From Massilia niastensis DSM 21313 (GTDB taxonomy: Bacteria > Pseudomonadota > Gammaproteobacteria > Burkholderiales > Burkholderiaceae_D): a stretch of 64,000 nt of DNA. The stretch lies in the NCBI RefSeq assembly GCF_000382345.1, contig NZ_KB908086.1, positions 1 to 64,000 on the forward strand. The letters are read 5' to 3'. Below the pieces are notes generated by a model. It saw only the letters and a list, made by a program, of their open reading frames with translations, had not been told where the DNA came from and searched no databases. Of this stretch, positions 1 through 64,000 are shown piece by piece; the stretch's first letter is position 1; each line of letters opens with the position of its first letter. Position numbers and translations under genes: made by a program.

Positions 1-144
1 CCGCTGGCCGCCACCGGCGTGCGCCTGACCGTCACCCTGGCGCGCGCGCTGCGCAAGCAGAACTCGCGCTACGGCGTGGCCTCGGCCTGCATCGGCGGCG
101 GGCAGGGCATCGCGATCCTGCTCGAGAACCCCGACTTCGAATAA
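1..144 (+). CDS. Thiolase (acetyl-CoA acetyltransferase), C-terminal end, partial
   Basis: Only the last 47 codons lie in the window; the gene enters from the left edge in frame and stops with TAA. The residues PLAATG at the start and CIGGGQG near the end are the C-terminal thiolase signatures: the first normally follows the active-site His, and the Cys of the second is the acid/base cysteine. Thiolases cleave 3-ketoacyl-CoA with CoA, or condense two acetyl-CoA. The SDR gene follows after 32 bp and is a 3-hydroxyacyl-CoA dehydrogenase type, so the two look like consecutive beta-oxidation steps in one operon. Which thiolase subfamily it belongs to cannot be judged from this fragment. Confidence 0.88.
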
Positions 145-176
145 GCACTTTTTATATAGCAGCAAAGGGAGAATAC

Positions 177-941
177 ATGGACGTGCAAGGAAAATCGGTC
201 CTCGTGACCGGCGGCGCCTCGGGCCTGGGCGCGGAAACGGTGCGCCGCCTGGCCAAGGCCGGCGCCAAAGTGGCGGTACTCGACGTCAACCTGGCCGCGG
301 CCGAAGCGCTGGCCGACGAGATTGGCGGCATCGCCTGCGGCTGCGACATCACCGACACCGCCAGCGTGCAGCAGGCCATGCATGCGGCGCGCGAGCGCCA
401 CGGCCCGGCGCGCGTGCTGGTCAACTGCGCCGGCATCGGCGGCGCCAGGCGCCTGGTCGGCCGCGACGGCGCGCCGATGCCGCTGGAAGACTTCAGCCGC
501 ATCGTGTCGGTCAACCTGATCGGCACCTTCAACGTGATCCGCCTGGTGGCGGCCGAGATGGTGGCGCAGGAAGCCCTGGAAGACGGCGAACGCGGCGTGA
601 TCATCATGACCTCGTCGGTGGCGGCCTATGACGGCCAGGTGGGGCAGGAAGCCTACGCGGCCTCGAAGGGCGGCCTGACCTCGCTGACCCTGCCGCTGGC
701 GCGCGACCTGGCGCAGTTCGGCGTGCGCGTGATGACCATCGCCCCGGGCCTGTTCATGACGCCGCTGCTGTTCAAGCTGCCGGAAGAGGTGCAGCAGTCG
801 CTGGCCTCGTCGATTCCTTTCCCCAAGCGTCTCGGCAAGGCCGAGGAGTTCGCCCAGCTGGCCGAGCACATCGTCGGCAACCTGTCGCTGAACGGCGAAG
901 TCATCCGCCTCGACGGCGGCCTGCGCCTGCCGCCGCGCTGA
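177..941 (+). CDS. SDR-family 3-hydroxyacyl-CoA dehydrogenase (HSD17B10/FadB2x-like)
   Basis: This 254-aa cytoplasmic short-chain dehydrogenase starts with an NAD-binding TGGASGLG loop (residues 11-18). It has the NCAG motif and the catalytic Ser, Tyr and Lys in the segment SSVAAYDG...YAASKGG. Family members that resemble it oxidise 3-hydroxyacyl-CoA or 3-hydroxy-2-methylbutyryl-CoA with NAD+. Its length matches the family (about 255 aa). The start is supported by AGGGAG 8 bp upstream. It lies directly after a thiolase and is closed by a terminator, so it is the last gene of that operon. The substrate is inferred from the family and the thiolase neighbour, not shown by sequence. Confidence 0.88.
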   Translation: MDVQGKSVLVTGGASGLGAETVRRLAKAGAKVAVLDVNLAAAEALADEIGGIACGCDITDTASVQQAMHAARERHGPARVLVNCAGIGGARRLVGRDGAPMPLEDFSRIVSVNLIGTFNVIRLVAAEMVAQEALEDGERGVIIMTSSVAAYDGQVGQEAYAASKGGLTSLTLPLARDLAQFGVRVMTIAPGLFMTPLLFKLPEEVQQSLASSIPFPKRLGKAEEFAQLAEHIVGNLSLNGEVIRLDGGLRLPPR

Positions 942-984
942 TCGCGCTGATCGCGCCCCAACCGCTCCGGCACCTGGTCTCCTC

Positions 985-1024
985 GCCCCCTTCCATGCTC
1001 CGGCGTGGGAGGGGGCATTTTTTT
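985..1024 (+). terminator. Rho-independent terminator after the SDR gene
   Basis: An 11-bp stem (985-995 with 1006-1016, one mismatch) is followed at once by a run of seven T. It closes the thiolase-SDR operon and separates it from the downstream hydrolase genes. Confidence 0.85.
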
Positions 1025-1057
1025 GCTTCCTCACGGATGAGCAGGAAGAACTGCGGC

Positions 1058-1285
1058 ATTCAGGGTCAGGTCTGTCATTCGGACATGGACGCACAAGCTT
1101 TGCGAAATCTCAAAACGGTTCTAACTATGCTGAGACCTTTTCCTCGTTCCGACATAGTCCGTTGTGCGCCGGTTGCGGTAACAAAGCTGAGCCGAGCATT
1201 GACGAGTTTGGGATAAGCAAACCGGCATTGTGAGATTGAGCAAAGGTGCGCGCTCGGTGTCCGAATGTCAGACCTGACCCTGAAT
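1058..1285. repeat. Inverted-repeat element (MITE/REP-like), about 228 bp
   Basis: The left end (1058-1085) and the right end (1258-1285) are inverted copies over 28 bp with a single mismatch. The similarity continues inwards in a diverged form for roughly 20 more bp on each side. No convincing coding sequence lies inside. It sits alone in a 499-bp gene-free stretch between a terminator and the promoter of the hydrolase genes. It could be a non-autonomous transposon relic or a REP doublet of the kind mobilised by RAYT transposases. No transposase is present in the window to decide between them. Confidence 0.75.
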
Positions 1286-1360
1286 GTCGGGGTGGTTGGG
1301 AGGCAGCGCGACGCGATGGATTCCATCGTTACATAGTTGATACAAAAATGACGTCATTCC

Positions 1361-1410
1361 TGTTTGCTTTCACCCAGTTCGATTATAAAATTTAATAAAT
1401 ATAATTAATA
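1361..1410 (+). promoter_or_regulatory. AT-rich promoter region upstream of the tandem hydrolase genes
   Basis: A sharply AT-rich stretch in otherwise GC-rich DNA holds two -10-like hexamers, TATAAA (1384-1389) and TATAAT (1400-1405). Neither has a good -35 at the ideal distance. The region ends about 30 bp before the first hydrolase start. The exact start site cannot be decided by eye. Confidence 0.35.
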
Positions 1411-1440
1411 ACTAAAACGATAACACCACGGAGACACACG

Positions 1441-2505
1441 ATGAAGCCTGCCCGTTCTTTCCTGCTCTGCCTGGCCGCTCTGTCGGCCGCCGGTTCCACC
1501 CTGGCCCAGGCCCCGGCGCCGGCGGCGTCGCGGCACAAGCTGTTTCCCACTGCGCCAGCGCCGGCCTATGTCAGTCCCGACACGCCGCAGGGCAGCGGGC
1601 GCTTCCCGGCCGTGATGGAGGCGGAGTCCAGCCTGGCGACGCATACCATCTACCGTCCGGCCGACCTGGCCGCGCTGGGCAAGGAAAAGCTGCCGGTCGT
1701 GGCCTTCGCCAACGGCGGCTGCGTCAACGTCGGCAACCGTTTCCGCTACTTCCTTTCCGAGATCGCCTCGCATGGCTTCCTGGCGATCGCCACCGGGCCG
1801 ATGGCGCCGAAGGAAGTGGAATCCGCGCTGACCAGTTCCGTCCATCGCGTCGCGCCGGCGCCCGGTTCGCCGGCGGACCTGGTGAAGGGACAGCCGCAAG
1901 GGGAGGGCAACGCGCGTCCGTCCCAGACCACGGCCAAACAGCTGCTCGACGCGGTGAACTGGGCGATCGCGGAAAACACCCGCAAGGGCGGCAAGTACGA
2001 GGGCCGCATCGACACCGGCAAGGTCGCGGTGATGGGCCAGTCCTGCGGCGGCCTGCAGGCCATCGACGCCGGCCACGATCCGCGCGTGACCACGGTCGGC
2101 GTCTGGAACAGCGGCACCTTCCCCGAGCAGGGGCGCAGCTGGACGATGGCGGCTGCGCAGGCCGACAAGGCCGACCTGAAGACCTTGCGCGTCCCCGTGC
2201 TCTACGTGTCCGGCGAACCTGCCGACGTCGCTTACCCGAACGCGGAAGACGATTTCGAGCGCATCGAGGCGCCCGTGTTCCGGGCCTGGCGCGAACAGAC
2301 CGGCCATCTCGGGACCTACCAGGAACCGAACGGCGGCGCCTACGGCCAGGTGGCGGCGGCCTGGCTGCAGTGGCAGCTGAAGGGCGACCAGAAGGCTGCG
2401 CGCCAGTTCGTCGGCGCCGACTGCGGCCTGTGCACCAAACCCGAATGGCACGTCAAGAGCCGGGGCCTGGGCGCCGCCGGCACGGCCAAGCTCGTGGCCA
2501 AATGA
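1441..2505 (+). CDS. Secreted alpha/beta-hydrolase, paralogue 1
   Basis: This 354-aa protein has a signal peptide (about 23 residues, cleavage after STLAQ). The nucleophile motif GQSCG puts the catalytic Ser at about residue 201. An Asp (about 262, in GEPADVAY) and a His (about 289, in QTGHLGTY) complete a plausible triad. The mature protein has four cysteines, one next to the nucleophile and two in a C-terminal DCGLC motif, which suggests disulfides in an exported enzyme. The substrate is unknown; the fold allows ester, polyester or amide hydrolysis. GGAG precedes the start by 7 bp. A paralogue follows after 37 bp and another lies in the receptor operon downstream. I recognise the fold but not a named family. 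Confidence 0.82.
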   Translation: MKPARSFLLCLAALSAAGSTLAQAPAPAASRHKLFPTAPAPAYVSPDTPQGSGRFPAVMEAESSLATHTIYRPADLAALGKEKLPVVAFANGGCVNVGNRFRYFLSEIASHGFLAIATGPMAPKEVESALTSSVHRVAPAPGSPADLVKGQPQGEGNARPSQTTAKQLLDAVNWAIAENTRKGGKYEGRIDTGKVAVMGQSCGGLQAIDAGHDPRVTTVGVWNSGTFPEQGRSWTMAAAQADKADLKTLRVPVLYVSGEPADVAYPNAEDDFERIEAPVFRAWREQTGHLGTYQEPNGGAYGQVAAAWLQWQLKGDQKAARQFVGADCGLCTKPEWHVKSRGLGAAGTAKLVAK

Positions 2506-2542
2506 TCGCCGCCGATTCCCATCACAACATGAGAGACACCCG

Positions 2543-3595
2543 ATGAAGCTTGCACCTTCCATGCTGTTGTGCGCCGCCGCATTCTCCGCGGCCGGCTCCG
2601 CCCTGGCCCAGCCGGTGGAGCGCGAACCGCACAAGCGCTTCCCCATGGCGCCGCCGCCGGCGTATGTCAGCCCCGACACGCCGCAGGGCAGCGGGCGCTT
2701 CCCGGCCGTGATGGAGGCGGAGTCCAGCCTGGCGACGCATACCATCTACCGTCCGGCCAAGCTGGCCGCGCTGGGCAAGGAAAAGCTGCCGGTCGTGGCC
2801 TTCGCCAACGGCGGCTGCGTCAACGTCGGCAACCGCTTCCGCTACTTCCTTTCCGAGATCGCCTCGCATGGCTTCCTGGCGATCGCCATCGGGCCGATGG
2901 GACCGAAGGAAGTCGAGAGCAAGCTGTCGAGCTCCGACTATCGCGCCGCGCCGGCGCCGGGTTCCCCGGCGGCCGTGGCCGGAAAGCCGGCGGCGCCGGA
3001 TGGCCAGCGCCTGGCCCCGACCACGCCGAAGCAGCTGCTCGACGCGGTGGACTGGGCGATCGCCGAGAACAGCCGCAAGGGCGGCAAGTACGAGGGACGC
3101 ATCGATACCGGCAAGGTCGCGGTCATGGGCCAGTCCTGCGGCGGCCTGCAGGCCGTCGATGCCGCCCACGATCCGCGCGTGACCACCTTCGGTGTCTGGA
3201 ACAGCGGCACCTTCCCGAAGGATGGGTTTGCGTGGGGGCTGGCCGCCGCCAGGGCCGACAAGGCCGACCTGAAGAAGCTGCGCATCCCCGCCCTCTACGT
3301 CTCCGGCGAGCCGTCCGACGTCGCCTATCCGAACGCCGACGATGACTTCGAACAGCTGCAAGGTCCCGTGTTCCGCGCCTGGCGCGAGCAGACCGGCCAC
3401 GCCGGCACCTACCGCGAACCGAATGGCGGCGCCTTCGGCCAGGTGGCGGTGGCATGGCTGCAGTGGCAGCTCAAGGGCGACGAGAAGGCCGCGCGCCAGT
3501 TCGTCGGGCCCGACTGCGGCCTGTGCGCCAAGCCGGAGTGGAAAGTCAAAGGCAAGAACCTGGGCCTGGAGAGTGGAAAGCTGGTATCGAAGTGA
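2543..3595 (+). CDS. Secreted alpha/beta-hydrolase, paralogue 2
   Basis: This is a 350-aa tandem paralogue of the preceding gene with the same layout: signal peptide ending SALAQ, conserved NGGCVNVGNRFRYF block, GQSCG nucleophile, GEPSDVAYPN acid and QTGHAGTY histidine segments, and C-terminal DCGLC. A GAGAG Shine-Dalgarno lies upstream. One internal stretch is almost identical in DNA to paralogue 1, while the remainder has diverged clearly. The gene ends at a strong terminator, so the two hydrolases probably form a bicistronic unit separate from the receptor operon. Export to the periplasm or outside is inferred from the signal peptide. Confidence 0.82.
   Translation: MKLAPSMLLCAAAFSAAGSALAQPVEREPHKRFPMAPPPAYVSPDTPQGSGRFPAVMEAESSLATHTIYRPAKLAALGKEKLPVVAFANGGCVNVGNRFRYFLSEIASHGFLAIAIGPMGPKEVESKLSSSDYRAAPAPGSPAAVAGKPAAPDGQRLAPTTPKQLLDAVDWAIAENSRKGGKYEGRIDTGKVAVMGQSCGGLQAVDAAHDPRVTTFGVWNSGTFPKDGFAWGLAAARADKADLKKLRIPALYVSGEPSDVAYPNADDDFEQLQGPVFRAWREQTGHAGTYREPNGGAFGQVAVAWLQWQLKGDEKAARQFVGPDCGLCAKPEWKVKGKNLGLESGKLVSK
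2663..2888 (+). repeat. Near-identical tract shared with paralogue 1 (1567-1792)
   Basis: About 226 bp of paralogue 2 match paralogue 1 at 1567-1792 with about four differences, whereas the flanking coding DNA of the same genes differs at many positions. This is the pattern left by recent gene conversion or unequal crossing-over between tandem copies. The tract encodes the region from the N-terminal proline-rich segment through the GGC and FRYFLSEIASHGF blocks. Confidence 0.7.
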
Positions 3596-3664
3596 TCACG
3601 CAGACGGCGAAGGCCTGGAGCTACGTGGGCCTGCCACTGTAAGGAAAGACAGCATGTCTCCATT

Positions 3665-3703
3665 CCCGCGACCGCACTCCTGAAGTGCCTCGCGGGTTTT
3701 TTT
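3665..3703 (+). terminator. Rho-independent terminator after hydrolase 2
   Basis: A 7-bp GC-rich stem (3665-3671 with 3690-3696), extended by an inner GCACT/AGTGC stem, is followed by seven T. It separates the tandem hydrolases from the receptor operon. Confidence 0.85.
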
Positions 3704-3733
3704 ATCGTGGCTTCGAAACAACACACTTTAGGC

Positions 3734-3768
3734 TTTGCATTTCCGCCGAAATGGTTATAAGCTATAAC
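3734..3768 (+). promoter_or_regulatory. Promoter and 15-bp palindromic operator candidate of the receptor operon
   Basis: A -35-like TTTGCA (3734-3739) lies 16 bp before a -10-like TATAAG (3756-3761). The -10 is embedded in the perfect inverted repeat GTTATA-AGC-TATAAC (3754-3768), a position from which a bound repressor would block RNA polymerase. The receptor gene starts 37 bp further on. The binding protein is unknown; the small HTH protein at the far end of the operon is one candidate. Confidence 0.5.
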
Positions 3769-3805
3769 AAATATAAGAAATAACTACTTCCTTAGGAGAC
3801 GTACA

Positions 3806-6628
3806 ATGAAAAGCACTTCCCGCGCCAATTCGAACGATCTTTCCTACCACTGCGGCCGTGGCCACGCCCCGGAACGCATGACCGCGGTGGCCTTCGCCGC
3901 GTTCTGCCTGGCCGCCGGCCTCCCGGCCGCCGCCATCGCCCAGGAAGCGCAGCCGGCGCCTGCCGCGACCGAAGCCGCCAACGTCGCGCCGGCGCCTGAA
4001 GCGGTCGTCGCACAGGCGCCGGTGGCGCAGCTGGCGCCGGCCGCGCCGAGCGCCCCGGCGGCGGACAACCAGGTCATCGTGACCGGCAGCCGCATCCGCG
4101 GCGTCGCGCCAGTCGGTTCCCCGGTGATCTCGGTCACCCGCGCCGACATCGACAACTCGGGCGCAACCAGCACCGCAGGCCTGCTGCAGGAAGTGCCGCA
4201 GGTGATGAACCTTGGCGTGTCCGATTCCTCGCGCGGCCAGGCTGGCGGTTCCGGCAACATCACCTACGGTTCCTCGGTCAACCTGCGCGGCATCGGTCCG
4301 TATGCCACCCTGGCCCTGATCAACGGTCACCGCGTGGTTGCACAGGGCACGACCGGCGCCAGCATCGACCCGTCCGTCATTCCGATGCTGGCGCTGCAGC
4401 GCGTCGAGGTGGTGGCCGACGGCGCGTCCGCGATCTACGGTTCGGACGCCGTCGCCGGCGTGGTCAACCTGATCATGCGCCGCAACGTCAAGGGCGTCGA
4501 AGGCTTCGTCCGCTACGGCAAGGGCGACGACTACAACGAGCGCCAGGCCGGCCTGCTGGTCGGCCACGAGTGGAAGGGCGGCCAGTTCGTCGCCACCTTC
4601 CAGCACGACACCCGCGGCGCGCTGAGCGGCCTGGATCGCGACTTCTACAGCGGCGACCTGCGTGCCCGCGGCGGCCGCGATTTCCGCTCCAACCAGTGCC
4701 AGCCGGGCAATATCATCATCAACGGCACTTCCTACGCGATCCCCCAGGGCGGCGTCACCGCAGCCAATGCCGGCGCGCTGGTGCCGGGCACCGCGAACAT
4801 GTGCGACAACCTGAAGTACTTCGACCTGCTGCCGCGCCAGGAACGCAACAGCGGCGCCTTCACCTTCGACCAGAAACTCGGCAACGGCTTCTCCCTGTAT
4901 GCCGACGGCTTCGCCACCCGCCGCGAGTACTACCTGCGCCGGGCGCTGACGGCGGCCAACTTCAACGTGCCGTCCACCAATCCATTCTATGTGCGTCCGG
5001 TCGGCGCACCGGCCGGCACCTCGGAGACGGTCGCCTACTCGTTCGGCGACCAGCTGCCGACCAACGATGCGAGCGGCTTCTCGCGCAGCCTGAACGCCAC
5101 CGTCGGCATCGACAAGACCTTCGGCAACGGCTGGAAGGCCGGCGTGCTGTACACCTACGGCGAGAACGACGACCAGGCGGCGACCTACCTCGGCCTCGAC
5201 AACGCGGCCGTGAACGCGGCGCTGCGCGACACCAATCCGGCGACCGCGCTGAACGTGTTCGGTGGCCCGAACAACCCGGCCACCCTGGCCCGGATCGCGA
5301 GCGACGTTTCGATCTCGCCTGGCCATACCCAGTTCCAGAACGCCCAGGTCAAGGCCGACGGTCCGCTGTTCGAGCTCCCGGGCGGCACGGTGCGCGCGGC
5401 GATCGGTGTCGAGCACCAGCGCATCGAGACAGAAGGCGGCCAGACCAAGGGTCCGAAGCTGACGCCTGAAACGGGCCTGGTCCAGCTCGAACGCAAGATC
5501 GACTCGGCCTACGCCGAGCTGGCGGTCCCGGTCGTCGGCGCCAACAACATGTTGCCTGGCATCTACCGCCTCGACGTCAACGCGGCCATGCGCGTCGACC
5601 GCTACAGCGACGTCGGCACCACCAACAATCCGAAGGTCGGCGCCAACTGGTCGCCGGTAAAGGGTGTGACCGTGCACGGCAGCTACGGCACCTCGTTCCG
5701 CGCGCCGGGACTGACCCAGGTCCGCGGCTTCGCCAACAACGGCCGCGGCGGCCTGTACGTCCAGAACTACTCGGATCCGACCATCGGCGGCGCGCTGCGC
5801 CAGGGCGTGGCCTTCAACGGTCCGAGCGACGAGCTGACCCCGGAAACCGCTCGCACCCGCTCGATCGGCGTGGATTGGGAACCGAAGTGGGGCCGCAACA
5901 CCAAGCTCAGCCTGACCTATTTCGACATCCTGTACGAAAACCAGATCACCGGCTCGCTGTCCGACCTGACCGTGCTGAACCGCGAGGCGCAACTGGCCGG
6001 CACTGGCGTGATCACCCGCAATCCGTCGCCGGAACTGGTGGCCCAGATGACGCGTGACTACGTGGTGGCGTCCGGCGTGCTGCCGGCCACCTGGACCCTG
6101 CTGATCGACGGCCGCAACAAGAACCTCGGCAAATCGCAGACCAACGGCATCGACTTCCAGGCCAGCACCCGCATCGTGACCGATGACTACGGCAACTTCG
6201 GCCTTGGCATCGCCGGCACCTACTTCACGAAGTACGAAGTCGCGCAGAGCCCGGGCGCCGAGATGGCGGATCAGCTGAACCTGATCTTCAACCCGATCCG
6301 CTTCAAGACCCGCCTGAGCACCAACTGGAGCAAGGATTCGTGGTATGCCAACGTGTACGTGAACTTCGCCCGCAGCTACGCCAACAACCTGACCAATCCA
6401 GTGCAGCGCGTCGGCAGCCACACCACGGTCGATGCCCGCATCGCTTATGAACTGGACGGCGGTTGGCTGAGCGGCACCACGCTGGCGCTGAGCGCGACCA
6501 ACCTGTTCGACCGCAAGCCGCCGTTCGTCAACCTGGCCCAGAGCACCAACGGTGGCGGCGGCTTCGACCCGACCATGACCAACCCGGTCGGCCGCGTCGT
6601 CTCGCTGTCCCTGAACAAGCGCTTCTGA
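3806..6628 (+). CDS. TonB-dependent outer-membrane receptor
   Basis: The 940-aa protein has a long N-terminal export signal (hydrophobic part about residues 25-45), then an Ala/Pro-rich linker. The plug domain opens with VIVTGSRIRG (about residues 91-100), contains the conserved NLRGIG and VEVVADGASAIYGSDAVAGVVN segments, and is followed by a 22-strand barrel ending in aromatic Phe. Such receptors import substrates too large or scarce for porins, using TonB energy. AGGAG lies 7 bp before the start. It heads an operon with secreted hydrolases and CoA enzymes, so it probably imports hydrolysis products or oligomers rather than iron. This is inference; the sequence does not identify the ligand. 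Confidence 0.93.
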   Translation: MKSTSRANSNDLSYHCGRGHAPERMTAVAFAAFCLAAGLPAAAIAQEAQPAPAATEAANVAPAPEAVVAQAPVAQLAPAAPSAPAADNQVIVTGSRIRGVAPVGSPVISVTRADIDNSGATSTAGLLQEVPQVMNLGVSDSSRGQAGGSGNITYGSSVNLRGIGPYATLALINGHRVVAQGTTGASIDPSVIPMLALQRVEVVADGASAIYGSDAVAGVVNLIMRRNVKGVEGFVRYGKGDDYNERQAGLLVGHEWKGGQFVATFQHDTRGALSGLDRDFYSGDLRARGGRDFRSNQCQPGNIIINGTSYAIPQGGVTAANAGALVPGTANMCDNLKYFDLLPRQERNSGAFTFDQKLGNGFSLYADGFATRREYYLRRALTAANFNVPSTNPFYVRPVGAPAGTSETVAYSFGDQLPTNDASGFSRSLNATVGIDKTFGNGWKAGVLYTYGENDDQAATYLGLDNAAVNAALRDTNPATALNVFGGPNNPATLARIASDVSISPGHTQFQNAQVKADGPLFELPGGTVRAAIGVEHQRIETEGGQTKGPKLTPETGLVQLERKIDSAYAELAVPVVGANNMLPGIYRLDVNAAMRVDRYSDVGTTNNPKVGANWSPVKGVTVHGSYGTSFRAPGLTQVRGFANNGRGGLYVQNYSDPTIGGALRQGVAFNGPSDELTPETARTRSIGVDWEPKWGRNTKLSLTYFDILYENQITGSLSDLTVLNREAQLAGTGVITRNPSPELVAQMTRDYVVASGVLPATWTLLIDGRNKNLGKSQTNGIDFQASTRIVTDDYGNFGLGIAGTYFTKYEVAQSPGAEMADQLNLIFNPIRFKTRLSTNWSKDSWYANVYVNFARSYANNLTNPVQRVGSHTTVDARIAYELDGGWLSGTTLALSATNLFDRKPPFVNLAQSTNGGGGFDPTMTNPVGRVVSLSLNKRF

Positions 6629-6648
6629 GCTTGATGAGGAACCTGTCG

Positions 6649-7695
6649 ATGAAACCGGTACTTCAAGCCGTCCTGATGCTGGCCGCCACCTGCGCGGCCG
6701 GCGCAAGCCTGGCCCAGGAGCGGGCGCCGGAGAAGGAATTCCCGGCGCCGCCGCCGCCGCCCTACGTCACGCCGGACACGCCGCAGGGCAGCGGCCCGTT
6801 CGGCGCGGTGATGGAAGTCGATCCGGGCCTGCCGACGCACACGGTGTACCGCCCGGCCGACCTGGCGAAGCTCGGCAACGCGAAGCTGCCGATCCTGGCC
6901 TGGGGCAACGGCGCCTGCATCAACGTCGGCAACCGCTTCCGCTACTTCCTCAGCGAGATCGCCTCGCACGGCTTCATCGCCGTCGCGACCGGACCGATCG
7001 GACCGAAGGAAGCGGAAGGGCGCGCCACCAGCGAAAGCCTGCGCGGCACCCCGGCGGCCGGTTCGCCGGGCGCCCTCAACCCGGTCCCGGCCGGCGCCGG
7101 CAGCCGCCGTCCGGCGGACACCACCGCCGCCCAGCTGCGCGACGCGATCACCTGGGCGATCGCCGAGAACAGCCGACCCGGCAGCAAGTACCAGGGCCGG
7201 CTGGACACCACCAGGGTGGCGGTGATGGGCCAGTCCTGCGGCGGCGTGCAGGCGATCGACGCCGCCCACGACCCGCGCGTGAGCACCTTCGGCGTGTGGA
7301 ACAGCGGCGCCTTCCCGGTCAAGGGGCGCGCCTGGGAAATCGCGGCCGCCAACGCCGACAAGGAAGTGCTCAAGACCCTGAAGATCCCCGCGATCTACAT
7401 CTCGGGCGAGCCCTCGGATGTCGCGTTCAAGAATGCCGACGACGACTTCGAGCGCCTCGACGGCCCGGTGTTCCGCGGCTGGCGCGAGCAGACCGGCCAC
7501 GGCGGCACCTACCGCGAGCCGAACGGCGGCGAGTTCGGCGAGGTCGGCGCGGCCTGGCTGAAGTGGCAGCTGAAGGGCGACCAGCAGGCCGCGAAGATGT
7601 TCGTGGGTAGCGACTGCGGCCTGTGCAAGCGTCCGAACTGGCACGTGAAGAGCAAGAACCTGAGCACCGCGGCCAGCGCCAAGGGACAGCCATGA
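6649..7695 (+). CDS. Secreted alpha/beta-hydrolase, paralogue 3
   Basis: This 348-aa protein is related to the two tandem hydrolases upstream but more distant: signal peptide ending SLAQ, NGACINVGNRFRYF block, GQSCG nucleophile, GEPSDVAF acid and QTGHGGTY histidine segments, and DCGLC near the C-terminus. I chose the ATG at 6649 because AGGA lies 8 bp upstream and the signal peptide then matches the paralogues; an in-frame ATG at 6634 adds five residues. It follows the receptor by 20 bp and overlaps the next gene by four bases (ATGA), so it is translated in the receptor operon. Its last residues KGQP recur in two unrelated proteins of this operon. Confidence 0.82.
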   Translation: MKPVLQAVLMLAATCAAGASLAQERAPEKEFPAPPPPPYVTPDTPQGSGPFGAVMEVDPGLPTHTVYRPADLAKLGNAKLPILAWGNGACINVGNRFRYFLSEIASHGFIAVATGPIGPKEAEGRATSESLRGTPAAGSPGALNPVPAGAGSRRPADTTAAQLRDAITWAIAENSRPGSKYQGRLDTTRVAVMGQSCGGVQAIDAAHDPRVSTFGVWNSGAFPVKGRAWEIAAANADKEVLKTLKIPAIYISGEPSDVAFKNADDDFERLDGPVFRGWREQTGHGGTYREPNGGEFGEVGAAWLKWQLKGDQQAAKMFVGSDCGLCKRPNWHVKSKNLSTAASAKGQP

Positions 7696-9482
7696 AAGGA
7701 AGTGCGATGAAAGGATTCAGGATCGCAGCCCTCGGCCTGGCGGCGATGTGCGTCGCCGGCACCGCGGCGGCGGCGGATCGCGCGCCGTCGAAGGACTTCG
7801 GCAAGCCGCTGCCGGCGGCCAGGAACGAAGTCGTGATGAGCTCGATTTACATCCCGATGCCCGACGGCACCCGGATGGCGGCCGACATCTATGTGCCGGC
7901 CAAGAACGGCGTCGCGCTGCCGGGACCCTTCCCGGTGATCTACCACGCCACCGCGTCGCGCCGCCGCTTCGCCGACACCGATGATCGCTCGGGCACCGGC
8001 AAGTTCAGCCTGCAGATGATCAACCTGGCCAGCCATGGCTATGTCTACATGCAGGTCGAGCGGCGCGGCATCGCCGCCTCGTTCGGCGTGCGCCGCGGCT
8101 ACCACGACCGCAAGGAAGCGGGCGACTCGCAATACCTGATCGACTGGGCCTCCAGGCAGAGCTGGTCGAACGGCAAGGTCGGCGGCTACGGCTGCTCGAA
8201 CACCGGCGACGCCGCCATGCACTTCCTGACCCTGCCGAATCCGGCCCTGAAGGCGGTGTTCGCGGGCTGCTTCAACTGGGACAAGTACAGCGGCGGCTAC
8301 CGCGGCGGCGTCCTGGCCAACTGGGGCACCGGCCCGCAGGGCAGCTTCGAGCAGGACATGCAGTCGACCCCGGTCGACGGCGACGCGGACAAGGTGCTGC
8401 TGGCCCAGGCCGCGCGCGAGCACGAGGGCAACACCAAGCTGCTCGACCTGTGGAGCGGCATGCCCTACCGCGATTCGATCTCGCCGCTGACCCGGAGCGC
8501 GTTCTGGGAAGAGGGCAGCATCGGCACCTATGTCGACCGGGTGCGCGCCTCGAAGATTCCCGTGTACGTGCAGGGCGGCTGGAACGACGATTTCCGCGGC
8601 CAGGGTTTCCTCGCCCTGGAAAACCTGTCGCAGCCGGCCAAGCTGATCGTCGGTCCCTGGGGCCATTGCGAAAGCGAAGGCTTCTCGATGACGGCGGAAG
8701 CGCTGCGCTGGTTCGACTACTGGCTCAAGGGCGAGAGGAACGGCATCATGGACGAGCCGCGCATCCACTACACCACGGCCAACACGTCGAAGGGCCACGA
8801 ATGGCGCACCGCCCGGCAGTGGCCGCTGCGTCCGGCCACCAGGACCAGGGTCTACCTGGGCGCGCCCTCGAAGCTGGCGCCGAACGACCACGTGCTGGCC
8901 ACCGCCGCTCCGGCTGCCAAGGCTGGCGCGGTATCGTTCAAGGTCGACTACGAGCCGGTCCCTTGCCCGCAGGGCAACCGCGTGCTGGGTCCGACCTGCC
9001 CGCAGGACAGCAAGGGCCTGACCTTCACCAGTCCGGCGCTGAAGCTCGACACCGAAGTCACCGGTTTCCCGGTCGCCGACCTGTGGGTCTCCTCGACCGC
9101 CACCGACGGCCCGCTGTTCGCCTACCTGGAGGACATCGCCCCGGACGGCAAGATCACCATGGTCAGCGAAGGGCGCCTGAAGGCATCGCTGCGTACCCTG
9201 GGCAAGGCGCCGTACAAGCTGCCGGAAGGCATGCTGTGGCCGACCTTCCTCGAGGCCGACGCCAGGCCGATGACGCCGGGCGTGCCGGTGCGCCTGCAGT
9301 TCGACCTGATGCCGGTGTCGTATATCTTCAAGGCCGGCCACAGCTACCGCCTGACCCTGACCGGCGCCGATCCGCGCGAGAAGCTGCGCAAGGAGCTCGA
9401 CCCGGCGCCGGTCTGGACCATCCACCGCGACGCCAGGCACCCGTCGCACCTGATTCTGCCGATCGTGAAAGGACAGCCATGA
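7692..9482 (+). CDS. Secreted CocE/NonD-family hydrolase (S15 X-Pro dipeptidyl-peptidase-like)
   Basis: This 596-aa protein has a signal peptide (MKGFRIAALGLAAMCVAGTAAAA). The alpha/beta-hydrolase domain carries the catalytic Ser in GCSNTG, Asp in QGGWNDDF and His in GPWGHCES. A C-terminal jelly-roll domain follows, with the ADLWVSSTATDGPLFAYLED segment. CocE-type enzymes hydrolyse esters (such as cocaine esterase) and relatives cleave amides or X-Pro peptides. The start at 7692 overlaps the previous stop as ATGA; an in-frame ATG at 7707 is possible. Being exported beside three other secreted hydrolases, it probably acts on the same extracellular substrate. The bond type cannot be read from sequence. 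Confidence 0.86.
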   Translation: MKGSAMKGFRIAALGLAAMCVAGTAAAADRAPSKDFGKPLPAARNEVVMSSIYIPMPDGTRMAADIYVPAKNGVALPGPFPVIYHATASRRRFADTDDRSGTGKFSLQMINLASHGYVYMQVERRGIAASFGVRRGYHDRKEAGDSQYLIDWASRQSWSNGKVGGYGCSNTGDAAMHFLTLPNPALKAVFAGCFNWDKYSGGYRGGVLANWGTGPQGSFEQDMQSTPVDGDADKVLLAQAAREHEGNTKLLDLWSGMPYRDSISPLTRSAFWEEGSIGTYVDRVRASKIPVYVQGGWNDDFRGQGFLALENLSQPAKLIVGPWGHCESEGFSMTAEALRWFDYWLKGERNGIMDEPRIHYTTANTSKGHEWRTARQWPLRPATRTRVYLGAPSKLAPNDHVLATAAPAAKAGAVSFKVDYEPVPCPQGNRVLGPTCPQDSKGLTFTSPALKLDTEVTGFPVADLWVSSTATDGPLFAYLEDIAPDGKITMVSEGRLKASLRTLGKAPYKLPEGMLWPTFLEADARPMTPGVPVRLQFDLMPVSYIFKAGHSYRLTLTGADPREKLRKELDPAPVWTIHRDARHPSHLILPIVKGQP

Positions 9483-10603
9483 CAAGCCTGATGATGGTCG
9501 GGGACCTGGTCCTCGACGAACCGGATCCGGACTTCTTCTTCGAAGCTTCGCGCGAAGTGCTGCGCAGCGCCGACCTGGTGGTCGGCCACGTCGAGACCCC
9601 GTACACCTTGCGCGGCGCCGAGCTGCAGTCGGACATCCCGGCCGAGGCGGCGGATCCGGCCAAGATCGCCGCGCTGGCGCGCGCCGGCTTCCACGCCGCC
9701 AGCCTGGCCGGCAACCACGTCTACGACCGCGGCGCAGAAGGCATCGAGGACACCGTCGAGGCGCTGGTGACGAACGAGATCGCAGCGTTCGGCGCCGGCC
9801 AGAACCTGGTCGAAGCGCGCAAGCCCGCCATCCTGGAACGGGACGGCAAGCGCTTCGGCTTCCTGAGCTATAACTGCGTGGGACCGAAGGATTCCTGGGC
9901 CAGCGCGAGCAAGGCCGGCTGCGCCTACGTGCACGTGCTGTCGCACTACGAGCAGGAGGGCGCCAACCCGGGCGGCCCGCCGCTCATCTACACCTTCGCC
10001 ACCCCGGCCACGCTGGAAGCGATGCAGGCCGATATCGAGGCGCTGCGCGCCCAGGCCGACGTGGTGGTGGTGGCCCTGCACAAGGGCCTGGTGCATACGC
10101 CGGCCCAGCTGGCGATGTACGAGCGCCCGGTGGCGCGCGCCGCGATCGAGGCGGGCGCCGACATCGTGGTCGGACACCATCCGCACATCACGCGCGGCAT
10201 CGAGTTCTACAAGGGCAAGCCGATCTTCCATGGCCTGGGCAACTTCGTCACCGTGACGCGCGCCCTGAACGTGGAGAAGAACGCGCACCCGGCGCGCCTG
10301 GCCTGGGCCGAGCGCCGCCGCAAGCTGTTCGGCTTCACCCCGGATCCGGAATGCGAGTGCTATCCCTTCCACCCGGAGTCGCGCAACACGATGATCGCGG
10401 ATTTCCGCATCGATGCAGAAGGCAAGGTCAGCGCCGGCTTCCGCCCGGTCTGGATCCGCGCCAGCGGCCAGCCGGAAGTGCTGGGCGACTGCGAGCGCGG
10501 ACGCGCCGTGGCCGACTACATCGCGAAGATCACGGTCGATGCAGGCATGAAAGCAAGTTTCGCATGGGATGGCGAGCGGGTCGTCGTCACCGATGCGCGC
10601 TAG
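9479..10603 (+). CDS. CapA-family metallophosphatase-like protein
   Basis: This 374-aa cytoplasmic protein (no signal peptide) belongs to the CapA/PgsA family of the calcineurin-like metallophosphoesterase superfamily. It has MMVGDLVLDE at the N-terminus, VGHVETPY, LAGNHVYDRGAEGI, VVALHKGL (where many relatives have HWG) and ADIVVGHHPH, which together supply metal ligands. Classical CapA works in poly-gamma-glutamate synthesis and is membrane anchored; this copy is not. Here it is translationally coupled (ATGA overlap) to a secreted hydrolase and precedes CoA-linked enzymes, so a catabolic hydrolase role, for example on an amide or phosphorylated intermediate, is more likely. That role is inference. 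Confidence 0.78.
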   Translation: MTSLMMVGDLVLDEPDPDFFFEASREVLRSADLVVGHVETPYTLRGAELQSDIPAEAADPAKIAALARAGFHAASLAGNHVYDRGAEGIEDTVEALVTNEIAAFGAGQNLVEARKPAILERDGKRFGFLSYNCVGPKDSWASASKAGCAYVHVLSHYEQEGANPGGPPLIYTFATPATLEAMQADIEALRAQADVVVVALHKGLVHTPAQLAMYERPVARAAIEAGADIVVGHHPHITRGIEFYKGKPIFHGLGNFVTVTRALNVEKNAHPARLAWAERRRKLFGFTPDPECECYPFHPESRNTMIADFRIDAEGKVSAGFRPVWIRASGQPEVLGDCERGRAVADYIAKITVDAGMKASFAWDGERVVVTDAR

Positions 10604-10633
10604 GACGCTGGTAAATATAGACGGATTTCGAAC

Positions 10634-11767
10634 ATGACCCAACCCGAACCACTCTCCGCCATGCGCCAGGCTTACCAGGAGCGCACCCTCGGTGCGACGC
10701 GCGCCCGCGAGAAGGGCGTGCCCGTGGTGGCCTACCTCGGCAACGCCACGCCGGTCGAGCTGATCGTGGCCGCCGGCGCCTTCCCGCTCCTGATGTCCGG
10801 CGACCCCGGCGAGGCCACGCCGCTGGCCGAGCAGTTCCTGGACGACGACTTCGACGGCGACCTGAAGTCGGTCTACCAGCGCATCGTCGGCGGCTACTAC
10901 AACATGGCCGACCTGATCGTCATCCCGCGCAGCTCGAACGGCCATCTCTACCTGTACTACTTCCTGCTGGAGACGCGCCGCATGCTGCCGGACCAACCGT
11001 TCCCGGAAGTGGTGCTGTTCGACGTGCTGAACACGCCGTACTGGTCGACCGGCCAGTACGTGTTCAAGCGCATGGTCGCGCTGAAGGCGCGGCTGGAAAA
11101 GCTCGGCGGCCGCGCCATCGGCGAAGCCGAGCTGCGCGACGCCATCGCCACCGTGAACCGCAGCCGCGCCGCCCTGCAGGACTTGAACGCGGCGCGCCGT
11201 GAAGGCCGCATCCAGGGCGCCGACATGCTGGCCGCCACCGGCGCCGCCGGCTTCGCCGGCCCGGTGGCGGGGGCCGCGCTGGCCCGCGCCGTCCTGGCGC
11301 AGGCATCGAGCCAGGCGCCGGGCGCCGGCATGCGCCTGATGGTGAAAGGCGCGCCGCACGACAACGCGGCGTTCTACGAACTGGTCGAAGCGCTGGGCGC
11401 GGTGATCGTGGCCGACGATCATGTGAGCGGCGAGCGCAGCTTCGAACACCTGGTCGACGAAGGCATCGAGCCGATCGCCGCATTGACCCAGCACTACCAC
11501 CTGCACGCGCCCGGGATCCGTTCCTTCCCGCAGGCCACGCAGGACCGCCGCTTCATCGAGATCGTCGAGCAGGCCCGGGTCGAGGGCGTGGTGTTCTTCC
11601 ACGACGAATTCGACGACACCCTCGGGTGGGACTATCCGGAACAGAAACGCCTGCTGGACGAACGCGGTATCCCCTCGGTGTTCCTGCAGCAGCAATCCTA
11701 CCGCGCACCCGACCGCGCCGCCCAGGAAGCGGCGATCCGGGCGCTGCTCGAAAGGAAGGCGCCATGA
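10634..11767 (+). CDS. 2-hydroxyacyl-CoA dehydratase-family subunit (HgdB/BcrC-like) lacking cysteines
   Basis: This 377-aa protein has the family outline: TPVELIVAAGAFPLLMSG near the N-terminus, the DLKSVYQRIVGGYYNMADLIVIP segment, and EQKRLLDERGIPSVFLQQQSY near the C-terminus. Active family members hold a [4Fe-4S] cluster with cysteines in these segments and eliminate water, or reduce a ring, by a radical route needing an ATP-driven activator. This protein contains no cysteine at all: the usual CD after IVIP is replaced by SN, and the C-terminal Cys by an acidic stretch. No activator gene is near. It is therefore either a structural partner or a non-redox enzyme. It overlaps its partner gene by ATGA. 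No clear Shine-Dalgarno precedes the start. Confidence 0.8.
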   Translation: MTQPEPLSAMRQAYQERTLGATRAREKGVPVVAYLGNATPVELIVAAGAFPLLMSGDPGEATPLAEQFLDDDFDGDLKSVYQRIVGGYYNMADLIVIPRSSNGHLYLYYFLLETRRMLPDQPFPEVVLFDVLNTPYWSTGQYVFKRMVALKARLEKLGGRAIGEAELRDAIATVNRSRAALQDLNAARREGRIQGADMLAATGAAGFAGPVAGAALARAVLAQASSQAPGAGMRLMVKGAPHDNAAFYELVEALGAVIVADDHVSGERSFEHLVDEGIEPIAALTQHYHLHAPGIRSFPQATQDRRFIEIVEQARVEGVVFFHDEFDDTLGWDYPEQKRLLDERGIPSVFLQQQSYRAPDRAAQEAAIRALLERKAP

Positions 11768-13083
11768 GCGACGCCCCGAAACAGAAGGAAGACCGCCTGC
11801 ATTCCACCGTGCTGGCCAACGAACACCAGAAGCAGGATTTCATCAGCTTCCGCAAGCGCGTGCTGGAGGAGGGCGAACCCTACGTCATCTCCGACGCGGT
11901 GGCGCCGGCCGAGATCCTGCATGCGATGGATATCCCGGTGGTGCCGGTGGTCTGGTACTCGGCGATCGTCGCCGCCAAGCAGCTGTCGCCCCATTATTTT
12001 TCGGTGATGGACAAGCTGGGCTACCACGAGCGCCTGCCGCGCTACACCAGCCTGCCCCTGATGACCACCCTCGACGCCGATTCCGGCCTGGCGCCCTACG
12101 GCGGCCTGCCGAAGCCGATGCTGTTCCTGAACCGCTTCCGCGACGACTACGGCCAGCGCATCATGGAAAAGTGGTCGCAGGCCTACGGCGGGGTGCCGTG
12201 CTTCCCGCTCGAATCGAGCTCCAGCACCGTGCTGGGCGAGCAGTGGTGGACCCGCTCGCACCACGACTGGGAAACCCTGTACGAGACCCACCGCCTCGAC
12301 TTCCAGGTCGAGCAGCTGCACTCGCTGGTGCGCACCGTCGAGACCCTGAGCGGCCGCACGTTCGACAACGCCGAATTCGTGCGCCAGATGCACCGCATCA
12401 ACGAGGCCGGCGAAATCGTGGAAGAGGTGCGCGACCTGATCGCGACCGCCCGTCCATGCCCGGTGCCGCTGACCGAGCAGCTGGCCAACGTGATGGCCCC
12501 GACCTGGGACCGCGGCAGCGAGTGGTCGGTGAACCACCTGCGCGCCTACCGCGACGAAGTGAAGGAGCGGGTGGCGGCCGGCGTCGGCGCCTGCAAGAAC
12601 GAGCGCGTGCGCCTGCTGTGGGTCGGCAACGGCCTGTGGTTCAACACCAGGTTCTACCGCGCCTTCGAGGAAAAGTACGGCGCCGTGTTCGTCTGGTCGA
12701 TGTACTCCAACTTCCTGTCGGACGGCTACCGCCGCTACTTCAACGAGGAGCCGGGCCAGGCCATGCGCGCGCTCGCCTCGCGCCACGTCAGCATGAACGA
12801 ACAGCTGCACGTGCCGCCCTGGATGGCCGACTGGATCATCGAGCAGGCCCGCATCTACGGCGCCGACGGCGCGGTGATGCTCACGCCGACACACGACCGG
12901 ATGGCCTCGTTCGGCAACCGCATGACCAAGGCCGCCCTCGAAGCCGCCGGCATCCCGGTGGTGGAACTGAAAGCCAACATGGTCGACGCCCGCCTGTGGG
13001 ACGACGCCGCGATGACCCGCCAGGTCGAAGAATTCATCGAAACACGCATCAAGCCGAACCAAGCCGCGAAAGGGCAGCCATGA
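11764..13083 (+). CDS. 2-hydroxyacyl-CoA dehydratase-family subunit (HgdA/BcrB-like) lacking cluster cysteines
   Basis: This 439-aa partner of the preceding subunit carries EILHAMDIPVVPVVWY, YGGLPKPMLFLN, QAYGGVPCFPLES and the C-terminal LEAAGIPVVELKANMVDARLW blocks typical of the larger subunit. The three cluster positions are lost: the usual LC.YC pattern reads LPRYTSL, the CD after GLPKP reads RDD, and the C-terminal Cys reads THD. Its three cysteines lie elsewhere (GVPC, ARPC, GAC). The pair is coupled by ATGA to each other and to a CoA-transferase, so a CoA-thioester substrate is likely. Radical dehydration seems excluded unless the cluster is bound in a new way. The protein ends in KGQP. 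Confidence 0.8.
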   Translation: MSDAPKQKEDRLHSTVLANEHQKQDFISFRKRVLEEGEPYVISDAVAPAEILHAMDIPVVPVVWYSAIVAAKQLSPHYFSVMDKLGYHERLPRYTSLPLMTTLDADSGLAPYGGLPKPMLFLNRFRDDYGQRIMEKWSQAYGGVPCFPLESSSSTVLGEQWWTRSHHDWETLYETHRLDFQVEQLHSLVRTVETLSGRTFDNAEFVRQMHRINEAGEIVEEVRDLIATARPCPVPLTEQLANVMAPTWDRGSEWSVNHLRAYRDEVKERVAAGVGACKNERVRLLWVGNGLWFNTRFYRAFEEKYGAVFVWSMYSNFLSDGYRRYFNEEPGQAMRALASRHVSMNEQLHVPPWMADWIIEQARIYGADGAVMLTPTHDRMASFGNRMTKAALEAAGIPVVELKANMVDARLWDDAAMTRQVEEFIETRIKPNQAAKGQP

Positions 13084-14333
13084 ACCAGAATACCGACAAC
13101 CTGCCACGCCCGCTCGAAGGCGTGACCGTCCTCGACCTGACCACCGCGCTGGCGGGTCCTTACGCGACCCTGCTGCTGGCCGGCCTGGGCGCGCGCGTGA
13201 TCAAGGTCGAGAATCCGAAGAATCCGGATTCCGCGCGCACCAATTCGCCTTACCTGGGCCGCGACGGCGTCAAGGTGGCCAAGGAGCACGACGACGACTA
13301 CTCGCTCGCCATGCTCGAGCGCGGCCGCAACAAGGAAGCCGTGACGCTCAACATGAAGCATCCGGAAGCGCGCGCCATCTTCTTCGACCTGGTGCGCCAT
13401 GCCGACGTGGTGGTGGAGAACTACAGCGCCGGCGTGGCCGACCGCCTCGGCATCGGCTACAAGGCCTGCGCCGAGGTCAATCCGAGGATCGTGTTCACCT
13501 CGATCAGCGGCTTCGGCGCCAACGTCAATCCGAAGCAGAACAAGGCGATGGACAACATCGTGCAGGCGATGAGCGGCATGATGATGGCATCCGGGAACGA
13601 GGGCGAGCCGCCGGTGCGGGTCGGCATTCCGTTCGGCGACCTGACCGCGCCGCTGTTCGCCACCATCGGCACCATGGCCGCCGTGATGCAGGCGCGTTCG
13701 AGCGGCGTCGGCCAGCACGTCGACGTCTCGCTGCTGGGCGCCCTCAGCGCCCTGGTGGCGGCCGAACCCTTCGACATGATGGTCAAGCTGGGTCGTCCTA
13801 CCCGTTCCGGCAACTTCATGGCGCGCCTGGCGCCGTTCGGGGTGTTCCCGACCAGCGACGGCTACATCTCGATCTGCGCGCCGAAGGACGAATTCGTGGC
13901 CGGCCTGTTCCGCGCGATGGGACGCGAAGAACTGCTCAAGGATGAACGCTTCGGCGGGCGCGACGCGCGCGTGCGCAACCACATCGAGCTGCACGACATG
14001 GTCAGCCAGTGGACCCGCACCATGACCACCGACCAGGCGGCCGACCTGCTGGCCGATTTCGACGTCCCGAGCGGTCCGGTGCGCAATCCGGCCGAGGCGA
14101 TGCGCGACCCGAACCTCCTGATGCGCGGCGAAACCACCAAGCTCGAACACCCGATCTACGGCGCGACCGAGGACATCGTGGTGGGGGGCCTGCCGATCCG
14201 CATGTCGGGTTCCTTCACCGGTTTCGACAAGCCGGCGGTCACCCTGGGCGCCAGCAACGAAGCGGTCTACCGCGACCTGCTCGGCTACAGCCAGGAACAG
14301 GTCGCGCGGCTGAAGGCCGACGGCGCCATCTGA
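13080..14333 (+). CDS. Class III CoA-transferase (CaiB/BaiF family)
   Basis: This 417-aa cytoplasmic enzyme has the family N-terminus (GVTVLDLTTALAGPYATLLLAGLGARVIKVE), the NMKHPEARAIF segment and the catalytic-aspartate motif GQHVDVSLLG. Class III transferases move CoA between carboxylic acids, usually without ATP. Length and motifs are normal, so it is probably active. The start overlaps the previous stop (ATGA). Its partners suggest that it loads CoA onto the imported acid, giving the thioester used by the dehydratase-like pair. The CoA donor (succinyl-, acetyl- or an internal acyl-CoA) is unknown. The flanking thiolase and SDR could finish the pathway. Confidence 0.9.
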   Translation: MNQNTDNLPRPLEGVTVLDLTTALAGPYATLLLAGLGARVIKVENPKNPDSARTNSPYLGRDGVKVAKEHDDDYSLAMLERGRNKEAVTLNMKHPEARAIFFDLVRHADVVVENYSAGVADRLGIGYKACAEVNPRIVFTSISGFGANVNPKQNKAMDNIVQAMSGMMMASGNEGEPPVRVGIPFGDLTAPLFATIGTMAAVMQARSSGVGQHVDVSLLGALSALVAAEPFDMMVKLGRPTRSGNFMARLAPFGVFPTSDGYISICAPKDEFVAGLFRAMGREELLKDERFGGRDARVRNHIELHDMVSQWTRTMTTDQAADLLADFDVPSGPVRNPAEAMRDPNLLMRGETTKLEHPIYGATEDIVVGGLPIRMSGSFTGFDKPAVTLGASNEAVYRDLLGYSQEQVARLKADGAI

Positions 14334-14367
14334 GTCGCAACAACACTACGAACAAGGAGACACGAAC

Positions 14368-15615
14368 ATGATGGCAGATAACGCAGGACCGGCCCTGGCG
14401 CCCCAGAAGCGCTGGGTGGTCTACTACCTGGCGACGGTGATCGCGATGATGGCGCTGCAGATGTCCAGCCTGGGCTTCTCGCCGCTGCTGCCGGCGATCC
14501 AGGCCGACTTCCAGATGAGCTTCTCGCAGATGGGCCTGTTCACCGGCATCTACGGCCTGGTGGCGCTGGTGGTCAGCATCCCGGCCGGCATCCTGGCCAA
14601 GCAGTACGGCGAAAAGCGCATCCTGGTCATCGGCATGGCGATCCTGGCCCTGGGCCTGTTCGGCCTGTCGATGGCCGAGAACTACGGCCAGGGCCTGACC
14701 GCCCGCGCGCTGTGGATCTTCGGCTACCGCCTGGCCTTCGTGTGCGTGATGACGGCCATCGCCCTGACCGCGCCCTCGCACCTGAAAGGAAGGGCGATGG
14801 GCGTGCTGGGCGCCTGCTCGGCCCTGGCCACGGTGCTGGGCGCGCCGTTCTGCGCCGGCCTGGCCGAGGCCTGGGGCTGGCGCGAGGCCGTGATGGGCTT
14901 CGGCGGCATGACCATCGTCGGCCTGATCGTGTTCTCGATGTTCTACCAGCAGCGTCCGGAAGTCATGGAAGCGGCGCGCAGCGGCGCCAAGTCGCAGGGC
15001 GCGTTCTCGGCCTTCAAGTATCCGATCGTCTGGACCATTCCGCTCCTGGGCCTGACCAATGCGGGCGGCTTCGCGGCGACCTTCTTCCTGCCCTCGGTGC
15101 TGAAGGCGGACTTCAACCTCGACGCCTCGGAAGCGGCGACCGTGATCAGCATGTCCTACATCCTGGCGATCGCGGTCAACCCGCTGTGCGGCTACCTGGC
15201 CGACCGCTTCAACCGCTGGATGGTCCTGGCCGGCATGATGGTCCTGATGGTCCCGGCCTGCCTGGCCATGACCTCGAGTAACCTGCTGGTGTTCGAGATC
15301 TCGGCCGCGCTGCTGATCTCGCTGGGCCTGGCCTCGACCAACCAGCTGTATCCGACCATCGCGGAACTGATGCGCGGCCGTGACGTCGGCCCGCTGATGG
15401 GCATCACCGCACTGGGCGGCGGCATCTTCGGCTTCCTCGGTCCGCAGGCGCTGGGCTGGCTGCGCGACTGGTCGGGCGGCTTCCATGCCGGCTGGTACAC
15501 CCTGACCGGCGTGGCGATCTTCTCGGCCGCGCTGATCCTGTTCCTGAAGAACTACGCGGAACGCCAGAATGCACGCCTGGCCGCCGCCGGGATGAAACAG
15601 GCGGCCGTCTCCTGA
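14368..15615 (+). CDS. MFS transporter
   Basis: This 415-aa inner-membrane carrier has about 12 predicted membrane segments, a G(X)8-type loop after helix 2 and an amphipathic central loop. The start has AAGGAG upstream, 34 bp after the CoA-transferase stop. It is the last gene of the receptor operon before a terminator. The likely job is inner-membrane uptake of the acid released by the secreted hydrolases; export of a by-product is the alternative. The substrate is not evident from sequence. Confidence 0.85.
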   Translation: MMADNAGPALAPQKRWVVYYLATVIAMMALQMSSLGFSPLLPAIQADFQMSFSQMGLFTGIYGLVALVVSIPAGILAKQYGEKRILVIGMAILALGLFGLSMAENYGQGLTARALWIFGYRLAFVCVMTAIALTAPSHLKGRAMGVLGACSALATVLGAPFCAGLAEAWGWREAVMGFGGMTIVGLIVFSMFYQQRPEVMEAARSGAKSQGAFSAFKYPIVWTIPLLGLTNAGGFAATFFLPSVLKADFNLDASEAATVISMSYILAIAVNPLCGYLADRFNRWMVLAGMMVLMVPACLAMTSSNLLVFEISAALLISLGLASTNQLYPTIAELMRGRDVGPLMGITALGGGIFGFLGPQALGWLRDWSGGFHAGWYTLTGVAIFSAALILFLKNYAERQNARLAAAGMKQAAVS

Positions 15616-15623
15616 TGTCCCTT

Positions 15624-15653
15624 GCGGCCCCGCGACAACGGGGCCGCTTTTTT
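15624..15653 (+). terminator. Rho-independent terminator of the receptor operon
   Basis: A perfect 9-bp G/C stem (15624-15632 with 15639-15647) with a 6-base loop is followed by six T. It closes the run of eight genes that starts at 3806. Confidence 0.9.
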
Positions 15654-15704
15654 CTTGTGCCGGCGCACCGGCGCGCTTGTCTCGTCGTGATGCAGGAGTG
15701 TCCA

Positions 15705-16130
15705 ATGAGGTCGTCCACCGTGCTTCGTGTTTCGCGGCTGAGCAGGCTGCTCGCCGTCCTGTCCGTTCGCGAACTTCCCCAGGTCGAGATCGCGAGCCTG
15801 CTCAGGTGCTCGACGTCCTCGGCCCGCAACTATGTGCTCGAACTGCTGGAGGCGGGCGTCATCGAGACCGTGCCGCACGGGCATGCGAATGGCCGCATGT
15901 ACAAGTCGCTGTACCGGCTGGGCCCGGACCAGGGGCTCATCAGCGCGTTTCGCGCCAGCCTGGAGCAGGGCGGCGAATGGGAGCGTCCCGAGCGGCCGGT
16001 ACGCCAGTGCGCCCTCGAGCGCAAGCCCGAACGCAGCGTGATCCGGGTGGAGAGCAGCCAATGGATGCTGCCGTCCGGCGGCGCAGCGGTGCGCCGCGAT
16101 CCGCTGGTCAGCGCGCTGTTCGGCGATTGA
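15705..16130 (+). CDS. Small winged-helix HTH protein
   Basis: This 141-aa protein has an N-terminal winged helix-turn-helix (residues about 8-70: RLLAVLSVRELPQVEIASLLRCSTSSARNYVLELLEAGVIE, then a wing ending in YRL). A basic, polar tail without a recognised ligand domain follows. I chose the ATG at 15705 because AGGAG lies 7 bp upstream; an earlier in-frame ATG at 15615 would overlap the terminator. It may be the local regulator of the receptor operon, but genes of this kind also occur alone, and nothing in the sequence proves the link. Confidence 0.65.
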   Translation: MRSSTVLRVSRLSRLLAVLSVRELPQVEIASLLRCSTSSARNYVLELLEAGVIETVPHGHANGRMYKSLYRLGPDQGLISAFRASLEQGGEWERPERPVRQCALERKPERSVIRVESSQWMLPSGGAAVRRDPLVSALFGD

Positions 16131-16135
16131 GCGCC

Positions 16136-16711
16136 TCAGCCCGACCTCGCATCGACATAGTGGTTGTCACCTTCGTCAACGTAGCTGTTCATGAGGCGCA
16201 TGCCCGCGCCGGCAAGCAGGCGCCGGTAGGTCGCCTCACCGAGCGACCGTGAAGGCCGACCGGTTTGAAGGTCCTTCCATGCACAGGGAGCGCGAGGCGC
16301 GCTGAACAAGAAGCGTCCGCCTGGCTTGAGGGCTGTTCCGACGCTGTCGATCAGCTTCCGCTGGTCGTCTTCCGCAAGCAGGAACATGAGTCCCACAGCA
16401 ACTGCGCCATCAAATTTTCGGCCGAAAAAAGTGCTGCCCTGAACCGCTTCGCACGCCGCGGGCGCTTCGGGAAATCGGCGACGGAACGCCGACAGCAGCG
16501 TTGGAGATGCATCGATTCCGAAGACCGTGAAGCCTTCTTCCACGAGCGCCAGGGAAATCGGCGCGCCTGACCCGCAGCCAATATCCACGACATCGGCACC
16601 TGGCGGCAGATGTGTCGCCCACCGCCTCACGACACCGCTACCGATGTCGGAGCGAGCAGCCAGGAACTCAGCGGCAATGGCTTCCCAGCCGCCGGATGGA
16701 TCGTCATTCAT
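16136..16711 (-). CDS. Class I SAM-dependent methyltransferase
   Basis: This 191-aa protein has the SAM-binding motif I VVDIGCGSGAP, the acidic residue at the end of strand 2 (VFGID) and a post-motif LKPGGRFLFSAP. The start at 16711 has AGAAGG 6 bp upstream; an ATG at 16729 adds six residues without such a site. Substrate unknown: these motifs are shared by small-molecule methyltransferases of many kinds. It converges with the HTH gene and lies downstream of the aldehyde dehydrogenase on the same strand with a 188-bp gap, so co-transcription is uncertain. Confidence 0.8.
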   Translation of the reverse strand: MNDDPSGGWEAIAAEFLAARSDIGSGVVRRWATHLPPGADVVDIGCGSGAPISLALVEEGFTVFGIDASPTLLSAFRRRFPEAPAACEAVQGSTFFGRKFDGAVAVGLMFLLAEDDQRKLIDSVGTALKPGGRFLFSAPRAPCAWKDLQTGRPSRSLGEATYRRLLAGAGMRLMNSYVDEGDNHYVDARSG

Positions 16712-16899
16712 GGTGCGCCTTCTGGTCATGATTACGTCGTGTCAGGCAGGTCGAGAGGAGATACTGGCTCAACGCTTGCCGAGCCGCTTTCGTTTACACG
16801 GCCCGGGGTTGTTGCACAGCCCGGGCCCGTGCGGACATCGCCGCTTGGCTTCCTGCCCGTCGCTCCCTCCAGGGCGGTGGTCGATTCAAGCCGCAAAGG

Positions 16900-18336
16900 C
16901 TACTTGCGTCGGACACGGCCAAGATGCATGGCGAGCGCCAGATCGGCGAAGCGTCCAAAGGGCGCATGCAAGAGCCTGGGGAGACTCCAGCGCCTCTGCA
17001 CATACACGCCTTTTCCATGACTCAGCGACCGGAACCCTTCGATGCCGTGATACGCGCCGATGCCGCTTGGTCCAATGCCTCCAAACGGAAGGTCGTCTTG
17101 CGCGACATGCATCAGGGTATTGTTTATCCCAACGTTTCCAGACGTCGTGCGGCTCAACAAGGTCCTGCAATCGGCGTTATCGGGGCCGAAATAATACAGT
17201 GCAAGCGGCCGTGGACGAGCGTTCACGTAGTCGACTGCCTCGGCCATCGTGCGATAGGTGCGGATCGGCAGAATGGGCCCGAAGATTTCCTCCTGCATGA
17301 TGGCCATGCTGTCGTCGACGCCCACGACCACTGTCGGCGCAAGCGTGCGCTCGGTTGCGCTTTCGAGGTGGGTGCTTGCCTGGATCACGCTGGCTCCTCG
17401 ATCCTGGGCATCCTTCAACAGCGCGCCTAGCCTGCTGAAGTGCCGCTCGTTGATGATCGACGTGTATTGAGCCCCTGCGGCCTCCTCTGGGTAGCACGCG
17501 GCGACCACATCTTTATACGTGGAAACGAATTTCTCAATATCGGCTTCATGCACCATGACGTAATCGGGCGCCACGCAGGTTTGCCCGGCATTCGACAGTT
17601 TTCCGAACACGAGGCTTTGTATGGTCCGTGTGTGGCAATGCCCAGGCGCGACGATAGCCGGGCTCTTGCCGCCAAGTTCGAGCGTGATGGGGACCAGGTT
17701 CTCACTCGCCGCCTTCATGACCTTTCGGCCTACCTCAGTGCTGCCTGTGAAGATGAGATGATCGAACGCCAGGCGGCTGAACTGCGCACCGACTTCGGGG
17801 CCGCCCAGTATGACGGCAACCTCGTCCGTCAAGAACCGGCTGGCCAGCATGCGCTTGATCAGTTCGCTGGTACGCGGTGTCAGTTCGGATGGTTTGATCA
17901 TGGCGCGGTTACCGGCCGCCAGCGCGGTCGCCAGAGGAATCATCGTCAGTGAAAACGGGTAATTCCACGGGGCCATGATGCCGATGACACCCTTGGGCTG
18001 GTATTCCACATAGGCATACCCAGGTCGATACGACAGGCCGACATGCCTTCGCTCCCGTTTCATGAAGCGTCGCAGATGCCGCATGAGGTAATCGATCGAC
18101 TGGATAATGCCCATCAGTTCCATGACCCCGGTTTCGTATCGGGACCGGTTTCCAAAGTCCAGGCTGATCGCGTTTTCCACTTCGAGCCGGTAATCCAGCA
18201 CTGCCGAGCGCAAGCGCTTCAGGCGCTCTTTGCGCTCGCCCAGGGTAGGCGGCCCATCGTCGAGAAAGGATTTTCGCTGTTGGCGCAGTGTCATTTGCAT
18301 TGTTTCGTCGGCGGGGATGTCAAGCAGCGCGGTCAT
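16900..18336 (-). CDS. calB: Aldehyde dehydrogenase, coniferyl-aldehyde dehydrogenase type
   Basis: This 478-aa NAD(P)+-dependent enzyme has the class-3-like N-terminus of coniferyl aldehyde dehydrogenases (LRQQRKSFLDDGPPTLGERKERLKRL), PWNYPFSLTMIPLATALAAGN, the general base in TLELGGKSP and the catalytic Cys in NAGQTC. It should oxidise aromatic or medium-chain aldehydes to acids. The ATG at 18336 is preceded by AGGA; longer upstream reading is probably non-coding. It follows the flavin oxidoreductase gene by 49 bp and shares its MerR-type promoter. Coniferaldehyde as the natural substrate is a family-level guess; a general detoxification role for reactive aldehydes fits the MerR control equally well. 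Confidence 0.85.
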   Translation of the reverse strand: MTALLDIPADETMQMTLRQQRKSFLDDGPPTLGERKERLKRLRSAVLDYRLEVENAISLDFGNRSRYETGVMELMGIIQSIDYLMRHLRRFMKRERRHVGLSYRPGYAYVEYQPKGVIGIMAPWNYPFSLTMIPLATALAAGNRAMIKPSELTPRTSELIKRMLASRFLTDEVAVILGGPEVGAQFSRLAFDHLIFTGSTEVGRKVMKAASENLVPITLELGGKSPAIVAPGHCHTRTIQSLVFGKLSNAGQTCVAPDYVMVHEADIEKFVSTYKDVVAACYPEEAAGAQYTSIINERHFSRLGALLKDAQDRGASVIQASTHLESATERTLAPTVVVGVDDSMAIMQEEIFGPILPIRTYRTMAEAVDYVNARPRPLALYYFGPDNADCRTLLSRTTSGNVGINNTLMHVAQDDLPFGGIGPSGIGAYHGIEGFRSLSHGKGVYVQRRWSLPRLLHAPFGRFADLALAMHLGRVRRK

Positions 18337-18385
18337 GGCAGGTCCTGGCGTAAGCTCGTAGGGTAGCGACGGCAAGCGGGCCGGC

Positions 18386-19618
18386 TCATGCCGGCTGACG
18401 CCCCATCCAGCGACGGTAGCGGCAGGTCTTGATGGTCGTGTCGAGCTGCTGCTCCAGGAATGCATACGCCGGCGTGACGCCCGGGTTGGGGATACGCCCG
18501 CGACTTAGCCTGCGCAGCTGGTGCTTCACCATCGCCATGTACGCGAGCGAGGCCAATACCTTGTTCCTCCATCCGATCGAACGCAGCATCGGTGCGCTGG
18601 CCTTCCCCGATTCCCACTCTCGCGGCAGGGCGGGGTTGAGTGCCAGGGCCGTGCCAATACCGACCATGGCGATACCGCCCTCAAGCACCTGTTCGGCGAC
18701 GGGCAGGCGCCGGATGCCGCCAGTGACCATGATCGGCAGGCGGGCGCCCCCTGCGATATCCTGGGCAAACTGCAGGAAATAGGCTTCGCGCGACAAGCTG
18801 CGCCCGTCCCGCGCCTGGCCGTGCATGGCCGGCGCTTCGTAGCTGCCGCCGGAAATTTCGATGAGATCGACTCCCAGGGGATTGAGCAGGGCGACCACCT
18901 GCCTGGCATCCTCGGGACTGAACCCGCCCCGCTGGAAGTCAGCCGAATTGAGCTTGACCGACAGCGAAAAGCCGGGGCTGACGCGGGCGCGGATTTCCCT
19001 GACGATTGCGACGAGCATGCGCGCTCTGTTGCCGATCGCGCCGCCCCAGCGATCCATGCGCTTGTTGGTGAGCGGCGATAGAAATTGACTGATCAGATAG
19101 CCATGGGCTGCATGAACCTGCACGCCGTCGAAGCCGGCTTGTTCGGCCAGTACCGCGGCGTTGACGAAGCGGCCGATCACTTCAGAGATCTCATCCTCGG
19201 ACATCGCGCGCGGCACGGTGAACTGTTTTGAGAAATTCCCCATGTCCATCGGAACAGCGGAGGGAGCGATCGTCAGTTGCCCGAGAGCGGCCGGCATCTG
19301 GCGCCCGGGGTGGTTAATCTGCATCCAGACCTGCGCTCCGCGCGCGCGTGCGGACTGCGCCCACTGCTGGAAACGCGCCAGGTGTCGTTGGGATTCGAGA
19401 ACGACTCCTCCGGGACCCGTCATGGCGCGGCGATCGATCATCACGTTTCCGGTAATAATCAAGCCAACCCCGCCGTCTCCCCACGCCCGGTACAGGCGGA
19501 TGAGCTCGTCAGATGGCGCATGGTCCGGATCAGCAAGGTTTTCCTCCATTGCCGACTTGGCGATCCGGTTCGGAAGAGACGTGCCATTTGGCAAAGTTAG
19601 CGGGGTGAAGGGGTTCAT
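18386..19618 (-). CDS. Old-yellow-enzyme family NADH:flavin oxidoreductase
   Basis: This 410-aa FMN enzyme has an (alpha/beta)8 barrel with AHGYLISQFLSPLTNKR after the active-site histidine region and the phosphate-binding VTGGIRRLPVAEQVLEGG segment. It lacks the extra FAD/NAD domains of 2,4-dienoyl-CoA reductase, so it is a stand-alone ene-reductase type, reducing activated C=C bonds of enals, enones or nitro compounds. AGGAG lies 7 bp before the chosen ATG. It is the first gene after a MerR-type promoter and is followed by the aldehyde dehydrogenase: reduction then oxidation of unsaturated aldehydes is a plausible pairing. Confidence 0.85.
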   Translation of the reverse strand: MNPFTPLTLPNGTSLPNRIAKSAMEENLADPDHAPSDELIRLYRAWGDGGVGLIITGNVMIDRRAMTGPGGVVLESQRHLARFQQWAQSARARGAQVWMQINHPGRQMPAALGQLTIAPSAVPMDMGNFSKQFTVPRAMSEDEISEVIGRFVNAAVLAEQAGFDGVQVHAAHGYLISQFLSPLTNKRMDRWGGAIGNRARMLVAIVREIRARVSPGFSLSVKLNSADFQRGGFSPEDARQVVALLNPLGVDLIEISGGSYEAPAMHGQARDGRSLSREAYFLQFAQDIAGGARLPIMVTGGIRRLPVAEQVLEGGIAMVGIGTALALNPALPREWESGKASAPMLRSIGWRNKVLASLAYMAMVKHQLRRLSRGRIPNPGVTPAYAFLEQQLDTTIKTCRYRRWMGRQPA

Positions 19619-19646
19619 TGGATGCTCCTTGTTTGGGATAAGGGGC

Positions 19647-19677
19647 ATCGTAAGATTCAAGTGAACTTGAAGGTCAA
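19647..19677 (-). promoter_or_regulatory. MerR-type promoter of the oxidoreductase-aldehyde dehydrogenase operon
   Basis: Read on the minus strand, TTGACC and TACGAT are 19 bp apart, the overlong spacer typical of MerR-activated promoters. The spacer holds the perfect inverted repeat TTCAAGT-TC-ACTTGAA (19656-19671). The oxidoreductase start lies about 30 bp downstream. The regulator encoded at 19929 is the obvious activator. Confidence 0.75.
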
Positions 19678-19797
19678 GCAGATTTTCGCGGCTGTGTCAC
19701 CACGGCAGGAAGGTCCCGGAATCCGGCCAGGCTGGCATACGGCGGCGTACTGCCGAAGGCGGGCGCTGCACATGGATCGAAAAGTCCGCGCTGCCCA

Positions 19798-19828
19798 TTG
19801 ACATTGAACTTAACTTCATGTGTAGAGT
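19798..19828 (+). promoter_or_regulatory. MerR-type promoter of the merR-like gene
   Basis: TTGACA (19798-19803) and TAGAGT (19823-19828) are 19 bp apart and the spacer carries an imperfect copy of the same dyad (TTGAACT-TA-ACTTCAT). It points at the MerR gene with a leader of about 95 bp, suggesting autoregulation. The weaker dyad may mean a lower affinity. The rest of the 310-bp divergent region shows no gene. Confidence 0.6.
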
Positions 19829-19928
19829 TGGAGGCGGTGGGCAGCAAGTGCCCGTCACGTAGGACGACAGAGTTCCAGCAACGCTGCGGGTAGTTCATTG
19901 AAGCAGTAAAGACAGAAAGGAGAGGTAC

Positions 19929-20351
19929 ATGAAAATCGGCGACCTTGCCAAGCGCACGGGTCTTGCGCCGTCAACGATCCGGTTCTATGAATCCAAAGGA
20001 TTGTTGAAATCGGTCGGCCGCCTTTCGAACGGCTACCGGGAGTATCCGCTCGAAGCGGTGGCGATCCTTTCCATCATCATGAATGCGCAACAGACCGGCT
20101 TTACGCTTGACGAGATCAAGCAGGTGTTGCCCGCGAATTCCACGAACTGGCGACATGATGAATTGATGGCGATGCTGCACAAGAAGCTGGATGACATCGA
20201 ATCCATGGAAGTCCGGCTCGCGCAGAACAAGGCCCATCTTCGTTCCCTTATTGAGCTCATCAACTCCAAGCCCGAGGGAATGGCGTGCAAGGACAACGCT
20301 AGCAGAGTGATGGACTCGGTGGGTATTTCGGATGGCAAGAACGGTTCCTGA
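19929..20351 (+). CDS. MerR-family transcriptional regulator
   Basis: The 140-aa protein begins with the classic MerR winged helix (MKIGDLAKRTGLAPSTIRFYE). A long dimerisation helix follows (about residues 80-112) and then a short tail. Only one cysteine is present (CKDN, in the tail), so it does not look like a metal sensor of the CueR or ZntR kind, which use two or more. AAAGGAG precedes the start. Three promoters around it have the 19-bp spacer such activators need: one for the divergent oxidoreductase operon, one for itself and one for the next gene. An organic electrophile or drug-like inducer is a reasonable guess. Confidence 0.88.
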   Translation: MKIGDLAKRTGLAPSTIRFYESKGLLKSVGRLSNGYREYPLEAVAILSIIMNAQQTGFTLDEIKQVLPANSTNWRHDELMAMLHKKLDDIESMEVRLAQNKAHLRSLIELINSKPEGMACKDNASRVMDSVGISDGKNGS

Positions 20352-20410
20352 TAGCGGGAGCCTCGGCGGCGGGATTCCCGGCACGTTTCACCTGGATCGT
20401 CTTTGCTCGC

Positions 20411-20441
20411 TTGACCTTGAACCTGGGTTCAACCTTAGGAT
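20411..20441 (+). promoter_or_regulatory. MerR-type promoter of the acetoacetate-decarboxylase-like gene
   Basis: TTGACC (20411-20416) and TAGGAT (20436-20441) are separated by 19 bp. The spacer contains the perfect dyad TTGAACC-TG-GGTTCAA (20417-20432), closely similar to the dyad in front of the oxidoreductase. The next gene starts about 150 bp downstream. Confidence 0.75.
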
Positions 20442-20594
20442 GGCATGGAGGTTTCGCCACTTGGCGCCCTGATTTGTCAGGCCCGCATGATGAAACCTGC
20501 CGCCATGCGATGGGCAGGCTCGTGAATTCCCGCTATGCCGGGAGCCGCTTTCCTGTTCATGGTTACCCATTAATGACTGAGAAGGCAGCGATAC

Positions 20595-21605
20595 ATGAAT
20601 TTGAAAACAGGAGCACTGGTGTTGTCGGTTTCCTTGCCGGGTGCCGCGGCGAGTCACGCGGACACGCTGAGCGGAAGCGAGCCGGCGACGCCGTCCACCA
20701 GGACCATCGATATCGCAGACTACAGCGTCCCTGTTGTCGCAGGCGGACTGTACGACCGCTACCGGTCGAATACACCCCTGTCGGTCGTTCAGGCGGAGGC
20801 GCCTGGAGTGGATGTGAGCTGGTTCAGGACTATTCCCAAAGTCAAGTTAGATGTGGGATTCGAGACCTACTCGCCAAATTTTTATTACAAGAACCGCAGG
20901 ATCACCGCGATCTTTACTGCCGATATCGAGCGGTTGCGGAAGCTGATGCCTGTGGAGGTGATGAAAGCGGTCCAGCCGGTTCAACTCTGGCCGGGGCGCG
21001 GCGTCGTTGCGCTGACGGCTTACGAATATCAATATTGCGATAATGACAGCTACAACGAAATTTCGCTCTCCATCGTCACGACGAAACCGGGCACGATCGA
21101 TCTCGGCCCGGTATCCCTGCTGCGTCAAGCGATGTCGGACGATTACTGGGGCTATGTACTCAAGCTGCCGGTGAATACGGAATTGGCCAGGGTGAGAGGC
21201 ATTGTCGGATACAACTTGCCGAAATGGTTGACCGGTATCGACATCGAAGAAAATGGAAAAAGTCTCACGTTCACGATCGCCGACAGCCAAACGGGGAAGG
21301 CCGACGTCGTGTTCCGGGGCGAAAAGTTGGGAGCTCTGTCAAATGAGGCGACTTTCGTCAAAAACAGCTTTACCAATCTCGACGCGAGCGGGCGATTAAC
21401 CACCGGGCACACGCTTTCTCGACAGCTTCGCCACGCGTCGAGCAAAAGAGCGGAGTCGGCCGGCCTGCAGCTGAGCGATGGAAGTCTGTCTTCCTACATC
21501 AAGTCCCTGAAACTGGGGAAGATGTTGAAGTATGAATACGTACCCGATTTCCAGAGCGCGCTCTACGCGCCGACAGCACTGACATCACTTTCCGCAACAA
21601 AGTGA
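20595..21605 (+). CDS. Exported acetoacetate-decarboxylase-like protein
   Basis: This 336-aa protein has a probable signal peptide (first 22 residues, ending ASHA). Its central region resembles the acetoacetate decarboxylase fold (ITAIFTADIERLRKLMP, YEYQYCDNDSYNEISLSIV, RGIVGYNLPKWLTGIDIEE). Members of this superfamily decarboxylate, hydrate or aldol-cleave small keto acids through a Schiff-base lysine; a periplasmic copy is unusual. Codon use is less G/C-rich than in the flanking operons. A MerR-type promoter lies upstream. Whether the catalytic lysine is present cannot be settled by eye, so enzymatic activity is unproven. Confidence 0.65.
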   Translation: MNLKTGALVLSVSLPGAAASHADTLSGSEPATPSTRTIDIADYSVPVVAGGLYDRYRSNTPLSVVQAEAPGVDVSWFRTIPKVKLDVGFETYSPNFYYKNRRITAIFTADIERLRKLMPVEVMKAVQPVQLWPGRGVVALTAYEYQYCDNDSYNEISLSIVTTKPGTIDLGPVSLLRQAMSDDYWGYVLKLPVNTELARVRGIVGYNLPKWLTGIDIEENGKSLTFTIADSQTGKADVVFRGEKLGALSNEATFVKNSFTNLDASGRLTTGHTLSRQLRHASSKRAESAGLQLSDGSLSSYIKSLKLGKMLKYEYVPDFQSALYAPTALTSLSATK

Positions 21606-21760
21606 ATCAGGCAGACTGATATCACTGCCCCTGCCGCCACGACAGGGGGCAGCATTCAGGCGACTTGAAGACGCTGGAGCGAAAGTGCTTCGAAAAATTC
21701 CGCTTTGAGCGAATGGCGGATGCGTTGCGCGATTAGCGGACAAATCGCGCGCGCCAGCCC

Positions 21761-21837
21761 TGTTTTGGTGCGCGTCCCGTCCATATACTTGATGTACGCC
21801 GATCCACGAGAGGTGGCGGTGCGCCCAACACATCAAG
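21761..21837 (+). promoter_or_regulatory. Promoter region of the quinate/shikimate operon with an inverted repeat
   Basis: A good -10 hexamer, TATACT (21784-21789), has a weak -35 (TGTTTT, 21761-21766) at 17 bp. Just downstream an 8-bp perfect inverted repeat, CTTGATGT (21788-21795) and ACATCAAG (21830-21837), brackets the likely start site. The first gene begins at 21854. Confidence 0.4.
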
Positions 21838-21853
21838 AATAGAGAGACAGACG

Positions 21854-22735
21854 ATGATTGCGCAAAAAGGTAATCCGGAACCGCATAACCCGCTCGGCAT
21901 CGACGGCATCGAATTCATCGAGTACGCCACCCCCGCGCCGCTGGCGCTGGGGGCGCTGCTCGAACAGGTGGGCTTCGTGCTCACCGCGCGCCACCGTTCG
22001 CGCGAAGTGACCCTGTACCGCCAGGGGAGCATGAACGTGATCGTGAACGCCGATCCGCGCGCGCTGCCGCATGCCGGCAGCGAAGTCCAGTCGACCATCA
22101 TCAGCGCCATCGCGCTGCGCGTGCGCGACGCCGACATGGCCTACCGGCGCGCCCTCGAGCGCGGCGCCTGGCCGATCGCCACCCGCGCCGGCGCCATGGA
22201 GCTGAACATACCGGGCGTGCACGGGGCAGGGGATTCGATCCTGTACTTCGTCGACCGCTTCCGCGATTTTTCCATCTACGACGTCGACTTCAAGCCGGTC
22301 GCCGCCGCCCCGGGCAATCCGCCCGCCATCGCCGGCCTGCATTTCTTCGGCGTGGTCCAGGCCATCGGCGAGGGCCGCGCGAACGAGTGGATCGACTTCT
22401 ACCAGCAGCTGATGGACTTCCAGCCGCTGCCCGAAGGGCGCAGCTTCGGCGTGATGCCGCGCGGCGTGCTGCTCGAAAGTCCCTGCCACAGCTTCTACCT
22501 GCAACTGGTGGAGCCGCCCGAGACCGGCGCCACCCGGCACTGGGACGAACAGCTGCTGCGCATCGGCATGGGCGCACCCGACGTGCCGGCCGCCGTGCGC
22601 GAACTGAAGGGGCGCGGCATCGTGTTCGTCGACCGCGAGGGCGTGCAGCCGAGCGAGAAGGGCGCGCTGACCCAGCTGTACAAGGGCGGCGTCAGCTTCG
22701 AACTGGTGACCAGCCGCCTGGAGGCGCGAGCATGA
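21854..22735 (+). CDS. HPPD-like VOC-family protein (QuiC1 C-terminal-domain homologue)
   Basis: This 293-aa protein has two vicinal-oxygen-chelate modules and resembles 4-hydroxyphenylpyruvate dioxygenase in outline: IDGIEFIEYATP at the start, AIAGLHFFGVVQAIGEG in the second module, and GVSFELVTSR at the end. Genuine HPPD is about 350 aa and acts in tyrosine breakdown. In Pseudomonas QuiC1, an HPPD-like domain is fused behind the 3-dehydroshikimate dehydratase barrel. Here it is a separate gene in the same operon as that barrel, which argues for a role with it rather than in tyrosine catabolism. AGAGAG precedes the start; the next gene overlaps by ATGA. Catalytic activity is uncertain. Confidence 0.78.
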   Translation: MIAQKGNPEPHNPLGIDGIEFIEYATPAPLALGALLEQVGFVLTARHRSREVTLYRQGSMNVIVNADPRALPHAGSEVQSTIISAIALRVRDADMAYRRALERGAWPIATRAGAMELNIPGVHGAGDSILYFVDRFRDFSIYDVDFKPVAAAPGNPPAIAGLHFFGVVQAIGEGRANEWIDFYQQLMDFQPLPEGRSFGVMPRGVLLESPCHSFYLQLVEPPETGATRHWDEQLLRIGMGAPDVPAAVRELKGRGIVFVDREGVQPSEKGALTQLYKGGVSFELVTSRLEARA

Positions 22736-23583
22736 GCCTGCCCATCAGCGGCACCACCCGCATCTTCCCCGTCATCGGCTGGCCGGTCGAGCAGGTGAAG
22801 GCGCCGGCCCTGTTCAACGCTTACTTCGAGCGCCATGGCATCGACGCCCGCGTGATTCCCCTGAAGATCGCGCCGCAGGACTACGCGGCGGCGGTGCGCA
22901 TGCTGATGACGTCGATGGAGAATGTCGGCGGCATCTTCGTCTCGATCCCGCACAAGCCGATGAGCGTGGGCGCGGTCGACAGGCCGACCCGGCGCGCGCT
23001 GCTGGCCGGCGCCTGCAATGCGATCTACAAGGACGCGGAAGGCGCCATCGTCGGCGACCTGATCGACGGCGAAGGCTTCGTGCGCGCGCTCGATCGCACC
23101 TGCCTGGAGGCGCCTTTCGACTACGCCAATGCGCGCGCCCTGGTGGTCGGCACCGGCGGCGTGGGCTGCGCGGTGGCGGCCTCGCTGGCCGCGCGCGGCG
23201 TCAGGCATGTGGCGATCTGCGACGTCCGCACGGAACAGGCGGAGCAGCTGCGCCGGCGCCTGCAGGATGCCTTCCCGGCGACCGACGTGGGGCTCGGCGC
23301 GCCGCATGCGGCCGGCTACGACCTGGTGGTCAACGCCACCCCGCTGGGCATGCACGCGGACGATCCGCAGCCGCTCAGTTTGGAAGGCGTGGGAACGCAC
23401 TGCATCGTCGCCGACTGCGGCATGAAGATCGAATACACGCGCCTGCTGCGCGATGCGAGCGCGCGCGGCTGCCGCATCCAGTTCGGCAAGGAGATGATGA
23501 TCGAACAGTCGCCGCTCTACCTGGAACTGTTCGGCTGGCCGGGTGTCTCGGCGGACGCGTTCCGCGCGCTGGAGGCGCTATGA
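22732..23583 (+). CDS. Shikimate/quinate dehydrogenase family protein
   Basis: This 283-aa protein has the AroE layout: substrate domain with VSIPHK (catalytic Lys) and GDLIDGEGF (catalytic Asp), then a Rossmann domain with VGTGGVGCAVAASLA, and VNATPLGM. The phosphate-loop neighbourhood reads CDVRTEQ, with an acidic residue after strand 2 that may favour NAD+ over NADP+, as in catabolic quinate/shikimate dehydrogenases. It would turn shikimate into 3-dehydroshikimate, the substrate of the next gene. It overlaps both neighbours by ATGA, so this is a catabolic operon rather than the biosynthetic aroE, which usually lies elsewhere. Confidence 0.85.
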   Translation: MSLPISGTTRIFPVIGWPVEQVKAPALFNAYFERHGIDARVIPLKIAPQDYAAAVRMLMTSMENVGGIFVSIPHKPMSVGAVDRPTRRALLAGACNAIYKDAEGAIVGDLIDGEGFVRALDRTCLEAPFDYANARALVVGTGGVGCAVAASLAARGVRHVAICDVRTEQAEQLRRRLQDAFPATDVGLGAPHAAGYDLVVNATPLGMHADDPQPLSLEGVGTHCIVADCGMKIEYTRLLRDASARGCRIQFGKEMMIEQSPLYLELFGWPGVSADAFRALEAL

Positions 23584-24461
23584 ACCTGTCCAACTTCGGG
23601 ATGGACAGCATCACGCTGGCCGGACCGCTGGAATCCAAGCTGGCGGCGTCGAAGGCGGCCGGCTTCTCGCAGATCATGCTGTGGGCGAAGGACCTGGCCG
23701 GCCATCCCGGCGGCCTCGCCGAGGCGGTGCGCCTGGTGAAAGCCAGCGGCGTGCGCGTGACCGGGATCCAGGTCATGCGCGACTACGAAGGCCTGGCCGG
23801 CCCGCTGCACGAGTACAAGCTCGATATCGCGCGCAACATGCTGCAGGTCTGCAAGGCGGTCGGCGCGCCCCTGCTGATGGTGTGCTCCAGCACCTCCAGC
23901 CACGCCAGCGGCGACATGTCCCACATCGCGCGCGACCTGGCCAAGCTGGCCAACCTCGGGGTGCCGCTGGGTGTCAGGGTCGGCTACGAGGCGCTGTCCT
24001 GGGGCCGCCACGTGAACGGCTACGAACAGTCGTGGGAAGCGGTCGAGATGGCGGAACATGCCAACCTCGGGGTCGTGATCGATTCCTTCCACATGCTGGC
24101 CAACGGCGCGGACCTCGACGGACTGGGCGACATCCCGGGCCACAAGATCGCGCTGGTGCAGCTGTCCGACTTCATGTGGCGCGAGATCCGCAGCGCCGAG
24201 GAAAGGCTGGAGACGGCGCGCCACCTGCGCGTGTTCCCTGGCGAAGGCCTGCATTCGAGCGAACTGTCCGACCTGCTGCGGCGCCTGGACCGCGCCGGCT
24301 ACCGCGGCGACTACAGTTTCGAGGTCTTCAACGACGACTACCTGCAGCTCTCGCCCGAGATCGTGGCGCAGCGCGCCTGGCGCTCGGCCAAGTGGGTGAC
24401 CGACCAGGTACTGCGGCGCAGCCTGCCGGTGCTGGGACGCGGCCACCGGGCGCCGGCGTGA
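23580..24461 (+). CDS. quiC: 3-dehydroshikimate dehydratase, TIM-barrel (sugar-phosphate-isomerase-like)
   Basis: This 293-aa xylose-isomerase-like barrel has the metal-binding Glu in VGYEALSWGRHV, Asp and His in VVIDSFHML, and the last Glu in YSFEVFNDDY, the pattern of bacterial catabolic 3-dehydroshikimate dehydratases (QuiC, AsbF). The product is protocatechuate. No ring-cleavage gene for protocatechuate is in the window, so it must be elsewhere. The gene overlaps the dehydrogenase by ATGA and is followed by a transporter. It corresponds to the N-terminal half of fused QuiC1. Confidence 0.82.
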   Translation: MNLSNFGMDSITLAGPLESKLAASKAAGFSQIMLWAKDLAGHPGGLAEAVRLVKASGVRVTGIQVMRDYEGLAGPLHEYKLDIARNMLQVCKAVGAPLLMVCSSTSSHASGDMSHIARDLAKLANLGVPLGVRVGYEALSWGRHVNGYEQSWEAVEMAEHANLGVVIDSFHMLANGADLDGLGDIPGHKIALVQLSDFMWREIRSAEERLETARHLRVFPGEGLHSSELSDLLRRLDRAGYRGDYSFEVFNDDYLQLSPEIVAQRAWRSAKWVTDQVLRRSLPVLGRGHRAPA

Positions 24462-24523
24462 CGGGCAGGACGAACGGATAGCGGCCGCCGAGCCGGATAA
24501 CACAGAATATTCAGGAGACCAAC

Positions 24524-25873
24524 ATGGAAACAGCAGCAAGGCTCGATGCGCGGGAACAGGCCGCGTCCCCGCCACCCCCGGCACCTCCGGCGCCCAAGGC
24601 CGGCTCGCCGCGCAAGGCGGCGCTGGCCAGCTGGATCGGCAGCGCGGTCGAATACTACGACTTCTTCATCTACGGCACCGCCGCCGCCCTGGTCTTCGGC
24701 AAGGTGTTCTTCCCGGCCTTCGATCCGATGGCCGGCACCATGGCGGCCTTCGCCACCTTCGGCGTCGGCTACGTCACGCGTCCGCTCGGCGCGGTGCTGC
24801 TCGGGCACATCGGCGACCGCTACGGGCGCAAGAAGGTGCTGACCTTTACCCTGCTGCTGATGGGCGTCTCGACCTTCCTGGTCGGGCTGCTGCCGAGCTA
24901 CGAGAGCATCGGCCTGCTGGCGCCGGTGCTGCTGGTGGTGCTGCGCATGGCCCAGGGCATCTCGGCCGCCGGCGAACAGGCCGGCGCCAATTCGATGACC
25001 CTGGAGCACGCGCCCGCCCACCGGCGCGCCTTCTTCACCAGCTTCACCCTGAGCGGCACCCAGGCCGGGCTGATCCTGGCGACCCTGGTGTTCCTGCCGG
25101 TGTCGGCGCTGCCGGAAGCGGACCTGCTGTCCTGGGGCTGGCGCATCCCGTTCTACCTGAGCGCCATCGTGGTGGCGGTCGGCTTCTGGGTGCGCCGCAC
25201 CCTGCCGGAAACGCCGGCCTTCCAGGAAGACGCGCCCGGGAAAGACGACAAGCTGCCGGTGGCCCAGCTGTTCGCCACCCACAAGGCCAGCCTGGCGCGG
25301 GTGGTGTTCGGCGCCCAGGTGTCGGTGGTCAGCACCATCTTCAGCGTGTTCACCCTGTCGTACGCGGTGAACACGGTCGGGATCGCGCGCTCGACCATGC
25401 TCACGGTCCTGATCCTGGCGAACCTGGTGGCGCTGGCGGCGATTCCGCTGTTCGCCCTGCTGGCCGACCGGGTGGGCCGCAGGCCGGTGTTCATCTTCGG
25501 CGCCCTGGCCTCGGCGGCGCTGGTCTGGCCCTACCTGTGGGCGATCAGCCGCGCCGACCTGCCGCTGGTGTTCGTGTTCGGCATCGCCCTGTCGGGCGTG
25601 GTGTACAGCGCCGCCAACGGCGTCTGGCCGGCGCTGTACGGCGAGATGTTCTCGACCCGGGTGCGGCTGTCCGGCATCGCGATCGGCACCCAGCTCGGAT
25701 TCGCCCTCGGCGGTTTCGCACCCACCATCAGCGCGGCCATCATCCTGCCAGGCAGCGATGGCTGGGTGCCGGTGGCGGTGTTCGTCAGCCTGGCCTGCGC
25801 GGTGGCGGCGCTCGCGATCGCCACCGCGCGCGAGACCTGCCGCACGCCGATGCACGAACTGGGCGAGCGCTAG
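24524..25873 (+). CDS. MHS-family MFS transporter (shikimate/quinate-type)
   Basis: This 449-aa inner-membrane symporter has the metabolite:H+ symporter signatures: WIGSAVEYYDFFIYGTAAAL at the N-terminus, the GRKKVL loop after helix 2 and RRAFFTSF in the middle. Members such as ShiA and KgtP import shikimate, dicarboxylates or betaine with protons. An AGGAG site precedes the start 62 bp after the dehydratase gene. Context makes shikimate, quinate or dehydroshikimate the best substrate guess. Confidence 0.88.
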   Translation: METAARLDAREQAASPPPPAPPAPKAGSPRKAALASWIGSAVEYYDFFIYGTAAALVFGKVFFPAFDPMAGTMAAFATFGVGYVTRPLGAVLLGHIGDRYGRKKVLTFTLLLMGVSTFLVGLLPSYESIGLLAPVLLVVLRMAQGISAAGEQAGANSMTLEHAPAHRRAFFTSFTLSGTQAGLILATLVFLPVSALPEADLLSWGWRIPFYLSAIVVAVGFWVRRTLPETPAFQEDAPGKDDKLPVAQLFATHKASLARVVFGAQVSVVSTIFSVFTLSYAVNTVGIARSTMLTVLILANLVALAAIPLFALLADRVGRRPVFIFGALASAALVWPYLWAISRADLPLVFVFGIALSGVVYSAANGVWPALYGEMFSTRVRLSGIAIGTQLGFALGGFAPTISAAIILPGSDGWVPVAVFVSLACAVAALAIATARETCRTPMHELGER

Positions 25874-25880
25874 GAAGAAC

Positions 25881-26663
25881 TCAAACCCAGAGCATCAGGG
25901 TATTCGCGGTGGCCTGCAGCGCCGGCACGCAGCGCGCCACCGCTTCGTTCTCCGGCATGTTCGAGATGATCATCGACACGCTGAGCGCCCCGATCACGGC
26001 GCCTCGCCGGTTCTTGACCGGCACCGAAATGCCGCGCAAGCCCATTTCATACTGGTTGGCGCTGACGCCGTAGCCGGCTTCGCGAATCCGCTGCAGTTCC
26101 AGGAACAGCTGGTCGCGGTCGACCAGGGTCATGTGGGTGTAGGCGATCAGTTCGACCCGCTCCAGGTAGGCCCTGATCCCGGCATCGGTCTGGGCCGCCA
26201 GCAGGACCCGTCCGGCGGTGGAGGCGTGGGCGGGCAGGCGGGTGCCGGGATCGAAGCCGCCGCGCAGCACGCGCGGCGCGTTGACCCGGCTGACGTAGAC
26301 CACGTCGTCGCCTTCCAGCACGGCGAAGTTGGTCGACTCCTGCAGGTCGTGCGTGAGGCGCTGCAGGAAGGGCATGATGGCGCGCGGCAGGCGCGCCGAA
26401 TCCAGGTAGGAGCGGCCCAGGCCGAGCACCTTGGAGGTGAGCCAGAAGTCGTGGCCGTCGGTGGCGGCCATGCCGAGGTGCACCAGTGTCAGGAGGTAGC
26501 GCCGCGCCGCGCTGCGGCTGATGCCGACCCTGGCGGCGACTTCGCTGGCGCCCATGCGCATCGACTCCTCGGTGAAGGCCTGGATCACGCCGAGGCCCTT
26601 GACCAGGCCATCGATCAGTTCGTGCTTGGGTATCTCCCGGGTCACCGTGTCGGTAGTTTTCAT
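25881..26663 (-). CDS. IclR-family transcriptional regulator
   Basis: The 260-aa protein has an IclR winged helix (LVKGLGVIQAFTEESMRMGASEVAARVGISRSAARRYLLTL, about residues 20-65) and the C-terminal effector domain (LPAHASTAGRVLLA; GLRGISVPVKNRRGAVIGALSVS). PcaU/PobR/PcaR relatives sense aromatic acids such as protocatechuate or quinate. I chose the ATG at 26663 because a -10 (TATACT, 26699-26694) places the transcript start just upstream of it. It converges with the transporter and diverges from the hydroxyacid dehydrogenase. It is the likely regulator of the quinate operon. Confidence 0.86.
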   Translation of the reverse strand: MKTTDTVTREIPKHELIDGLVKGLGVIQAFTEESMRMGASEVAARVGISRSAARRYLLTLVHLGMAATDGHDFWLTSKVLGLGRSYLDSARLPRAIMPFLQRLTHDLQESTNFAVLEGDDVVYVSRVNAPRVLRGGFDPGTRLPAHASTAGRVLLAAQTDAGIRAYLERVELIAYTHMTLVDRDQLFLELQRIREAGYGVSANQYEMGLRGISVPVKNRRGAVIGALSVSMIISNMPENEAVARCVPALQATANTLMLWV

Positions 26664-26693
26664 CTGTGCCGGATAGTTGAATCGATGGCGCAT

Positions 26694-26746
26694 AGTATAC
26701 GTTCCCGAACCGGAAACCGGCTTCACGCCAACAGTTGGGCTATACT
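26694..26746. promoter_or_regulatory. Divergent promoter region with a palindrome between IclR and dehydrogenase genes
   Basis: TATACT on the minus strand (26699-26694) serves the IclR gene and TATACT on the plus strand (26741-26746) serves the dehydrogenase. Between them lies GTTCCCG-AAC-CGGAAAC (26701-26717), an imperfect dyad of the size and G/C-armed form bound by IclR regulators. Both -35 boxes are weak. Confidence 0.45.
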
Positions 26747-26781
26747 CATCAGATGTCAGACAACTTGATGAGGAGGCAGGC

Positions 26782-27747
26782 ATGCGCCCTGAAATACTGG
26801 TAACCGGTTCGGGTTGGATCCCCCAGGTGCTCGAGGAGATGGAGCGCCGCTTCGTGTGCCATCACCTAGCGCGCGTACCCCGCGAAGAGCAGGACGCCTT
26901 CCTCGACCGCGTCGGCGCCGCCGTGCGCGGCGTGCTGACGGTCGGCACCATCGGGATCGATGCGGCGCGGCTGGCGCGCCTGCCGCTGGTGGAGATCGTC
27001 GCCGTCCACGGCACCGGTGTCGACGCGGTCGATTTCGAGGCGACGCGGCAGCGCGGCATCCAGGTCACGAACACGCCCGACGTGCTGACCGAGGACGTCG
27101 CCGACCTGGCGGCGGGCCTGCTGCTCGCCTGCGCGCGCCGCCTGCCGCAGCTGGATCGCTATGTGCGCGCCGGCGAGTGGGAAGCGAAGCTCCCCTTGAC
27201 GCCGGCCCGCAGCCTGCGCGGCAAGGTGGCCGGCATCTTCGGTTTCGGCCGCATCGGCCAGGCGGTCGCCCGGCGCCTGGAAGCCTTCGGCATGGAGATC
27301 CGCTACTACCAGCGCAGCGTGGCCGCGACCGCCCACGCGCGCAGCGACTCGCTGCTGGCGCTGGCGCGGGACAGCGACTACCTGGTGGTCTGCGCGCCCG
27401 GAGGACCGCAGACGCACAGGATCGTCGACGCCGAGGTGCTCGCCGCCCTGGGCGCCGAGGGCACCCTGGTGAATATCGCGCGCGGTTCGCTGGTCGACGA
27501 GGACGCCCTGGTCGCGGCCCTGCAGCAGGGCCGCCTGGGCGCCGCCGCGCTCGACGTGTTCGAGGACGAGCCGCGCGTGCCACAGGCCCTGAGGACGCTC
27601 GACAACGTGGTCCTGGCGCCGCACGTCGGCAGCTTCACGGTCGAGGCCAGGACGGCCATGGGGCAGCTCGCGATCGCCAACCTCGCCGCCCACTTCGACG
27701 GCCTGCCGCTGCCCACGCCGGTCGATCCGCCGCCCCCGCGGCCATGA
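26782..27747 (+). CDS. D-isomer-specific 2-hydroxyacid dehydrogenase
   Basis: This 321-aa NAD(P)-dependent enzyme has the Rossmann motif GIFGFGRIGQAV and the catalytic Arg (NIARGSLVDEDAL), Glu (FEDEP) and His (APHVGS) of the family. It most resembles hydroxypyruvate/glyoxylate or phosphonate-type reductases; the true substrate cannot be fixed. A strong AGGAGG site supports the start at 26782 rather than an upstream in-frame ATG at 26677. It is transcribed away from the IclR gene and may share its control. Confidence 0.87.
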   Translation: MRPEILVTGSGWIPQVLEEMERRFVCHHLARVPREEQDAFLDRVGAAVRGVLTVGTIGIDAARLARLPLVEIVAVHGTGVDAVDFEATRQRGIQVTNTPDVLTEDVADLAAGLLLACARRLPQLDRYVRAGEWEAKLPLTPARSLRGKVAGIFGFGRIGQAVARRLEAFGMEIRYYQRSVAATAHARSDSLLALARDSDYLVVCAPGGPQTHRIVDAEVLAALGAEGTLVNIARGSLVDEDALVAALQQGRLGAAALDVFEDEPRVPQALRTLDNVVLAPHVGSFTVEARTAMGQLAIANLAAHFDGLPLPTPVDPPPPRP

Positions 27748-27889
27748 CCGCGCCGGATGCGGCCGCAAGCGAATCGTTTGCCTCATGGCTTTGTTTTCAC
27801 CGATACTAATGCCATGGGCCGCTCGGGACCTGGCGGCGTATGGTGCGGATGGGCATGAAGGCAGGTTGCGTCCGGATGGAGGTGACTTC

Positions 27890-28276
27890 TTGGGTGCTGA
27901 CAAAGATGCGGTAGAGACAAGCGGCGCCGCCTTGCGCAAGGTGCTGGTCGTCGACGACGAGCCCGACCTGGCGGACCTGGCCGCGGCCTTGTTGTGTGGC
28001 AATGGGGTAGAGGCCATGGTCGCCTACTCCGGGCCGGACGCCTTGAGGGCGCTGGAAGGCGACCGGGAAATCGACGCGGTCTTCTCCGACGTCATGATGC
28101 CGGGAATGACCGGCCTGCAGCTGGCGGAATGCATCAGGGAACGGTATCCGTGGGTGAAGGTCATCTTGACTTCCGGCTACACCATTCCCTCGCTGCTGGC
28201 CGGGGCCCGGCAACCCTATCTCTTCACCTCCAAGCCGTACAGCATCGAGACCATCATCCGGCTGCTGCACAGCTAG
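27890..28276 (+). CDS. Single-domain response regulator (CheY-like)
   Basis: The receiver domain has the acidic pair (LVVDDEPD), the phospho-acceptor Asp in FSDVMMPG (residue 67), the conserved Thr in ILTSGY and Lys in FTSKPY, and no output domain. I chose a TTG start at 27890 because GGAGGTGA lies just upstream and the product (128 aa) then fits a lone receiver. An in-frame ATG at 27785 would add 35 residues without a ribosome-binding site. Its kinase is not adjacent. Its stop codon lies in the arm of an inverted repeat. Confidence 0.75.
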   Translation: MGADKDAVETSGAALRKVLVVDDEPDLADLAAALLCGNGVEAMVAYSGPDALRALEGDREIDAVFSDVMMPGMTGLQLAECIRERYPWVKVILTSGYTIPSLLAGARQPYLFTSKPYSIETIIRLLHS

Positions 28277-28439
28277 TGGGTCACTTGGCAGCAGATCGGG
28301 GCATGAAAGCGCGTCTTTTTTTTGCACCAGGCGTTGTTGCAAATCCTCGCGATAGCCAGCTATCGCTGCGGTTTGCGCCTGGCCTGGCGCAAAAATCCAT
28401 CGCTTTGATTGGCCACTCCCGTTGCCACGTGACCCACTA
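28274..28439. repeat. Intergenic palindromic element holding the stop codons of two convergent genes
   Basis: The ends (28274-28290 and 28423-28439) are inverted copies, 16 of 17 bases matching, and each starts with the TAG stop of the flanking gene. Inside are further hairpins, including GCGATAGC-CA-GCTATCGC. A run of eight T lies near the left arm. It may be a REP/MITE-type insertion, a bidirectional terminator, or both. Confidence 0.65.
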
Positions 28440-31400
28440 GCGCACGGCGCAAGCGGCGGCGACGCCGGGTTCGCGTTCCAGGAAGTGCTCGAAGTTCTCG
28501 GCCGTCACCGCCGGCGAGTAGAAGAATCCCTGGATGAAGTCGCAGCCCACGGCCGCCAGCACGTCGCGCTGGGCACGGTTCTCGACCCCTTCGGCGATGG
28601 CCGCGATGCCGAGGCGGTGCGCCATGTCGACGATGGCTTCCGTCAAGGCCTTGTCGCTGCCGTTCTCGGTCACGTGGTTGATGAAGGACTTGTCGATCTT
28701 CAGGTAGTCGACCTCGAAATTCTTCAGGTAGGACAGGGCCGAGAAGCCGGTGCCGAAATCGTCGATCGAGACCCGGGCGCCGACCGCGTGGAGCGTGCCG
28801 ATGCAGCGCGTGACCTGCTCCGCGTCGCTCACCAGCACACCCTCGGTCAGTTCCACCGTAATACTGTTGGGCGGCAAGCTTGCATTCACGATCCGGTCCA
28901 GCCAGGGCAGCTGGCCCCGCCGTTGAAACTGCACCGGCGAAATGTTGATGCTCAGTTCGACCACGCAGCCATACTTGTCGCGCCAGCGCTCGATGCTGGC
29001 GATGGCCTCGTCCAGCATCCAGGCGCAGATCTCGTCGATGAACCCGGTTTCCTCGGCCAGGGGAATGAAGCGCGCCGGGCTGACCATGCCGTGTCCCGGA
29101 TGGAACCAGCGCAACAGCACCTCGGCCTTGCGGATCCGGCCCGTGGCGACGTCGACGATCGGCTGGTAGTGCACCTGCAGCTGCTGGCGCGCGAGCGCTT
29201 CGCGCAAGTCGTTGGTCAGCATGAGCTTGGTTTGCGCCTGTTGCTGCAGCGAGGGCGTGAAGTACTGGAAGCCGCCGCGTCCGGCGGCCTTGGCCAGGTA
29301 GACGGCGTGTTCCGCATTCCTGACCAGGTCGGCGGCATTGTTGCCGTCCTCCGGATACACGCTGATGCCGACGCTGGCGGACACATGCACCACATCGTCC
29401 GGTCCGACCTGCAGCGGCTGCGCCACCGCGCGGATCACCGCTTCGGCCGTGGTCTCCAGGTGCGGGCGCCCGTCGAATTCGGACACGACCAGGGCGAAGG
29501 TGTTGCCGCCCAGGCGGGCCAGCGTCGCGTCCTCGGGAATGCAGTCCGCCAGCCGCCGGGTCATTCCGATCAGCGCGCTGTCGCCCTTGAGGTGCCCGAT
29601 GCTGTCGTTGATTTCCTTGAAGCGGTCGAGGTCGACCAGCAGCACGCCCAGCCCGCGGCCGGCGCCGTGGGCCTTCTTCAGGTCCTGCTCGAGGCGGTCG
29701 AAGAACAGGCGGCGGTTCGGCAGGCCGGTCAGCACGTCGAAATTGGCATGGCGCCAGATCAGTTCATCCTTCTGTTTGCGCTCGCTGATATCGTTGAACT
29801 GGATCACGTGCCGGTAGATGCGCCCGTCCGGGTGGCGGATCACGCGGATGTTCACGAACTTGGCGGTGAAGGAGCCATCCCGGTTGCGATCCTGGATCTC
29901 GCCCTGCCAGTGATCGTTCGCCATCAGCTCCTGCCACATGTGATCGTAGAAACGGCCGTCGTGCATGCTCGAATCGAACATGGGCGGCGGGGCGCCGAGC
30001 ACATCAGGCAGCCGGTAGCCGGTCTGTTCCGTGAAGGCCGGATTGGCGTCGACCACATGGTTGGCCTCGTCGGTGACGACGATCGCTTCCGAGCTGGTCT
30101 GGTAGATCAGGTTCGCCATCCGCATCGATTCTTCCAGGTCGCGGCGCTGGGTGACGTCCTGCACCGTGCCGCGCAGCTTGACGATGCGTCCGTCGACGAT
30201 CACGGGGCCGCAGATCGAGCGCAGCCATTTGTGGTGTCCCGCGCCGTCGACCATTTCCAGTTCGATCGAGAACGGCTCGCCGCGCGTCCATGCCGCATCG
30301 AGGGCGCCCTCCAGCGCGGCGCGCCCCTCCGGCGTGTAGCAGCTCAGGCAAGCCTCGGGGGTGAAGGGCTGGGATGGAGGGAAGTCGTAGATATGCGCCA
30401 CTTCGTCGGTCCACTGGAAGGCGCCGGTGCCCGGATCGAGCTCCCAGGCGCCGATCCGGGCCAGCGAACTCATCTCCGAGAGCAGGCGCTCCTGCTCGTG
30501 GATGGTCTGCTCCTGCTGCCTGCGTTCGGTGATGTCGCGTGCGACACCCAGCACGCCGAGGATGGTCCCGTCCGGCTTGACGACCGGGGTCTTGATGGTT
30601 TCGAACATGCGCACGCCGCGCGCCCCCGGCATGGCGACCTGTTCGTCGTAGCGCAGCGGCCGCCCGGCAGCCAGCGCCGCGGCGTCGTGGCTGCGGTTGT
30701 GGTCGGCCTCGTGCGCCTCGAACAGCTCATGGTCGGTGCGGCCGATGATCTCTTCGCGCGGTCGGCCGAACAGCGCCGCCGTGCCGGCATTGCAGGCCCG
30801 GTAGACCCCGGCGGCGTCCTTCAGCCAGATCAGGTCCGGGCTGCTTTCCACGAGTGTGCGTAGTTGCGCCTTTTCCCGCTCCAGTTCGGCGGTGCGGGTG
30901 CGCACCGCCCGGCGCACCGACCTCAGCCAGAAGCCCAGCAGCAGGATCAGGATCGCCAGCGCCAGCAGCGCCTCGACCAGGCGTTCGGCATAGCGCGTGA
31001 AGAGCAGCGGACGGCCCATCCATTTGTTGTGCAGGGCCTCGGCTTCGGCCGGCGTGATCCGCGCCATGCCGCGTTCGACCAGCGCGAGCGTGGCCTCGTC
31101 GCCCTTCCTGACCGCGCGGCGCAGCTCGTCGCGCTTCACCTCGAAGGCCTTGACGTAGCGCCGCTGCAGGCCGAGGCGGTACAGGTGAAAATCGGCCGAG
31201 TACTGGTCCAGGCAGAACAGCTTGACGCGCTGGCTGGCGGCCGCGTCGAGCAGCGCCTGGTAGGACGGGAAGATGCGCAGTTCGCCGACACCGGCGCGCT
31301 GCAGCTGTTCGGCGCAGGCGTCGGCCGCCTGCACCGCGACCTCGAAATCCTTCAGGCTGGCGATATCGTGGATGCCCGCGATCGTGGCGTCGGCATAGAT

Positions 31401-31733
31401 GGCCGTCGACACCGTGCCATACGGCTGGGTGAAATCGAGGGTGGACAAGCGTGTCTCGGTGCGGAAGATGGGATCGATCACGTCGGCCTGGCCGCGCAGC
31501 AGGGTCGGCTGCACATCCGCCCATTTCACGGCGACCAGCTCGACCTCCACACCGGTCTTCTTCTGCCACAGGCGCCAGATGTCGACCGTGTATCCTTCGA
31601 GCGTGCCGTCCGGCTTGCGGTAGACGAAGGGCGGATAGTTCTCGTCCATGACGACGCGCAGCGGCGCCGCCTGCGCGAGCACGGGCAGGAGCAGCAAAGC
31701 AATGGGCAGTGCACGCCTCAGTGGCCTGTTCAT
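28437..31733 (-). CDS. Membrane c-di-GMP phosphodiesterase: solute-binding sensor, PAS, degenerate GGDEF, EAL
   Basis: The 1098-aa protein has a signal peptide (1-22), a periplasmic amino-acid-binding-type domain (about 23-245), a membrane helix (about 250-270), three PAS/PAC regions (about 285-650), GGDEF (about 660-820) and EAL (about 835-1090). The cyclase motif reads GGNTF instead of GGDEF, so synthesis is unlikely. The EAL domain keeps EVLLRW, the Asn of SINISP, VELTEG, IDDFGTG, LKIDKSF and AEGVE, so c-di-GMP hydrolysis is likely. A small molecule bound in the periplasm probably controls it. A GGGAGGGGGG tract serves as ribosome-binding site. It faces the response regulator tail to tail. 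Confidence 0.88.
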   Translation of the reverse strand: MNRPLRRALPIALLLLPVLAQAAPLRVVMDENYPPFVYRKPDGTLEGYTVDIWRLWQKKTGVEVELVAVKWADVQPTLLRGQADVIDPIFRTETRLSTLDFTQPYGTVSTAIYADATIAGIHDIASLKDFEVAVQAADACAEQLQRAGVGELRIFPSYQALLDAAASQRVKLFCLDQYSADFHLYRLGLQRRYVKAFEVKRDELRRAVRKGDEATLALVERGMARITPAEAEALHNKWMGRPLLFTRYAERLVEALLALAILILLLGFWLRSVRRAVRTRTAELEREKAQLRTLVESSPDLIWLKDAAGVYRACNAGTAALFGRPREEIIGRTDHELFEAHEADHNRSHDAAALAAGRPLRYDEQVAMPGARGVRMFETIKTPVVKPDGTILGVLGVARDITERRQQEQTIHEQERLLSEMSSLARIGAWELDPGTGAFQWTDEVAHIYDFPPSQPFTPEACLSCYTPEGRAALEGALDAAWTRGEPFSIELEMVDGAGHHKWLRSICGPVIVDGRIVKLRGTVQDVTQRRDLEESMRMANLIYQTSSEAIVVTDEANHVVDANPAFTEQTGYRLPDVLGAPPPMFDSSMHDGRFYDHMWQELMANDHWQGEIQDRNRDGSFTAKFVNIRVIRHPDGRIYRHVIQFNDISERKQKDELIWRHANFDVLTGLPNRRLFFDRLEQDLKKAHGAGRGLGVLLVDLDRFKEINDSIGHLKGDSALIGMTRRLADCIPEDATLARLGGNTFALVVSEFDGRPHLETTAEAVIRAVAQPLQVGPDDVVHVSASVGISVYPEDGNNAADLVRNAEHAVYLAKAAGRGGFQYFTPSLQQQAQTKLMLTNDLREALARQQLQVHYQPIVDVATGRIRKAEVLLRWFHPGHGMVSPARFIPLAEETGFIDEICAWMLDEAIASIERWRDKYGCVVELSINISPVQFQRRGQLPWLDRIVNASLPPNSITVELTEGVLVSDAEQVTRCIGTLHAVGARVSIDDFGTGFSALSYLKNFEVDYLKIDKSFINHVTENGSDKALTEAIVDMAHRLGIAAIAEGVENRAQRDVLAAVGCDFIQGFFYSPAVTAENFEHFLEREPGVAAACAVR

Positions 31734-31852
31734 GTCCCCCCCTCCCTGACGGCCCGGGCCGGGGTCCCGTGGGGCCCGCGCCTGTCAGTGAAGAAGACGA
31801 TACCACGAAGCCCGCCGCGATTGAACAGCGGGACGGACGCGAAGCGCGGCGC

Positions 31853-32464
31853 TCAGAGGCAAGGTGTTCCTTCCGGCATCGAGCCGAAGGATTCGACCAG
31901 GCTGATCGTCGTCGCCCGGGGCAGCTTGACCGTCAGGGGCAGCAGCGGAGTGACGAGGCTGTAGTCCAGGCGATTGCACTGGGCCGCGCCATCGTCCTCG
32001 CAGATGCGGGCGCGCACGAAACGGATGCAGTTGCTCGCATTCGGGTTGGTCAGGCAGACCCGGCGATTCTCGCGCGGGCAGAGCGGCAGCGCGGCCTCGG
32101 GAATGGGGGTGAGGGACAGCCCCGCGCCATTGCGCACCAGGGCCAGGTAGTCGATGCGGACGTTCCGGTCCGATACGGGAGCGCCGAACGGCAGGTAGCC
32201 GGGATCGTTCCGGAACACGGCCTGCTGGCGGATGCTCGCCAGGGCCGCCGTGTCGCGATGGCTGGTCATGGTGGCGGCGCTGGCGGCCCGCCTGGTCGCT
32301 TCCTGCACCGAATTGAACACATACATGAGCCTGCTGATCTCGATGACGCCGAACACCAGCGAAAAGAAGACCAGGGCCAGCAGGGACACCTCGATCGCGG
32401 CGACCCCGGCCTGGAAGGAGGGCTTGCGCCGGGGCCGCGCCCGGCTGGCGCTAGTTGCCGACAT
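31853..32464 (-). CDS. TadE/TadF-like pilus assembly protein
   Basis: This 203-aa protein has a short basic N-terminus and a single membrane helix (GVAAIEVSLLALVFFSLVFGVIEISRL), the TadE-like signature with a Glu inside the hydrophobic stretch. A periplasmic domain with several cysteines follows. TadE-like minor pseudopilins are processed by a prepilin peptidase and help assemble Flp/Tad pili. It overlaps the upstream gene by 14 bp and is the last of three such genes. No terminator was recognised behind it. Confidence 0.75.
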   Translation of the reverse strand: MSATSASRARPRRKPSFQAGVAAIEVSLLALVFFSLVFGVIEISRLMYVFNSVQEATRRAASAATMTSHRDTAALASIRQQAVFRNDPGYLPFGAPVSDRNVRIDYLALVRNGAGLSLTPIPEAALPLCPRENRRVCLTNPNASNCIRFVRARICEDDGAAQCNRLDYSLVTPLLPLTVKLPRATTISLVESFGSMPEGTPCL

Positions 32465-32915
32465 AGCGCATCTCGGAAGTGACTTCGATCGGCACGCCAT
32501 AGCGGCCGAAGTCGACCAGGCCTGCGATGTCGTGCACGCCCATGCGTATCGTCACGCTGACGGTGGCGGGCAAGGCCATGCCCTGGGCGCCGACGCAGGT
32601 TTCTCCGCCGCAGAGGACGATGACGGCCGGCGCGATGCGGCCGGGATTCAGGTCCTCGATTTCGGCCAGCGCGATGCCGCGGGCAAGGGCGGCCGCGGCC
32701 GGCGTCAGCGTGGGCTCGCGCATCTCCTGCTCGGAAACGGTCGACAGATACCTGGCCGCGTCATGGGCAGCCTTCTGCGCCGCCGTGTAATGCCAGAAGT
32801 AGCGCCCCCAGAACAGCGAGAAGCCCAGGAAGGTCACGAGGATCGGCAGCAGCAGGGCCAGTTCGATGGCCGCCGCGCCGCGCTCGCGCGGGAAAAGGGT
32901 AGGAAAGGGCTTCAT
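32451..32915 (-). CDS. TadE-family pilus assembly protein
   Basis: This 154-aa protein has an N-terminal RERGAAAIELALLLPILVTFLGFSLF segment, the TadE-type helix with the +5-like Glu, followed by a periplasmic domain with one Cys pair (CGGETC). It overlaps the upstream TadG-like gene by ATGA and the downstream TadE/F-like gene by 14 bp, so the three are translated together. The role in Flp pilus assembly or adhesion is by family. Confidence 0.8.
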   Translation of the reverse strand: MKPFPTLFPRERGAAAIELALLLPILVTFLGFSLFWGRYFWHYTAAQKAAHDAARYLSTVSEQEMREPTLTPAAAALARGIALAEIEDLNPGRIAPAVIVLCGGETCVGAQGMALPATVSVTIRMGVHDIAGLVDFGRYGVPIEVTSEMRYVGN

Positions 32916-34408
32916 GGGTACAGGACGACCTGGCCGGCAAGGGTGGTTTCGTTGGCGATCCCGGCGAATTCGGCCACCAGGCTGGTGGCCGTCGCCGGGA
33001 CCGTCATGAAGAACTTGCCGATCGCGACCGCCGTCGCGCCCACATTGGTTCCCGCGGAAACCGGGCACGACAGCAGGGGCACATGCAGCAGGCGCCGGTC
33101 GAGGGCCGAGATGTCGGCGCGGGCCGCCGCCGGCGACTTGTAGGTGTCGCCGCTGCTGAGTTGGTAGGGCGCCGGGGACGGGAAGCCGACGGAGCCCGGC
33201 CCCGGGGGATAGAGCTTGCCCCAGTCCGACGGGCTGAACCTGGCGTAGCCCGCGGCCGGTTCGGGCTCGCCCTCCTGGTAGGCCGAGAACCTGACGGCGC
33301 GCGCATACGACCAGAGCGGGCCATACATGCCGGCGGCGGTGCCGGCCGGCGGCGCCGGCAGGTCGGCGATCGTCTGCAGGCGGCCGCCTTCGGCGTGGCT
33401 GGCCGCGCCCTGGCGCGTCGGCTTCGGGTTCATCCACACGACGCCCTTCGCGGCATCGTAGGCATAGGCCTTGATGTTGTAGTCGGGAGGCGCGCCGTTC
33501 GGATCGCAGCTGCCTGCGCCATAGTCGTCGAAACGGGAATTGAGTTCCCGGTACAGCGCGTCGAGCGGGAAGGGCGATGAGACCCGGATCGGTCCGCCGG
33601 TCACACGCGGCACCCACATGGCGCCCTTGCAGATGAAGGGCGCGACCGCGCCCGGGGTGGTGTTCCCCGCCGCGCCCAGGCCGCCGGGAGGCGAGACCGG
33701 ATCGACGACGTAGTTCGCCGGGGCGGTTCCGCCCGGATTGAGCTGCATCAGGTCATAGGCCAGGCCGCGGCGGTATCCGTACTGGACGAGTTCGGGGGGG
33801 CCGCCCGCGTTGGCGCGCGCTGCGCCCGGCACCGGCGACATGGCGCACACCGCCAGCGGCAGGACATTGGTGGTGGTGCGGCCGGCGACGGCGCGTTCGC
33901 GGATGCTGGCCGTGGCCAGCGACTGCGACAGCACCTGCATCCAGAGCGCGCGCACCAGGCCGGTCTCCTGCGCCAGTTCCGCGGTGTCGACCTTGACGTA
34001 GAAGCGCGCCGCGGGCGTCGCCCTGGCGGCCGCGGCGCTCACCCACTCGGCGCCGGGGGCGGGAGTGGTACTGAAGCTGATCGCGTTGTCGTTCCAGGTC
34101 ACCGGCATCCTGTACCCGACCTTGAAACGCAGGGCGGCTTCGCGGCCCTTGTTCAGCGCGGCGTCGATTCCCGCGGCCCTGCCGTTCAACTCGCGCGCCG
34201 CGGCGAGGGCCACCGTCTTTGCCAGGCCATGCAATTCGGCCTTGCGGTTGTAGACCATGCCGAGGTCGAGCGCCAGGCCGCACATGCCCAGCATCACGAA
34301 CAGCAGGGGGACGAACATGATGGCGAACGCACCCTGTTCGCGCTGGCGGCGCGCCCGTCCAGGCACGCGGGCCGGATGACGCGCTCCCGGAATGCCAAGC
34401 AGTGCCAT
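32912..34408 (-). CDS. TadG-like protein with Flp-type N-terminal helix
   Basis: This 498-aa protein begins with a basic stretch, then QGAFAIMFVPLLFVMLGMCGLALDLGMVYNRKAEL, the N-terminal TadG/TadE-like membrane helix. A long periplasmic part follows, without the von Willebrand factor A motif that many TadG proteins have. GGGAGG lies upstream of the ATG. It is the first gene of a three-gene Tad operon; no TadA ATPase, TadB/C platform or Flp pilin gene occurs in the window, so the apparatus must be elsewhere or absent. Confidence 0.78.
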   Translation of the reverse strand: MALLGIPGARHPARVPGRARRQREQGAFAIMFVPLLFVMLGMCGLALDLGMVYNRKAELHGLAKTVALAAARELNGRAAGIDAALNKGREAALRFKVGYRMPVTWNDNAISFSTTPAPGAEWVSAAAARATPAARFYVKVDTAELAQETGLVRALWMQVLSQSLATASIRERAVAGRTTTNVLPLAVCAMSPVPGAARANAGGPPELVQYGYRRGLAYDLMQLNPGGTAPANYVVDPVSPPGGLGAAGNTTPGAVAPFICKGAMWVPRVTGGPIRVSSPFPLDALYRELNSRFDDYGAGSCDPNGAPPDYNIKAYAYDAAKGVVWMNPKPTRQGAASHAEGGRLQTIADLPAPPAGTAAGMYGPLWSYARAVRFSAYQEGEPEPAAGYARFSPSDWGKLYPPGPGSVGFPSPAPYQLSSGDTYKSPAAARADISALDRRLLHVPLLSCPVSAGTNVGATAVAIGKFFMTVPATATSLVAEFAGIANETTLAGQVVLYP

Positions 34409-34530
34409 GTGCCCTCCCGTGAATGCCGAACTTCAGCCGGTGCCGCCGTGGGCAGGGCTTCAGAGGGCTATTCTAGGAGGGGAGGCGGGGCGGGCCTTGA
34501 TCGGCGACAGGTCCGGGCGCCGGCGCCGGC

Positions 34531-35229
34531 TCAATCGATGTAGGCAAGTCCGGCCTTGGCGAGCGGGCCGCGCATGTCGTACATGTCCAGGCCCAGCACG
34601 CCGGCCGCCAGCCGGGCGCGCTTCTCGCCTTCCAGCGCCTCGCGCTGTTCGGCGACGCCGGCCACGCGCGCCGCGTCGCCGGCCGGCACCACCACCACGC
34701 CGTCGTCGTCGGCCACGATCACGTCGCCCGGGTTGACCAGGGCGCCGGCGCAGATCACCGGAATGTTGACCGAGCCCAGGGTGGACTTGATGCAGCCCTT
34801 GGCGCTGACCGCCTTGCTCCACACCGGGAAGCCCATTTCCTTCAGCACGCGCACGTCGCGCACGCCGGCGTCGATCACCAGGGCCCGGGCGCCGCGCGCC
34901 GTGAAGCTGGTGGCCAGCAGGTCGCCGAAATAGCCGTCGCTGCATTCGGCGGTGATGGCGGCGACGACGATGTCGCCCGGCTGGATCTGTTCGGCCGCCA
35001 CGTGCAGCATCCAGTTGTCGCCCGGGTGCAGCAGCACGGTGACGGCGGTGCCGGACACCTGGGCGTCCGGATAGATCGGGCGCATATGGGGCTGGAGCAG
35101 CCCGACCCGGCCCATCGCCTCGTGCACGGTGGCGCTGCCCAGCCTGCCCAGGCGTTCGGCGGCGGCGCGGTCGGCGCGCCCGATGTGGCGCTTGACGATG
35201 CCGAGCCGGTTCATCAGGGAAATACTCAT
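34531..35229 (-). CDS. galC: 4-carboxy-4-hydroxy-2-oxoadipate aldolase (RraA-like fold)
   Basis: The 232-aa class II aldolase has the RraA-like fold with [21 protein letters not shown], in which the Arg-Asp pair binds substrate and metal, and [22 protein letters not shown]. It cleaves the hydrated product of gallate ring opening into pyruvate and oxaloacetate (LigK/GalC reaction). It starts 2 bp after the hydratase stop, with AGGA upstream, and is the last gene of the minus-strand gallate operon. Length matches family members (about 230 aa). Confidence 0.88.
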
Positions 35230-35231
35230 CT

Positions 35232-36269
35232 TTACAGTCCTTTCAGTTTCAGGGCGGCGTCCAGGCGCGGGAAGACGTGGCGCGCATTGCCTTCGAAAAT
35301 CCGGAAGCGGTCCTCGTCGCTCAGCGCGGCCGCCTCGATATAGCGCCTGGTGTCGTCGTAGTAGTGGCCGCTGTCCGGATCGATGCCGCGCACGGCGCCG
35401 ATCATCTCGGAGGCGAACAGCACGTTCTTCACCGGGATCACTTTCGTCAGCAGGTCGATGCCCGGCTGGTGGTAGACGCAGGTATCGAAGAAGATGTTGT
35501 TCAGCAGGTGCTCCTGCAGCAGCGGCTTCTTCATCTCCTGGGCCAGGCCGCGGAAGCGTCCCCAGTGATAGGGCACGGCGCCGCCGCCATGCGGGATCAG
35601 GAACTTCAGGGTCGGGAAGTCCTTGAACATGTCGCTGGTCAGGCATTGCATGAAAGCCGTGGTGTCGGCGTTCAGGTAGTGCGAGCCGGTGGTGTGGAAG
35701 CAGGCGTTGCAGCTGGTGCTCACGTGGATCATCGCCGGGATGTCGTATTCGACCATCTTCTCGTAGATCGGATACCAGTGGCGATCCGACAACGGTGGCG
35801 AAGTCCAGTGCCCGCCCGAGGGGTCGGGATTCAGGTTGATGCCGACCATGCCGTATTCCTTGACGCAGCGCTCCAGCTCGGGAATGCAGGTCTTCGGGTC
35901 GGCGCCGGGCGACTGCGGCAGCATGGCCGCGCCGATGAAGCTGTCCGGGAACAGTTGCGAGACGCGGTAGCACAGCTCGTTGCAGATCGCGGCCCAGGTG
36001 GCGCTGGTCTCGAAGTCGCCGAGGTGGTGGGCCATGAAGCTGGCGCGCGGCGAGAAGATGGTCAGGTCCGAGCCGCGTTCCTTCATCAGGCGCAGCTGGT
36101 TGGTCTCGATCGAATCGCGCAGCGCGTCGTCGCTGATGGTCAGTTCCGATGGCCTGGGTCCGAGCGCCGGCGTGGCCAGGTTGGCGATCTGGCGGTTGCG
36201 CCACTCCTCGAGCGCCTTCGGGGCCGTCGTGTAGTGGCCGTGGCAGTCGATGATCAATGGTTGTCGCAT
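35232..36269 (-). CDS. ligJ: 4-oxalomesaconate hydratase, LigJ (amidohydrolase) type
   Basis: This 345-aa amidohydrolase-superfamily protein has IIDCHGHY at the N-terminus (metal-binding HxH), [49 protein letters not shown] and [10 protein letters not shown], which match LigJ-type hydratases of the protocatechuate 4,5-cleavage and gallate routes. It adds water to 4-oxalomesaconate to give 4-carboxy-4-hydroxy-2-oxoadipate. Pseudomonas putida uses the unrelated GalB for this step, so this gallate operon has the LigJ alternative. AGGAG precedes the start; the tautomerase gene ends 16 bp upstream. Confidence 0.88.
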
Positions 36270-36285
36270 GGGGTCTCCTGTGGAT

Positions 36286-37398
36286 TTATTCGGGGATCAG
36301 CACTTCGCCGCGCATGATGGGGCGCGCCGTGCGCAGCAGGGCGGCGCGCGTCACCCGCTGCCGGTCGTGGGCGTCGAGTTCGAGCTCGACGCTGAATTCT
36401 CCGGTCGGGTGCTCGACCGATACCGTCTTGCGCAGGCCCTGCGGCAGCTGCGCGATGCCCTGGGTGACCGAGCCTTCCAGCACGCAGGCGGTGCCCACCG
36501 TGACCGCCGCCAGCACCCCGATCGCCTCGTGGCAGACATGCGGGATGAAGCAGCGGGTGGCGATGCTGCCGCCGGCCGCCGGCGCGGCCACCAGGCACAT
36601 CTTCGGATAGCTCTTGCCCTTCACGTCGCCCAGGCCCATCAGCGGGCCGGCGGCCAGGCGCAGGGCTTCGAGGCGGGCGCGCAAGCGCCCGTTGCCGTTC
36701 AGTTCCTCGACCGTCTCGTAGCCGGTCAGGCCGAAGTCGGCGGCGCGGACGATCACCATCGGCATGCCGTTGTCGATCAGGGTGGCCTGCACGCCGAACG
36801 CGTCCACGCCGTCGTCCACCAGCACCTCGTCCCTGACCCGGCCGCTGGGCAGCAGCGCAGGGCAGACCGAGCCGGCCGTGTCCAGGAAATTGATGGTGAT
36901 CGGCGCCGCAGTGCCCGGCACGCCGTCGATGCGCGCCGCGCCCGTGTACCGCAGCCGGCGGTCCGGCGTCGGGACCGTGACATCGCACTGCATGCCGGTG
37001 TTGAGGGTCAGGATGCGCGCCGTGGTCGCGCCGTCCCTGATCGGCAGCAGGCCGCGTTCGAGGGCGAAGGGCAGCACGGCCGCCAGCATGTTGCCGCAAT
37101 TCGGGGTCGTGTCCACCGTCTCCTTGTCGGGCTGCAGCTGGGCGAACAGGAAGTCGAGATCGACGCCCGGCGTGGTGCTGGCGCGCACGATGCCGGCCTT
37201 GCTCGTCAGGGGATGCGCGCCGCCCAGGCCGTCGATCTGGCGGCGGTCGGGCGAGCCCATGGCGGCCAGCAGCACGCGGTCGCGCGCGGCCGGGTCCGGG
37301 GGCAGGTCGGATTCGAGGAAGAAGGGGCCGCGCGAGGTGCCGCCGCGCATCAGGATGCACGGAACCGGACGGAGGTCGGAAGGTTGGTCGGTGGTCAT
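36286..37398 (-). CDS. galD: 4-oxalomesaconate tautomerase (PrpF family)
   Basis: The 370-aa diaminopimelate-epimerase-like fold of the PrpF family shows VPCILMRGGTSRGPFFLESDLP, the active-site cysteine segment TPNCGNMLAAVLPFA, and a second half with CHEAIGVLAAVTVGTACVLEGSV. GalD converts the keto form of 4-oxalomesaconate, the gallate dioxygenase product, to the enol form taken by the hydratase. I chose the ATG at 37398 from the family start; an ATG at 37431 lies upstream. It is the first gene of the minus-strand gallate operon, divergent from the regulator with 123 bp between. Confidence 0.87.
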   Translation of the reverse strand: MTTDQPSDLRPVPCILMRGGTSRGPFFLESDLPPDPAARDRVLLAAMGSPDRRQIDGLGGAHPLTSKAGIVRASTTPGVDLDFLFAQLQPDKETVDTTPNCGNMLAAVLPFALERGLLPIRDGATTARILTLNTGMQCDVTVPTPDRRLRYTGAARIDGVPGTAAPITINFLDTAGSVCPALLPSGRVRDEVLVDDGVDAFGVQATLIDNGMPMVIVRAADFGLTGYETVEELNGNGRLRARLEALRLAAGPLMGLGDVKGKSYPKMCLVAAPAAGGSIATRCFIPHVCHEAIGVLAAVTVGTACVLEGSVTQGIAQLPQGLRKTVSVEHPTGEFSVELELDAHDRQRVTRAALLRTARPIMRGEVLIPE

Positions 37399-37521
37399 GA
37401 CGGGTCTCGGTGTGCTTTTCGATGTACGCAAGTATCTTTGGCACAGCCTCGGCCTTGGTTGCTTTGTGCGCCCAACACTGTTCTAATTTTCTTATCACCC
37501 TCCACATTCCCGGTCCCGTCC

Positions 37522-38742
37522 ATGAGTTTCGTCAGCCTCCGCCACCTGCATGCCTTCCGCGTCGTCGCCGCCACCGGCGGCATCCGCCGTTCCTCCGAAT
37601 CGCTGTTCCGCGCCTCGTCCGCGGTGGCGCGCTCGGTGGCGGCGCTGGAGGAAAGCCTGGACGTGCCGCTGTTCGAGCGCAAGGGCAGGGGCATGCTGCT
37701 CACCGCGGCCGGCGAGGTGGTGCGCCTGCGCGCCGACCGCATCGAGGAGGAACTGCACGCGGTGCGCGACGACGCCGTGCGCCTGCAGGAGCGCGGCGGA
37801 CCCAAGGTCGGCGCCATCGAAGCCCTGCTGAACGAACGGCGCCTGCAGGCGGCCGCGCTGCTGGCCGAGGTCCACCACATGCCGACCGTCGCCCATGCGA
37901 TGGGCAGCTCGCAGTCGGCGATCAGCCAGGCGGTGGCGCGGCTCGAGGACATGCTGGGCCAGCCGCTGTTCCTGCGCACCGCGCACGGCATGCTGCCGAC
38001 CGAGGCCGGGCGGCGCTGGATCGAAGGCTTCGAACGGGCGCTGGCCGAACTGCGCCATATTCCGGAAGATGTCGCGGCGCTGGCCGGGGTGGTGCAGGGC
38101 ACGGTCACCATCGGCGCCCTGCCGCTGGCGCGCTCCCAGCTGCTGCCGGCGGCGATCGCCTCGGTGCTGCGGCGCCATCCGCGCCTGCATGTGCGCTCGC
38201 TGGAGAGTCCGTACGGGGAACTGACCGCCGGGCTGCTGAGCGGCCGGATCGACTTCATCATCGGCGCGCAGCGCGCCAGCGCCGGCGACGCCTTCGCCGC
38301 GCGCGCCCTGTTCGACGACGAGGCGGCGCTGGTGGCGCGCGCCGGGCATCCGCTGGCGGCGAAGAAGACGCTGCATGTTTCCGACCTGGGAGGGTATCCC
38401 TGGGTGCTGTCGCGCGCCGGCACGCCGCTGCGCGAATCGCTGGGCCAGTTCTTCCAGCGCCAAGGGGCCGCGCCGCCGGAACCGACCGTGGAAACCGGCG
38501 ACCTGGCCCTGCTGCGCGGGCTGCTGCTGTCGAGCGACATGCTGACGGTGCTGTCGGCGCACCAGCTGCACCACGAGATCGCGACCTCGCAGCTGATGGT
38601 GCTGCCGTTCGCGATGCCGGGCATGGGGCGCTCGATCGGCGTCATGACGCGCAAGGGCGCCCACCTGGCCCCGGGGGCGCGCGCGCTGCTCGACGAGATC
38701 GACAGCATCAGCGCCCAGTGGCGCCAGGGCCATTCCGCATGA
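37522..38742 (+). CDS. galR: LysR-type regulator with two tandem DNA-binding domains (gallate cluster)
   Basis: The 406-aa protein is longer than usual LysR proteins (about 300 aa) because it has two LysR-type winged helices. The first is about residues 4-65 (LRHLHAFRVVAATGGI...LDVPLFERKGRGMLLTAAG) and the second about 102-165 (RRLQAAALLAEVHHMP...LGQPLFLRTAHGMLPTEAG). A single effector domain follows. It lies between the divergent arms of the gallate operon, so gallate or a ring-cleavage product is the likely effector. No Shine-Dalgarno is obvious. The first domain might be a relic or might contact extra DNA. Confidence 0.85.
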   Translation: MSFVSLRHLHAFRVVAATGGIRRSSESLFRASSAVARSVAALEESLDVPLFERKGRGMLLTAAGEVVRLRADRIEEELHAVRDDAVRLQERGGPKVGAIEALLNERRLQAAALLAEVHHMPTVAHAMGSSQSAISQAVARLEDMLGQPLFLRTAHGMLPTEAGRRWIEGFERALAELRHIPEDVAALAGVVQGTVTIGALPLARSQLLPAAIASVLRRHPRLHVRSLESPYGELTAGLLSGRIDFIIGAQRASAGDAFAARALFDDEAALVARAGHPLAAKKTLHVSDLGGYPWVLSRAGTPLRESLGQFFQRQGAAPPEPTVETGDLALLRGLLLSSDMLTVLSAHQLHHEIATSQLMVLPFAMPGMGRSIGVMTRKGAHLAPGARALLDEIDSISAQWRQGHSA

Positions 38743-38951
38743 GTGCAGGCGCCGGTGCCTTGCAGGGCCGATAAGCAGATTGAAACACTGAGCCAGCCGA
38801 AAGCAATGCTTCATCCTTAGTCGAAACGTACACTTCGAGTGCGGTATCACCAGATTGCATGAGGGGTATTCAGTACCTCGCCGCCATTCCGGCTGAAAAA
38901 GCAAGAACAACAGCGCGGAACATCCACACTCGTATTCGACCAGGAGACATA

Positions 38952-40280
38952 ATGAATACAGCACACACCCTCGATGTGCGGGCGCACATCAACGGCCGCA
39001 AGATGAGTCGCTACCAGTGGCTCTTGCTTGTCCTTTGCTTCCTCATCATCACCACCGACGGCATGGACGTCGCCATCATGGGCTTCCTGGCGCCGGCCAT
39101 CATCGGCGAATGGGGTATCTCGCGCGCCGCCTTCGGCGTCGTGATGAGCGCGGCGCCGATCGGCCTGGCCATCGGCGCGCTGCTGATCGGTCCGCTGTCG
39201 GATCGCTACGGGCGCAAGAAACTGCTGATGGGGGCAGTGGCCTGGTTCGGTACGTTCAGCATCCTGTGCGCGCTGGCCAACGACGTCTATACGCTGTCGC
39301 TGCTGCGCTTCCTGACCGGCCTCGGACTGGGAGCGGCGATGCCGAACACCACCACGCTGCTGTCCGAATATGTGCCGGAAAAGTCGCGCAGCACCCTGCT
39401 GGCCATCATGTTCACCGGCTTTAACCTGGGCTCGGCCCTGGTCGGCTTCGGCGCGGCGGCCCTGCTGCCGGACCATGGCTGGCGCACGGTGCTGGTCGCC
39501 GGCGGCGCGATTCCGCTGGTCTGCCTGCCGTTCTACCTCTGGCTAATTCCGGAATCGGTGCGCTTCATGGTGGTCAAGAAATACCCGGCCGAGCGCATTG
39601 CCCGGACCCTGCGCCGCGTCTGCGGTTCCGATGTCACGCACCAGACCAGCTTCACCATCAGCGAACCCGCCGTCCAGGGCGGCCAACCGGCCAGGGCCTT
39701 GCTGTCGCCGTCCTATCGCAGCATCACGCTGTCGCTGTGGAGCACCTATTTCATGGGCCTGCTCGTGATCTACCTGCTCAGCGGCTGGCTGCCGACCATG
39801 ATCAAGGACGCCGGTCAGTCGATCGAGCGCGCCGCCAACATCACGGCCCTGTTCCAGCTCGGCGGCACGGTCGGCGCCCTGGTGGTGGGCTACCTGATGG
39901 ACCGCTTCACGCCCAACAAGGTGATCGCATCGGCGTACATCGGCGGCGCGGCCTTCATCCTGTTCCTGTCCTCGGGCACGGTCGAGTCCTCGACCTTCGC
40001 CATGTTCGTGCTGTTCGCGGGCTTCTGCATGAGCGGCGCCCAGACCGGCCTGAACGCCTTCGCCCCGTCCTGCTATCCGACCGCGGTGCGCGCCACCGGC
40101 GTGAGCTGGATGCAGGGCATGGGCCGCTTCGGCAGCATCTTCGGCTCCTTCGCCGGCGGCCTGCTGCTGTCCATGGGCTGGGGCTTCAGCGCCGTGATCG
40201 CGATCCTGGCCATCCCCGCCACCATCGCGGCAATCTCCATCATCTCTTCACGTATCGCACCGCGCACGGTCGCGGCTTAA
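38952..40280 (+). CDS. galT: Gallate transporter, AAHS-family MFS
   Basis: This 442-aa aromatic-acid:H+ symporter has the DGMDVAIMGFLAPAI segment in helix 1 that AAHS carriers such as PcaK use for substrate, followed by GPLSDRYGRKKLLM after helix 2. Twelve helices are predicted by hydrophobicity. AGGAG is 5 bp before the chosen ATG; earlier in-frame starts lie in untranslated DNA. It precedes the gallate dioxygenase by 9 bp, so gallate import is the natural inference. Confidence 0.87.
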   Translation: MNTAHTLDVRAHINGRKMSRYQWLLLVLCFLIITTDGMDVAIMGFLAPAIIGEWGISRAAFGVVMSAAPIGLAIGALLIGPLSDRYGRKKLLMGAVAWFGTFSILCALANDVYTLSLLRFLTGLGLGAAMPNTTTLLSEYVPEKSRSTLLAIMFTGFNLGSALVGFGAAALLPDHGWRTVLVAGGAIPLVCLPFYLWLIPESVRFMVVKKYPAERIARTLRRVCGSDVTHQTSFTISEPAVQGGQPARALLSPSYRSITLSLWSTYFMGLLVIYLLSGWLPTMIKDAGQSIERAANITALFQLGGTVGALVVGYLMDRFTPNKVIASAYIGGAAFILFLSSGTVESSTFAMFVLFAGFCMSGAQTGLNAFAPSCYPTAVRATGVSWMQGMGRFGSIFGSFAGGLLLSMGWGFSAVIAILAIPATIAAISIISSRIAPRTVAA

Positions 40281-40289
40281 GGATCCATC

Positions 40290-41603
40290 ATGGCAAACAT
40301 CATCGGCGCGATCGCGTCCTCCCACACCCCGACCATCGGCTTCGCGCTCGATACCGGCAAGCAGAACGACCCCGCCTGGGCCCCGATCTTCAAGGCCTAC
40401 GAACCGGTCCAGCAATGGCTGGCCGAGAAGAAGCCCGACGTGCTGCTGGTGGTGTACAACGACCACGTCACCTCGTTCTTCTTCGACCACTACTCGGCCT
40501 TCGCGCTGGGCATCGGCGACCAGTACCGGGTCGCCGACGAGGGCGGCGGCGCGCGCGACCTGCCGCCGGTCGCCGGCCATGCCGGGCTGGCGCGCCACAT
40601 CGGCCAGTCGCTGATGGCCGACGAATTCGACATGTCCTTCTTCCAGGACAAGCCGCTCGACCACGGCTGCTTCTCGCCGCTGTCGATCCTGTGGCCGCAC
40701 GAGGGCGGCTGGCCGGGCAGCATCGTGCCGCTGCAGTGCGGCGTGCTGCAGTTCCCGGTGCCGTCCGCGCGCCGCTGCTTCAAGCTCGGCCAGGGCCTGC
40801 GCCGTGCGATCGAAAGCTATCCGGAAGACCTGAACGTGGTGCTGGTGGCCACCGGCGGCCTGTCGCACCAGGTGCACGGCGAGCGCGCCGGCTTCAACAA
40901 CACGCCCTGGGATCACCAGTTCCTCGACCTGTTCGAGAAGGATCCGGAAACCCTGCTGAACATGACCCATGCCGACTTCGCCCGCCTGGGCGGCTGGGAA
41001 AGCGCGGAAGTGGTGATGTGGATGGTGGCGCGCGGCGCCATGGCGAGCAAGCTGCGCTGCCTGCACCGCGAATACTACCTGCCGTCGATGACCGGGATCG
41101 CGGTGGCCCTGTACGAGAACGAGGCCAACCCCGATCCCGCCTTGAGCGCGAAAGCCAACGAGCGCCAGCGCGCCCACATGCGCCACCAGACGGCGGGCGT
41201 CGAGGAACTGGAAGGCACCTATCCGTTCACCCTGCAGCGCAGCGTCGAGGGCTACCGTATCAACAAGTACCTGCACCAGCTGGTCCAGCCGGAGTTCCGC
41301 GCCCGCTTCCTGGCCGATCCGCAAGCGACCTACGAGGAAGCCGGCCTGCTGCCGGAAGAGCGCGACCTGATCACGCGGCGCGACTGGCAGGGCTTGATCC
41401 GCTATGGCGCGATCTTCTTCCTGCTGGAGAAGCTGGGCGCGGTGGTGGGCGTGTCCAACCTGCACATCTACGCCGCCATGCGCGGCGAGACACTGGAAGA
41501 CTTCCAGAAGACGCGCAACACCAGGGCGCTGTATTCGGTCGCCGGCGCGGGCGCCGCCAGCGGCGCCGACTGGAACAAGGACCAGGACCAGTCCCGGTCC
41601 TGA
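40290..41603 (+). CDS. galA: Gallate dioxygenase (LigB-LigA fused extradiol dioxygenase)
   Basis: This 437-aa type II extradiol dioxygenase has a LigB-like catalytic domain (residues 1 to about 280) with the metal-binding IASSHTPTIGF, NDHVTSFFFDHY and VLVATGGLSHQVHG motifs. It is fused to a LigA-like C-terminal domain (INKYLHQLVQPEFRARFLADP... through about 400). GalA and DesB have this fusion, while LigAB is two proteins. It opens gallate between C4 and C5 with O2 and Fe2+ to 4-oxalomesaconate. AAGGA lies upstream. The regulator, transporter and downstream enzymes of the pathway are all adjacent. Confidence 0.93.
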   Translation: MANIIGAIASSHTPTIGFALDTGKQNDPAWAPIFKAYEPVQQWLAEKKPDVLLVVYNDHVTSFFFDHYSAFALGIGDQYRVADEGGGARDLPPVAGHAGLARHIGQSLMADEFDMSFFQDKPLDHGCFSPLSILWPHEGGWPGSIVPLQCGVLQFPVPSARRCFKLGQGLRRAIESYPEDLNVVLVATGGLSHQVHGERAGFNNTPWDHQFLDLFEKDPETLLNMTHADFARLGGWESAEVVMWMVARGAMASKLRCLHREYYLPSMTGIAVALYENEANPDPALSAKANERQRAHMRHQTAGVEELEGTYPFTLQRSVEGYRINKYLHQLVQPEFRARFLADPQATYEEAGLLPEERDLITRRDWQGLIRYGAIFFLLEKLGAVVGVSNLHIYAAMRGETLEDFQKTRNTRALYSVAGAGAASGADWNKDQDQSRS

Positions 41604-41722
41604 CGGCTTCCGGCGTTTTTCCCTTCAGGCGCCGCCCCTGGGCGGGGCTCCCTGCAACACAGATGCGGTCCGCCGGCCATGAGGCCGGCGCGCCGCCGCG
41701 CACCCTCATGGAGGAGACCTCA

Positions 41723-42820
41723 ATGAAACATCCCGTGTCCAGCGCCGCCCTGGCGGCCTGCGCCATCGCCGCCACGATGGCCAACGCCTCGGCGCAGGCC
41801 AATGTCCAGATCTACGGCATCGTCGACGGCGCCGCCGAATACTATGACAATGCCGACGCCGCCGGCCACAGCCTGGTGCGCATGCCCAGCCTGGGCGGCG
41901 GCATGTTCCCGTCCCGGCTGGGATTCAAGGGCTCGGAAGATATCGGGAACGGCCTGAAGGCTGTCTTCACCCTGGAAAACGGCTTCTACCTCGACAGCGG
42001 CAGCCAGGGGCAGGGCAACCGCCTGTTCGGCCGCCAGGCCTGGGTCGGCCTGGCCGGCTCCTGGGGCCAGCTCAGCTTCGGGCGCAACTACAACGCGATC
42101 TACCAGTCTTCCTTCGACGTCGACGTGTTCGCCGCCTCGCAGTACGGACTGGGCTCGCTCGACCCGGCCATCCCGAACGGCCGCAGCGACAACTCGATCG
42201 CCTACAAGGGGGTGTTCAAGGGCCTGACCGTGGCCGGCACCTACAGCACCGGGCGCGACACCTCGAGCGCCGGCGGCCCGGCGGGAACCGGCTGCGCCGG
42301 GGAGAGCGCGGCCGACAGCAAACAGTGCCGCGAATGGTCGGCCATGCTGCGCTACGACGGCGCAGGCTGGGGTGTGGTCGGCGCCTATGACCGCATCCAC
42401 GGCGGCCCGGCGGCGGCCGCTGGCCTGAACAGCAGCGGGCTGTCCGACAGCCGCCTGCACGTCGCAGGCTTCGCCAGGGCCGGGGCATGGAAGATCGGGG
42501 CCGGCGTGCTGGCGCGCGACAACGAGGGCGCGCTGACGCAGCGCAGCAATCTCTACTATGTCGGCGCCACCTGGCGCGCGGCGCCCGCATTCCAGGTCGA
42601 TGCCCAGGTGTCGAAGCTGGACTACCGCGACAGCGACAACGACGCCAGGCAGCTGCTGGTGCGCGGCGTCTACGAACTGTCCAGGCGCACCGCCGTGTAT
42701 GCGGCGGCGGGCCGCATCGTCAACAGCGGCAGCTCGGCGCTCGCGCTGTCGGCCGGCGGCTCGGTCGGTCCGGGCCTGAACCAGAGCGGCGTCATCACCG
42801 GCATCAAGCATTCGTTCTGA
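41723..42820 (+). CDS. Outer-membrane porin (Burkholderiales general porin type), gallate cluster
   Basis: This 365-aa protein has a signal peptide (about 22 residues, ending ASAQA), then NVQIYGIVDGAAEYY and SRLGFKGSEDIGNGLKAVFTLENGF, the standard start of betaproteobacterial trimeric porins. It ends with a C-terminal Phe for outer-membrane insertion. GGAGGAG precedes the start. As the last gene of the gallate transport-cleavage operon (120 bp after galA), it is the counterpart of GalP in Pseudomonas and probably admits gallate across the outer membrane. Confidence 0.88.
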   Translation: MKHPVSSAALAACAIAATMANASAQANVQIYGIVDGAAEYYDNADAAGHSLVRMPSLGGGMFPSRLGFKGSEDIGNGLKAVFTLENGFYLDSGSQGQGNRLFGRQAWVGLAGSWGQLSFGRNYNAIYQSSFDVDVFAASQYGLGSLDPAIPNGRSDNSIAYKGVFKGLTVAGTYSTGRDTSSAGGPAGTGCAGESAADSKQCREWSAMLRYDGAGWGVVGAYDRIHGGPAAAAGLNSSGLSDSRLHVAGFARAGAWKIGAGVLARDNEGALTQRSNLYYVGATWRAAPAFQVDAQVSKLDYRDSDNDARQLLVRGVYELSRRTAVYAAAGRIVNSGSSALALSAGGSVGPGLNQSGVITGIKHSF

Positions 42821-42841
42821 GGCATTCGACGGCGCGGCGCG

Positions 42842-42960
42842 TCAGCGGCTCGCCTCCTCCAGGACGGCGGCCAGCGCCAGGTCGAGGCGGGCGCGGTCCA
42901 CGCTGCGCACCCTTGCCTTCAGCGCGGCCATGGCCGCGACGGCCAGGAATCGATGCCGTT
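42842..42960 (-). pseudogene. Possible C-terminal remnant of an unidentified gene
   Basis: A minus-strand frame with G/C-ending codons runs into a TGA at 42844-42842, giving a helical tail (FLAVAAMAALKARVRSVD, then LALAAVLEEASR). It opens only about 50 codons upstream and has no start with a ribosome-binding site. It may be the end of a lost gene or chance. Nothing else gene-like was seen in the 432-bp gap 42821-43252. Confidence 0.25.
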
Positions 42961-43252
42961 CATTGTCCCCGCTTCCAGATGAAATTCGGGAAATATGTCA
43001 TGTCAGACAACGTTTCTCCGCATGTAGGATAATAAGCCGATGTCGGTACGAGCAGGCCCGTCTTCCGGTTTCCGTTCGCACGGCATGCATTGCGGTATCG
43101 ATGCTTCCAGCAAGAAGTAGACGCTCCCGCAATCATCGGTTATAAATAGAACAATGCGTTGCTGTCCGTGTCCATCGCGGTACGGCTGCGCCCGCGCGGC
43201 TTGTTGCCGGCCGGTATGCGTTCGCCTCGACGTTTTTTTTGCGGAAGAACTC

Positions 43253-43552
43253 ATGATTCTGGAAAGCGCTGTCATCAAGGTCAAGGCAGGGATGGAAGAC
43301 GAATTCGAACAGGCGGTGGCCAAGGCGCTGCCGCTGTTCCAGAGGGCGCCAGGATGCATTTCGATGCAGCTACTGCGTGGCCTCGAAGAAACGCTGACCT
43401 ACCTGTTGCATGTGCAATGGGAGACGGTGGAAGACCATACCGTCCACTTCAGGGCCAGCGACGATTTCCAGGAGTGGCGCCGCCTGGTCGGACATTGCTT
43501 CGACGGGCCGCCGCATGTGTCGCACTTCGATGTCGCGCTGCCGGGCTTCTGA
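43253..43552 (+). CDS. ABM-domain (antibiotic biosynthesis monooxygenase-like) protein
   Basis: This 99-aa ferredoxin-like alpha+beta barrel has ILESAVIKVKAGMEDEFEQAVAKALPLF, then PGCISMQLLRGLEETLTYLLHVQWETVEDHTVHFRASDDF, the pattern of the ABM domain found in YgiN-like quinol monooxygenases, haem-degrading enzymes and stress proteins. GGAAGAA lies upstream of the ATG. A role in oxidising or handling quinols from aromatic breakdown would suit the adjacent gallate genes, but the gene has its own upstream region and the function is unproven. Confidence 0.72.
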   Translation: MILESAVIKVKAGMEDEFEQAVAKALPLFQRAPGCISMQLLRGLEETLTYLLHVQWETVEDHTVHFRASDDFQEWRRLVGHCFDGPPHVSHFDVALPGF

Positions 43553-43663
43553 CAGGCCTGCCGCACCAACCACTGACCGGTCGGCCGCATGGACGCAGCG
43601 TCCAGGGACCGGCGTCACAGGATAAACGCCCCAACCACTCCAAAACAGGGATCAGGAGAAAAG

Positions 43664-45883
43664 ATGAGTATCGAATCCAACAACGAAGGAACACGCGACA
43701 GCCAGCTGCGTGCGGACGCCCTCGAATACCACCGCAGCCCGACGCGCGGCAAGATCGAGGTGGTCGCCACCAAGCCGCTGTCGAACCAGCGCGACCTGTC
43801 GCTGGCCTATTCGCCGGGCGTGGCCTATGCATGCGAAGAGATCGCCGCCGACCCGGCCACCGCCGCCGACTACACCTCGCGCGCCAACCTGGTGGCCGTG
43901 ATCAGCAACGGCACCGCCGTGCTGGGCCTGGGGAATATCGGACCGCTGGCGTCCAAGCCGGTCATGGAAGGCAAGGGCTGCCTGTTCAAGAAATTCGCCG
44001 GCGTCGACGTGTTCGACCTGGAACTGGACGAACTCGATCCGGACAAGCTGATCGATGCGATCGCCATGCTCGAGCCGACCGTGGGCGGCATCAACCTGGA
44101 AGACATCAAGGCGCCGGAATGCTTCTACATCGAGAAGAAGCTGAGCGAGCGCATGAACATCCCGGTCTTCCACGACGACCAGCACGGCACCGCGATCATC
44201 TCCACCGCGGCGCTGCTGAATGCGCTCAAGGTGGTCGGCAAGGACATCGGCCAGATCAAGCTGGCCGCTTCCGGCGCCGGCGCGGCGGCGATCGCCTGCC
44301 TGGACATGATGGTCCTGCTCGGCGTGAAGCGCGAGAACATCTATGTCACCGATTCGAAGGGCGTGATCTACGTCGGCCGCGAAGCCAACATGGAAGTCAA
44401 CAAGGCGCGCTATGCGCAAGACACGCAGGCGCGCACCCTGGCCGACATCGTCGACGGCGCCGACGTGTTCCTGGGCTGCTCGACCGCGGGCGTGCTGACG
44501 GGCGAGATGGTCAAGACCATGGGAACGCAGCCGGTGATCCTGGCGCTGGCCAACCCGGAGCCGGAAATCCGTCCGGAAGTGGCGAAAGCCGCGCGCCCCG
44601 ACTGCATCATCGCGACCGGCCGTTCGGACTACCCGAACCAGGTCAACAACGTGCTGTGCTTCCCCTACATCTTCCGCGGCGCCCTCGACTGCGGCGCGAC
44701 CCGCATCACCAACGAGATGAAGCTGGCCTGCGTGACCGCGATCGCCGAGATGGCCGAAGCGGAAGCGTCCGACGTGGTGGCCTCGGCCTATGAAGGCCAG
44801 GAGCTGACCTTCGGTCCCGAATACATCATCCCGAAGCCTTTCGACCCGCGCCTGCTGGCGGCGATCGCACCGCGCGTGGCCGAAGCCGCGGCGGCGTCGG
44901 GCGTGGCGGCCCGTCCGATCGAGGACATGGCGGCCTACCGCGACAAGCTGGCGCAGATGATCTACCACACCGGCTTCTTCATGAAACCGGTGTTCACCAA
45001 GGCCAAGGCCAACCCGCGCAAGGTCGCGTACGCGGAAGCCGACGACCGCCGCGTGCTGCGCGCGGTGCAGACCGTGGTCGACGAAGGCATCGCCAAGCCG
45101 GTCCTGATCGGCGAGAAGGCCAAGGTCGAGCGTGCGATCAAGGAAGCGGGCCTGCGCCTGAAGCAGGATGTCGACTTCACGCTGGTGGAAGCCGAGGGCG
45201 ACACCACCCTGCAGGGCGCGCGCCTGCTGAAGTCGGGCGAAGTCGATGCGCTCATCTGCGGCATGAAGGGCAGCTACGACAGCCACCTGGCGCACGTGAA
45301 GAACGAGATCGGAACGGCGCCCGGCGTCGAGGTGCTGGCGGCGATGAATGCGCTGGTGCTGGACAAGTACACGCTGTTCATCACCGACACCTATGTCAAC
45401 GACCAGCCGAGCGCCGGCGAACTGGCGGTGATCGCGCGCCTGGCGGCGAACGCGGTGAAACAGTTCGGCGTCGATCCGAAGGTGGCGCTGCTGTCGCACT
45501 CCTCGCTCGGCTCCTCGGAGCGTCCGTCGGCGCGCCGCGTGCGCGAAGCGCGCGAACTGCTGACCCAGATGGCGCCCGAGCTGTCGGTGATCGGCGAGAT
45601 CCACGGCGACGCCGCGCTGTCGGAAGAGATCCGCGACATCTACCAGATCGAGAACGGCTTTGCCGGCAGCGCCAACCTGCTGGTGATGCCGTCGCTGGAC
45701 GCCGCCAACATCCTGTTCAACGTGCTCAAGGTCGCGTCGGGCAAGGGCGTCACCGTCGGTCCGATCCTGCTCGGCACCGCCAAGCCGGTGCACATCCTGA
45801 GCCCGAGCGCGACGGTCCGCCGCATCGTCAACATGACGGCGCTGGCGGCCGCCGACATCCGCGAAGGCGACGTGTCGGCCTGA
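43664..45883 (+). CDS. maeB: NADP-dependent malic enzyme with phosphotransacetylase-like domain (MaeB)
   Basis: The 739-aa protein has a malic-enzyme half ([54 protein letters not shown]) and a C-terminal half resembling phosphate acetyltransferase ([39 protein letters not shown]). MaeB decarboxylates malate to pyruvate with NADP+, and the C-terminal half usually acts as an acetyl-CoA-sensing regulatory domain. AGGAG precedes the start. It stands alone between the ABM gene and a hairpin terminator. Pyruvate and NADPH supply during growth on C4-yielding aromatics is a reasonable role. Confidence 0.93.
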
Positions 45884-45894
45884 TAGCCGCACAC

Positions 45895-45921
45895 ACCGGG
45901 CCGGCGTCCTGCCGGCCCGGT
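45895..45921 (+). terminator. Hairpin terminator after maeB
   Basis: A perfect 11-bp G/C-rich stem (45895-45905 with 45911-45921) with a 5-base loop follows the maeB stop by 12 bp. The T-tract is poor (TCTCATTT), so efficiency is uncertain. Confidence 0.65.
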
Positions 45922-46017
45922 TCTCATTTGCCCCCACTGGCGATTCGCGATGCGAGAGTAACCGGAGCGTAAGGACAGCGACTATACTGGAGCTGTCTTC
46001 CAGCACGGGAAAGCGCC

Positions 46018-47958
46018 ATGTCCGACACGCCGAATCACGAGGGTCCGCAGCCGCCGGAGGCGGTCCCGCCTGCATTGCAGCGCGCAATCCGTGCCCACCG
46101 GACGATCAGCGCCAGCAACCGGACCCTGCTCCGCGCCACCGATGAGATGCAACTGCTGCGCGACATGTGCGCCGTGGCGGTGGAGCAGGGCGGTTATGTG
46201 CGGGCCGGCGTCGTGTATGCCGACAAGGGACCGTCCCGGCGCCAGCAGTGGATGGTCTGCATGGGGCTGGAGGGTGGCAAGGCGGTCAAGTTCGACGTCC
46301 GGGAACTCAATGAAGCCGGCTACACCTGGGACGATACGGCGCTCGGCCAGGACACGATGGGCATCGCCATCCGGACCAGGGAACCGTTCACCCGCCAGAA
46401 CGTGCTTTCGGGCCCGGTGTTCGCCAACCCCCGCTACGAACTCCTGCGCCGGCTGGCCGAGCAGGCGAAGTTCCTGTCGCTCACCGCCTTTCCCCTGATA
46501 TGTGACGACGACGTGGTGGGTGCGCTCTTCATGGCGGCACCGGAACCGGATGCCTTCGACCAGCAGGAAATCGACCTGCTGAGCGAACTCGCCGCCGACC
46601 TGGCGTTCGGCATCCACACGCTGCGCATGCGGCGCGCACACCGGAAGGCGGAGGAAACGATCGCACGCCTCAGTTTCTACGACCAGCCCACCGGCTTGCC
46701 GAACCGCTCCGGCCTGCTGCAGCGGCTGCGCGCCGGCATCGAGGCCGCGCGCGTCGCGGGCGGCCCGCTCGCCCTGCTCCATATCGGGGTGGACGGCTTC
46801 CACGATATCTGCAATGTGCTGGGCTACGGCGCCTGCGACACGGTGATGCAGGAGCTGAGCCGGCGCCTGGCGTCCCTGCTTCCGGTCGGCGCGCAGGTGA
46901 CGACGCCGGGAGACGGCGAATTCGCCGTCGTCTTGCAAGATTGCAATGTAGAGGATGCACGCGCGGCCGCGCGCAAGGCGCTGGCAGGGCTCGCCAAGCC
47001 GATCGAAGCCTCGGCCGCGCTGATCGACACGCGGCTGGCCATCGGCATCGCCGTCTTTTCCGAACACGCGGACGATGCCGAGAGCCTGGCGCGGCGCGCC
47101 AGCGCCGCCATGTACGTGGCGCGGACCGAGCGCAACGGGATCGCGGTGCATTCCGCACGGCAAGAAAAGGCCACCGCGAACCGTCTTGCGGTGATGGGCA
47201 AGCTGCGCCGCGCGATCGAGTTCGGCGAGTTCGAGCTGTATTGCCAGCCCAAGGTGGAGATCGGCAATTGCCGCCCCTGCGGCGCCGAGGCGCTGCTGCG
47301 CTGGCGCGATCCGGTGCGCGGCCTGATCGGACCGGGATCCTTCATTCCGCTGGCCGAGCAGGGCGGACTCATCACCTCGATCACCGACTGGATGCTCGAG
47401 GCGGCCTTCCAGCAGGTCCATGCCTGGCGCGCGGCGGGCAAGGATTACTCGCTGTCGGTCAACCTGTCGGCGCACGACCTGCACGACCCGGCCCTGGTCG
47501 GCCGGATCCGCAACCTGGTCTCCACCTGGGGCATCCCGCCCGATGCGATCCAGTTCGAACTCACCGAGAGTGCGCTCATGATCGATCCCGAGGCCGTGAT
47601 GGTATCGCTGCGGCGCCTGAAGGACCTTGGCTTCGACATCTGGATCGACGATTTCGGAACCGGCTACTCGAGCCTCAGCTACCTGCAACGCTTCCCCATC
47701 GACGCCATCAAGATCGACCAGTCCTTTGTGCGGCCGATGACGTCGCAGGCGGACTCGAGCGTGATCGTGCGGGCCACGATCGAGCTGGGACACAACCTGG
47801 GCCTGGAAGTCATCGCCGAAGGCGTCGAGGACAGGGAAGTCTGGGCCAGCCTGGAAGCGCAGGGCTGCGACGTCGCGCAAGGCTTTTTCCTCGCCCAGCC
47901 CATGCCCGTGAGCCAGTACATGGGCTGGGCCGCGGACTGGCGCGGCAGGACCTGGTAG
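46018..47958 (+). CDS. GAF-GGDEF-EAL protein, probable c-di-GMP phosphodiesterase
   Basis: This 646-aa cytoplasmic protein has an N-terminal GAF domain (about 40-205), a GGDEF domain (about 215-375) and an EAL domain (about 390-640). The cyclase signature reads GDGEF, so cyclase activity is doubtful. The EAL domain has EALLRW, the Asn of SVNLSAHD, FELTES, IDDFGTG, IKIDQSF and AEGVE and should hydrolyse c-di-GMP. A good -10, TATACT (45983-45988), lies 30 bp upstream of the start. The GAF domain would give control by a soluble ligand. It is the second such phosphodiesterase in the window. Confidence 0.88.
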   Translation: MSDTPNHEGPQPPEAVPPALQRAIRAHRTISASNRTLLRATDEMQLLRDMCAVAVEQGGYVRAGVVYADKGPSRRQQWMVCMGLEGGKAVKFDVRELNEAGYTWDDTALGQDTMGIAIRTREPFTRQNVLSGPVFANPRYELLRRLAEQAKFLSLTAFPLICDDDVVGALFMAAPEPDAFDQQEIDLLSELAADLAFGIHTLRMRRAHRKAEETIARLSFYDQPTGLPNRSGLLQRLRAGIEAARVAGGPLALLHIGVDGFHDICNVLGYGACDTVMQELSRRLASLLPVGAQVTTPGDGEFAVVLQDCNVEDARAAARKALAGLAKPIEASAALIDTRLAIGIAVFSEHADDAESLARRASAAMYVARTERNGIAVHSARQEKATANRLAVMGKLRRAIEFGEFELYCQPKVEIGNCRPCGAEALLRWRDPVRGLIGPGSFIPLAEQGGLITSITDWMLEAAFQQVHAWRAAGKDYSLSVNLSAHDLHDPALVGRIRNLVSTWGIPPDAIQFELTESALMIDPEAVMVSLRRLKDLGFDIWIDDFGTGYSSLSYLQRFPIDAIKIDQSFVRPMTSQADSSVIVRATIELGHNLGLEVIAEGVEDREVWASLEAQGCDVAQGFFLAQPMPVSQYMGWAADWRGRTW

Positions 47959-48004
47959 CGGCAGGCTCAGGCCATGCCGAAGCCGCCCTTGAGCTCTCCC
48001 CGCA

Positions 48005-48160
48005 GGTAGAATAGCACTGGGCGGCCCTGGCCTGCGCGATCACTTCGACGACCCGGTCCAGGCCGACGGTCGGACCCAGGGCTTGCAGCACCTGTGCCCG
48101 CTGGGGCCGGATCAGACCGGGCAATCGTCCCAACCACCTCTTGAAACGCGGCGCTTTCAT
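48005..48160 (-). pseudogene. IS1595-family transposase remnant (N-terminal fragment)
   Basis: From an ATG at 48160 with GGAGG upstream, about 50 codons read MKAPRFKRWLGRLPGLIRPQ and on through QVLQALGPTVGLDRVVEVIA, like the N-terminus of IS1595-family transposases. The zinc-finger and DDE parts that should follow are missing and the frame then runs into unrelated sequence. This is a decayed insertion. No terminal repeats or target duplication were recognised in the 317-bp gap between 47958 and 48276. Confidence 0.6.
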
Positions 48161-48275
48161 CGGACCTCCGCCTGCGATGCAATAGGCGTTGGACCAGGCA
48201 AAACCTCAACAGTTCATGGCGGACCACCAGACAACGGTGATAGCGCCCATAACAACGCCGGTGACCAGGGGACGA

Positions 48276-48464
48276 TCAGTTCCAGCCGCCGGCGTTCGAA
48301 CGGTAATCCTCGGCGGCCCTGGCCTTGACTTGTGCCTGCTTGTGCATGACCTCGCTTGCGCGCTCCTGGGCGGCTTGCGTCAACAATTCGGTCACTGCGG
48401 CGAATACTTCTTTCACGTCGATCTCCTGATAGCGTTGCGGCGCGCGGTCCATCCGGTGCGCCAT
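48276..48464 (-). CDS. Small hypothetical protein
   Basis: This is a 62-aa, charged and mostly helical protein (DVKEVFAAVTELLTQAAQER, then ASEVMHKQAQVKARAAEDYR). AGGA stands 5 bp before the ATG, which supports translation. No membrane segment, signal peptide or known domain is visible. It lies between the transposase remnant and the malonate cluster and belongs to neither operon with certainty. Confidence 0.55.
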   Translation of the reverse strand: MAHRMDRAPQRYQEIDVKEVFAAVTELLTQAAQERASEVMHKQAQVKARAAEDYRSNAGGWN

Positions 48465-48550
48465 GGGTTTCCTATGCTCTAGTTATAGAGGCGAAACCCC
48501 GCTATTTCCAATTCCGATTGGAAATATCAGACATGGGATGGCTGAATAGG

Positions 48551-49483
48551 CTAATCGACATGCCGCTGCAGCCATGCCGCGACACCGGCCAGCGAGCGGA
48601 AATCGGCAACGGAACGGGTGGCGATCTGCGGATGGCGCGCCTGCAGCATGCGGGCCAGGCCGGCGCCTGGTCCCAGTTCGAGTGCGACCGTCACCCCGGC
48701 TTCCGCGATGGCATCCATGCAATCCTTCCACAGGATGGTTTGGGCGAGCTGGCGCGACAGGTGGTCGATGGCCTGGTCGCGGCGCACGATCCGCTCGGCC
48801 GAGATGCCGGACAGGACCGGCGCCTGCGGATTGCCGAAGCGGCAAGCCTGGAGTTCGGCCACAAGAGGCGCCACCGCGCCGGCCATGAACGGGGTATGCG
48901 ACGCCACTTCGACCGGCAGCCGGCTGGCGCGCGCGCCCAGCGCCTGCAGCGCGTGCTGCAGCGCGTCGGCCCGGTCGGCGCGTCCGCCGGCGATGAAGCT
49001 GTCTTCCCCGGTCTCGATCGCCACGTCATACCCGGCCTGCCCGAGCGCTGCGCGCAGCGCGCCCTGGGGCAGGCCGGAGATGGCGACCAGGGCCTGCGCC
49101 GGCGTGTGCTGCAGGCAGGCGTCCATCAGCCGGGCGCGCTCGCGGGCCAGGGCCACCGCGTCGCGCGGCGCGAGCGCGCCGGCCACGCCATAGGCCGCGA
49201 CTTCGCCGATGCTGTAGCCGGCCACCACGGCGGGAGCGGGCAGGGCGTCGCCGAGCGCCGTCCAGTTGGCCAGGGTCGCCGCCACGACCAGCGGCTGCGC
49301 CAGGCGGTTCGAGAACAGCAGCGCGTCCTGCGCCAGCACCTCGTCGAGCGGCTGCGGGAGCCGGGCCTCGTCGATGAGATCAGCGAGCAGCCGGCTGGCG
49401 CGCGCATCGGTGCGCGCCAGCTCGAACATGCCGCGGTGCTGGGCGCCCTGGCCGGGGCAGAGGAGGGCGAGCGTCGCCGTCAT
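48551..49483 (-). CDS. mdcH: Malonate decarboxylase malonyl transferase, MdcH
   Basis: The 310-aa protein has the malonyl-CoA:ACP transacylase fold with the nucleophile motif GYSIG, CPGQGAQ at the N-terminus and the catalytic His in EVASHTPFM. It loads malonate from malonyl-CoA onto the 2'-(5''-phosphoribosyl)-3'-dephospho-CoA group of MdcC to prime the decarboxylase. The ATG lies 1 bp after the mdcB stop. It is the last gene of the mdc operon. Confidence 0.9.
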   Translation of the reverse strand: MTATLALLCPGQGAQHRGMFELARTDARASRLLADLIDEARLPQPLDEVLAQDALLFSNRLAQPLVVAATLANWTALGDALPAPAVVAGYSIGEVAAYGVAGALAPRDAVALARERARLMDACLQHTPAQALVAISGLPQGALRAALGQAGYDVAIETGEDSFIAGGRADRADALQHALQALGARASRLPVEVASHTPFMAGAVAPLVAELQACRFGNPQAPVLSGISAERIVRRDQAIDHLSRQLAQTILWKDCMDAIAEAGVTVALELGPGAGLARMLQARHPQIATRSVADFRSLAGVAAWLQRHVD

Positions 49484-49484
49484 G

Positions 49485-50402
49485 CTAGTGCGCGCCTCCG
49501 GTCGCCTCGTTGACCAGGCAGGCCGCGGCCAGCAGGTCGGCCGCGCCGCCGGGCGACAGCCTGCGGGCGACGAACAGGCGGTGGCACTCCTCGGCGCGCG
49601 CCTCCCAGTCGGGCGCGGCGCTGCCGCCATGGGCCAGGAAGTCGAGCGCGTGCTGCCGGACGATCAAGGCGCCGTCGGCGCCGCCGCGGTGATAGACATT
49701 GGTGTCGCCGATGTGGGCCATCAGGGCGAACAGCGCATCTACCCGGGCCCGGCGCAGGCCGCGGCCGGCCAGCAGGGCCCGGCGCAGCGCCGGCAGCGCG
49801 ACGTCGAACACGGCCGGCATGCCGAGCGCCGCTTCCTGGCGCGCGCCGCCGACCGCATAGCGGGCCCTGACCCGTAGGCCATGGGAGTCCAGGTCCTGCG
49901 GGCGCGCATGCGCGGCCAGCGCCGCGCCCCAGCGCGACACCAGGGTCGAGCGGATGGCGTCGGCGCTGGCGACGCCGCCGCGCGCATGGCAGGCCCCGAT
50001 CGATGCGCACAGCAGTCCCAGGCCGAAGATGGCGCCGCGATGGGTGTTGATGCCCCGGGTGGCGCCCAGCATGCGCTGCTCGGCCGCCACGCCGAGGCCG
50101 GCCAGCGCGGCGAACGAGGCGCCGTCCATGCCGGCCCCGGTGATGCGGGCGAAATAGTGGCGCAGGCTGAACATGCTGCGCATGAAGGTCTCGGCCGTCA
50201 TGTCGGCGTGGCTGCCGTTGTCGCGCAGCGACACCAGTCCCGGCTTGGGATACAGGCTCAGTTCCGCATACAGGCTGCGCACCGCCAGGCGCGCGGTGCG
50301 GGCGCCGATCGCCCGGCGCGCCATGTGGTCCAGGCGGAAGGGACGATCCCGGACGCCGGCGTCCGCCAGGCGCAGGTCGTGGTCGAGCACCAGGTCATGC
50401 AT
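49485..50402 (-). CDS. mdcB: Triphosphoribosyl-dephospho-CoA synthase, MdcB
   Basis: This 305-aa CitG/MdcB-family protein has SLYPKPGLVSLRDNGSHADM, GINTHRGAIFGLGLL and HIGDTNVYHRGG. It makes the precursor of the MdcC prosthetic group from ATP and dephospho-CoA. AGGA precedes the start, and the gene overlaps mdcG by 8 bp. Here it follows mdcG, while in Pseudomonas the usual order is A-B-C-D-E-G-H. Confidence 0.92.
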   Translation of the reverse strand: MHDLVLDHDLRLADAGVRDRPFRLDHMARRAIGARTARLAVRSLYAELSLYPKPGLVSLRDNGSHADMTAETFMRSMFSLRHYFARITGAGMDGASFAALAGLGVAAEQRMLGATRGINTHRGAIFGLGLLCASIGACHARGGVASADAIRSTLVSRWGAALAAHARPQDLDSHGLRVRARYAVGGARQEAALGMPAVFDVALPALRRALLAGRGLRRARVDALFALMAHIGDTNVYHRGGADGALIVRQHALDFLAHGGSAAPDWEARAEECHRLFVARRLSPGGAADLLAAACLVNEATGGAH

Positions 50403-51060
50403 GGCTATCCTCCATGGTCGCGAGCAGGCTGTCGAGGCTGACCAGGGCGACGCCCTGGAGGGTCTTGGCGAGCACCCGTCCGCGGGCCTCGGTGGCGCGC
50501 GCCAGCTCCTTCCACGCCACGCCCTGCCGGTTGGGGAACACGATCTCGCCGTCCAGCGGGAGCATGTCGGCGCGCCGCCCCAGCAGTTCGAGCGCGCAGC
50601 GGTACTGGGCCCGGGTGACCGGATGCAGCAGCAGGTCGATGTCCGAGCCGGGCTTGATGTAGGCCTGGCCGGTGAGGGCCTGCAGCGCCACCGAACCGTA
50701 GACGCGCACGTCGAGGCCGGCGTCGGCGGCGTCGTGCACGATCGCGGCCAGCCCGGGCCGCCAGGCCGACGGCACCGCGGCGATCGCGCGCGCCAGCGGC
50801 AGGGCCGAGGTGGCGCTCTCGATGTCGGTCACCTCGGCGCTGAACGCGATGCGCGGCTTGCTGCCGTCCGGGCGGGGGGGCAGGGGCAGCCCGAGGGCCA
50901 CCTGGCCCGGCGGCACCCCGGCACCGAGCCGCGTCACCACCGCCGGCCAGCCGGCCGCGCCCCATTCCGCGAGCGCGGCACTGTCAGGAACCGGGGCGGC
51001 CGCGGCCGCGCGCTCCCAGCCGCGCGGCGTCAGCCACACCAGGTCATGCCGGGCGAACAT
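50395..51060 (-). CDS. mdcG: Phosphoribosyl-dephospho-CoA transferase, MdcG
   Basis: The 221-aa nucleotidyltransferase-like protein has GSVALQALTGQAYIKPGSD followed by IDLLL, the metal-binding G-S...D-x-D signature. It attaches the prosthetic group to the serine of MdcC. It overlaps mdcE by 17 bp and mdcB by 8 bp, so all three are translationally coupled. Confidence 0.9.
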   Translation of the reverse strand: MFARHDLVWLTPRGWERAAAAAPVPDSAALAEWGAAGWPAVVTRLGAGVPPGQVALGLPLPPRPDGSKPRIAFSAEVTDIESATSALPLARAIAAVPSAWRPGLAAIVHDAADAGLDVRVYGSVALQALTGQAYIKPGSDIDLLLHPVTRAQYRCALELLGRRADMLPLDGEIVFPNRQGVAWKELARATEARGRVLAKTLQGVALVSLDSLLATMEDSHA

Positions 51061-51763
51061 GCTCGCCTGCGCTGACCGCTTGCGCCACCGGCTGCGCCAG
51101 CTTGCGCCCGCCGCGCTCGAAGCCCAGTGCGCGGCGGCGGTCGACGCTGTCGCTGTCGCGGATCGCGGCCGCCAGGCGCGCTGCGAAGTCGTCTTCCCAG
51201 ATCGCCTGCAGGCCGCCCATGCGCAGGTAGTTGCCGGCGCCCGGCGCGAACACCGGATCGGTCTTGGCCAGCTCGGTCAGGCGTTCCTCGGGCACCTTGG
51301 TGATGCGCGCCATCGCCGGCAGGCCCATCACCCGGATGGTCGCATCCGGCAGGGCGAAGCAGGCGTCGGCCATCAGGCCGCTGGTGATGAAGCCGCCCGA
51401 CAGGGCCTGGTCGTACACCAGGCCGATCACCCGGTGGCCCGAGCGGCGCGCCAGCTCGATGCACTTGCCGAGGTGGGCCATGTAGCTGTTGATGCCCAAC
51501 ATCTCGTCGCGGTGGCGCAGGCGCTGGCCCTGGGTATCGACCAGGATCAGGATCGGGCGCCCCGGATGGCGGCGCACCGTCTCCAGCACCGCCCTGGCCT
51601 GGGCCAGGGCGATCTCGATGCCGATCGGCGCATGCCCGGTGGTGCCGATCACGGCGACTTCCTGTCCGTCCACGGTGCCGGTGCCGGACAGGAAATGCAG
51701 GCGTTCCTGGATGTCGTGCCCTTGCGGGAACAGCTGGGATGTCAAGGTTTGCCAGTCCATCAT
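51044..51763 (-). CDS. mdcE: Malonate decarboxylase gamma subunit, MdcE
   Basis: This 239-aa crotonase-like carboxyltransferase subunit contains PILILVDTQGQRLRHRDEML, SGGFITSGLMADACFALPDA and RITKVPEERLTELAK. With MdcD it decarboxylates malonyl-S-MdcC to acetyl-S-MdcC without biotin. The ATG at 51763 overlaps the mdcD stop; a second ATG directly behind it is equally possible. GGAG is close upstream. Confidence 0.9.
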   Translation of the reverse strand: MMDWQTLTSQLFPQGHDIQERLHFLSGTGTVDGQEVAVIGTTGHAPIGIEIALAQARAVLETVRRHPGRPILILVDTQGQRLRHRDEMLGINSYMAHLGKCIELARRSGHRVIGLVYDQALSGGFITSGLMADACFALPDATIRVMGLPAMARITKVPEERLTELAKTDPVFAPGAGNYLRMGGLQAIWEDDFAARLAAAIRDSDSVDRRRALGFERGGRKLAQPVAQAVSAGEHVRPA

Positions 51764-52656
51764 GCGGCTCCTGCCCGGTGTTGGTTGGCGACGCCGAGAA
51801 AATCGTCGACGTCGAGCATGGGGATCGCGCCCGGGTCCGGGATGCCGAGCGCCTTCCAGACCTGCAGCGGCTCGGACTGGGCGCCGAATTCGTCCAGGCG
51901 CCGCTCCAGCATCGCCTGCTCGGCCTCCAGCCCCTCCAGGGTCAGGCCCGGATGGCGGGCGCGTCCCTCCGCGATCGCCGCCAGCGCCGCCTGGCGGAAG
52001 GCGCTCACGTCGTCGGCCACCAGCACCTGGCAGTCGCCCAGCAGGTAGCGGTGCTTGCCGCCCGTGGTGCGCCAGACCAGGGCGCGGTCGCGCGAATCGA
52101 ATTCCTCGACCCCGTGCGCGGTCTCGATCACTTCCGGGCCGGACATCGCCAGCCGGCCTTCCTCGGACATCACGACCGTGTTGGCGCAGCGCGCGGCGAT
52201 GCCCATGCCGCCGAAGCAGCCGTTCGAGCCGCCGATCAGCACCACCACGGGGATGCCGGCCGCGCGCACGTCGAGGATGGCGCGCATCACTTCGGACACG
52301 GCGATCAGGCCGGCGTTGGCTTCGTGCAGGCGCACGCCGCCCGATTCCAGCAGCAGCAGGACCGCGTGGGCGTTCTCGGCGACCGCGCGCTGCAGCATGC
52401 CGACCAGCTTGGCGCCGTGCACCTCGCCGACCGCGCCGCCCATGAAGCCGCCTTCCTGGGCCGCGCCGAACACCGGCTTGCCGTCCAGGGTGCCGCGCCC
52501 GACCACGACGCCGTCGTCGAACGAGACCGGGGCATCGAGCATGGCCAGGTGCGGACTGACCACGCGCGCCGCGGGCGGCAGGAATTCAAGGAAGGAACCG
52601 GGGTCGAACACGCGCGCCACCCGTTCGCGGGCATTACATTCGAGATAGCTGCTCAT
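51760..52656 (-). CDS. mdcD: Malonate decarboxylase beta subunit, MdcD
   Basis: This 298-aa carboxyltransferase subunit of the acetyl-CoA carboxylase beta type has FMGGAVGEVHGAKLVGMLQRA, LLLLESGGVRLHEANAGL, LIGGSNGCFGGMGI and the acidic end of an active-site helix. It forms the decarboxylase heterodimer with MdcE. It overlaps mdcC by ATGA. Confidence 0.92.
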   Translation of the reverse strand: MSSYLECNARERVARVFDPGSFLEFLPPAARVVSPHLAMLDAPVSFDDGVVVGRGTLDGKPVFGAAQEGGFMGGAVGEVHGAKLVGMLQRAVAENAHAVLLLLESGGVRLHEANAGLIAVSEVMRAILDVRAAGIPVVVLIGGSNGCFGGMGIAARCANTVVMSEEGRLAMSGPEVIETAHGVEEFDSRDRALVWRTTGGKHRYLLGDCQVLVADDVSAFRQAALAAIAEGRARHPGLTLEGLEAEQAMLERRLDEFGAQSEPLQVWKALGIPDPGAIPMLDVDDFLGVANQHRAGAA

Positions 52657-52967
52657 GGTGCTCCCGTCGTCATGGTTTCGGCGGCCTGGTCGAGGCGCAG
52701 GCTGACCACCGCGGGCGTGGCGCCCATGTCGTTGATGCAGATGCGGGTGTCGGCCAGCTGCCAGCGTTCGTGGAAGTCGCTCATCACCGCCTGCCAGGTG
52801 GCGCCGAAGCCGTTGGCGGCGGTGCGGATCTCGATCTCGCAGGCGCCATTCAGGGGCGCGGGCTCGATCAGCACCTCCAGGTTGCCGGAGCTGACCACCC
52901 CGACCAGCTGCGGCGGCACCGCAATCTTCCGGCTGCCGTTCTCGAAACGGAAATTCAAGGTCTCCAT
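52653..52967 (-). CDS. mdcC: Malonate decarboxylase acyl-carrier (delta) subunit, MdcC
   Basis: The 104-aa carrier protein has VVSSGNLEVL near residues 24-33. The Ser before Gly (about residue 27) is the expected site for the phosphoribosyl-dephospho-CoA arm. It is unrelated to ordinary ACP. It carries malonyl and acetyl groups between MdcA, MdcD/E and MdcH. GGAGACACG is the ribosome-binding region; mdcA stops 9 bp upstream. Confidence 0.9.
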   Translation of the reverse strand: METLNFRFENGSRKIAVPPQLVGVVSSGNLEVLIEPAPLNGACEIEIRTAANGFGATWQAVMSDFHERWQLADTRICINDMGATPAVVSLRLDQAAETMTTGAP

Positions 52968-52976
52968 CGTGTCTCC

Positions 52977-54659
52977 TTACCAGTTGCGGAAGCGTTTCGG
53001 CGGGTCGTACAGGCCGCCGGAGGCTCTCACCAGGTCTTTCATGGTCTTGGCTGCCAGCAGGTCGCGCGTGGCCAGCCGCTTGTCGATGCCGAGATCCTCG
53101 GGGCGCCGGATGACGCCGCGGTCGCGCAGGTTTTCCACCATGCGCTTGTCGCGCCCCATGCCCACCGGCGTGTAGCCGGCCACGCCGCGGATCGCCTGTT
53201 CGCGTTCCTCGTCGCTGCGGCACAGCAGCAGGTTGGCGATGCCTTCCTCGGTCAGGATGTGGGTCACGTCGTCGCCGTAGATCATCACCGGCGGGATCGC
53301 CATGCCGGCCTGCTCGGCCAGGGTCCAGGCATCGAGTTTCTCGACGAAGGCCGGCGCCATGTGCTCGCGGAAGGTCTCCACCATCTGCACCACCAGTTTC
53401 TGGCCGCGCGGGATGGTATTGCGGCCCTCGCGCGCCTGGGCGCCGGCCTTCAGCCAGGCCGGGCTGGCGTGGCGCCGGCCGCGCGCGTCGCTGCCCATGT
53501 TGGGCGCGCCGCCGAAGCCGGAGATGCGCCCCAGGGTCGCGGTCGACGAGTTGCCCTGCAAGTCGATCTGCAGGGTCGAGCCGATGAACATGTCGCAGGC
53601 GTAGTGGCCGGCGGCCTGGCAGAAGGCGCGGTTGCTGCGCATCGAGCCGTCCGGGCCGACGAAGAAGATGTCGGGACGGGCCCGGATGTAGTTCTCCATG
53701 CCGAGCTCGGAACCGAAGGAATGCACCGATTCGACGAAGCCGGCTTCGATCGCCGGGATCAGGGCCGGGTGCGGATTGAGCGCCCAGTGGGTGGCGATCC
53801 TGCCCTTGAGCCCCAGGCTGGCGGCGTAGGTCGGCAGCAGCAGTTCGATCGCCGCGGTGTCGAAGCCGATGCCGTGGTTCAGGCGCCGGATCTCGTATTC
53901 GGCATAGATGCCCTTGATTGCCATCATCGCCATCAGGACCTGGATCTCGGAAATCTGGGCCGGATCGCGGGTGAACAGCGGCTCGATGTAATAGGGCCTG
54001 GGCGACTGCACCACGTAGCCGACCCAGTCGGCCGGGATGTCGATGCGCGGCAGGGTGTCCACGATCTGGTTGACCTGGGCGATCACGATGCCGCCCTTGA
54101 AGGCGGTGGCTTCGGCGATCGCCGGGGTGTCCTCGGTGTTCGGCCCGGTGTACAGGTTGCCGTGGCGGTCCGCCGCTTCCGCCGCCACCAGGGCGACGCG
54201 CGGCGTCAGGTCGATGAAATAGCGGCCGAACAGCTCCAGGTAGGTGTGGATGGCGCCGATATTCAGCTTGCCGGCGCCGGCCAGGCGCGCCAGGCGGGCC
54301 GCCTGCGGCCCCGAGAACGAGAAGTCCAGGCGCGAGGCGATGCCGTTCTCGAACACGTCCAGGTGCTCGGGCAGGGACAGCACCGACAGCAGCATGTGCA
54401 GGTCGTGCACGCGCCCCGGGTCCATGCCGGCCAGCGCCTTGCCGAGGAAGTCGGCCTGCTTCTGGTTGTTCCCTTCCAGGCAGACCCGGTCGCCCGGCTC
54501 GATCACCTGGTGCAGCAGTTCGACGATGCTCGCGGCCTCGACCACCTTGCCGGACAGCGCCCCGCCCAGGGCATTGCTCGCCCTCTGGAGGCGGGCCAGG
54601 CGGTTCTCCTGCAGGCTGTTCCAGCCGCGCCCGGTGCGCTCCTGTTCTGCGTGACCCAT
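52977..54659 (-). CDS. mdcA: Malonate decarboxylase alpha subunit (acetyl-S-ACP:malonate ACP transferase), MdcA
   Basis: The 560-aa CoA-transferase-like subunit swaps acetyl for malonyl on MdcC. It shows VCLEGNNQKQADFLGKAL, SRLDFSFSGPQAARLARL, LALVAAEAADRHGNLYTGPNTEDTP-type segments and HILTEEGIANLLLCR at the C-terminal half. I chose the ATG at 54659, where GGAG stands 9 bp upstream, over 54674, which lacks one. Length fits the family (about 550 aa). Confidence 0.93.
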   Translation of the reverse strand: MGHAEQERTGRGWNSLQENRLARLQRASNALGGALSGKVVEAASIVELLHQVIEPGDRVCLEGNNQKQADFLGKALAGMDPGRVHDLHMLLSVLSLPEHLDVFENGIASRLDFSFSGPQAARLARLAGAGKLNIGAIHTYLELFGRYFIDLTPRVALVAAEAADRHGNLYTGPNTEDTPAIAEATAFKGGIVIAQVNQIVDTLPRIDIPADWVGYVVQSPRPYYIEPLFTRDPAQISEIQVLMAMMAIKGIYAEYEIRRLNHGIGFDTAAIELLLPTYAASLGLKGRIATHWALNPHPALIPAIEAGFVESVHSFGSELGMENYIRARPDIFFVGPDGSMRSNRAFCQAAGHYACDMFIGSTLQIDLQGNSSTATLGRISGFGGAPNMGSDARGRRHASPAWLKAGAQAREGRNTIPRGQKLVVQMVETFREHMAPAFVEKLDAWTLAEQAGMAIPPVMIYGDDVTHILTEEGIANLLLCRSDEEREQAIRGVAGYTPVGMGRDKRMVENLRDRGVIRRPEDLGIDKRLATRDLLAAKTMKDLVRASGGLYDPPKRFRNW

Positions 54660-54685
54660 TGATGTGTTCTCCATGATAGTGTGAC

Positions 54686-56158
54686 TTACAGGACCACGAA
54701 CAGCAGCCACACGACGATCGGCGCGACCACGGTGACGATGCCGCCGTAGATCATCAGTTGCCGCAGGAAGACATCGCGGTCGACCCCCTGGGCATTGGCC
54801 AGCACCAGCGCGCCGTTGGTCGAGAAGGGGCTGACGTCGACGATGGTCGAGGCGACCGCCATGGCGGCGATGAAGCCGATCGGGTCGACCCCGGTGCCCA
54901 TCTGCAGGAAGGGCACGGCCAGCGGGATCAGCGAGCCGAGCACCGCCGTCGACGAGGCGAAGGCGGAGACCACGGCGCCCACGAAGCACAGCAGCAGGGC
55001 GGCGACCAGCGGCGAGGTGAGGCCGGCCACGCTGTGTCCGACGAAGGTGATGGTGCCCATCTTCTCCATCACGCCCACATAGGTGCTGACGCCGACGATC
55101 AGCATGATTTCCGGCCACGAGACCTGGGTGATGGCGCGTTTCTGCACGTTCGGCGCGATCAGGGACAGCAGCAGGCCGATGGTGATGGCGACGAAGCCGA
55201 TGTCGAGCTTGTACATCAGGGTCAGCACGGCCAGCGCGACCAGGCCGCAGACCGTGAAGACCTGCTGCATGGTGGCGCCCTGGCCGGCCGCAGCCGCGGC
55301 GCCCTTGACCGGGGCCCCCGCCATCGCGCCGCCGCCGGCAATGGCGCCTGCGGCGCCACCGGCCGCGCCACCCAGGGCGCCGCCTGCGGCGCCGGTCGCG
55401 GAGAGCGCATCCGGGGAGCGCGCCCTGGTGAGCTTCTCTTCACCGAAGGACTCGTCTTCGGCGTCGGCGTAGAGCTGCGGGCCCTGGGCCGGCACGGCGA
55501 CCTGGGTATTGAAGGCCGGGATGCCTGCCAGGCCCGGACCGCTTTCGCGCCGGCGCATCAGCTGCGCGCCGCCGAACAGGAAGAACAGCAGCACCGACAC
55601 CGCGAGGTTGACGCCCAGGCTGGCGAAGGCGGTGGTCAGCTCGGAGATCGGCAAGCCGGCCTTCTGCACCACCTTGTTGGTGATGCCGCCGTAGATGCTG
55701 ATCGGCGAGAAGCCGCCGCCCTGCGCGCCGTGGATCACCATCAGGCCCATCATCAGCGGATTGATCCCGTACTTGGCGGCGAAGCCGAGGGCGATCGGGG
55801 CGATGATCGCCACCGCCGCCGGACTGACCGCGCCCACCGCCGTCAGCAGGGCCGTGATCCCGAACATAATCCAGGGAATCGCCGCTATTCGTCCGCCCAC
55901 CGCCTTCAGCGCGAGCCGCACCAGCCAGTCGATGGTGCCGTTGTTCTGGGCCTGCGCGAACAGGAAGGTGATCCCGACCAGGGTCAGGAACAGTTCGGCG
56001 GGAAAGCCCGCCATGATCGCCTTGGTCTGCATGCCTGCGACCAGCGTGCCGACCAGGAAGGCGCCGACGAAAGCAATGACGCCCATGTTGATGGGGAAAA
56101 TAGTGGCCAGAACGAACATCGCCACGAGTACGTAGATCGAAAGCATGTGAGAGGACAT
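54686..56158 (-). CDS. MatC-like dicarboxylate (malonate) carrier with a Gly/Ala-rich insert
   Basis: This 490-aa integral membrane protein has about 12 helices and the MatC/SLC13-like layout (IFPINMGVIAFVGAFLVGTL at the start; VGVSTYVGVMEKMGTITFVG; ASSTAVLGSLIPLAVPFLQMG). It is the first gene of the mdc operon, where Pseudomonas has MdcL/MdcM, so malonate import is inferred. The central loop, about residues 225-290, is polar then almost purely Gly/Ala with a few Met and Pro, a low-complexity insert not typical of the family. GGAGACACC precedes the start. Confidence 0.82.
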   Translation of the reverse strand: MSSHMLSIYVLVAMFVLATIFPINMGVIAFVGAFLVGTLVAGMQTKAIMAGFPAELFLTLVGITFLFAQAQNNGTIDWLVRLALKAVGGRIAAIPWIMFGITALLTAVGAVSPAAVAIIAPIALGFAAKYGINPLMMGLMVIHGAQGGGFSPISIYGGITNKVVQKAGLPISELTTAFASLGVNLAVSVLLFFLFGGAQLMRRRESGPGLAGIPAFNTQVAVPAQGPQLYADAEDESFGEEKLTRARSPDALSATGAAGGALGGAAGGAAGAIAGGGAMAGAPVKGAAAAAGQGATMQQVFTVCGLVALAVLTLMYKLDIGFVAITIGLLLSLIAPNVQKRAITQVSWPEIMLIVGVSTYVGVMEKMGTITFVGHSVAGLTSPLVAALLLCFVGAVVSAFASSTAVLGSLIPLAVPFLQMGTGVDPIGFIAAMAVASTIVDVSPFSTNGALVLANAQGVDRDVFLRQLMIYGGIVTVVAPIVVWLLFVVL

Positions 56159-56171
56159 GGTGTCTCCGCTT

Positions 56172-56239
56172 GAACAAGAGTTGTTCGGGGCAGCGCGTGG
56201 ACGCGCCTGAAATTATGATGGGACTGACAACAGGTCTAA
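56172..56239 (-). promoter_or_regulatory. Promoter and dyad of the mdc operon
   Basis: On the minus strand TTAGAC (56239-56234) and CATAAT (56217-56212) are 16 bp apart and point at the carrier gene. Downstream of the expected start lies GAACAA-GAG-TTGTTC (56172-56186), a perfect dyad. Another GAACAA occurs at 56261. These are candidate MdcR sites. No gene lies in the 181-bp gap. Confidence 0.45.
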
Positions 56240-56339
56240 GGTAACCCCGAAACCTCTCACGAACAATTAGCGCCGCCGGTTGAACGTTTACGCTCAGCGA
56301 AAGTGTGGAGTGCGAAGGGTGAAGCGGAGAAGTGCGGGC

Positions 56340-57263
56340 TCAGGCGGCGAGGTCGCGCCCGCGCTTGAGCATGCGGCAGACCGCCGCCAGGGCCAGCAGG
56401 TTGGGATCGCGCTCGCGCACGCGCAGGAAGTTGACGCCGATGGTCTGCTGCATGCGGAATTCCGGCAACAGGGGAATCAGCTGCAGCTTGTCGCCGAATA
56501 CGTTGCGCACGCGCCCCGGGAGCAGGGTGTAGCCCAGCCCGGCGCTGACCAGGTTCATCAGGGAGAAGATGTCGCTGGTCTTCATCACCACCGTCGGCTG
56601 GAAGCCGGCCACCCGGAACGCGTCCATGAAGCCGTGGTAGGTGATGAAGCCTTCGCTGAGGCTGACGTACTTCTCGTGGCCGCACTGGCGCAGGTCGATG
56701 GCGGCGGCGCCGGCGTAGGGCGAGCCGGCCGGCGCGGCGAAGTAGATCTCGTCGTCGAACAGGGGGATCGACACGATCTCGGGATCGTCGCCGGGCACCG
56801 CCATCAGGGCGGCGTCGATCACGTTCTGCTTGAGCTTGTGCAGCAGGTCGGCGTTCGAGCCCAGCACCAGTTCGGCCTCCAGTTCGGGGCGGCGCAGCTT
56901 GATGTCGAAGATGACTTCCGGGGTGGTGCTGGTGGTCAGCGAGTACAGCGACCCGATCCGGAGGTGGCCGGCGGAATAGCCGGCGACCTTGCGCGCCGCC
57001 GCGATGCCGTCGCCCATCAGCTTGATGACGTCGCGGCTGACGTCGGCCAGCACCCGCGCCGCATCGGTCGGCATCAGGCTGCGCCCCTTGTGGCCGAACA
57101 GGGTGCAGCCCATGCTTTCTTCGAGCGAATGCAGGGCCCGGTGCACGCTGACCACGCTGATCCCGAGGGTTTCCGCTGCGCTGTTCAGGCTGCCGCCATC
57201 CATGTAGGCAATCAGGATCTCGAGCTTGCGGAACGTGATCTCTTCGCTAATCTGGCTGCGCAT
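56340..57263 (-). CDS. mdcR: LysR-family malonate utilisation regulator, MdcR
   Basis: The 307-aa regulator has an N-terminal winged helix with ITFRKLEILIAYM, NSAAETLGISVVSVHRALHS and LEESMGCTLFGHKGRSLMPT, a form seen in regulators of mdc operons, then an effector domain. AGGA precedes the ATG. It is transcribed in the same direction as the mdc operon, 181 bp upstream of it, and diverges from a hybrid kinase. Malonate or malonyl-CoA is the likely effector. Confidence 0.88.
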   Translation of the reverse strand: MRSQISEEITFRKLEILIAYMDGGSLNSAAETLGISVVSVHRALHSLEESMGCTLFGHKGRSLMPTDAARVLADVSRDVIKLMGDGIAAARKVAGYSAGHLRIGSLYSLTTSTTPEVIFDIKLRRPELEAELVLGSNADLLHKLKQNVIDAALMAVPGDDPEIVSIPLFDDEIYFAAPAGSPYAGAAAIDLRQCGHEKYVSLSEGFITYHGFMDAFRVAGFQPTVVMKTSDIFSLMNLVSAGLGYTLLPGRVRNVFGDKLQLIPLLPEFRMQQTIGVNFLRVRERDPNLLALAAVCRMLKRGRDLAA

Positions 57264-57290
57264 CGGGAATCCTGGAATGTGGTTGGAATG

Positions 57291-57370
57291 ACTATACCGC
57301 AGTGTATCCGAGGAAGATACCGCACGCGCTACCCGGCAAACGCCGGGGGCGAGTCCGATATACTGCGGAC
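57291..57370. promoter_or_regulatory. Repeated half-sites between mdcR and the hybrid kinase gene
   Basis: ATACCGCA occurs at 57294-57301 and again at 57317-57324, and its near-inverse ATACTGCGG at 57360-57368. They lie in the 135-bp divergent region and may bind MdcR or another regulator. No good sigma-70 promoter was assigned. Confidence 0.3.
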
Positions 57371-57398
57371 CTGTTACTGCAAAAATGATCATTCCCCC

Positions 57399-60197
<2,799 letters not shown>

Positions 60198-60399
60198 CAC
60201 CGTTTCAAGGGGTCCGTCGACACGCTTGCCAGAGGCGCAATGCTGCCCGCAAGATATATTTCCTGTGAATAAGGATTATCGCCGTTAGTGCCTTCAAGAT
60301 ATTCTGTTTATGAATGGCGATTATCATGAACCTCAATTTGATTTTTATCTGGGAGAGTCCATACTAGAGGCACAGAAACAGTTTATCGAGGAAATTCAA

Positions 60400-60582
60400 A
60401 TGACTACCGCTACCAACTTCCTGTCCTCCACCCTGCGCCTTGCCCAGACCGTGCTGCAGGTTGTGTCGCCTTCCCACGGCGACACCAGCGAGCTGTCGCA
60501 GCTGTACCGCCTGTCGCGCGGCTCCGACTCGGTGCGCCCGGCCGTGAACGCACGCCTGGCCCGCCTGGGCAAGTCCCAGTAA
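60400..60582 (+). CDS. Small conserved-looking protein of unknown function (60 aa)
   Basis: A 60-aa product (MTTATNFLSSTLRLAQTVLQ and on to LARLGKSQ) starts with GAGGA 8 bp before the ATG. An in-frame ATG at 60310 would add 30 residues but lacks a site. An N-terminal amphipathic helix is followed by a basic tail (SVRPAVNARLARL). A weak promoter, TTGATT (60338-60343) and CATACT (60360-60365) with 16 bp between, lies in the 202-bp gap upstream. No family was recognised. Confidence 0.55.
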   Translation: MTTATNFLSSTLRLAQTVLQVVSPSHGDTSELSQLYRLSRGSDSVRPAVNARLARLGKSQ

Positions 60583-60725
60583 GCCTTCCGGCACACCGCC
60601 ACACCGGCCCCGATGCACCGGGGCTGCAGCCGGTGCGGTCCTGGGCAGGCGTCCGGGGCCCCGGCGGGCGGCATCCGCCACGGAAGCTGCTATCATCGGG
60701 CGTCGCGTGTCCAGGGTCCTTTTCC

Positions 60726-61409
60726 ATGTGCGTTAATTATCGTCCGCCCACTCCCGAACAACTGCATGCGCTGGAAGCCTTCAGCGACCTGCCCGGCGAC
60801 TGGCGCTGGCCGGACGAAACCTGGAAGGACTACGCCGCGCCCATCCTCCGTTCGGAGCGGGCAGGGCAGCCGCTTGCCTGCCTGGCAAGCTACGGGATGG
60901 TGCCGCGCCGGCACATCCCGCCCGGTGTCAAGCCATTCGACACCATGAATGCGCGCGCGGAGTCGCTCGGCGAACGCCGATCCTTCGCGCCGGCCTGGCG
61001 CAGGCTGCAGTTCTGCGCCGTGCCGATGACATGTTTCTACGAACCCTGCTACGAGAGCGGGCGTGCGGAGCGTGTCGGCATCGGCATGCGCGACGACGCG
61101 CTGTTCTACGTGGCCGGCCTGTGGCGCGAATGGAGCGAGCCGGATGGCAGCATCCAGACCTCGTTCACCCAGATCACCATCAACGCGGACCAGCATCCGC
61201 TGATGCGGCGCATGCACAAGCCCGGCGACGAAAAGCGCTCGCTGGTCATCCTTCCCGACGACGAAGTGCGAGCCTGGCTCGCCTGCCCGGACATCGAGGT
61301 CGCGCGCAGCTTCCTGCGCGATTATCCGGCCGGGCGCATGAAGGCCTGGCCGGCCCCGCGCACGGTGGCGAAGGCCGCCGCGCTGCCCCAGACCGGCTCC
61401 CTGTTCTAG
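60726..61409 (+). CDS. SOS-response-associated peptidase (SRAP/HMCES, YedK-like)
   Basis: This 227-aa protein begins Met-Cys. Once Met is removed, Cys2 forms the thiazolidine cross-link with abasic sites in single-stranded DNA. NARAES, the Glu in CFYEPCYE and the His in ADQHPLMRRM correspond to the other active-site parts. It protects abasic sites and may proteolyse itself. It varies from YedK in having VNYRPP after MC. The start is fixed by the need for Cys at position 2. Confidence 0.85.
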   Translation: MCVNYRPPTPEQLHALEAFSDLPGDWRWPDETWKDYAAPILRSERAGQPLACLASYGMVPRRHIPPGVKPFDTMNARAESLGERRSFAPAWRRLQFCAVPMTCFYEPCYESGRAERVGIGMRDDALFYVAGLWREWSEPDGSIQTSFTQITINADQHPLMRRMHKPGDEKRSLVILPDDEVRAWLACPDIEVARSFLRDYPAGRMKAWPAPRTVAKAAALPQTGSLF

Positions 61410-61434
61410 GAGCCTGTCCCGGCTGGCGGCGGCA

Positions 61435-62166
61435 TCAGTCCAGGTTCTCGTGGTGATCCGCGACGCCCTTCTTCCAGTAGGCCGACACCCGCATCGCTTC
61501 CTTCGGCACGGCCTTCTCCGCGCCCAGCACGTCGCGCAGGCGGCGCATCGCGCCCGCCTCGCCAGCGCCCCAGGCGAAACCCTCGCCCGCCGGCAGCGCC
61601 AGCGCGCGCACCACCGCGATCAGTTCATCCTCATCGGCCACCCAGTACTGCTGCAGCTTTGCCGGGCTGGCAAGTTCCAGGTGGTCGCCTTCGGCGGCGG
61701 CCGCCACCACGATCACCTGCGCCGACGCCGGCAATTCCTCGAGGCGGCGCCGGATCGCGGGCAGGGCGGTCGCGTCGCCCACCAGCAGGTGCCAGTCGTA
61801 GTCGAGCGGAATGATCATCGAGCCGCGCGGCCCGCCGATGGTGGCGCTGTCTCCCGGCCTGGCCCGGCGCGCCCAGTCCGAGGCCGCGCCTTCGCCGTGC
61901 AGGGCGAATTCGATCGTCAGTTCGCGCGATTGCGTATCGTAGCGGCGCGGCGTATAGTCGCGGCGCGCCAGTTCGCCGCTGCCGTCGGGAATCATGAACT
62001 TGACGTGGTCGTCGAAGGACAGCGAGACGAAGTCGGCCAGCGAGTCGTCCCTGAAGGTGACGCTGACGAAGTTGGCCCCCACCTGCGTCACCTCGGTGAC
62101 GACGACCTCGCGCCGGCGCAGTTCGTGGCGGACCCGCTGCACGGCCCTGTGTTTACTCGCTTCCAT
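61435..62166 (-). CDS. Siderophore-interacting protein (FAD-dependent ferric-siderophore reductase)
   Basis: The 243-aa SIP-family protein has the flavin-binding RDYTPRRYD and GPRGSMIIPLDYDWHLLVGDATALPAIRRRL, followed by a SIP C-terminal half ending in SAYWKKG. ViuB-like SIPs reduce ferric siderophores in the cytoplasm with NAD(P)H. It diverges from a MarR gene with 33 bp between starts, and MarR-type sites lie in that gap, so the MarR protein probably represses it. Confidence 0.9.
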   Translation of the reverse strand: MEASKHRAVQRVRHELRRREVVVTEVTQVGANFVSVTFRDDSLADFVSLSFDDHVKFMIPDGSGELARRDYTPRRYDTQSRELTIEFALHGEGAASDWARRARPGDSATIGGPRGSMIIPLDYDWHLLVGDATALPAIRRRLEELPASAQVIVVAAAAEGDHLELASPAKLQQYWVADEDELIAVVRALALPAGEGFAWGAGEAGAMRRLRDVLGAEKAVPKEAMRVSAYWKKGVADHHENLD

Positions 62167-62181
62167 GCTTGCTCCAGATAG

Positions 62182-62225
62182 TTGATAATGTCACCTATTA
62201 TGAAAAAACCAGTTGATAAAGTCAA
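62182..62225. promoter_or_regulatory. Two MarR-type operator repeats between SIP and marR genes
   Basis: TTGATAATGTCA (62182-62193) and TTGATAAAGTCAA (62213-62225) are similar partial dyads 31 bp apart. GATAAT (62184-62189) is also a fair -10 that would start transcription near the ATG at 62200. The second copy lies inside the MarR coding start. Confidence 0.5.
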
Positions 62226-62679
62226 CCAAAATCGCGCGACCGAGGCCGACGATGTCCTCGAAGCCATCCATTCGATCATGCACATGGTGCGTTCGCAGCA
62301 GTTGCGGGCGCCGGGCGTGGCGGAGCTGGACCTCACGCACATGGAAAGCAAGGTGCTCGGTTTCTTCGCGCGCCACCCCGGCGCGACCCAGAGCGAGCTG
62401 GCGCTGCATTCCGGGCGCGACAAGGCGCAGCTCACGCGCCTGGTGCGCGGCCTGCGCGACAAGGGCCTGCTGGCGGCCAGCGCCGACGAATCCGACCGCC
62501 GCAGCACGCGGCTGCAGCTCAGTGCCGAGGGCGAAGCGCTGCACGCGCGGGTGGCGGAGCAGCGCCTCAGGCTGGCCGACCTCGCCCTCGCCGCGCTCGC
62601 GCCGCCGGAGCGGGAACAGCTGCGGGCGCTGCTGGAGCGCGTGCAGGCCAGCCTGAGCGCGGCCGGCCGGGACGCATGA
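62200..62679 (+). CDS. MarR-family transcriptional regulator, SIP-linked
   Basis: This 159-aa winged-helix repressor has DLTHMESKVLGFFARHPGAT and QSELALHSGRDKAQLTRLVRGLRDKG, then the wing SADESDRRSTRLQLSAEG and a C-terminal dimer helix. In-frame starts at 62182 (TTG) and 62188 (ATG) also exist. I prefer 62200 because the -10 at 62184-62189 would make earlier codons untranscribed. No Shine-Dalgarno is seen, so a leaderless message is likely. The divergent siderophore-interacting protein gene is the obvious target. Confidence 0.85.
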   Translation: MKKPVDKVNQNRATEADDVLEAIHSIMHMVRSQQLRAPGVAELDLTHMESKVLGFFARHPGATQSELALHSGRDKAQLTRLVRGLRDKGLLAASADESDRRSTRLQLSAEGEALHARVAEQRLRLADLALAALAPPEREQLRALLERVQASLSAAGRDA

Positions 62680-62697
62680 CTGGCCGCTGGTGAAATA

Positions 62698-62736
62698 TGT
62701 AGGACTCCTTGACATATCCCGGCGGTGTGCTAATCT
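62698..62736 (+). promoter_or_regulatory. Promoter and operator of the cysteine-rich MarR gene
   Basis: TTGACA (62709-62714) and TAATCT (62731-62736) are 16 bp apart. The -10 ends 7 bp before the ATG at 62744, so the transcript is probably leaderless. TGTAGGACTCCT (62698-62709) overlaps the -35, and its exact inverse lies in front of the redoxin gene. Confidence 0.65.
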
Positions 62737-62743
62737 GCCCGCC

Positions 62744-63397
62744 ATGGACATCACACCCGAAACCCCCTGGGACAGCACGCCGGACGTCTCGGCGCGCATC
62801 GTCACCGCCATCGCGCGCATCGCCACCGTGCTGCGCTCGGGGATGTGGGAGGTGTCGACCAGCGAGAACCTGAATCCGGCCCAGGCCGAGATCCTGCAGC
62901 TGCTGCAGCACCGCACCCGCGGCGTGCGCCTGACCTGGCTGGCGAAGCAGCTGTCGATTTCGGCGGCCAGCGCCAGCGACTCGGTCGCCGCGCTGGTGGC
63001 CAAGGGCCTGGTGCGCAAGGCGCGCGCCGAGGACGACGGCCGCGCCACGGCGCTGCACCTGACCCAGGAAGGCGAGCGGGTCGCGCTGCGCCTGGGGTAT
63101 GCGCTGTCGTTCGCGGATGCGGCGGCATCGAGCCTGCCGCAGGAGCAGCAGGTCCAGCTGCTCACCGGCCTGTTCCGGCTGATCGCCCAGCTGCAGAAGA
63201 CCGACCGTTTTCCCGAGCTGCGCGCCTGCCTGTCGTGCCGGCACTTCGAACCGAACAAGTATCCGGGGCAGGCCGTGCCGCACCACTGCGCGCTGGTGAA
63301 TGCGCCGCTGCCGATCTCCTTCCTGCGCATCGATTGCGCGGAACACGAACCGACCGACCCGGCCAGCCAGCGCCGCAACTGGGAAAGCTTCGCCTGA
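62744..63397 (+). CDS. MarR-family regulator with a cysteine-rich C-terminal extension
   Basis: The 217-aa protein has a normal MarR winged helix (NPAQAEILQLLQ; LTWLAKQLSISAASASDSVAALVAKGLVRKA, about residues 43-95) and an added C-terminal part of about 60 residues with CLSCRHFEP, PHHCALV and RIDCAEHE. Four cysteines and several histidines suggest a zinc or iron-sulfur site or thiol sensing. The ATG at 62744 is chosen because the promoter lies directly in front. It is followed at 33 bp by a redoxin gene, with the same 12-bp motif upstream of both. Redox control of that gene is the likely role. Confidence 0.82.
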   Translation: MDITPETPWDSTPDVSARIVTAIARIATVLRSGMWEVSTSENLNPAQAEILQLLQHRTRGVRLTWLAKQLSISAASASDSVAALVAKGLVRKARAEDDGRATALHLTQEGERVALRLGYALSFADAAASSLPQEQQVQLLTGLFRLIAQLQKTDRFPELRACLSCRHFEPNKYPGQAVPHHCALVNAPLPISFLRIDCAEHEPTDPASQRRNWESFA

Positions 63398-63417
63398 TTT
63401 TTTTTGCCATCAATAGT

Positions 63418-63429
63418 TAGGAGTCCTAC
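63418..63429 (+). promoter_or_regulatory. Operator candidate overlapping the redoxin ribosome-binding site
   Basis: AGGAGTCCTACA, the exact inverse of the site at 62698-62709, ends directly before the redoxin ATG at 63431. AGGAG is also the Shine-Dalgarno sequence, so a bound repressor would sit on the start region. Confidence 0.55.
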
Positions 63430-63430
63430 A

Positions 63431-63952
63431 ATGAACATGCAAGTCCAGCAGCAAGCCGCGCCCGAGTTCGAGGTCTCGGCCTGGTTCAACGCCCCGCAAC
63501 CGGTGAGCCTGGCCTCGCTGCGCGGCAAGGTGGCGGCCGTGTATGCCTTCCAGATGCTGTGCCCGGGCTGCGTCTCGCACGGCATCCCGCAGGCCAAGGC
63601 GATCCGCCAGCTGTTCGCGCAGGACGAGGTGGCGGTGCTCGGCCTGCACACCGTGTTCGAGCACCACGACGCGATGAACGAACGCGCGCTCGCGGCCTTC
63701 ATCCACGAATACCGGATCGGCTTCCCGGTCGGCGTCGACCAGCCCTCGGAGCACGGCCCGGTGCCGCGCACCATGGCGCGCTACCAGATGCGCGGCACGC
63801 CGACCCTGCTGCTGTTCGACCGCGCCGGCGTGCTGCGCCACAGCCTGTTCGGCGCCGCCGAGGACATGCAGGTCGGGGCGCTGATCGGACGCTTGCTGGC
63901 GGAGGCGCCGCCGGCGGCCGGCTGCGACAGCGTCGGCTGCCTGCTGCCCTGA
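63431..63952 (+). CDS. Thioredoxin-fold redoxin (AhpC/TSA-like) with CPGC motif
   Basis: This 173-aa thioredoxin-fold protein has VYAFQMLCPGCVSHGIPQA (active CPGC), the cis-Pro loop in MRGTPTLLLFD, and a C-terminal CDSVGC pair. No signal peptide is visible, so it is cytoplasmic. It could reduce disulfides or peroxides. AGGAG lies 9 bp upstream. It follows the cysteine-rich MarR gene and precedes another gene by 11 bp, forming a small redox operon. Confidence 0.85.
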   Translation: MNMQVQQQAAPEFEVSAWFNAPQPVSLASLRGKVAAVYAFQMLCPGCVSHGIPQAKAIRQLFAQDEVAVLGLHTVFEHHDAMNERALAAFIHEYRIGFPVGVDQPSEHGPVPRTMARYQMRGTPTLLLFDRAGVLRHSLFGAAEDMQVGALIGRLLAEAPPAAGCDSVGCLLP

Positions 63953-63963
63953 AGGAGGACGGC

Positions 63964-64000
63964 ATGGAATGCATCGCGGTCTACCACGTCGCCTTCGAGG
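63964..64000 (+). CDS. Start of an unidentified gene, truncated at the window edge
   Basis: An ATG with AAGGAGGA upstream begins MECIAVYHVAFE and runs off the right edge. The product is unknown. Close spacing (11 bp) makes it part of the redoxin operon. Confidence 0.6.
   Translation, partial: MECIAVYHVAFE

Follow-up and report, generated by a model that had tools for sequence, protein, structure and literature searches.

Enzymes built on the BCR/HAD-type fold are textbook cases of extreme radical chemistry that is sensitive to oxygen. In the 64,000-nucleotide stretch analysed here (the window), from a Massilia-related soil bacterium, two adjacent genes encode a small subunit (P0001) and a large subunit (P0002) that keep this fold, and they raise the question of what such a pair could do once it has lost the residues that hold its iron-sulfur clusters. 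Genes for degrading aromatic compounds occur in the same region, and our analysis points to the reuse of an anaerobic enzyme fold for chemistry that needs no iron.

Fold, cluster ligands and activator

The open reading frames of P0001 and P0002 are both present and overlap by 4 bases (Table 1), and both proteins exceed the curated cut-off of the HGD-D domain (PF06050; 28.4 bits). AlphaFold models were obtained with pLDDT values of 95.1 for P0001 and 88.9 for P0002, and Foldseek searches with these predicted models recovered the BCR/HAD fold for both subunits. The best match of P0001 is 8s02_B (BzdN; TM 0.89), while P0002 aligns with the BzdO chains 8s02_C and 8s02_A at TM 0.80−0.82. Profile scores and structural matches agree with the original prediction that the fold is kept in both subunits. 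The NCBIfam equivalogs for benzoyl-CoA reductase, HadBC and the double-cubane proteins all stay below cut-off (best for the small subunit 87 of 350 bits, for the large subunit 71.9 of 448.6 bits).

The ligand columns were mapped through HMMER alignment to chain fragments of HadB, MbdO and BzdN, and the codons were checked. In the large subunit, HadB C84/C117/C346 and MbdO C96/C129/C383 correspond to P0002 P92/D127/D378, and none of the three active-site [4Fe-4S] Cys ligands is retained. The same holds for all six BzdN-type cluster Cys, with BzdN C36/C73/C100/C263/C293/C327 falling on P0001 G36/D74/S101/V264/G294/D327. This map bears out the altered cluster-Cys motifs first read from the letters. 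P0001 is entirely free of Cys, as had been claimed, and P0002 has three (146, 232 and 277), all outside the ligand columns. Neither another Cys nor a His occupies any of the three large-subunit ligand columns across the 18-member Cys-free clade described below. C232 was considered as a new catalytic Cys and dropped, being Cys in just 9/18 clade rows.

The catalytic Glu column (MbdO E67, HadB E55) holds V63 in P0002. BzdO Glu65 is the catalytic Glu of benzoyl-CoA reductase according to PMC11971306, and MbdO E67 and HadB E55 are probably its counterparts. A His three residues past the second ligand Cys (compare BzdO His131) was absent from the aligned MbdO and HadB fragments and so does not serve as a family-wide marker.

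The activator is missing as well. The original prediction had noted none near the pair, and the CoA_E_activ profile (TIGR00241) gave no match anywhere in the 6.59-Mb genome, with a positive E. coli control. Two PF01869 matches in the genome look by eye like sugar-kinase-type proteins that lack the Cys motif expected in a true activator. Across the family, activators scored above cut-off in 0/21 Cys-free genomes versus 4/30 family genomes with ligand Cys.

Table 1. Features of the window discussed in the text, in order of position; clade, the 18-member Cys-free clade; four-Cys, the 62 large-subunit rows with four Cys
Feature	Coordinates	Strand	Evidence and remarks
SDR	177..941	+	PF00106; relatives near pair in L019, L021, L022, G514
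TonB-dependent receptor	3806..6628	+	PF00593, PF07715
Alpha/beta-hydrolase-like protein	6463..7695	+	Start uncertain; weak PETase match below cut-off
CocE/NonD family hydrolase	7692..9482	+	Start uncertain; TIGR00976 262.3 bits, cut-off 66.3; cocaine esterase relatives
CapA-like (PGA_cap) protein, upstream of pair	9482..10603	+	PF09587 199.6 bits
P0001, small subunit	10634..11767	+	377 aa; PF06050 143.4 bits; BzdN/HadC-like fold
D74 codon, P0001	10853..10855	+	BzdN C73 / HadC C72 column; Cys 0/80 family rows, 2 gaps
S101 codon, P0001	10934..10936	+	BzdN C100 / HadC C99 column; Cys 1/80 (L011), 2 gaps
D327 codon, P0001	11612..11614	+	BzdN C327 / HadC C325 column; D 66/80, E 14/80 family rows
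P0002, large subunit	11764..13083	+	439 aa; PF06050 143.8 bits; BzdO/HadB-like fold
V63 codon, P0002	11950..11952	+	Catalytic Glu column; V/T/A/P 18/18 clade, Q 62/62 four-Cys
P92 codon, P0002	12037..12039	+	First Cys column (HadB C84); clade P 17/18, A 1/18; four-Cys C 62/62
R126-D127 codons, P0002	12139..12144	+	D127 = second Cys column (HadB C117)
C277 codon, P0002	12592..12594	+	Cys in 21/22 rows without cluster Cys vs 14/66 other family rows
D378 codon, P0002	12895..12897	+	Third Cys column (HadB C346); D 18/18 clade
Class III CoA-transferase	13080..14333	+	PF02515 347.6 bits; 4-base overlap with large-subunit gene
MFS transporter	14368..15615	+	PF07690 154.5 bits
4-carboxy-4-hydroxy-2-oxoadipate aldolase, downstream context	34531..35217	-	TIGR02798 383.2 bits, cut-off 304.5
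4-oxalomesaconate tautomerase, downstream context	36286..37431	-	NF033377 515.9 bits, cut-off 440
Gallate dioxygenase, downstream context	40290..41603	+	NF009904 777 bits, cut-off 412

Ligand loss across the family

The best 80 of 308 relatives were sampled; the large-subunit alignment comprised 88 rows, with an 18-member Cys-free clade, 22 Cys-free rows in all and 62 four-Cys rows. In 80 small-subunit rows of the family, a single cell across the three core ligand positions is Cys. Ligand loss in this subunit is thus a property of nearly the whole sampled family, and the window pair is not special in that respect. The large subunits are graded: 66/88 rows keep between three and five Cys, in most cases as CxxC and CDC (both present in 62/88), and 22/88 have none. 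The branch that the original prediction had proposed is real and conserved, but this description proved too narrow. The Cys-free branch forms the far end of a graded series: its sisters already combine a ligand-poor small subunit and a four-Cys large subunit with an activator that is mostly absent.

Most of the large subunit was spared by the loss of the cluster, as the 18 Cys-free rows and the 62 four-Cys rows share 69 near-invariant columns, and only five are fixed differently. Across these 80 rows, Trp 64, 248, 254, 292 and 311 are conserved apart from one Tyr at position 64, and Trp is missing from these columns in the two canonical rows. R126 is found in 18/18 clade rows, and the same column holds Thr in 62/62 four-Cys rows. 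The dN/dS ratios are 0.077−0.133 for the large subunit (five comparisons) and 0.19−0.337 for the small subunit (four comparisons), two comparisons per subunit sharing the window gene. Together with this purifying selection, the residues fixed in the clade (R126 and D378 in 18/18, P92 in 17/18) reflect more than chance.

A single origin of the Cys-free state was recovered in 0% of 200 bootstrap trees, yet the AU test gave p 0.086, so that neither one loss nor two is proved. The pair is carried by 5/62 genomes of the genus, and related loci occur in other classes and phyla. A viral origin was considered too, but P0002, the one subunit used as query, had no match among the viral contigs scanned.

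Gene neighbourhood and possible role

The class III CoA-transferase gene lies directly downstream of the pair and overlaps it, in line with the coupling originally claimed. Its closest solved relatives are YfdE, a CaiB/BaiF protein and succinate-hydroxymethylglutarate CoA-transferase. Relatives of this gene were found in the flanks of 17/21 Cys-free loci and 62/66 other family loci; near the pair in L030 and L035, none was seen. BLAST relatives of CapA occur at 5/21 Cys-free loci versus 47/66 other loci, and those of the CocE hydrolase at only 4/21 Cys-free loci. At the Rhizobium, Devosia and Rhodobacterales loci the surrounding genes differ, with ABC transporters and a PIG3-type reductase among them, which makes a single clade-wide substrate doubtful.

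Several loci point toward the degradation of aromatic compounds. The gallate genes of the window lie about 20 kb from the pair, and in G514, ligA, ligB and a 4-oxalomesaconate tautomerase gene are found 5−10 kb from it. The L019 locus carries pcaF and a pcaI/scoA-type subunit, and the L024 locus a 4-hydroxybenzoate 3-monooxygenase. Within the genus, gallate dioxygenase scores above cut-off in 3/5 carriers versus 8/57 non-carriers (Fisher p 0.035, uncorrected for relatedness); two of the carriers, G511 and G517, have it on a separate contig from the pair. A gallate link across the wider family was rejected. In the flanking sequence retrieved for the family loci, which reaches 10 kb at most and is often shorter, BLAST at E ≤ 1e-20 recovered no relatives of the window's genes for gallate dioxygenase, the tautomerase or the 4-oxalomesaconate hydratase-like protein.

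Two further routes were considered. A ferulate or hydroxycinnamoyl-CoA lyase route was suggested by p-hydroxycinnamoyl-CoA hydratase/lyase genes beside L017, L050 and L069. It is unsupported in the genus, where this enzyme is above cut-off in 0/5 carriers versus 17/57 non-carriers (p 0.31). A regulator of the Saro_0803 type, considered as a stilbene or hydroxycinnamate link (compare PMC10046596), was set aside with scores of 139 (L050), 70 (L023), 75 (L035) and 88 bits (L051) against a cut-off of 200; none was found in L069. On balance, the pair probably has a role in aromatic catabolism, and we hold this link, which a recount weakened, with moderate confidence.

From these observations we tentatively propose, with somewhat less than an even chance of being right, that the pair is an enzyme which, with neither cluster nor radical, transforms a CoA thioester supplied by the adjacent CoA-transferase, its product passing to ring cleavage. 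The CocE and alpha/beta hydrolases, which look as if they are exported, would release an ester of a plant-type aromatic or hydroxy acid, with the TonB receptor contributing to uptake alongside them and the MFS carrier importing the acid. The class III CoA-transferase would then convert the acid to its CoA thioester, which a putative P0001/P0002 heterodimer would bind without an Fe-S cluster and without a radical. In this complex, the former cluster pockets may be plugged by charged side chains, R126 and D378 in the large subunit and R99 and D327 in the small subunit, each pair presumably forming a salt bridge. The thioester could undergo a polar acid-base reaction, for which our best guess is addition or elimination of water or C−C cleavage, and the product may enter protocatechuate or gallate ring cleavage; the substrate itself is a guess. 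The missing ligands, the missing activator and the CoA-transferase in the operon bear out the original prediction in these points. For the step itself, a chemistry other than a ketyl radical is what we infer.

Alternative readings and comparison with known systems

The same observations admit other readings. The pair may be catalytically dead and serve as a CoA-thioester-binding scaffold or as a partner of the adjacent CoA-transferase. All known catalytic groups tested are lost and the dN/dS of the small subunit exceeds that of the large one two- to threefold, but the large subunit is strongly constrained (0.08−0.13) and retains a dense invariant set of Trp, Arg, His and Glu, and in L030 and L035 a CoA-transferase was not seen close to the pair; we consider this reading rather unlikely. 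A mononuclear metal enzyme, with D127, D128, H377, D378 or other Asp, His or further side chains as ligands, is improbable. Asp in P0002 at the second and third ligand columns, H377 beside the latter, and the conservation of D378 (18/18) and D128 (17/18) in the clade would fit it, as would His at column 130 in 3/3 members of a second Cys-free group (L010, L066, L077). Still, D127 is replaced by Gly in 11/18 and by Ser in 2/18 clade rows and H377 is His in only 4/18, so that no complete metal-ligand set is conserved, and the D128 column is also Asp or Glu in 62/62 four-Cys rows. Decay en route to loss, which presence in so few genomes of the genus might indicate, is contradicted by the intact frames in the window, by dN/dS values well below 1 in nine comparisons and by the occurrence of relatives outside its own class and phylum, and is hardly credible. 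Equally close to negligible is the conventional option, a radical enzyme (dehydratase or reductase) whose activator acts in trans: PF06050 membership and the fold favour it, but ligands are absent from both subunits and the genome-wide profile search rejects such an activator.

More specific is a scheme in which the CoA-transferase attaches CoA to an aryl-lactate, from which the pair then removes the 2-hydroxyl by polar chemistry without a radical, yielding hydroxycinnamoyl-CoA. The gene logic would be that of FldABC, and the scheme draws on enoyl-CoA hydratase-like, acyl-CoA synthetase, thiolase and SDR genes upstream in G514 and L021 as well as on the lyase genes near L017, L050 and L069. 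Elimination of the 2-hydroxyl requires removal of an unactivated 3-hydrogen, for which known enzymes use a radical. This obstacle to a polar route and the lack of an above-cut-off lyase in all five genus carriers leave the scheme with a small chance. The same small weight is given to its evolutionary form, a cluster-free, oxygen-tolerant polar dehydratase of the aryl-lactoyl-CoA 2-hydroxyl that arose by stepwise loss, beginning with the small-subunit cluster, followed by the catalytic Glu and lastly by the large-subunit cluster, this last step perhaps repeatedly.

A cluster-free enzyme acting on a CoA thioester, which we continue to favour tentatively, would matter beyond this locus. Loss of both clusters, the catalytic Glu and the activator in a branch conserved among presumably aerobic bacteria would show another use of the fold on CoA thioesters. 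We found no account of the Cys-free branch in the literature searched, which lacks most subscription journals, and no name for the four-Cys sister enzymes in the papers searched. Annotated four-Cys relatives bear the label '2-hydroxyacyl-CoA dehydratase family protein', and this label may mislead pathway predictions.

Among characterized systems, the class I benzoyl-CoA reductase BzdNO (PDB 8s02) shares the two-subunit fold and is the top Foldseek match for both subunits. In contrast to BzdNO, the window pair lacks the three large-subunit Cys, the six BzdN Cys and the catalytic Glu, and its genome lacks an activator. The (R)-2-hydroxyisocaproyl-CoA dehydratase HadBC (PDB 3o3m and relatives) follows with query-normalised TM-scores of 0.79−0.81 for the large and 0.88 for the small subunit, but C84/C117/C346 and C72/C99/C325 are all replaced in the window pair, and a HadI-like activator is missing. 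HadA, a class III CoA-transferase, is encoded in the HadBC operon, and the window operon likewise has one. The phenyllactate dehydratase FldABC also consists of a class III CoA-transferase and an HGD-like pair. It resembles the window pair and its transferase in this combination and maybe in an aromatic substrate, and differs in its cluster ligands and its activator FldI. Double-cubane cluster proteins (PDB 6eno, NF040772) have a fold in common with P0001, which scores 87 bits, below the NF040772 cut-off of 350, and has no Cys. Also close are the four-Cys sisters from Novosphingobium, Acidobacteriota and others (e.g. L016-L018 and L036), with a large subunit 42−49% identical to that of the window, a similarly ligand-poor small subunit and overlapping gene neighbours. 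They differ in a large subunit with CxxC and CDC and in a Gln that takes the catalytic Glu column in every row. As such, these sisters would represent living intermediates through which the order of loss becomes testable.

A dehydratase-like pair lacking the cluster cysteines

The small (P0001) and large (P0002) subunits of the 2-hydroxyacyl-CoA dehydratase-like pair each match PF06050 at ~143 bits (cut-off 28.4) and are the only such matches in the 6.59-Mb genome. Neither reached an NCBIfam equivalog cut-off (P0001 best 87 versus 350 bits, P0002 best 71.9 versus 448.6). PF06050 exceeded its cut-off in 8 of 398 Pseudomonadota genomes, four of which (G000, G170, G362, G387) carry the pair's family, as judged from P0002 matches. 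AlphaFold models, built from family alignments A4 (38 rows) for P0002 and A5 (33 rows) for P0001, had mean pLDDT values of 88.9 and 95.1, respectively. In Foldseek searches against the PDB, P0002 matched BzdO of class I benzoyl-CoA reductase (8s02_C, TM 0.80; 8s02_A, TM 0.82), as well as MbdO and HadB, and P0001 matched BzdN (8s02_B, TM 0.89) and HadC. All matches with E <= 0.001 were BCR/HAD or double-cubane proteins, save one marginal NifEN chain for the small subunit (E 9.7e-4, TM 0.21). With the window gene used in two comparisons per subunit, Nei-Gojobori dN/dS was 0.13, 0.093, 0.098, 0.133 and 0.077 for the large subunit and 0.304, 0.19, 0.308 and 0.337 for the small subunit.

PMC11971306 gives Cys95/128/380 as the BzdO cluster ligands and Cys36/73/100/263/293/327 as the [8Fe-9S] ligands of BzdN; it assigns acid/base roles to Glu65 and His131. 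Large-subunit columns were mapped via MbdO and HadB in place of BzdO. HadB C84/C117/C346 and MbdO C96/C129/C383 align with P0002 P92/D127/D378, and HadB E55 and MbdO E67 with V63. The six BzdN ligands align with P0001 G36/D74/S101/V264/G294/D327, three of which (D74/S101/D327) also face HadC C72/C99/C325. The codon coordinates were checked. Neither Cys nor His occupies a ligand column of either subunit in this mapping, bearing out the original prediction that all Fe-S cysteines are lost; the coupling to a class III CoA-transferase that it described is seen in the gene overlap.

Coordinates of features in the window and in related loci (L###)
Feature	Position	Remarks
CapA-like protein	window 9482-10603	best NCBIfam model lasso-peptide Trp epimerase, 102.9 bits (cut-off 700)
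Small subunit P0001	window 10634-11767	377 aa; 4-base overlap with P0002
Large subunit P0002	window 11764-13083	439 aa; 4-base overlap with CoA-transferase
P0002 C277 codon	window 12592-12594	
Class III CoA-transferase	window 13080-14333	starts inside P0002 end by 4 bases
Region with QuiC-like halves	window 21854-26783	two separate genes, each similar to one half of the 3-dehydroshikimate dehydratase QuiC
HPPD-like half	window 21854-22735	below cut-off
TIM-barrel half	window 23580-24461	below cut-off
Gallate degradation genes	window 34531-41603	over cut-offs; plus amidohydrolase, PcaK-like transporter (below cut-off)
Annotated CoA transferase	L016:9920-12004	694 aa; two fused halves by eye; BLAST cluster covers 51 loci, not all fused
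Four-Cys large subunit	L016:12001-13287	with 61 further rows: CxxC + CDC, Gln at catalytic Glu, ligand-poor small subunit, usually without activator
Small + large fusion frame	L011:349-2736	795 aa; large half without cluster Cys; one Cys at small-subunit column 101
Second divergent small/large pair	L026:813-4417 (minus)	

No gene for the ATP-dependent activator needed by known radical enzymes had been noted near the pair, and TIGR00241 indeed had no match there or in trans anywhere in the genome, with the E. coli positive control matching. Across 53 genomes (2 canonical controls, both positive, and 51 family carriers, of mostly unstated completeness), the activator exceeded the cut-off in 0 of 21 Cys-free genomes, drawn from the best 80 of 308 relatives plus plasmid and genome-search loci, and in 4 of 30 others (L033, L034, L042, L052); the L036 genome had one further match below cut-off. 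In the retrieved flanks of 87 family loci, BLAST using two activators as queries gave no match.

Graded cysteine content across the family

Relatives were collected in one scan of genome contigs with A1, and because its patterns are the motifs [HA]E[IV][FL]H[AV]MD and GAVFVWSM, the sample is biased toward relatives keeping them. The best 80 of the 308 relatives by match, together with plasmid and genome-search loci, gave 90 large-subunit rows (here called the best-80-of-308 set), namely 88 family rows (P0002 included) and 2 canonical ones (L012, L013), with second copies in L020 and L026 left out.

In this set, 22 of the 88 family large subunits have Cys at none of the three sites, and 62 combine CxxC at site 1 with CDC at site 2, so the majority of sisters are four-Cys proteins with the site-3 Cys swapped for an extra Cys in CDC. 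L033 and L034 have CxxC and single Cys at sites 2 and 3, and L050 and L086 have five and three ligand-site Cys. Among 80 family small subunits of the best-80-of-308 set, whose alignment is uncertain outside the core columns where they diverge, the three core positions hold 1 Cys cell (L011, column 101), the BzdN 293 column holds Cys in 6 rows, and column 327 is always acidic (66 D, 14 E). A small subunit was not found in nine family loci, mostly short pieces, although L033 comes with 10 kb of flanking sequence in both directions. L057, a record possibly misnamed as a Klebsiella pneumoniae MAG, clusters with MAGs of Gammaproteobacteria.

The window's clade of 18 Cys-free rows (support 100/100) includes Massilia, Sphingomonas, Devosia, Rhodobacterales and Nocardia, carriers that we take to be aerobes. 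Massilia supplies the closest named relatives of the window in this set. On a tree of 51 rows that excludes the ligand columns and L011-L013, the Cys-free state requires two changes, and a single change suffices in 0 of 200 bootstrap trees; one Cys-free clade was not rejected by the AU test (p 0.086). In the best-80-of-308 set, the catalytic Glu column holds Glu in 2/2 canonical rows and Gln in 62/62 four-Cys rows; all 18 clade rows have V, T, A or P there. Comparison of clade and four-Cys rows of that set shows 69 columns that hardly vary in either group and 5 in which each group has fixed a residue of its own, including column 126 (R126 in 18/18 versus T126 in 62/62); column 378 is D in 18/18 clade rows versus N, T, S or H. 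Since the T126 to R126 change and D378 are fixed in the clade, these two residues may be read as a charge pair that would fill the emptied cluster pocket. A second Cys-free group (L010, L066, L077) has D378, but its columns 126 and 130 hold Ser and His, so it took a different path. At column 277, 21 of 22 Cys-free rows carry Cys versus 14 of 66 other family rows, again from the best-80-of-308 set.

Gene neighbourhood and a possible link to aromatic catabolism

BLAST-labelled neighbours were counted at 21 Cys-free and 66 other loci of the best-80-of-308 set, many with flanks below 10 kb, giving relatives of the window's or sisters' CoA-transferase at 17 and 62 loci, respectively, CapA at 5 and 47, CocE at 4 and 35, alpha/beta hydrolase at 3 and 39, TonB receptor at 6 and 34, MFS at 5 and 13, TRAP at 3 and 41, and PIG3-type reductase at 8 and 0. 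The window's gene set is therefore mostly common to Oxalobacteraceae relatives and, in varying selections, to four-Cys sisters from several phyla. Cys-free members outside the Oxalobacteraceae relatives have neighbours different from the window's.

Some 20 kb downstream of the pair lie genes for gallate dioxygenase (777 versus cut-off 412 bits), 4-oxalomesaconate tautomerase and LigK aldolase. Next to the QuiC-like halves, below-cut-off matches mark a shikimate-transporter-like MFS protein and a regulator of the PcaR/PcaU type. G514, a genome from the window's genus, encodes protocatechuate 4,5-dioxygenase alpha (233.8, cut-off 108.6) and beta (587.5, cut-off 317) and the 4-oxalomesaconate tautomerase (542.8, cut-off 440) ~5-10 kb from the pair. 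L019 encodes the 3-oxoadipyl-CoA thiolase PcaF (726.6, cut-off 597) and a pcaI/scoA-family subunit (387, cut-off 128.5), and L024 a 4-hydroxybenzoate 3-monooxygenase (685.1, cut-off 538.7). Against such a link, no flank of the family loci in the best-80-of-308 set held a relative of the gallate dioxygenase, hydratase-like or tautomerase genes of the window. Within the genus, 5 of 62 genomes carry the pair; with kinship ignored, gallate dioxygenase exceeded its cut-off in 3/5 carriers versus 8/57 others (p 0.035), and hydroxycinnamoyl-CoA lyase in 0/5 versus 17/57 (p 0.31). The gallate dioxygenase gene is on another contig than the pair in two of the three positive carriers.

Putative chemistry and comparison with known systems

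Because the core is shared with the family and the redox parts are missing, the pair fits a putative CoA-thioester enzyme using polar chemistry. The family-specific Trp columns 64, 248, 254, 292 and 311 of P0002 would suit an aromatic acyl group. Among papers with the exact phrase '2-hydroxyacyl-CoA dehydratase', titles and the beginnings of abstracts mention neither a Cys-less nor an aerobic pair. Hydration/dehydration or side-chain C-C cleavage would be the likeliest role, ahead of a non-catalytic one, with a new metal site the least likely of these candidates.

In the FldABC and HadABC gene order, a class III CoA-transferase accompanies an HGD-like pair. HadBC carries C84/C117/C346 and C72/C99/C325, whereas the present pair has P92/D127/D378 and D74/S101/D327. 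BzdNO, according to PMC11971306, has its cluster cysteines and Glu65, whereas in our pair the ligand columns are replaced and V63 stands at the column of MbdO E67 and HadB E55.
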